Assembly: GCA_002104895.1 (NCBI GenBank)
Contig: MCFG01000581.1
Coordinates: forward strand, 1-27,060
DNA length: 27,060 bases
Direction of reading: 5' to 3'
DNA from: Anaeromyces robustus
Taxonomy: Eukaryota; Neocallimastigomycota; Neocallimastigomycetes; Neocallimastigales; Neocallimastigaceae
Below the pieces are notes generated by a model, which worked only from the letters and a program-made list of their open reading frames with translations, made no database searches and was not told the origin of the DNA. Below, in pieces: positions 1 through 27,060 of this stretch (within the stretch, counting starts at the first letter, position 1; the number at the start of each line of letters is the position of its first letter). A program made the translations under genes and the position numbers.

Positions 1-1089
1 AAAAACAAATAAACAAACAAACAAACAAACAAACAAAAAAAATATTAATATTTTAAAATATATTATAAATTAAAGATAAACAGAACTTTTTTTTTTATTA
101 AATATTTAAATGTATTATATGTATATAAATAATACATTTTTAAATTGTTCAAATTCTGTAAAATTATGAATAATATTAATTAATAATATTTTTTTCATTT
201 TAAAAAAAAAAAAAAGAATTTTATAATTTTTTTAAATTAGAAGGAAAAAAAGAAATATCAATTTTTAATCTCTATTTTTTATTATTTTTTATAAATATAA
301 ATCAAAAGTAATTTATATATTGTAATATATTTGTAATACAAATAATAAAAAAAAAAAACAATAAAAAAAAGTCAGGAACAAATTTACAAGGGCCCTGAAA
401 TAGAATTCTTTTAATTTTCCAATTAAAATATTTTTTATTTTATCAAATTTATTATATAATATTAAAATATTAATAAATAATATTTTAATATTTATTATTT
501 ATTTATTATTTAGTATTACTTATTAATTATTATTCATTTATTATTTAGTATTTATTATTGAAACATTTTAAGTCGAGTGATCAGTAGAACAAATTAGAAA
601 TTAGATATGATAAATGATTTTTATGAACTAGTATTTAGTTGCATTTATTAATAAAATAAAGTTGCATTTTCTTCGATATTTAAATTATATCTAATAAAAT
701 ACAATTATTATTCTATTATTTATAATTATTTTATATAAAATAAAATAAAAAAAGACTTTTTAAATATATATTTTTTACTTAAATATATCTATAAATTCTT
801 TATATATGACTAAAAAGTATTATTATTTAATATTTAAATATTACTAAATTAAATAAAAAATTCTTTTAATATTGGTAGAACGAATACTTTAATTTATTAT
901 TGATTTATTATTTATTTATTATTTATTATTTATTATTTTTATTTAGCATTATTTTATTAACAAAAAAACATCAGCAAAAAAGCAAAAAAAAAAAAAAAAA
1001 AAATTAAGGAACAATTTTCCAAGAATCCACCAATTAAATTGATTAATCTTTAATTAATTTTTTCATTCATTTTTCCAAATAAATTTATT
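1..1089. other. AT-rich intergenic DNA, no gene seen
   Basis: This stretch is almost entirely A and T, with long A and T homopolymers and short TTTATTA-type runs. I see no credible open frame, RNA gene or transposon end in it. A tetranucleotide-like (AAAC)n tract sits at the very start, at about 9-36. Confidence 0.7.
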
Positions 1090-1445
1090 ATTAATTATTT
1101 TTAGTATTACTCTAGTATTTATTATTTATTTATTAATAAGTATTACTTTAATATTTATTATTTATTTATTAATAAATATTATTTTATTATTTATTATTTA
1201 TTTATTAATAAATATTATTTTATTATTTATTATTTATTTATTAATAAATATTATTTTATTATTTATTATTTATTTATTAATAAATATTATTTTATTATTT
1301 ATTATTTATTTATTAATAAATATTACTTTTGTATTTATTAATTATTTATTAATAAATATTACTTTTGTATTTATTAATTATTTATTAATAAATATTACTT
1401 TTGTATTTATTATTTATTTATTAATAAGTATTACTTTATTATTTA
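1090..1445. repeat. AT-only tandem repeat, unit about 36 bp
   Basis: The phrase TTATTAATAAATATTA recurs with a step of 36 bases (for example at 1202 and 1238), giving about eight somewhat degenerate units. The unit contains only A and T. No coding capacity is visible. Confidence 0.8.
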
Positions 1446-2174
1446 TTATTTTTAGTATTATTTTTTTTTTAATAAATTTTTTCCCAATAACAATTGAAAA
1501 TAATTAAAAAATAAATATGAAATAAAAGTATTTATTTAAATGTATTAAATATTTAAATAAATACTTTTTTTTTATTAAATAGCTTTTTCTATTTTTTTTT
1601 AAATATATTTAAACTTCAATTATGAATTACTATATTATAATCAATAAATACTCTAAATGTAATAATTCGATAAGAATATTATAACATCTCGAATAAAGAA
1701 AAAATTATTTTTTTTAGTAATATTTTTTTTTAATTTTGGATTTAATATTTTACTACAAGTATCATTAATTTCCCACATAAATGGTTTAGTCATTTAATTG
1801 GTTTATAATAATTCTATTTTTTAAGGTTTCCTTCTAATATTTATTTTATTATTTCAAATAAAATGAAGTTTTACATTATTAAATCTATTTATAAAAAAGA
1901 ATTCAAGTTTTTAATATTTTTGTAACTCTCCTTTAAATTGATTCTAAATATCAACATGTTTTTCTTTTAAATTGATTTTAAATATTTTAATATAAATTTT
2001 TAATATAAAAAATTACTCTTTTCATATAATAACAATAATATTTAATTTAATAGATTTTAATATATAATATTTATAAAATAATATATATATTTTTAATTTA
2101 TTAACATATAATATTATTTACAATATCTGTAACTTTTTATTTAGAAAAAAATAATTTTGAATTTTTTTTTTTTG
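1446..2174. other. AT-rich upstream region of the sugar transporter gene
   Basis: No gene is seen. The stretch presumably carries the upstream control region of the transporter at 2259, but I recognise no specific activator site. A T-rich tract at about 2162-2173 directly precedes the TATA box. Confidence 0.5.
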
Positions 2175-2183
2175 TATAAAAAG
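2175..2183 (+). promoter_or_regulatory. TATA box of the sugar transporter gene
   Basis: TATAAAAAG lies 76-84 bases before the ATG and follows a T-tract. The 5' leader between it and the ATG is A-rich and ends in a run of A directly before the ATG, a favourable start context for AT-rich fungi. That the promoter is strong is inferred from the codon use of the gene. Confidence 0.6.
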
Positions 2184-2258
2184 AAGAAAAATTCGCAAAA
2201 AAAAAAAATAAAAATCAATAATAATTTAAGAAAAAAAAATTAATTTAAGTAAAAAAAA

Positions 2259-3833
2259 ATGAACTCATTTCAATTGTTAGTTTGTGTTACAGCCTCATTT
2301 TGTGGGCTTCTTTTCGGTTATGAAGTTGGTGTCATGAATGTAGTTAACACTATGGATGCCTTCAACATTTACTTTGGTTTAAATAAATGGGATGGTTCTT
2401 CTGTTAATGAATATGGTAAGAACCCAGCCGAAGATAAGGATCACCCAAATGCTACCGAATTATTCTACCGTTCATTACAAGAAGGTACTGATAAAGATTG
2501 GAGATCAGGTATGATTAATTCAGCTTTCCTTTTAGGTTCTGTTCTTGGTGCTCTTGTTGCCACCTACTTTGGTGAAAAATACGGTCGTAGAAACAGTATT
2601 ATTGTTGGTGCTTGTATTTTCATTGTTGGTATTTTCCTTGAAGCTTTCTCTCCAGCAAACTACCTCTTCATTTCCTTTGGTCGTATTGTTGCTGGTATTG
2701 CTATTGGTTTAAACAGTGTCATTGCTCCAACTTATATTTCTGAAGTTGCTCCAGCCAAATACAGAGGTACTCTTTCTTCTTGTTATCAACTTATGACTAC
2801 TTTCGGTATTGTTATTGCTGCTGCTATTAATTCTATCATTTGGTACAAGACTAATTTCAAACCAGAAGGTTTAGCTAATGCTAAGGAAACAAGAAAAGGT
2901 CATGAAGAAGATCAACTTGACAATATGGAATGGAAACTTGCTCTTTTAATGCAACTTGTTCCAGGTATTGGTCTTGCTGTTCTTATGTTCTTCCTTCCAA
3001 AATCACCAAGATGGTTATGTTCCAAGGATCGTGATGAAGAAGCTGCTGAAGTTCTTGCTAAGCTTAATGCTACCTCTTCTTCTGACTCTCTTGTCCAAGA
3101 AGAACTTAAAGCCATTCAAGAAGATGTTGCTGCTACTCGTGCTGCTGGTTCTTCCTCTGTTAGTGAACTTTTCAGTTCAGTTGTTCGTCGTCGTACTTTC
3201 ATTACCTTCCTTATGCAATTATTCCAACAATGGACTGGTATTAACCAAATTATGTATTACCAATCTCAAGTATACGAAAGAATGGGTTTCACTAAATTCA
3301 CATCTACTTGTGTTTTACCAATTATTAACAATTTAGTTAACTTTGTCTCTACCTTCCCAGGTATGTGGGGTATTGAAAAGTTAGGTCGTAAAACTTTATT
3401 AGTTATTGGTGCTATTATGATGGCTGTTTTCCATTTAGGTGTTTTCATTTGCTCTACTCAAACTCAAAAGGAACAAGACAATCCAGCTATTAAGGTTGCT
3501 AATTCTTGGAAGATTGCTGCTGTTATCTGTATTTTCTGTTTCGTCTTCTCCTTCGCTTGGACTTGGGGTCCAGTCCCATGGGTCTACCAAGCTGAAGTCT
3601 TCCCACTCCGTGTTAGAGTTAAGGGTTCTGCTGTTGGTAGTTTATCTAACTACTTCAACAATTGGATTCTTACTTTCCTTGGTCCATACCTTATGACCCA
3701 CTGGAAGAAGTATACTTTCCTTCTTTTCGCTGTCTGCTGTTTCATTGCTTGGGCCTACTCTCAATTCTACGTTATTGAATCTAAGGGTCTTAACTTAGAA
3801 GAAATGGATGCTAAGATGTCTGGTAAAGCTTAA
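2259..3833 (+). CDS. MFS hexose/sugar transporter (sugar porter family)
   Basis: Predicted 524-residue plasma-membrane sugar porter of the major facilitator superfamily, likely moving hexoses. The family signatures appear in order: GYEVGVMN in helix 1 (near residue 20), GEKYGRR after helix 2 (near 104), GRIVAGIAIGLNS leading to PTYISEVAPAKYRG (near 141-169), PKSPRWL at the start of the central loop (near 248), QQWTGINQIMYY in helix 7 (near 323), GRKT (near 376), and GPVPWVYQAEVFPLRVRVKG in helices 10-11 (near 438), then a C-terminal ESKGLNLEEMD matching the usual ETKGLxLEEMD. Twelve helices and a central cytoplasmic loop of about 65 residues fit the family. The loop after helix 1 is long and hydrophilic (about residues 38-80) with a possible N-glycosylation site NAT. 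The frame is uninterrupted, with no introns. Codon use is strongly biased and far richer in GC than the surroundings, suggesting high expression. The exact sugar cannot be told from sequence. Confidence 0.95.
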   Translation: MNSFQLLVCVTASFCGLLFGYEVGVMNVVNTMDAFNIYFGLNKWDGSSVNEYGKNPAEDKDHPNATELFYRSLQEGTDKDWRSGMINSAFLLGSVLGALVATYFGEKYGRRNSIIVGACIFIVGIFLEAFSPANYLFISFGRIVAGIAIGLNSVIAPTYISEVAPAKYRGTLSSCYQLMTTFGIVIAAAINSIIWYKTNFKPEGLANAKETRKGHEEDQLDNMEWKLALLMQLVPGIGLAVLMFFLPKSPRWLCSKDRDEEAAEVLAKLNATSSSDSLVQEELKAIQEDVAATRAAGSSSVSELFSSVVRRRTFITFLMQLFQQWTGINQIMYYQSQVYERMGFTKFTSTCVLPIINNLVNFVSTFPGMWGIEKLGRKTLLVIGAIMMAVFHLGVFICSTQTQKEQDNPAIKVANSWKIAAVICIFCFVFSFAWTWGPVPWVYQAEVFPLRVRVKGSAVGSLSNYFNNWILTFLGPYLMTHWKKYTFLLFAVCCFIAWAYSQFYVIESKGLNLEEMDAKMSGKA

Positions 3834-3840
3834 GTGCCCT

Positions 3841-3846
3841 AATAAA
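3841..3846 (+). terminator. possible polyadenylation signal of the transporter gene
   Basis: AATAAA lies 8 bases after the transporter stop codon and is followed by more A-rich, AATAAA-like sequence. In DNA this AT-rich such hexamers are common by chance, so the call rests mainly on position. Confidence 0.35.
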
Positions 3847-5439
3847 AAAATGAATAAAAAATATACAAACAACAATTGAAATTAATTAAATATATAACAT
3901 ATAAAAAAATAAAAATAGATTAGTTAATAATTTTAATAATTAAAGAACATTAATTTAATATATTAGAAAAAATATGTTTTTTATTGTTTTTTTGTTTAAT
4001 AAGATTTATTATAAATTAATAACTTTTTAAACACCTTTTTTTTCAATATTTAACATATTTTTAATAATTAATTATTACTAATTAAAAATTTAAAAAAATG
4101 AAAAGTAAATAGTATAATATAATATTATTTATTTAAAAAAAAAAAGAAAAAAAATTAAATATTACTTTTATAAAAAAGGTAATACAAACTTATCCTAACT
4201 TAACAACAAAAACTTAACTTAACTTAACTTAAAATTAATTATATTTGTTTTTAAATAATATTAATTAATAAAATTAATATAAAAACAAAAAAAAATAGTG
4301 TTTTTGTTTTGTATTTTTTTTAGTGTAATAATTAAACTAATAAATACTATTTAAAATGTGTAAAGTTTTTATAAATTATAAAAATTTGTTTTTTGTTTAT
4401 ATTATTTTTTATTGAATTATAATATTATAATAAAACATTAAAATGTTAGGGATTTTAATAATTGAAAATAATTAAATTTGGAGATTATAATGTTTATGAT
4501 ATTTTTTAAGATTTAATTTAAAGAAAATAATAATTTATTCATAAAAAAATAATAATATAAATAATTAAATATTAATGATTATAAATTCAACTGATAAATA
4601 AAAAGAATATTTAAAAACTTTTTTTTATGGAAATAATAACAATCAAGTTTGAACTCTTTGGGATACAATATTAATTAAATAAAATTTCTCAATGATTTAA
4701 TTTATAAAATATACACATGTAAAATAAAGTCAAATTATCATAATCATTAATTATAAATAATATAATTATTTTCATTAAAATATACGTTTTTATTGAAACT
4801 TTATTAACATATTAAGTCTAAATGGAATATCCAATTTTTGATAATAATTTCATTAATAATATAAACTAATAGTACAATATTATTGAAGATTTAAAGAGAA
4901 CTATTATTTTTATTTATATTAATGATTCATATAGTGGAAATATATCGTTAATTTATTTTTTATTTAAAATGATGTTATGTTAGTAATATTTTATTAAAAT
5001 ATAAATATTTTTTATTAAAATATTATAACATTAAGATTTAACTTATTAATATTTTATTAAAATATAAATATTTTAAATCTTGTATTATTACATATACTAT
5101 TTATTAATATTTATTAAACATTTTTATTTAATATAATATATAATAAAAGTATTTAATATAATTATTAAATAAAACTATTTAATAATTCTATTTAATTAGA
5201 ATATATTGCTTAAAAATTTTATAAACATATTTAATAATTATATAATTATTATTAAAATGAATTGATGTATTATTAAAAGAAAGTACAATTTAATTTAATA
5301 ATTTATATATTTTATTAAAGTATTGTATAATTTTTTATTATTTTGTACATTTTGATAAATACTTTGTTATTAAAATGTCTATTAATAAGAAATTTATAAA
5401 TATTAATGCATATTTATACTATTCATTTTTGAATTAGTT
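3847..5439. other. AT-rich intergenic DNA, no gene seen
   Basis: No convincing open frame or RNA gene. Small features only: an (AACTT)-type run at about 4208-4233, and a loosely duplicated segment built around TATTTTATTAAAATATAAAT at about 4985-5060. Confidence 0.65.
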
Positions 5440-5662
5440 TTAACCCTGACAGAATAGTATTAACTTGACCATTTCATTACAAAAATTAAAATTAATATCT
5501 GCTCCATGTAATAATAAATATTCAAGTTCAAGTTGATTTTTTGAGATAGCATAAATAATGGGATTAACTGATTCTTTTTTCATTCAACTTGGAATTATAT
5601 AATTGAAATTTCCATAACCAATTACATCAAGAACTTTTACAATTTTTTTAACAGGAATATTT
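5440..5662 (-). pseudogene. fragment of an ankyrin-like gene
   Basis: On the minus strand this stretch reads as a stretch homologous to the gene at 6517-7880. NPIIYAISKNQLELEY and LLLHGADINFNF here match TPVIYAISKNKFLLAEY and LIYKGADVNFNF there, which is a typical ankyrin-repeat helix pair ending in GADxNF. A TGA stop interrupts the frame just before MKKESVNP, and the frame ends at a TAA at 5440-5442. Nothing homologous is visible on either side, so only about 70 codons of the parent survive. It is most simply a decayed tandem duplicate of its neighbour. Confidence 0.75.
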
Positions 5663-5699
5663 TATAAATTAAATAGGATAATATATTAAATTTAAATAA

Positions 5700-5852
5700 A
5701 TGAATAAATAAATGAATAAAAAAATAAATAATAAATAAATAATAAATAAATAATAAATAAATAAATAAATAAATAATAAATAAATAAATAATAAATAAAT
5801 AAATAATAAATAAATAAATAATAAATAAATAATAAATAAATAAATAAATAAT
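5700..5852. repeat. AAATAAATAAT-type simple repeat
   Basis: Nearly pure runs of AATAAATA and AATAAT, typical microsatellite growth in this AT-rich background. No other signal. The 5853-6295 stretch that follows is AT-rich with no gene. Confidence 0.85.
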
Positions 5853-6295
5853 GATATTTAATTACAATATTATTTATTTTTCATCATTAATTAATTAATT
5901 ATTTATTTGATTATATTATTATTATTACAATTATTATTATAAATATATATATATATATTTATATAGTATAGTAGATTTTTTTAACATTAATTCCCATTAC
6001 ACCGATTAATATAATTAAAAAAAAGAAAAATAAAAAAGATATAATAAATAATATATAATATTTATTTATTAATTTTGATTATTAATTATATATTCAAGTT
6101 TTATTACATAATTAAGTTAAAAATACATATATATATATATTTGATTATTTATAATATATATTTATTTGATTTTTTAGTATATATCAAATTTAACATATTA
6201 TAATATATCTTTAATATTATATATTAAAAACTTTTTAGAAAAATATATTATATTATTTAATAATATTTAATAACACTATATATTAAAAATACTTA

Positions 6296-6440
6296 TATAA
6301 ATATTTAATTATCATTGTTTAATAAAATATAAAATATTTAATTATTATTGTTTAATAAAATATAAAATATTTAATTATCATTGTTTAATAAAATATAAAA
6401 TATTTAATTATCATTGTTTAATAAAATATAAAATATTTAG
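6296..6440. repeat. tandem repeat, unit 33 bp, about 4 copies
   Basis: Units begin ATATTTAATTATCATTG and continue TTTAATAAAATATAAA. They repeat every 33 bases with very few differences, so the array is young. It lies just downstream of the ankyrin-like gene on the minus strand and may overlap its 3' untranslated region. Confidence 0.85.
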
Positions 6441-6516
6441 TTATTTTTTATCAATTTTTTAAAATTATTTTAAAAATAATTTTATTTTCATTAATTGTTA
6501 TATAAATAAATTTTAA

Positions 6517-7880
6517 TTAGTAATCATTCATAGAATTTATTAATACTTCAAGTAATTTACCAACTTTTGTATTTTCAAATACTCTTTGAATTAAACTATT
6601 ATCGTTTAAATTGTAAAGATATTCGAATAAATTATTAATTTTAACATTTTCTTCTTTATTATCTTTATTATATAAAATATCTATTAAAGAAAGATTATTA
6701 ACAATTAATGAAGTTGTATACCATTCATCATTAAATTGTTCTGGTGGTAAAATTTTAAAAATTTCTTCAAGTAAATCATTTTTATAATTTTGAATTAAAC
6801 CTTTCATTAAATTATCAGAATAGTAAAAACTGTTAATTTTTCCCTTTTTTAAATATAATCTTTCAATAATATATTTAATATTTATATTATTTAATATTTT
6901 ATCATTATATAAATAATCAAGAATAGTATTAAATTGATTATTTATATCACTAAAATTAAAATTAACATCAGCTCCTTTGTATATTAGATATTCAGCTAAA
7001 AGAAATTTATTTTTTGAAATAGCATAAATTACTGGTGTGACAGGAACTTTTTTAATCAAATTTGGAACAATATAATTGTAATTTTCATATTCAACAATTC
7101 TAATAATATTTATAATTTCGTTACAAGGAACATTTCGAAAAATTAAAAAAGATAATATATCAAAGTTAAATATATGTAAATCTTTTAAAAAAAATTTATT
7201 ATCATGAAGATATTTTTTTAATTTTTCAAAATTATTATTATCAATAAAATTTGTGATATTTGTTACTTTTTCAATAGCAAATTTATTAATTTCATCGGTT
7301 ACAAAATCTCTATCAAAAGGAATATTTAATTCCTTCTTGAAAACTTTCATAAAAATAGAATATTTTCTTTCTCCTATTACGATGGGAACATTAGTATAAA
7401 AAATATAACCAAGTAAATGATTTAAATTTTCCTTAAGATTATTATAATCTTCATATTGAAAAATATATTCAACTTCTTTATATTTTTTTTCATAAAGAGC
7501 TCTGTAATACCATTCACATTGAATATCAATATTTTGTTTTTCTTTAACAATCATTCTATTAAATTCAAGAGTACTTATTGGATAATTTGTTTGATACAGA
7601 GTTAATAAATTTATAATAAATTTATTATTGAAAATGAAATGTTCTAAAAGAATTTTTATCAAATCAAAATCCAAATTGCTTATAAAACCTTTATATTTAA
7701 TATTTTTTATAGATTTTTATCAATAACATAAAGTAATAAATCATCTTGATTATCTGTATTAATTTTTTCTAATGATATATCATTCATTAAAATATAATTA
7801 TTTAACTCTGTAATATTATTTTGTCTTATTAATTTTAATACAATTTCTTTTTGTTGTTTCAATAAATCAGTGTTCTCCAT
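6517..7880 (-). pseudogene. ankyrin-like repeat protein gene, frame broken near its 5' end
   Basis: The main frame is open from 7716 to the stop at 6517-6519. Its first in-frame near-start at 7674 is only a TTG, so that is not the true start. A better start is the ATG at 7880, which opens 57 codons (beginning MENTDLLKQQKEIVLK) ending at a TAA at 7707-7709 in a different frame. These codons are homologous to the N-terminus of the paralogue at 11527, and the main frame is homologous to its later part (for example EWYYRALYEKKYKEVE versus EWYQKALSNKRYKDIE). About 100 residues present in the paralogue between the two parts are absent here, so a deletion plus frame change is likely. A small intron is possible but I see no good splice sites. 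One clear ankyrin-type unit is PVIYAISKNKFLLAEY then LIYKGADVN. The protein is rich in Asn, Ile and Lys. Function unknown; ankyrin repeats usually bind other proteins. Confidence 0.7.
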
Positions 7881-9179
7881 TTTTTTTTATTTATTTAATT
7901 ATTTAACTACCTTTCAAAATGAAAACTAATAATTTTTATATAATTAATTAACGTTTTATCTTAATATATATATTTTCTAAATTGCTTTTTATATTTTATT
8001 TAGTTATTATAAATAAATAAAAAAGAAAAGAAAAAAAAAAGTATAAACAATAAAAAAATATCAATATATAAATAAAATATAAATTAAATAAATAAATATA
8101 AATAAATAAAAGCCATCTTAAATGCTTTAAAATGATTCGTTGATTTTTTTAATTTATTAAATTTTTTTAAATATATAATTTTTATGGAAAAACTTTAAAA
8201 AAAATTAGATAAAAAATGATAGAAAAAAAAATAGAAATAAAAAAGTAATATTAAAAAATAATTTTAATAAAATAAAAAATTTATATTTATATTTATATTT
8301 TTTTTATTGAATATATAATAATTTCCAATTAAAGTATTATTAACTAAATGATAATATATTGTTTTTTTTTATCATCAATTATTAATTATTTCAAAAACAA
8401 AAAAAAAATAAAACACTCTATAAAAAATAATATATTTATATTATATAATTAGATATATTATGAATTAATAATAATAAAAAATTTCCTTTTTTTTACAAAA
8501 GTAATAAATAAATAAAGTTTCAGGATATATTAAACTATAATTAATAAATATTAAATTAAATAAATAAACACGTAAATTTTATTTATATAATAATTATAAG
8601 AAAATATATTTCATTGTTATTATAATAACTTTTATATATTATAGGTTATAATTATTTTATCATCATTTTTAATAAAAGTTAATATAAGTTTTTTTATTAT
8701 ATAACAATTTTATTTAAACTATACTATTTTAATTATTTAAATAATTTAAAAAATTATATGAAGTAAAATAAATAATTCATTAAAAAACTTTGTATTATTT
8801 TTTATATATTGTTTATTAATTATTATATCTTTATTTATTTATTAATTATTTATTACCTATATAATTATGAAAAAAACTTAACTATTCAATGTGTATAAAC
8901 ATTATTTATTATCGTTTATTGTTTATTACTTATAATTACAAATAAGAATAATTAACTATATGATAAAGATATATTTTTTATATATTTTATTATTCATTAT
9001 TATTTTTATAAGTTTATTATGCTTTTTTTTTATATTTATTAATATATTATTATTTATTATATATTTTTACTAATTTATTATATTTTATATTTTATTTCTA
9101 TATTTATTTATTTTTTTGTTTATTTATTATTTATTATATATTATATATTATTGTATAAAATAAATATTTTTTTAAAGTA
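7881..9179. other. AT-rich intergenic DNA, no gene seen
   Basis: No open frame or RNA gene that I would defend. The first ~100 bases next to 7880 would hold the promoter of the minus-strand ankyrin-like gene. A run of A/T simple sequence fills the rest. Confidence 0.6.
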
Positions 9180-10241
9180 TTGGAATATGAATAAATAAAT
9201 AAATAAATAAATAAATAAATCATTAATTAATTAATAAATTTTTTTTTTCTTCAAAATTAAAATTTTTCATGTTTAAATTTTGAGATCAATTTTTTTTTAA
9301 TTTTTGCATTTTCAAATTTTTAGATCAGTAAATTTTAAAAATTTTACATTTTCAAATTTTGAGATCAGTAAATTTTAAAAATTTTAATAAATTTTTTAAT
9401 TTATGAAAAATTTTAATTAAATGAAAAAATTAAAATTTAAATAAATTTAAAAAATTAATAAATGAATAAATTAAATAATTTATTTTTTAATTTGTTCGTC
9501 CAGAAACGTAAAATGGAAATAAATTGATGAATGAATTTAATAATATATTATTAAATTAAATAATAAAATTAAATGAATAAATTAAATAAATTTTAAAAAT
9601 TTTGTACTTAAAATTTGTGTTTTTTTTTAAAATTTAAATGAATGAAAAAAATAAAATAAATGAATAGATAAATAATTTAATTTTATGTAAATTTTACATA
9701 AATTATTTATTTAAACATCCATTTATTTATTCATTTTTTATTCATTTACCTTTTTAAAAAATTTAAGTTTTCAGCGCAAAACTTTAAAAATTTATTTAAT
9801 TTATTCATTTAATTTTATTATTTAATTTAATAATATATTATTTAATTCATTCATTAATTTATTTCCATTTTATTGGTCTGGACAAACAAATTTTTAAAAA
9901 TTTATTTAATTTATTCATTTATTAATTTATTTACGTATTAATTTATTATTCATTTAATTAAATTTTTCATTAATAAAAAATTTATGTAAAAAAAAAATTT
10001 TTTTTGTTTATTAAAAATTTTTAAAATTTACTTATCTCAAATTTTGAAAATGCAAAATTTTTAAAATTTACTGATCTAAAAATTTGAAAATGCAAAATTT
10101 TAAAAAATACAAAAAATTGAAAAAAATTTAAATTAAAAAAAATTTGATCTAAAAATTTAAACATGAAAAATTTTAATTTTGAAGAAAAAAAAAATTTATT
10201 AATTAATTAATGATTTATTTATTTATTTATTCATATTCCAA
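9180..10241. mobile_element. 1.06-kb near-palindrome, possible foldback or MITE-like element
   Basis: The stretch starts TTGGAATATGAATAAATAAA and ends with its reverse complement (CATATTCCAA at 10232-10241). Matching inverted blocks continue inward on both sides: the TTTCTTCAAAATTAAAATTT block at about 9248 against its complement at about 10170, and the AAATGGAAATAAATTGATGA block at about 9512 against its complement near 9860. The arms meet at ATGTAAATTTTACAT (9685-9699), so each arm is about 510-550 bp with some divergence. No ORF is present. I find no clear target duplication at the edges, so its class as a transposon is uncertain. Foldback elements and long-TIR MITEs have this form. Confidence 0.7.
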
Positions 10242-10381
10242 GATTTAATGAAAAATTAAAAAATAAATAAAAAAAAATATGTATATAAAATAAACCATAA
10301 TAAAAAATAAATATTAAAAGATAAACAATAAATTACTTAATAATAAATAAAATAATAAATAAATAAATAAATAAATAAGTA

Positions 10382-10383
<2 letters not shown>

Positions 10384-10430
<47 letters not shown>

Positions 10431-10431
10431 T
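10384..10431. repeat. (AAT)n microsatellite
   Basis: About 15 uninterrupted AAT/TAA units. This is a simple-sequence tract just beyond the near-palindrome. Confidence 0.9.
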
Positions 10432-10799
10432 AAAAACTTCAAATCATATCATTTTAAATATGATTAATAACAATAAATAATAAATAATAATTATTAAATA
10501 AAAAAGTATTTATTAATAAAAATTAATTATTGAATAATTTTTAATTATGGCATTTAATTTTATTAAATATAATATATATTTTATTTATTTTTCATTTTGT
10601 ACTTTCTTTATTCATATTTTTTACTTATAAAAATTCTTAATGAAAAATTTGTTTAAAAAAGTAATAATAATATTTTTATTTGAAAAATTATAAATATATA
10701 TATTTATATAATGAAACATAATATTAAGTAGTAAAAAAATTATAATAATTATAAAATAAAATAATTAAAAATATATATTAATCAATAATAAATAATAAA

Positions 10800-10960
10800 T
10801 AATAATAATTATAATAAATAAATAATAAATAAAAGAAATAAAAAGTAATAAATAATAAATAATAAATAAAAAAAATAAAAAGTAATAAATAATAAATAAT
10901 AAATAAAAGAAATAAAAAGTAATAAATAATAAATAATAAATAATAAATAATAATAATAAT
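10800..10960. repeat. tandem repeat, unit 37 bp, 3-4 copies
   Basis: The phrase AAAGAAATAAAAAGTAATAA recurs every 37 bases, separated by AATAAT runs. The flanking stretches 10432-10799 and 10961-11526 are AT-rich with no gene. The latter contains the presumed promoter of the ankyrin-like gene at 11527. Confidence 0.8.
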
Positions 10961-12563
10961 ATTTAAATTAAATCATAATATTATTTATTTTTAATTGATT
11001 TTTATAATTATTTAATATTTATTAATTTATTTTATATATATATATATTTTAAAATAAGTTTCAATATTTCTTTTATATTATTGTTGATATTACAAAAAAT
11101 ATATATAAATATAATATATATATTTTTCATATTATTAGAAATATTTTTAAATTGTGAATTATATTTCTTACATTAATAAAAGTGTAATACAAATACATTT
11201 AAAAAATTTCTGTTTCTATTAATAATTATATTCTTTTTACTAATTATTTAATTAGTTAAAAAATTGACTAATCATTTTCAAATATTTTATATGGCTTTGC
11301 ATTTTAATTTAATTTTATTTAATTATTTTTTATTTTTTATTTATTTTTTCTTTTTTTTTCTTTTAAATTATATTTTCCTTAAAAAATATTTTTATTATTA
11401 GAATAAAAAAAAAAAACAAAACAAAGAACAAAAAATAATATAATATATATATAAATATAAGAAATATTATATATAATTAATAATTATTATAATTGTAACT
11501 TTTTTAAAAATATCAATATTGACAACATGAATAATTTAAATGAAGAAAAACCAAAACATCATACAATAATAAACCAAAATAGAAAGACAATTGTAAAATT
11601 TATGAAAAATAATGATATTATAAATATTAAAAAATTTATCTTTGAAAATAATATAAAATTAAAAAGTTTTAATGTTAATAATAAATTTGACTTTTTAATT
11701 TATGCAATTGGTAAAAATCTTTCTCCTAGTATGGTGAGATATTTCTATAAAAAATGCCATTATAAAACTATTAATTATAAATTTGTATTAAGAAGAAAAA
11801 ACATTTTAACACCACTTTTACTCGCGTTAATAAAATCGAATTATGTTTTAGCTGAAGAAATTCTAAAAAATGGAGGTGATATTAATTATAAAATGATAAA
11901 ATATAATATTTTATATTGTTTATATAATTATAAATCTTTAACTGCAAAAAATGTTAAATTTATATTAAATCATGGATTCAATATTGATTCAATCAATGAC
12001 CATAACTTAATATCAAAATTAAACATGGATATACTCCAGTTAATTTTAAAACGTTGTATTTTTGATAATGCTTTTATATTAAAATTAATAAATATTCATG
12101 TCAATAAACAAACTTTATCAGAAGAAGAACTTAATGATTTAATTTCTTCTGAAACAAATAAAATTAAAGTAACGGATGAATGGTATCAAAAAGCTTTGTC
12201 AAACAAAAGATATAAGGATATTGAAGAAGTTTACTACTATAAAGATATTAATTACAATAGACAAGAATTAAAGCAATTATTTTTCTATCTTGAAATGGAA
12301 TATGCTTATTTAAGAATTCCAGAACAATATAGACTTTTAAAACAAGTTGAAACTCAACAAATAAAAATTCCAATGACAAAAGATGATCTAGATGAACAAT
12401 ATAATAAACTTTATGTATTATTATTTAAATTTTTAAACTATTTTATTGGTTATGGAAAATTACGTGGATTAAGAGAATTTTTTAGAGAAAATGAATTTGT
12501 TTTTAAGGATATACGCTATACTGAATATGATATGATAACTTATGCAATTAAACATGATATTTC

Positions 12564-13135
12564 TGTAACGAACTTAGTGAGAAATTCACTAGGTTGTTGT
12601 AGTATTTCAATAATTAAAATAAAATAAACAAACAAAATAAATAACACAATATTAAAACATAATGTTTATGGATTTATTTTGTATTTTATTTAATATTTAA
12701 ATATTTAATATTTTTCTTATTAATAATGACTCAAAGAGTAAAAATAATATTAATACATTTCTTTTATATTCAAGACTTATTCTAAATCATTACGTGATTG
12801 GTTTACTTATTTAAATAACAAAATATTTAATTATTTAACTATTACTATAATTAAGTGAATACATAATTAGTATCTAAATAAAATCGTATTTATATCTAAG
12901 TGAACGAATAACTAATATCCAAATAAATCTAACTAAGTGAATGAATAATTATAGACTAAATAATTCTATTAATAAAATAAGTAAATGAACAAATGTATTA
13001 ATAACTAAATAAATGAATAATTTTCCAAATCAAAAAGGTAAAAGTAGGATTCGAACCAGTGATATCTATGATAAAGGTAGAAGTAGTTACCGTTGAGCCA
13101 CGAAGTTCCTTAATGTCGTTGTTGATACCGTTACA
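12564..13135 (-). repeat. 3' LTR of the 1.66-kb element
   Basis: Direct repeat of 13650-14221, 572 bp, with 7-bp inverted ends TGTAACG/CGTTACA. In element orientation it starts at 13135 with U3, which holds a tRNA-like module at its beginning. Confidence 0.9.
13036..13107 (-). other. tRNA-like module (Pol III A and B boxes) in LTR U3
   Basis: On the element strand TGGCTCAACGG (13100-13090) fits the A box and GGTTCGAATCC (13057-13047) is a perfect B box, 43 bases apart start to start. Runs of four and five T follow within about 20 bases, as in Pol III terminators. The arms pair poorly, so this is a tRNA-derived promoter-like segment rather than a working tRNA. Confidence 0.65.
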
Positions 13136-13137
13136 AT

Positions 13138-13147
13138 ACCCCCCTTC
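13138..13147 (-). other. polypurine tract of the 1.66-kb element
   Basis: On the element strand GAAGGGGGGT lies two bases before the 3' LTR start. A purine tract here is where plus-strand DNA synthesis starts in LTR elements, and it fixes the orientation as minus. Confidence 0.7.
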
Positions 13148-13639
13148 GAAGATCGGATTCCAGACGATCAATAGAATAGAAAACCTTGTCTAAAATGGAA
13201 ATCAGAATCTGTAAGTTGCGAATAACCGAAAACTATAACGAAAACTAAAGAAAACTAAGAAAAAAACAAAAATATTATTCACACTAAGAGCTGTCCAATG
13301 CAAGCGAGTTGTATGCTAAGAAGTAGTTTCCAAAATCTAAAAAAGGTAGTTTCTAGCGATTCAAGAGCGATATCAGAGAGTTTAATAGTCCAAAAAGTAG
13401 CTAACATCCTCCTCTTGATAGAAATGCACTTATTTTGATGACTTTTTCCTTAATTCTTGATGGATGAGTGCACTCAAAACCTTTAGGTCCAAAGCTCGAT
13501 GGATGCATTATCGTTCAGAAAAATTTTCATAATTATTGAAATTTCTAAATTTTAATATTAAATAATAAAATTAATAATGTTAACAATGGTTACGTTGACA
13601 AAGGGATACTACAACAAGGTAGTGAATGTTTTGCAACGG

Positions 13640-13649
13640 GAGTCATTAT
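13640..13649 (-). other. self-priming-type primer site of the 1.66-kb element
   Basis: Directly after the 5' LTR the element strand reads ATAATGACTC. It is perfectly complementary to GAGTCATTAT within the LTR (minus strand, 13818-13809), which lies 36 bases after a TATAAAAG (13854-13847). No complement to a tRNA 3' end (TGG...) is present at this place. Confidence 0.65.
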
Positions 13650-14221
13650 TGTAACGAACTTAGTGAGAAATTCACTAGGTTGTTGTAGTATTTCAATAAT
13701 TAAAATAAAATAAACAAACAAAATAAATAACACAATATTAAAACATAATGTTTATGGATTTATTTTGTATTTTATTTAATATTTAAATATTTAATATTTT
13801 TCTTATTAATAATGACTCAAAGAGTAAAAATAATATTAATACATTTCTTTTATATTCAAGACTTATTCTAAATCATTACGTGATTGGTTTACTTATTTAA
13901 ATAACAAAATATTTAATTATTTAACTATTACTATAATTAAGTGAATACATAATTAGTATCTAAATAAAATCGTATTTATATCTAAGTGAACGAATAACTA
14001 ATATCTAAATAAATCTAACTAAGTGAATGAATAATTATAGACTAAATAATTCTATTAATAAAATAAGTAAATGAACAAATGTATTAATAACTAAATAAAT
14101 GAATAATTTTCCAAATCAAAAAGGTAAAAGTAGGATTCGAACCAGTGATATCTATGATAAAGGTAGAAGTAGTTACCGTTGAGCCACGAAGTTCCTTAAT
14201 GTCGTTGTTGATACCGTTACA
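13650..14221 (-). repeat. 5' LTR of the 1.66-kb element
   Basis: 572-bp LTR almost identical to 12564-13135. It contains a TATA box on the minus strand at 13854-13847 and the proposed transcript start at about 13818. Confidence 0.9.
14122..14193 (-). other. tRNA-like module (Pol III A and B boxes) in LTR U3
   Basis: Second copy of the module at 13036-13107. The A box is at 14186-14176 and the B box at 14143-14133 on the element strand. Confidence 0.65.
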
Positions 14222-14360
14222 ATTTCAAATCATTGTATAAAAAGAATACTTACCTATTTCCCAGTAAGTGAAATAAAAGATCAATGGAGAGAAATTGCTA
14301 ACGAAAAAAAGAATCGTTCAGTTATAAAGATTATTCAAAAAACTTTAAAATACTAATATT

Positions 14361-14800
14361 AAAATTTTTTTTAAATAATGCTATAATAATAGCATTAAAT
14401 ATTTTCATTATACAATATTTTTTTATAAATATTATAATAATAGTATTAAATGTTTTCATTATATAATATTAAAATATAAATAATGTTATAATATTAGTAT
14501 TAAATATTTTCATTATACAATATTAAAATGTAAATAATGTTATAATATTAGTATTAAATATTTTCATTATACAATATTAAAATGTAAATAATGTTATAAT
14601 ATTAGTATTAAATATTTTCATTATACAATATTAAAATGTAAATAATGTTATAATATTAGTATTAAATATTTTCATTATACAATATTAAAATGTAAATATT
14701 GTTATAATATTAGTATTAAATATTTTCATTATACAATATTAAAATGTAAATAATGTTATAATATTAGTATTAAATATTTTCATTATACAATATTAAAATT
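14361..14800. repeat. tandem repeat, unit 54 bp, 7-8 copies
   Basis: Units contain AATGTTATAATATTAGTATT followed by AAATATTTTCATTATACAAT, with a step of 54 bases (for example AATGTAAATA at 14581 and 14635). The inner copies are nearly identical and the outer ones degenerate. The array begins five bases after the stop codon of the ankyrin-like gene, so it would lie in or just beyond its 3' untranslated region. Confidence 0.85.
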
Positions 14801-14960
14801 AAAATATAAATAAACATTTAATTAATTATTTATTTTAAATTATATATTTAAATATTTTTTTCTATATTAAAATATAAATAAACATTTAATTAATTATTTA
14901 TTTTAAATTATATATTTAAATATTTTTTTTCTATATTAAAATATAAATAAACATTTAATT
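14801..14960. repeat. tandem repeat, unit 68-69 bp, just over 2 copies
   Basis: AAAATATAAATAAACATTTA starts copies at 14801, 14869 and 14938, the last one partial. This array joins the 54-bp array directly and ends about 30 bp before the copia LTR. Confidence 0.8.
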
Positions 14961-14992
14961 TCAAAATTAATATATAAATATTTATTATTTTA

Positions 14993-15210
14993 TGTTAAGA
15001 TACTTTATTATATTTTATAATAATTTACTACATATTATCTTTCTTTTTTCAATCAAAAGAATAAATAGAGAATTTATTTCCTATTTATATTTAATAAAAG
15101 ATTAAATATTATTTCTATTGGTTGATACAATAATATTAAGGGGTTATTTATTTATATAAATAATATAAGTTAATTATGTTATGATAAACACAATAAATAT
15201 TATTCTGACA
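14993..15210 (-). repeat. candidate 3' LTR of the copia element
   Basis: On the element strand it starts TGTCAGAATAATATT directly after the purine tract, carries a TATAAATAGG at 15089-15080 and ends CTTAACA at 14993. About 218 bp. No second copy is in the window, so the inner end is well supported by the purine tract while the outer end is only a TG...CA guess. Confidence 0.5.
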
Positions 15211-15219
15211 TTCCTCCTT
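15211..15219 (-). other. polypurine tract of the copia element
   Basis: AAGGAGGAA on the element strand, touching the TGTCAG start of the 3' LTR, about 47 bases after the pol stop codon. Confidence 0.7.
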
Positions 15220-15265
15220 AAATTAATCTTTCTATAAGATTAATTTAATATTTTATTTGTTTATT

Positions 15266-16441
15266 TTAATGGTCAATTTTAGTTAGTATTGAATTTCTAA
15301 ATTTATCCATTAATGTGTTATCAAGATATTTGGTAAAACCATCAGCTAAATTATATTTTGATTTTATATATTTTAGTTTAATTTTCCTTTGGTTAATTAA
15401 TTCTCTTATATAGTGATAACGTATATCAATATGCTTTGTTTTAGGATTAATTGATTGATTTTCACTATTATAAATGGCTGCTTTATTGTCGACGTTAATT
15501 GTTAAGTAATTTAAGTTAAAATTTAGTTCATTTAAAAAATTCATATACCATACACTATGCTTCGCGCATTCACTCAAGCTATAATATTCAGCTTCTGCCG
15601 TAGACGTTGATACACAATGTTGAAGTTTTGAATACCAACTAGTGGGTGAACCACCTATCGATATTAGAAAACCTGAGGTGGACCTTCTAGTGACTGGATC
15701 CCCAGCATAGTCAGCATCTGTATATATTTCAATTGATGTGTTTTTTGTAAATTTGATTCCATAATTGGCGGTTGATTTTATATATCTGAAAATTTTTAAC
15801 ACACTTTCCCAATCTTCATAATTTGGATTGTTTGAATTCCTTGATGCTCTACTTACGGCAAAAAGAATATCCGGACGTGTACATATTGCAAAATATAATA
15901 GATTTCCAATAGCACTTCGATATTTTGTTTCATTAAATTTTATTTCTCTTAATTCTTTGTTTTCTACTGGCTTTAAATTCCTTGTTTGTCTATAATTGTC
16001 AATATTAAACTTATTTAAAATATCGTTAATATATCTTTTTTGATGTAATATATACCCACCTTTACATTTTTCAAATTTGATTCCAATTACGAAATCCACA
16101 TCCCCAATGTCTTTGATTTCAAATTTTTCTTTAATTAATCTTTTTGTATTGTTAATTTCTGATTCTGTTCCTGAAATTAATATATCATCGACGTATACAG
16201 ATAATATACATATTATGTCTTTATTTCTGTTTTCTTTTACGTATATACAGGGTTCACTAAAAAGTCGTCTGAAATTTATTTTAATTAGTTCTGCATTTAG
16301 TTTTTCATTCCATTGCTTACCAGCTTGTTTTAGCCCGTAAAGTGCCTTATTTAATTTCCAATAACATTTGTTGAACCCTGGATCACCTTCGGGTGCCTTC
16401 ATGTATATATTTTCATTCAATGGTGCATTTAAATAGGCGGC
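15266..16441 (-). CDS. Ty1/copia pol fragment: reverse transcriptase and RNase H
   Basis: The copia part of this frame begins at AAYLNAPLNENIYMK and shows the family series: LNKALYGLKQAGKQW, the catalytic YVDDIL, the DIGDVDFVIGIKFE block, GNLLYFAICTRPDILFAVS, then RNase H with YTDADYAGDP, STSGFLISIGG, STAEAEYYSLSE and the closing KHIDIRYHYIRELI and NLADGFTK. These are the RT and RNase H of a Ty1/copia polyprotein. An ATG-started reading of this frame extends to 16501, but its first ~19 residues are encoded by the neighbouring LTR and are not copia sequence. Fossil fragment. Confidence 0.9.
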   Translation of the reverse strand, partial: AAYLNAPLNENIYMKAPEGDPGFNKCYWKLNKALYGLKQAGKQWNEKLNAELIKINFRRLFSEPCIYVKENRNKDIICILSVYVDDILISGTESEINNTKRLIKEKFEIKDIGDVDFVIGIKFEKCKGGYILHQKRYINDILNKFNIDNYRQTRNLKPVENKELREIKFNETKYRSAIGNLLYFAICTRPDILFAVSRASRNSNNPNYEDWESVLKIFRYIKSTANYGIKFTKNTSIEIYTDADYAGDPVTRRSTSGFLISIGGSPTSWYSKLQHCVSTSTAEAEYYSLSECAKHSVWYMNFLNELNFNLNYLTINVDNKAAIYNSENQSINPKTKHIDIRYHYIRELINQRKIKLKYIKSKYNLADGFTKYLDNTLMDKFRNSILTKIDH

Positions 16442-17151
16442 TGTAAGGAACGGTAGTTCCAATATTACAATTGACACCAAAATCTGAAGTAACACAAACA
16501 AAATAAAATTTAAAATAAAAGATACTTATTGCAATATCAGAACACCTTTCCTTTGTTAACCTGAAAGGTCGGTGTCGAGATATATATATTAGTAAGATTT
16601 AGTTTTAAGTTTTATTTTATTTTATTTAAAATATGTTTTATTAGAATTTAGTTTTATTAATTATTAAAAATTAATAATAACTAATCTTTGTAGTATTTCA
16701 AACTACTTATGAATTAATTATTACTAATATATATAAAGTTATAAAAGAATAAAAGCACAAAGAAAAATATTTTAACTAAAAGTTTTACACCTATTTATAC
16801 TTTTTGCGGAAAAATAGTTTTAAAAATAAAAGTTCATAAAAAATAATAAAAATTGCTAGAAACTAAGATATTTTGTTATAAAATGAATCTCATAGAAAAA
16901 TAAAGAAATATTATATAATTTTTTCTTAAAGTTTCTAATTCTATTCCATGTAATTCTATAAAGAATACAGAAATAAAATACAGAAACAAATACAGAATAA
17001 AATACAGAAATTTATAATAAATAAATTTAAAATAAAATTTTTATAAAATTTGGAACAAGGTGTGAGTCGAACCCAGAGTGTTCGCCCAGATGGTCATAGT
17101 TACTAACCACTAGACCATGGTTACTATTTTACTAATTGAGGATTCGTTACA
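16442..17151 (-). repeat. 3' LTR of the 5.2-kb element
   Basis: About 710 bp, near-identical to 20971-21685 and, in reverse, to the solo LTR at 25442-26156. It abuts the copia pol fragment on its outer side. A four-fold ATACAGAA-type motif array lies in U3 at about 16974-17012. Confidence 0.92.
17052..17124 (-). other. tRNA-like module (Pol III A and B boxes) in LTR U3
   Basis: The element strand carries TGGTCTAGTGGTTAG, identical to the D-arm consensus of eukaryotic tRNA-Glu, and GGTTCGACTCA as B box, with starts 44 bases apart as in a real tRNA. A TTTT follows within about 5 bases of the 73-nt unit. The acceptor and anticodon stems pair badly. Confidence 0.7.
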
Positions 17152-17154
17152 TGG

Positions 17155-17163
17155 TCCTCCTTC
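17155..17163 (-). other. polypurine tract of the 5.2-kb element
   Basis: GAAGGAGGA on the element strand, three bases before the TGTAACG start of the 3' LTR. The spacing is close to that in the 1.66-kb element. Confidence 0.65.
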
Positions 17164-17729
17164 AGGATTCGGATACCAGACGAATCTTAAAACTAGGCTA
17201 AACTATACTAAGAAAATTTTAACTAAATTTTAAACTATACTAAACTATACTATATAGGTGTAAAAATAATATAATTTGATATTAATAAAAATACATGAAT
17301 ATAATAAATACATGAATATTAATAAAGTTTATATGATATTGATAATAATAATAAGGAAACTAAACTAAACTAAACTAAAGATTTTAAACTAATAATAATA
17401 CTAATTTGATAAAAAATATTGATTAAAATAAGGTTTTAATATTTTGAGATTCATTATTTAAGTTTTTTTCTTTTTCAATTTTGATTTGTTTTATACAAAA
17501 TAACAGGGTAAATTTTCAAGGTGGTTTATCTTCATAAGGGATGTATGCATCAACTTTAAAAATTCTTTAAATTTGTTGTTTTTGATTTTCTTTTGTATTT
17601 AATTGATTTTGAAATAAAAAATTTTGAATTTGATTTATTCTTATTATTCACAACTAACTTCTTGAAAAGATTGGAATATTGAGGTGTTTTTAAGTTTATT
17701 AAGAATTATTATTGTTGGACTTCTGTTCT
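17164..17729 (-). other. 3' untranslated part of the 5.2-kb element
   Basis: Between the gag-protease stop and the purine tract there is no open frame and no trace of reverse transcriptase or integrase. Short CTAAA/ACTATA-type repeats occur near 17195-17265 and 17355-17395. Confidence 0.6.
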
Positions 17730-19331
17730 TTACATTAAGCAAGAATTAAGATTGCCAGAGGAAACAGATTGATTACCAGATTTCAGATTATTACAAGAAT
17801 TATTATTAAAAGAATCGTTACTAAGATTAACAGAGTTACAAGGAGAATTACTAGAGTTAACAGGATTACAAGAATTTGTACTAAGATTAACAGGATTATT
17901 ACAAGAATTTTTTCTAGGAAGTACACAAGAGTTAGAAACATAAGTTGGTTTATTATTATTTTTCAAAGGTTGTGAATTAATTGATTTTGTACGTTCTGAG
18001 TGGAAACAAGAAGTATTACAAGAAGGTTTATTGCCAGAGTGATTATCAAGATTATTATTATTTTTAGAATGAGGTTTACAAGATTTATCAGATTTTGTAT
18101 TTTGAGAATTCGTCACGAATGAATTTGGGAGTATTAAACAATTTGAAAGACAGTAATTTGAATTGAAAGTTATTTCTTTAGTTGTAAAATTGATAGAGGG
18201 ATTGTGAGTTACGAGCCAATCTATTCCAAGAATACCACAATACGAAGGTAGATCCACAATATAGAATTCTGTTTTACAAAGGTGATTTTTATATTTCAAC
18301 GAGATGGGATAAGTTTTACCAAAAATTGTTTGATTTCCGGCTACTCCAGAAACGGCAGGAAAAGTGGAATCTGAGTCGAAAGGAATATTGTTTTCTTTAG
18401 CAAAGTGTATATCCATAAGATTTAATTGAGAACCTGAATCGATGAGTAGTTTAGCATTGCAAGAAGAGTTTAAAGTTTGTAGATTGAATTCGGCAACTGG
18501 AGCATTCAAAGATGGATCATCAGAAAGTCTAGGTCTTGATTTTGGTTTGGATTCTGGATTAGAAATAAAAGCATTGCTGGAAGAGGGTTTATTGTCATCT
18601 TCATTCACTTTATTCTTTAAAGGGCAATTATTAACTTGGTGATTTTTCAATCCATAGTAGAAACAAAGATGTTCTTTTCTTCTTCTTTCTTTTTCTTCAC
18701 GGGTTATTGTTTCATTAGATTTACTTGAGGAAAATTGAAACGAACTAGAATGGCGACCAGAGGAATGATTGCTTGAATTATTCGATTTAAAATATTGATT
18801 ATGAGTGGAGAGTTTTAAATCTATACGAGAAGCTATGGTTTGAAGAGAGAATAAGAATTGTGGCCCAGGAAACATTTCTAAGATTCTAGTTGCAATATTG
18901 TCGTTTAATCCTGCGAGAAAAGCATCCATTTTAGCAGCTTCATTCCAAGAAGAGTCATCTGCATATTTATTAAACTCCAGGATATAGCTTCTTACATCTC
19001 CTAGACGTCTCTGTTTAATGGTTCTGAGCTTTTGGTTTGCTATGAAGGTTGAATCATAATTTCCAAAGGTAGCTTTAAACTTGGATATAAACGCTTCATA
19101 GTCATCTAGGCATGGGTCCACATTTTCAATTAAAGTTGCGGCCCAATTCATTGCAGAACCGTAAAGTCTGGAAATGATGTATGCAACCTTAACTGGATCT
19201 TCAGAAAACTTTTCTGGTTGCAACATAAAGACAAGGTTCATTTTTGCAAGGAAGCCTTTAAAGAAACGACGGTCTCCAGCGAATCCATCTTTGTACATAA
19301 CGTTTGCATTGAGAAAGTTATCTTCGTTCAT
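17730..19331 (-). CDS. gag-protease protein of the 5.2-kb element
   Basis: 533-residue frame. The capsid-type gag domain covers about residues 10-165 (KVAYIISRLYGSAMNWA, DYEAFISKFKATFGNYD, RLGDVRSYILEFNKYAD, LNDNIATRILEMFPGPQ), matching the retrotransposon gag family of Ty3/gypsy elements. A Ser/Asn-rich linker, a basic segment and a zinc-knuckle-like segment follow at about 205-240. An aspartic protease domain lies around 275-390 with the active-site LLIDSGSQLNLMD and a later GILGIDWL. The last ~140 residues are a low-complexity tail rich in Asn, Ser, Cys and Pro, with repeated NSCN and NPVN-type phrases. No reverse transcriptase follows. The gag domain is about 80% identical by eye to that at 21686-22394. 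Confidence 0.85.
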   Translation of the reverse strand: MNEDNFLNANVMYKDGFAGDRRFFKGFLAKMNLVFMLQPEKFSEDPVKVAYIISRLYGSAMNWAATLIENVDPCLDDYEAFISKFKATFGNYDSTFIANQKLRTIKQRRLGDVRSYILEFNKYADDSSWNEAAKMDAFLAGLNDNIATRILEMFPGPQFLFSLQTIASRIDLKLSTHNQYFKSNNSSNHSSGRHSSSFQFSSSKSNETITREEKERRRKEHLCFYYGLKNHQVNNCPLKNKVNEDDNKPSSSNAFISNPESKPKSRPRLSDDPSLNAPVAEFNLQTLNSSCNAKLLIDSGSQLNLMDIHFAKENNIPFDSDSTFPAVSGVAGNQTIFGKTYPISLKYKNHLCKTEFYIVDLPSYCGILGIDWLVTHNPSINFTTKEITFNSNYCLSNCLILPNSFVTNSQNTKSDKSCKPHSKNNNNLDNHSGNKPSCNTSCFHSERTKSINSQPLKNNNKPTYVSNSCVLPRKNSCNNPVNLSTNSCNPVNSSNSPCNSVNLSNDSFNNNSCNNLKSGNQSVSSGNLNSCLM

Positions 19332-19446
19332 CTTTATTTGATTAATTTATTATTGGACTCGACTAGGAATTCAAATTGTTTATTAAGGTAAATTTAAATT
19401 TTAATTTCGCTTTTTATGCCTTACAACTCAAAAATAAACCGGCAAA

Positions 19447-19600
19447 AGCTACTAACTAGAGGTATATACTAGACCTCGAAATAAATATTAAAACTATATA
19501 ATTAAAGTCGCTTCACCTTCACGACCAACCTCCAGCCTTCGGTGACTGAAGTTCCTTATTTGCCAGAGCTTACGAAGGTATTGAACTTGAACGTCCGATA
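19447..19600 (-). ncRNA. conserved leader RNA block with hairpins (copy 1)
   Basis: Conserved with 22826-22985. On the element strand it holds CAGTC...GGCTG and GGTCG...CGACT hairpins and, at 19477-19459, the hairpin GAGGT-CTAGTATAT-ACCTC. The GGTCG stem is kept by a G-U pair here where the other copy has G-C. Role unknown; packaging, dimerisation or translation control are possible. Confidence 0.5.
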
Positions 19601-19738
19601 TTGCAGTGCTTTTTATCACACAACAATTCCTTCCCCCAAGAAAGCGTGCTTTTCACACTACCCACTTTTATCAATACCTAAGTAACTAATTGACTATAGT
19701 TTCTTAACCTACTAGAAACTAGTTACTTACGCCAAACA

Positions 19739-19780
19739 CTCTGTATATGAGCTCTAAACGCTCCTAGTATATTTTACAAA
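19739..19780 (-). ncRNA. conserved leader hairpin with sequence complementary to a later loop (copy 1)
   Basis: The element strand reads ATATACTAGGAGCG and then GAGCTCATATACAG, a GAGC...GCTC hairpin conserved at 23090-23130. Its ATATACTAG (19772-19764) is the exact complement of the CTAGTATAT loop at 19472-19464. Confidence 0.45.
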
Positions 19781-19861
19781 TAATTTACCTTAAAAATTAA
19801 ATAAATATTTGATTACACAGAAGTTTACAAAGATGTTTTTTTCTTTTAATAATTTTTTCTA

Positions 19862-19950
19862 TTTCACACTGCTGTTCTTTCAGTTTATCAACTTACTCGA
19901 GCTGAATGTAGGACTTACGTCTGAGCCTACCAGCGAGGGCCAATGTGAAA
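19862..19950 (-). ncRNA. structured leader RNA motif, copy A1 (89 nt)
   Basis: On the element strand TTTCACATTG at the start pairs with CAGTGTGAAA at the end. Inside are GTAGG...CCTAC, the invariant CCCTCGCTGGTAGG, and the invariant loop GTTGATAAA followed by CTGAA. The same motif occurs at 22596-22676 and 23195-23281 with compensatory changes in the closing stem. I do not recognise the family. Confidence 0.65.
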
Positions 19951-20043
19951 CTCGAAATTTTAATTATAAAAGAAAAGAAGGACAGTATAAAAATAAGGAT
20001 CCTCAGAATGATTCTCCTTATTAAAAATTTTATTAAATTTATA

Positions 20044-20080
<37 letters not shown>

Positions 20081-20134
20081 ATATAACAAAAATAAATTTT
20101 TTTTTTTTTTTTTTTTAAACTATATAACAAAAAT

Positions 20135-20175
<41 letters not shown>

Positions 20176-20959
20176 ACTAGAAAAAATTTTTTTGAAAAAT
20201 AATTTAATTTATCTATTCTATAATTTATTCATTCACTTATTTTTTTATATTAATTTATTTAATTTATTAATATTCATTCACTTAATTTAATTTATTTAAT
20301 TTTTTAATTTAATTTTATTAATTTTCCGAAAATATCACTGGCAAGGTAGTACAAAATCTTTTTCAAATGCTATGGGGTACACTATTTTTATCTTCGGGTA
20401 GTACAAGGAAAATTTTTCAAAATGTTACACAAGGAAAATTTTTTAACTATTCTAGGGTGGTACAAAATTTTCTATAACTAAGGTTTCTAAGTAATTCAAA
20501 GGTAATCCAAGGTAGAGTAGCTAAGACTAAGGAGAGAAACTAGGTTAAACTAAGGACGGGTGGAATCTGGGTGCTTTATTTTTTTACTTTATCAAGAAAA
20601 ATTTTTATTCGAGAAGGATACTTGATAGGATGGATACTAGAATTATTCAAGAAAAGTAGACAAAGGGTAAACAAGAAGTAGACAAGACTAAGACAAGACT
20701 AAAAACTAAGGATTATACAAGGTAGATAACTGGTAATCAAAAACTAGGATAGAAGTATTCAAGGGATTAGGAGATTATTACTAGAACAGGTAGTATCCAG
20801 AAGCTAAGAAAAAGTAGTATTCTAAGATTAGACTAAAAGAAGTAGTATCCAAAGGTAGTTCTAAAAGGCGGTAGAATCCAATAAAAGGTAGAAACTAAAA
20901 ATTGGTAGCAGATTCCAAAATTTTCGACACTAAGGTTCCAGGCGGTGTTTCTTTTGTTG

Positions 20960-20970
20960 GGTGCTTTTAT
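20960..20970 (-). other. self-priming-type primer site of the 5.2-kb element
   Basis: The element strand directly after the 5' LTR reads ATAAAAGCACC. It is the exact complement of GGTGCTTTTAT in the LTR (21291-21281), which begins 40 bases after TATAAATAGG (21331-21322). This is the geometry of Tf1-type elements, in which the transcript's own 5' end primes reverse transcription. Confidence 0.7.
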
Positions 20971-21685
20971 TGTAACGGAACGGTAGTTCCAATATTACAA
21001 TTGACACCAAAATCTGAAGTAAACACAAACAAAATAAAATTTAAAATAAAAGATACTTATTGCAATATCAGAACACCTTTCCTTTGTTAACCTGAAAGGT
21101 CGGTGTCGAGATATATATATTAGTAAGATTTAGTTTTAAGTTTTATTTTATTTTTATTTAAAATATGTTTTATTAGAATTTAGTTTTATTAATTATTAAA
21201 AATTAATAATAACTAATCTTTGTAGTATTTCAAACTACTTATGAATTAATTATTACTAATATATATAAAGTTATAAAAGAATAAAAGCACCAAGAAAAAT
21301 ATTTTAACTAAAAGTTTTACACCTATTTATACTTTTTGCGGAAAAATAGTTTTAAAAATAAAAGTTCATAAAAAATAATAAAAATTGCTAGAAACTAAGA
21401 TATTTTGTTATAAAATGAATCTCATAGAAAAATAAAGAAATATTATATAATTTTTTCTTAAAGTTTCTAATTTTATTCCATGTAATTCTATAAAGAAATA
21501 CAGAAATAAAATACAGAAACAAATACAGAATAAAATACAGAAATTTATAATAAATAAATTTAAAATAAAATTTTTATAAAATTTGGAACAAGGTGTGAGT
21601 CGAACCCAGAGTGTTCGCCCAGATGGTCATAGTTACTAACCACTAGACCATGGTTACTATTTTACTAATTGAGGGATTCGTTACA
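20971..21685 (-). repeat. 5' LTR of the 5.2-kb element
   Basis: 715 bp with TGTAACG/CGTTACA ends. It carries TATAAATAGG at 21331-21322 and the proposed transcript start at about 21291. On its outer side it directly interrupts a second gag frame. Confidence 0.92.
21585..21657 (-). other. tRNA-like module (Pol III A and B boxes) in LTR U3
   Basis: Copy of the 17052-17124 module. The A box TGGTCTAGTGG is at 21650-21640 and the B box GGTTCGACTCA at 21606-21596, 44 bases apart. A T-run follows. Confidence 0.7.
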
Positions 21686-22394
21686 CACAGTAAGCACAAA
21701 GGTTTTCTTTTCTTCTTCTTTCTTTTTCTTCGTTACTTAATGGTTCACGAAATCTGAAAGTTGATTGTTTTGTGTTAGAGAAGGGTTCCTTGCTTTTATT
21801 GGAATTATTATAATTTTTGCTGTTATTATTATTAAAACGACTTTGAGAGTTAAAAAATTGTCGATGGGTAGAGAGTCGACAATCGATTCTTGAAGCTATT
21901 GTTTGCATGGAGAAGAGAGATTGAGGACCAGGAAACATTTCCAATATTCGAGTAGCTATCTGATCGTTTAGGCCTGAGAGAAAAGCATCCATTTTAGCTT
22001 CCTCGTTCCAGGATGATTCGTCGGCGTATTTGTTGAATTCCATAATGTAGCTTCCGACGTCTCCTAAACGTTTTTGCCTGATCGTTTTAAGTTTTTGGTT
22101 TGCTATGAATGTGGAATCATAGCTTCCGAAGGTAGCTTTAATTTTGGATATGAAAGCGTCGTAGTCGTTGAGGCAAGGATCATTGTTTTCTATCAGGGTT
22201 GCGGCCCAGTTCATTGCTGAACCGTAGAGTCTGGATATAATGTAGGCAACCTTGATTGGATCTTCTTCGAACTTATCGGGCTGTAACATAAAAATAAGTT
22301 CCATTTTGGCTAGAAAACCTTTAAAGTAACGACGGTCTCCTGCAAATCCGTCTTTAAAAATTGGATTAATATTATTGAAGTTTTCTTCTTCCAT
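21686..22394 (-). CDS. gag of the older LTR element, 5' part
   Basis: Begins MEEENFNNINPIFKDGFAGD at 22394. The capsid-type gag domain (KVAYIISRLYGSAMNWA, DYDAFISKIKATFGSYD, RLGDVGSYIMEFNKYAD, LNDQIATRILEMFPGPQ) aligns from end to end with that at 17730-19331, about 80% identical by eye. It continues through an Asn-rich linker and a basic segment to the start of a zinc knuckle, where the neighbouring LTR cuts it off. Protease and anything beyond are not in the window. Confidence 0.85.
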
Positions 22395-22595
22395 TATGTA
22401 TTATTATTTTTGAATTTATATAAATATGTTAAGAATACGTTTTAAAGTTTTGATTATAAGTGTTCCCACAATAGTTAATTTTATAAAAGTGCTTTGAGTT
22501 TGCTTAGAGAGTTATAATTTATTGGATTAAATATTATAAATAAGCTTCTGAATTAATTGATATATAATTTTAAATATTTTTAAATACTTCTTTTC

Positions 22596-22676
22596 CGTAT
22601 TGCTGTTCATTCAGTTTATCAACCGAAGAGCTGAATGCAGGTCTTACATCTATGCCTACCAGCGAGGGTCAATACG
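22596..22676 (-). ncRNA. structured leader RNA motif, copy B (81 nt)
   Basis: On the element strand CGTATTG at the start pairs with CAATACG at the end, a different sequence from the other copies but still fully paired. The inner stem is GTAGG...CCTGC, where a G-U pair replaces an A-U pair of the other copies, and the TTCGGT-TGATAA-ACTGAA hairpin is present. It lies about 200 bases before gag. Confidence 0.65.
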
Positions 22677-22825
22677 TAGATAAGAAGTTGATTTAAAAAT
22701 AAGTGCTGAAGGAATATCAATTAAGACTTTCCTTATTTATAATAAGAGATTTCGAATTTTAAAGTCTTTGGGATAGTTTATAGGTAAATATTTTAATTTT
22801 TACTTCTTTTGCCTTACAACTATAG

Positions 22826-22985
22826 AAAAACCGGCAGAAGTTACTTAACAAGAGGTATATACTAGACCTCGAAATAAAATTAAAAACTATATATTTTAGG
22901 GTCGTTTTACCTTCGCGACCAACCTACAGCCTTCGGTGACTGGAGTTCCTTGTTCGCCAGAGTTGCTGCAGACCTAGAACCGTTT
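22826..22985 (-). ncRNA. conserved leader RNA block with hairpins (copy 2)
   Basis: Counterpart of 19447-19600. It has GGTCG...CGACC and CAGTC...GGCTG hairpins and, at 22870-22852, GAGGT-CTAGTATAT-ACCTC with an identical loop. Confidence 0.5.
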
Positions 22986-23089
22986 TCCTATATAAATAGA
23001 CTACGGTGACTGTCCTCTCGCTGGAGTTTTACCTAGTCTAGAACCAAATCTATTTGTCGAATGCAGCACTAAAGAAGACTAATCTCCTA

Positions 23090-23130
23090 ACTCTGTATAT
23101 GAGCTCTATACGCTCCTAGTATATTTTAAT
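23090..23130 (-). ncRNA. conserved leader hairpin with sequence complementary to a later loop (copy 2)
   Basis: Counterpart of 19739-19780. ATATACTAG (element strand, 23124-23116) is complementary to the loop at 22865-22857. The GAGC...GCTC stem is conserved. Confidence 0.45.
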
Positions 23131-23194
23131 AACACTTATTTACCTATAATAATAATAACGACTATAATATTTACTCTTTTTTATTATTCTTTGT

Positions 23195-23281
23195 TTCGCA
23201 CTGCTGTTCTTTCGGTTTATCAACCTACCGAAGCTGAATGTAGGACTTACGCCTCTGCCTACCAGCGAGGGCCAATGCGAA
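23195..23281 (-). ncRNA. structured leader RNA motif, copy A2 (87 nt)
   Basis: On the element strand TTCGCATTG at the start pairs with CAGTGCGAA at the end. GTAGG...CCTAC and TTCGGT...ACCGAA hairpins lie inside. Relative to copy A1 the closing stem changes A-U to G-C, keeping the pair. Confidence 0.65.
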
Positions 23282-23924
23282 TATAAGAAATTTTATAAAG
23301 AGTAAAAGGGACGATAAAAACAAGGATTATTATCTATAAATTCCTTGTTTTTAAAAGTTACACACAAAAATCTTTATTACACAAGGTTTTCTTGCTACTA
23401 TTTCAAGCAAGGAATTTATTAATTATTATTATTATTTTTTTTTTTTTTTTTTTTTTTTTACTTACTTGTAAAAATGTTCACTTAATTATTATATTAATTT
23501 ATTTAATTAATATTTATTTGTTCACTTATATATTTGATTTATTTAACCTTGGTTTTATTCACTTAGATTTCCTAATTGATTTATTTAGTTCTTAAATTTT
23601 GGTTCACTTAATTATGGATTTATTTAAATTATTATATTTTGTTCACTTATATAATTTATAGGGTTAGGTTATTTGTTTCTTGAATTGATTTTCAAAGGGT
23701 TATTTTCTTTAACGGATTGTTTTAAGTTATTTTATTTCTAAGATTGATCTGGTTTACTAAAATGGTATTTCCAAATGGATAGCTAATTTTTCTTTGATTT
23801 TAATATAAAAATTGGGGAGTAGCGACCTAACTAAGAAGTGGATTGTTTTCTAAAAAGGAAGGTGGCTTACTAATACAGGCGGTAGCTTACTTGCGGAGGT
23901 ATTGCTTGTTTTTCTAATTTAGTG

Positions 23925-23934
23925 GCGTTTTTAT
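23925..23934 (-). other. self-priming-type primer site of the older element
   Basis: The element strand directly after the 5' LTR reads ATAAAAACGC. It is the exact complement of GCGTTTTTAT in the same LTR (24157-24148), which begins 44 bases after TATAAATAC (24201-24193). Confidence 0.65.
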
Positions 23935-24327
23935 TGTAATGATAGAGTGGAGTTTATTAGCAACAGGCCCGCAAGCTTGAGTAACTCGAAATAATGGACA
24001 ACACGAAAGATCTAAGAAAGGTAAAAGACACAGTTAATTAAAAATATGTTTTATAATAAAATGTTTTATTAATTTTTATTAAATTTAAAATATAATAATT
24101 TATTAATTAGTTAGTGTAATATTTCGAATTACTTATTTAACTAGTTAATAAAAACGCGAAGAAAAAATATTTCTTTTGTCGAAATTTTACACGTATTTAT
24201 ACTTTTTACGGAAAAATAGTTTTCGTTTGTAAAAAGTATTAAAAGTTCTAGAAACTTAGATTTTTTGATTTAAAATGAATCTCGGATAAATAAAATTTAA
24301 AATAAAAAGAAAAACTAGAATCTTTTA

Positions 24328-24361
24328 GAATTTAATCGATAAGATTTTATCGATTAAATTC
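24328..24361. other. perfect 15-bp hairpin inside the older LTR
   Basis: GAATTTAATCGATAA, loop GATT, TTATCGATTAAATTC. It lies in U3 between the tRNA-like module and the TATA box. The 715-bp LTR family has no matching hairpin at this place. Confidence 0.75.
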
Positions 24362-24435
24362 GAGTAATTTCTACAACAAGGAAAAGTGTAGAAAATTTTG
24401 ATAATAAATTTTTAAAATAAAATTTTTCCAAAATT

Positions 24436-24507
24436 GGAAAGAGTGAGAGTCGAACCCGAGAGGTTCGGCCTGATGGTTCTAGTGTCTGACCACTAGACCA
24501 TGGTTAC
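24436..24507 (-). other. tRNA-like module (Pol III A and B boxes) in LTR U3
   Basis: The element strand has A box TGGTCTAGTGG and B box GGTTCGACTCT, tRNA-like spacing and a TTTT soon after. The middle part differs from the module of the 715-bp LTRs while both boxes are kept. Confidence 0.65.
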
Positions 24508-24529
24508 TATTTTACTAATTCTTGATACA

Positions 24530-25436
24530 ATATTCCCTTATATACACATTATTTCTAAACCCATATTTTTAAACCTTTTATCCCATATAAACTAACATTT
24601 AATAAAACTTCTTTATAATATTATTAATATCTTAAAACATAATAATTTTATCTATACTAAAAATTATTTTTATATTATCAATATTTTATTAATATCTTAA
24701 AATAAATTATAAATATTTTATTAATATCAAATAAATTTTATCAATACTTTATAATTAATATTATAATAAATTTTATCAATATTCTTATAATAAATAAATA
24801 TTATTAATATTTTATATTAAATAAATCCTATTAATATCTTATAATAAATTCTATATCTTTATTAATATTTTAAATAAATCTTATTAATATTTTATAATAA
24901 ACTTTATATATAATAAATAATATTTTAAATAATATTTTATCAATATCAAATATTTTATAACACTTTATTAATACATTTTATTTATATTCTTATAACAATA
25001 ATTATTAATATTTCTAATTCTAACCTTTAATAAATTTAATACTTCAATATAATTATAATAATAAATATTTATAATAATAAATATATAAATAATTATAATT
25101 AAATAATACTATCCACTCTTTTCCCTTTTTCCCTTATCCTTTCCCTCCAACTTAAAAACCCTGGACAAATACAGAAAATAAATATTCTGTATATTATTAA
25201 AATAAAATAAAATAAATAAAATAATAAAAATTAATTATAAAATAAATGAATTATTTATAAAATGTATAATACAGAAGTTAAATGTATTTCTGTATAAAAG
25301 TATAATATTTATTTTTAATTTTTATTTAAAACACTAAATAGATTAATAAAATATTTAATAATTAGAATAGAAAATATTAATAAATAATAATAACAATAAT
25401 AATTAATATTAAAATAAATCTTAGAAAATAATGTTT
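24530..25436. other. AT-rich intergenic DNA with degenerate repeats
   Basis: No gene seen. From about 24590 to 25020 the phrase TATTAATATCTTATAATAAA and variants recur loosely. A pyrimidine-rich tract lies at about 25110-25148. Inverted pairs of ATACAGAA and TTCTGTAT occur at about 25170-25190 and at 25269-25295, the second forming an 8-bp stem. Confidence 0.6.
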
Positions 25437-25441
25437 AGAAT

Positions 25442-26156
25442 TGTAACGAATCCCTCAATTAGTAAAATAGTAACCATGGTCTAGTGGTTAGTAACTATGA
25501 CCATCTGGGCGAACACTCTGGGTTCGACTCACACCTTGTTCCAAATTTTATAAAAATTTTATTTTAAATTTATTTATTATAAATTTCTGTATTTTATTCT
25601 GTATTTGTTTCTGTATTTTATCTCTGTATTTCTTTATAGAATTACATGGAATGAAATTAGAAACTTTAAGAAAAAATTATATAATATTTCTTTATTTTTC
25701 TATGAGATTCATTTTATAACAAAATATCTTAGTTTCTAGCAATTTTTATTATTTTTTATGAACTTTTATTTTTAAAACTATTTTTCCGCAAAAAGTATAA
25801 ATAGGTGTAAAACTTTTAGTTAAAATATTTTTCTTGGTGCTTTTATTCTTTTATAACTTTATATATATTAGTAATAATTAATTCATAAGTAGTTTGAAAT
25901 ACTACAAAGATTAGTTATTATTAATTTTTAATAATTAATAAAACTAAATTCTAATAAAACATATTTTAAATAAAAATAAAATAAAACTTAAAACTAAATC
26001 TTACTAATATATATATCTCGACACCGACCTTTCAGGTTAACAAAGGAAAGGTGTTCTGATATTGCAATAAGTATCTTTTATTTTAAATTTTATTTTGTTT
26101 GTGTTTACCTCAGATTTTGGTGTCAATTGTAATATTGGAACTACCGTTCCGTTACA
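25442..26156 (+). repeat. solo LTR of the 5.2-kb element family, plus orientation
   Basis: 715 bp, near-identical in reverse to the LTRs at 16442 and 20971. Ends TGTAACG/CGTTACA. It is bounded by a perfect 5-bp duplication AGAAT (25437-25441 and 26157-26161). A lone LTR with matching duplications is the usual product of recombination between the two LTRs of a once complete insertion. The TATAAATAGG is at about 25796-25805 and the proposed start about 40 bases later. Confidence 0.92.
25470..25542 (+). other. tRNA-like module (Pol III A and B boxes) in LTR U3
   Basis: Same 73-nt module as in the LTRs at 17052 and 21585, here on the plus strand. It has TGGTCTAGTGG and GGTTCGACTCA 44 bases apart, then TTTT within about 5 bases of the unit. 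Confidence 0.7.
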
Positions 26157-26161
26157 AGAAT

Positions 26162-26422
26162 AGAGAATTATATTATAAAATAATTAATAATAATTAGATT
26201 AATTAAATAAATAATAATAATAATAATAGTCGAAAGACTATAATAATAAAATTCATGTATTATAAAAGGAGGATAATTTTTCTTTCTTTTATAAAACGAT
26301 CAATAATTTGTATTTAAAAATAAGAATAATAAAAATAAAAGAAGAGTTAAACAAAAGATTATTTTATTTTTAATTTTATTGATTCATTAGTAATAATTAT
26401 TTAGTATATAAGTTAATTATAT
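26162..26422 (-). other. probable LINE 3' untranslated region
   Basis: Follows the stop codon of the LINE ORF2 on the minus strand. It is AT-rich, with a 6-bp stem ATAGTC-GAAA-GACTAT (26226-26241, + strand reading) beside an AAT-repeat run at about 26205-26228 that could be the LINE's simple-sequence tail. The LINE's exact 3' end and any target duplication are not clear. The solo LTR inserted just beyond. Confidence 0.4.
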
Positions 26423-27060
26423 TTATTGTTTATGAATATACATGTTTCCTGCATCATTCTGAGTTTCGTTACAGATATTATCATAAATATTATTAATGTA
26501 GTTATTATTAAAATTATTAGAAAAGTTGATATTATCAGAACTAACTAAAGGTTTTCGATTAACATACAAATAAATGGTTTCAAGATTGCCAAATAACTTA
26601 GAACGCCAATGATCGAATGTTGGGCATTCTAAAATCCAATGTTCGAAGGTTTGACTACCGCCTTTACAACAAGGACAGTAATCAGGGCAAGAGTCGGATA
26701 CAAGTTTAGCGGCTTTAGCAATTTCACTATTGAATTTATAACCACTACGTATTTTGAGGAGCCAATTAAAGCCATAAGCCAAGTTAGGGTATTCAAGTTC
26801 AAGATGTAAATAATCACGAGATAATTCAAGGTGATTATCACAATAGGTAACAGCTTTAACGGAGTCTTTTTTGACATCTCTATTCCAATAAAAAGTCAAG
26901 ATATCTTCTCTAGAGCCAATTTTAGAAAGTTTCTTTGATAAAGTTCTGCTTTCTTTAGCCCATGTGTATTTTCTCATCTTCGGAATAATAGTAACTAACT
27001 TGGAAATAATACAATTAGAGTCTGCCCATCTCTTAAAACATTTATCTTGAGCAATGGCAC
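26423..27060 (-). CDS. C-terminal end of a LINE (non-LTR retrotransposon) ORF2, partial
   Basis: The frame is open from the window edge at 27060 to the stop at 26423-26425, about 211 codons. The ATG at 26977 is internal, not a start. The hallmark is the CCHC zinc finger after the reverse transcriptase: CPCCKGGSQTFEHWILEC, that is C-x2-C-x8-H-x4-C, followed by PTFDHWRSKLF. Upstream, FNWLLKIRSGYKFNSEIAK is the helical segment that normally precedes this finger. The finger is thought to bind nucleic acid during target-primed reverse transcription. The Asn-rich tail after about residue 170 is typical drift in this genome. Reverse transcriptase and endonuclease would lie outside the window. No interruption is seen in the visible part. 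The clade (Tad-like or another) cannot be told from this part alone. Confidence 0.8.
   Translation of the reverse strand, partial: AIAQDKCFKRWADSNCIISKLVTIIPKMRKYTWAKESRTLSKKLSKIGSREDILTFYWNRDVKKDSVKAVTYCDNHLELSRDYLHLELEYPNLAYGFNWLLKIRSGYKFNSEIAKAAKLVSDSCPDYCPCCKGGSQTFEHWILECPTFDHWRSKLFGNLETIYLYVNRKPLVSSDNINFSNNFNNNYINNIYDNICNETQNDAGNMYIHKQ

Follow-up and report, generated by a model that had tools for sequence, protein, structure and literature searches.

In the Tf1 retrotransposon of Schizosaccharomyces pombe, the PBS is complementary to the first 11 bases of the element's own RNA, according to excerpts of two published accounts (PMC7175516, PMC4600332). Helenus elements (TRIMp3; Kojima 2024) are presented in the available parts of their description (PMC10886601) as non-coding, 311-1263 bp long and tRNA-primed, with autonomous partners expected to lack long common LTR stretches. 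Ty3, DGLT-A and TRE5-A, as far as the partial sources at hand go, insert shortly upstream of tRNA genes, and TRE5-A also targets A/B-box loci other than tRNA genes. Here we analyse a 27,060-nucleotide stretch of Anaeromyces robustus DNA, taken whole as the window, in which self-priming of three related LTR elements, A, B and C, and of their relatives is strongly supported by sequence comparison.

Self-complementary junctions in elements A, B and C

All three elements lie on the minus strand of the window, and both A and B are without pol. The coding-less member of about 1.66 kb picked out in the sequence-only reading corresponds to A. Element C is disrupted: a solo LTR of another element, X, splits its 5' LTR, and B interrupts its gag.

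12564-14221, minus strand: element A (1658 bp, LTRs of 572 bp, 5-bp TSD GAAAT, no coding)
13650..14221, minus strand: 5' LTR of A
12564-13135, minus strand: 3' LTR of A
16442-21685, minus strand: element B
20971..21685, minus strand: 5' LTR of B
16442-17151, minus strand: 3' LTR of B
17730..19331, minus strand: gag-protease ORF of B (533 aa, no RT)
23935..24522, minus strand: main part of the 5' LTR of C; insertion X has moved its first 17 bp to 26457-26473
21681..22394, minus strand: gag of C (237 aa, cut by B)
24523..26456, minus strand: solo LTR of X in the LTR head of C (TSD AGAA)
25442-26156: solo B LTR inside X

The bases directly behind each 5' LTR had been read as complementary to a segment within that LTR, and in all three elements (3/3) the two are exact reverse complements over 10 bases.

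13809..13818, minus strand: primer segment of A, GAGTCATTAT, the predicted RNA 5' end, 36 nt after TATA
13640..13649, minus strand: PBS of A, ATAATGACTC
21281..21290, minus strand: primer segment of B, GTGCTTTTAT, with an 11th G at 21291 in the window copy
20961..20970, minus strand: PBS of B, ATAAAAGCAC, with C at 20960 as PBS base 11
24148..24157, minus strand: primer segment of C, GCGTTTTTAT, 44 nt after TATA
23925..23934, minus strand: PBS of C, ATAAAAACGC

The length of 10-11 bases originally given for this pairing holds at 10 in all three, but the 11th pair of B is confined to 1 of the 32 readable B copies, the window's own, the other 31 pairing over 10 nt; the near-identical solo B LTR in the window also has the 11th base. 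Counted from the first base of TATAAA to the first base of the 10-mer, the primer segment lies 36 (A), 41 (B) and 44 (C) nt downstream, within the 36-44 bases first reported, and 36-45 nt downstream in 7/7 families of the genome.

The covariation check proposed for genomic copies was run in part, on high-scoring copies that are a subset of those in the genome and whose segments were found through their flanks rather than through pairing: 10/10 pairing is present in 49/49 readable copies (8 of A, 32 of B and 9 of C). Within each of these families, primer segment and PBS are invariant among the copies counted, so that the evidence for covariation comes from the six sequences found across related families. 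These bear out the claim that the sequences differ between elements yet pair, as seven related families share six primer sequences, each matched 10/10 by its own LTR, with families D, E, F and G also pairing over 10/10 bases and three of these four contributing new primer sequences. Pairing within a family extends over 10-11 bases, compared with 4-8 between families with different primers; B and E have a common primer sequence and cross-pair over 10-11. All six PBSs start with ATAA and none begins with TGG. Intact relatives (L075, L076) contain gag-PR-RT-RNaseH-IN-chromodomain ORFs, including SH3_Tf2-1 and Chromo, and intact gag-pol-chromo ORFs of 1391 and 1432 aa are preceded by the same LTR/PBS design. 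By similarity rather than by a tree, the RT of the relatives matches Orpsp1_1 at 76% and an entry with a bacterial-MAG label at 63%, while the remaining named matches, at 50-55% and again by similarity only, come from fish and amphibians, apart from one Rhizoctonia protein that bears the name Tf2. No relative was confirmed by a search of viral_contigs.

When R-U5 plus 50 nt upstream was shuffled with dinucleotides preserved, the 10-mer was recovered, with any position allowed, in 3 to 60 out of 20000 shuffles, depending on the family, whereas the real 10-mer stands at one fixed place. Counting against self-priming, unconstrained folding of families A to E gave a high primer-PBS pairing probability in B only (0.01-0.34 in A, C, D and E), and MFE folding proved a weak test of priming.

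Around the PBS lies a second helix whose sequence differs by family, yet 104/105 positions pair over the seven families, and of 5040 assignments of arms between families only the true one reaches 104/105. The arm used is matched by 0-1 of 1000 shuffles per family, and a symmetric CC/CC loop is present in 6/7 families. A second ACC site is present in both B and F; it pairs no better than expected by chance and was left out of the helix count.

13671..13687, minus strand: 5' arm of the helix of A (h1-CC-h2)
13610..13626, minus strand: 3' arm of the helix of A (h2'-CC-h1')
21091..21107, minus strand: 5' arm of the helix of B
20926..20942, minus strand: 3' arm of the helix of B
23959..23975, minus strand: 5' arm of the helix of C
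23890..23906, minus strand: 3' arm of the helix of C

The 10/10 pairing in seven families and 49/49 copies, together with the covarying helix, supports the earlier proposal that the family is self-primed.

Pol III-type boxes in the LTR heads and insertions of X

At the start of all seven LTR types stand an A box and a B box of pol III type, spaced as in tRNA genes (43-44 nt from A to B box in 7/7 families), and such heads also precede intact gag-pol-chromodomain frames. The LTR-head pattern has 318 exact matches, and its reversed control has 0.

14133..14186, minus strand: LTR head of A (A box TGGCTCAACGG at 14176-14186, B box GGTTCGAATCC at 14133-14143, 43 nt apart)
21597..21650, minus strand: LTR head of B, with its A box at 21640-21650 and its B box beginning at 21606, 44 nt apart
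24447..24500, minus strand: LTR head of C, with its A box at 24490-24500 and its B box beginning at 24456

X provides a natural probe of these heads. Its LTR, of about 1.2 kb, starts with TG and ends with CA, and 4-bp TSDs are found at 6/13 sites, in addition to the AGAA in the window. Among 40 X ends, 13 are at tRNA genes, 10 at LTR heads and 17 at places with neither a called tRNA nor a head; the insertions fall 20-24 bp upstream of the A box at 12/13 tRNA genes and 9/10 LTR heads, the window X lying 22 bp upstream of the A box of C. As the placement of X is alike at both kinds of site, it suggests that pol III factors occupy the LTR heads as well as the tRNA genes.

The heads could instead be conserved as an RNA hairpin or a U3 packaging signal, with X attracted by other means, an explanation that we regard as possible but rather unlikely. 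By eye, the heads of B-G can indeed be folded into a hairpin, in which C and D differ by one compensated change (T-A to C-G), and neither ARAGORN nor the Rfam covariance models called any of the scanned heads a tRNA; however, A shows no hairpin by eye and still keeps both boxes at 43 nt, and the distances from X to the A box nearly agree between heads and real tRNA genes. Whether one LTR holds two promoter systems, namely a TATA-driven pol II start making the primer and an upstream, tRNA-derived pol III promoter assembling TFIIIC/TFIIIB, with the head kept for the element's own purpose and the decoys drawing X, is a question on which we are evenly divided. If so, the head could serve to open chromatin, as a boundary or to make a short RNA of about 100 nt, and the side effect would be hundreds of decoy tRNA genes attracting a tRNA-targeting element.

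X was also considered as a LINE, prompted by an adjoining 184-aa ORF (26423-26977) with a C-x-x-C...H...C end; this was dropped because of the TG start, the CA end and the 4-bp TSDs, the ORF merely crossing the junction into X. Upstream of four X copies (L119, L134, L135 and L136) no X coding region was recognised, the ORFs there being host genes as judged by eye, one 162-aa ORF without identity, or none. Rfam gave no match above its cut-offs on the scanned non-tRNA targets of X; one target, L086, has two matches below cut-off to a plastid psbA 3' UTR (E 0.016 and 0.15).

Other readings of the pairing and a proposed mechanism

The PBS might pair with an internal part of a host tRNA, by half-tRNA or anticodon-loop priming, and match the LTR incidentally. 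Fungal Helenus PBSs, in the accessible part of their description, mostly match anticodon loops (PMC10886601), and the primer 3' ends here are rich in T, with exact identity over 7-8 nt to tested tRNA stretches or to flanking bases. Against 27 tRNA stretches, an incomplete set that does not cover all isoacceptors, no primer matched 10/10; the best matches were 8-9 of 10, and the sole 9/10 match consists of the last two tRNA bases plus the T-run trailer. Six different PBSs, each with a perfect match in its own LTR that lies about as far from TATA as in the other families, further argue against such priming, which we consider highly improbable. Equally remote is a role of both segments as a repeat or a protein-binding inverted repeat, such as an integrase or gag site, for although the PBSs share their first bases and the putative priming is read here from sequence, the exact LTR/internal junction and the TATA+36-45 position in 7/7 families, the replacement of the segments in step in six variants and the helix spanning the PBS speak against such a role.

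Taken as a whole, the data very probably describe Ty3/gypsy chromodomain elements self-primed by their own RNA 5' end, with a PBS-bracketing helix and a pol III-type head. Pol II would initiate near the first G of the segment that follows the TATA box by 36-45 nt, and the first 10 nt of the RNA could fold back onto the PBS directly behind the LTR, as their complementarity predicts. The second helix, between U5 and the leader sequence that follows the PBS, covaries and may keep the PBS in place. By analogy with Tf1, RNase H would cut behind nt 10 or 11 and release a 3' end to prime minus-strand DNA. Both signals are retained in the putatively non-autonomous members A (no coding) and B (gag-protease), which would obtain enzymes from autonomous relatives. 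The LTR head, to judge from the insertion of X, would bind pol III factors in the cell through its A and B boxes, apart from the pol II start.

In all seven families a C occupies PBS position 11, although T or C mostly precedes the primer segment, as if the cap G of the RNA paired with that C or were copied in plus-strand synthesis. At the base before the primer, T-to-G is found in 21/53 A LTRs and, for B, in both the 5' LTR and the solo LTR of the window. Cap copying as the source of this change was tried, but A copies L004 and L007 and the window B, with G in the 5' LTR and T in the 3' LTR, fit no simple scheme, and cap copying therefore stays speculation.

Comparison with known systems

In one genome with seven families, primer and PBS have changed in step, as has a second helix that is not copied from the primer, and a self-priming RNA architecture thus becomes testable by comparison alone. 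The X insertions are natural evidence that LTR heads and tRNA genes are handled alike by the cell. This matters for counting tRNA genes, for pol III occupancy and for understanding how a mobile element can turn into a target for another. X itself resembles Ty3, DGLT-A and TRE5-A, in what their partial sources describe, by inserting shortly upstream of tRNA genes, and is set apart by its LTR of about 1.2 kb and 4-bp TSDs; it is known from its LTR alone.

The excerpted Helenus description matches the present elements in an LTR whose tRNA-like part retains both boxes, A and B, in the 5-bp TSDs of fungal members, as in A, and in many families per genome. Beyond its length range of 311-1263 bp, A measures 1658 bp and B, C and the relatives encode gag or gag-pol; unlike in those passages, the same head here stands on intact gag-pol elements, with a TATA box downstream and a self-matching PBS. 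The presence of a pol III-type head on intact gag-pol elements runs counter to the expectation published for autonomous partners, as worded in that excerpt (PMC10886601).

Self-priming here adds new members to the Tf1/sushi mechanism. As in Tf1/sushi, including Tj1 of S. japonicus, the PBS lies right behind the LTR and is complementary to the RNA 5' end, here a predicted one, and the intact relatives have a Ty3/gypsy gag-pol like that of Tf1/sushi. Tf1 reportedly requires a U5-IR-like RNA structure, a finding attributed to Lin and Levin in 1998; a helix that may be comparable surrounds the PBS here. Unlike in Tf1/sushi, primer sequences vary between families of one genome and the bracketing helix has a symmetric CC/CC loop in six of the seven families, and, in contrast to the 11 bases of Tf1, 31/32 B copies pair over 10 nt. 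Finally, pol III A/B boxes start the LTR here, whereas the passages available on Tf1 and Tj1 make no mention of such boxes, and the combination of self-priming with pol III-type LTR heads looks new.

Primer-binding sites complementary to their own LTRs in the window elements

The window spans one entire contig, on which the elements A, B and C all lie on the minus strand among the following features.

2259-3833 (+): sugar transporter
11527-12627: ORF that shares 64 bp with the 3' LTR of A
12564-14221 (-): element A, with LTRs of 572 bp and the TSD GAAAT
14374-14913: tandem repeat array with a 54-bp unit, upstream of the A 5' LTR
15266-16501 (-): Ty1/copia RT fragment (RVT_2) that runs into the end of the B 3' LTR
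16442-21685 (-): element B, with 7 differences over 715 positions between its 5' and 3' LTRs and no matching TSD at its two ends (TTACTGTG / GCCGCCTA)
end at 23935 (-): 5' LTR of element C
26423-26977 (-): 184-aa ORF interrupted by element C, with two relatives at 52% identity and no Pfam match; by eye it looks like the C-terminal region of a LINE ORF2

Element A, described as coding-less in the sequence-only reading, indeed has no ORF of its own reaching 120 aa, and B encodes gag and protease; the longest open frame in other B-type copies of at least 91% identity (gag search, 81 of 303 candidates scored) is 692 aa, too short to hold pol. An A copy on another contig (L008, contig C30) has flanks and a TSD GAAAT identical to those of the window copy (region 12500-14260), so that this region is either a duplication or represented by a second haplotype. 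The remainder of C was not seen beyond the far side of B, and the B/C junction therefore looks rearranged.

The same reading had proposed that the bases behind each 5' LTR (the PBS) pair with a segment of that LTR downstream of a TATA box, the predicted RNA 5' end (the primer). All three pairs, 13640-13649 with 13809-13818 (A), 20960-20970 with 21281-21291 (B) and 23925-23934 with 24148-24157 (C), are exact reverse complements, and the LTR segments do lie 36, 41 and 44 nt from TATA, respectively. Of the 10-11 bases claimed, 10 hold throughout, but B's 11th pair is present in only 1 of 32 copies. These copies come from searching the whole genome with each element's LTR-end/PBS region, 40 of 138-431 candidates being scored per search; since the loci taken were the best-scoring, decayed copies are under-represented. 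Both segments were placed by flanking sequence, so that pairing did not select the copies (L001-L068), and pairing is nevertheless 10/10 in every readable one (A 8/8, B 32/32, C 9/9). In these copies the two segments never change independently: the 10-mer is invariant within families, which demonstrates conservation and not covariation. The base preceding the A 10-mer is T in five and G in three of the 8 copies; a pattern search for A gives 53 matches, 32 with T and 21 with G at this base.

Further families and a helix bracketing the PBS

A search with the B gag recovers relatives at 61-98% identity, several with ORFs of ~1390-1430 aa (81 of 303 candidates scored). Among the first six 5' regions fetched, a readable 5' LTR with a self-matching PBS is present in two, D (L070) and E (L071), and none was found in gag orientation at L069, which carries a B copy on the opposite strand, or at L072, L073 and L074; the next five include three self-matching PBSs, F (L077), G (L079) and H (L078), with no such readable 5' LTR at L080 or L081. 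H and G have the same primer, PBS and neighbourhood and are counted as one family, which gives six different primers over seven families. All seven LTR types begin with TGTAACG and end with TTACA.

Primers of the seven families and their distance from TATA
Family; primer; distance (nt)
A; GAGTCATTAT; 36
B; GTGCTTTTAT (common to B and E); 41
C; GCGTTTTTAT; 44
D; GCACTTTTAT; 45
E; GTGCTTTTAT (as B); 43
F; GCGATTTTAT; 38
G; GAGTTTTTAT; 44

In every family, primer and PBS are reverse complements of each other, and 4-8 bases pair when a PBS is set against another family's LTR, except where the primer is common to both. The 10-mer occurs anywhere in shuffled R-U5 in 3-60 of 20000 shuffles, and the LTR end followed by ATAAAANNNNCC has 72 matches in the genome vs 16 with the reversed control; by our count, the 72 comprise 51 of B type, 7 F, 6 D, 1 G-like and 7 chance-looking. 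PBS base 11 is C in 7/7 families (13639, 20960 and 23924 in the window) although T or C usually precedes the primer in the LTR; this C might conceivably reflect the cap G of the RNA. Unconstrained free-energy folding, which covered A-E, assigns a high probability to primer-PBS pairing in B only (0.01-0.34 in A, C, D and E), and the pairing thus rests on comparison rather than on single-sequence folding. Against 27 tRNA-containing stretches of the same genome, searched on both strands and representing an incomplete isoacceptor set, no 10-mer has a 10/10 match: the best reach 8-9/10, 3'-terminal exact runs are 7-8 nt, and the single 9/10 match consists of a tRNA's last two bases and its T-run trailer. 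The original observation is confirmed, and pairing, geometry and cross-family comparison together strongly support self-priming, in which RNA start at the primer, cleavage and priming would follow the scheme already known for this mechanism; A-G add a new set of members.

Comparison of the families also revealed a structure absent from the sequence-only reading, namely a second helix bracketing the PBS. A conserved ACC, sought 24-45 nt past the PBS start, lies at 29-35 nt. Its A closes a 7-nt segment, h2', its CC is followed by an 8-nt segment, h1', and these two pair with a U5 stretch h1-CC-h2, which in G has CT in place of CC. This 5' arm ends 17-126 nt upstream of the PBS. The best pairing is 15/15 in six families and 14/15 in B, levels reached at these sites by 0/1000 and 1/1000 dinucleotide shuffles of R-U5, respectively; B and F each contain a further ACC, left out of the analysis, whose pairing is no better than chance (equalled in 705 and 998 of 1000 shuffles, respectively). 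Arms from different families pair at a mean of 9.8/15, and among 5040 assignments of 3' arms to 5' arms, 104/105 is reached by the true one only. Because the helix arms, unlike the PBS, are not copied from the primer, their joint change would require selection on pairing.

The tRNA-like LTR head and insertions of element X

All seven LTR types start with a head (84-93 bp, boundaries set by us) in which an A box and a B box stand 43-44 nt apart, the spacing of tRNA genes, with TTTT 3-24 nt past the B box; some boxes, including both of G, are 1-2 bases off the consensus. One B-G-type head pattern has 318 exact matches and its reversed control 0. Between families B-G, identity is 68-96% in the head and 40-89% in the remaining U3, the head being higher in 14/15 pairs and equal in B-D (0.89 both), and it exceeds that of the TATA-to-LTR-end part in 15/15 pairs. 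Neither ARAGORN nor Rfam calls the heads tRNA, so that conservation concerns the two boxes and the distance between them.

Element X, present in the window as a solo LTR (24523-26456, minus strand), adjoins the C LTR there, whose head it splits with the TSD AGAA, and two A copies elsewhere in the genome, on the upstream side. It starts with TGATGCAGG, ends with TTGTATCA and is ~1.2 kb long. Among 13 sites examined at both edges, six have a 4-bp TSD, four have the start and no TSD, and three show no start within the 43 bases fetched; three of the four TSD-less sites have one common 5' flank and are therefore probably 3' LTRs of whole copies. Its termini and 4-bp TSDs identify X as an LTR.

A genome search with the X 3' end (40 of 201 candidates scored, 44 matches) left 40 full ends after 4 weak partial ones were dropped. 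Of their 40 3' flanks, 13 hold a tRNA gene (ARAGORN) and 10 have, directly behind X, the LTR head of one of the families A-D. X ends 20-24 bp from the A box at 12/13 tRNA genes (28 in the remaining one; in one of the 12, another candidate A box lies at 12 bp) and likewise at 9/10 heads (32 in the remaining one; one of the 9 is broken and was matched by part of the A box). In this, X resembles an LTR element that targets tRNA genes, its insertions often lying 20-24 bp upstream of an A box. The other 17 flanks include two, L084 and L116, in which a motif resembling a B box stands at a comparable distance, five with one common repeat and one X beside X (L105); an Rfam scan of 13 of them gave nothing above cut-off, and L084, L092, L100, L103 and L116 match no Rfam family. 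Two repeated non-tRNA sequences occur behind X, one at L092, L097, L099, L104 and L107, and one at L084, L116, L100 and L103, which may be another pol III gene. According to the abstract of PMC5391098, TRE5-A of Dictyostelium also integrates at non-tRNA A/B-box loci, proposed to be pol III complex sites, and X is like it, on that account, in inserting at A/B-box loci other than tRNA genes. By this reasoning, the occurrence of X at LTR heads as at tRNA genes suggests that pol III factors probably assemble on the heads; their occupancy by pol III, and whatever function they may serve, are presumed.

Autonomous relatives and known systems

Intact frames occur in a family C element on contig C193 (1391 aa) and a family E element on contig C56 (1432 aa), both with gag, protease, RT, RNase H, integrase, SH3_Tf2-1 and chromodomain, and both preceded by a self-matching PBS and an LTR head (L040 and L071, respectively). 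The closest pol relative among those with an organism-indicating name is an Orpsp1_1 protein (76% identity) from an Orpinomyces-type gut fungus, nearer relatives carrying no such name; together with the high A+T content, this suggests an anaerobic gut fungus as the source of the window.

Two parts are new: the covarying bracketing helix, and the presence of a pol III-type head on elements that are both autonomous and self-primed. The former parallels the U5-IR-like structure of Tf1, which is reportedly required by that element. For the latter, a literature search over titles and abstract openings, with few subscription journals, returned no autonomous self-primed case. PMC10886601 presents Helenus as having tRNA-like LTRs, as short and non-coding and as tRNA-primed, and its author considers autonomous partners unlikely to have long stretches of Helenus-type LTRs in common. 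In contrast to that expectation, the autonomous elements described here do have the tRNA-like LTR stretch.
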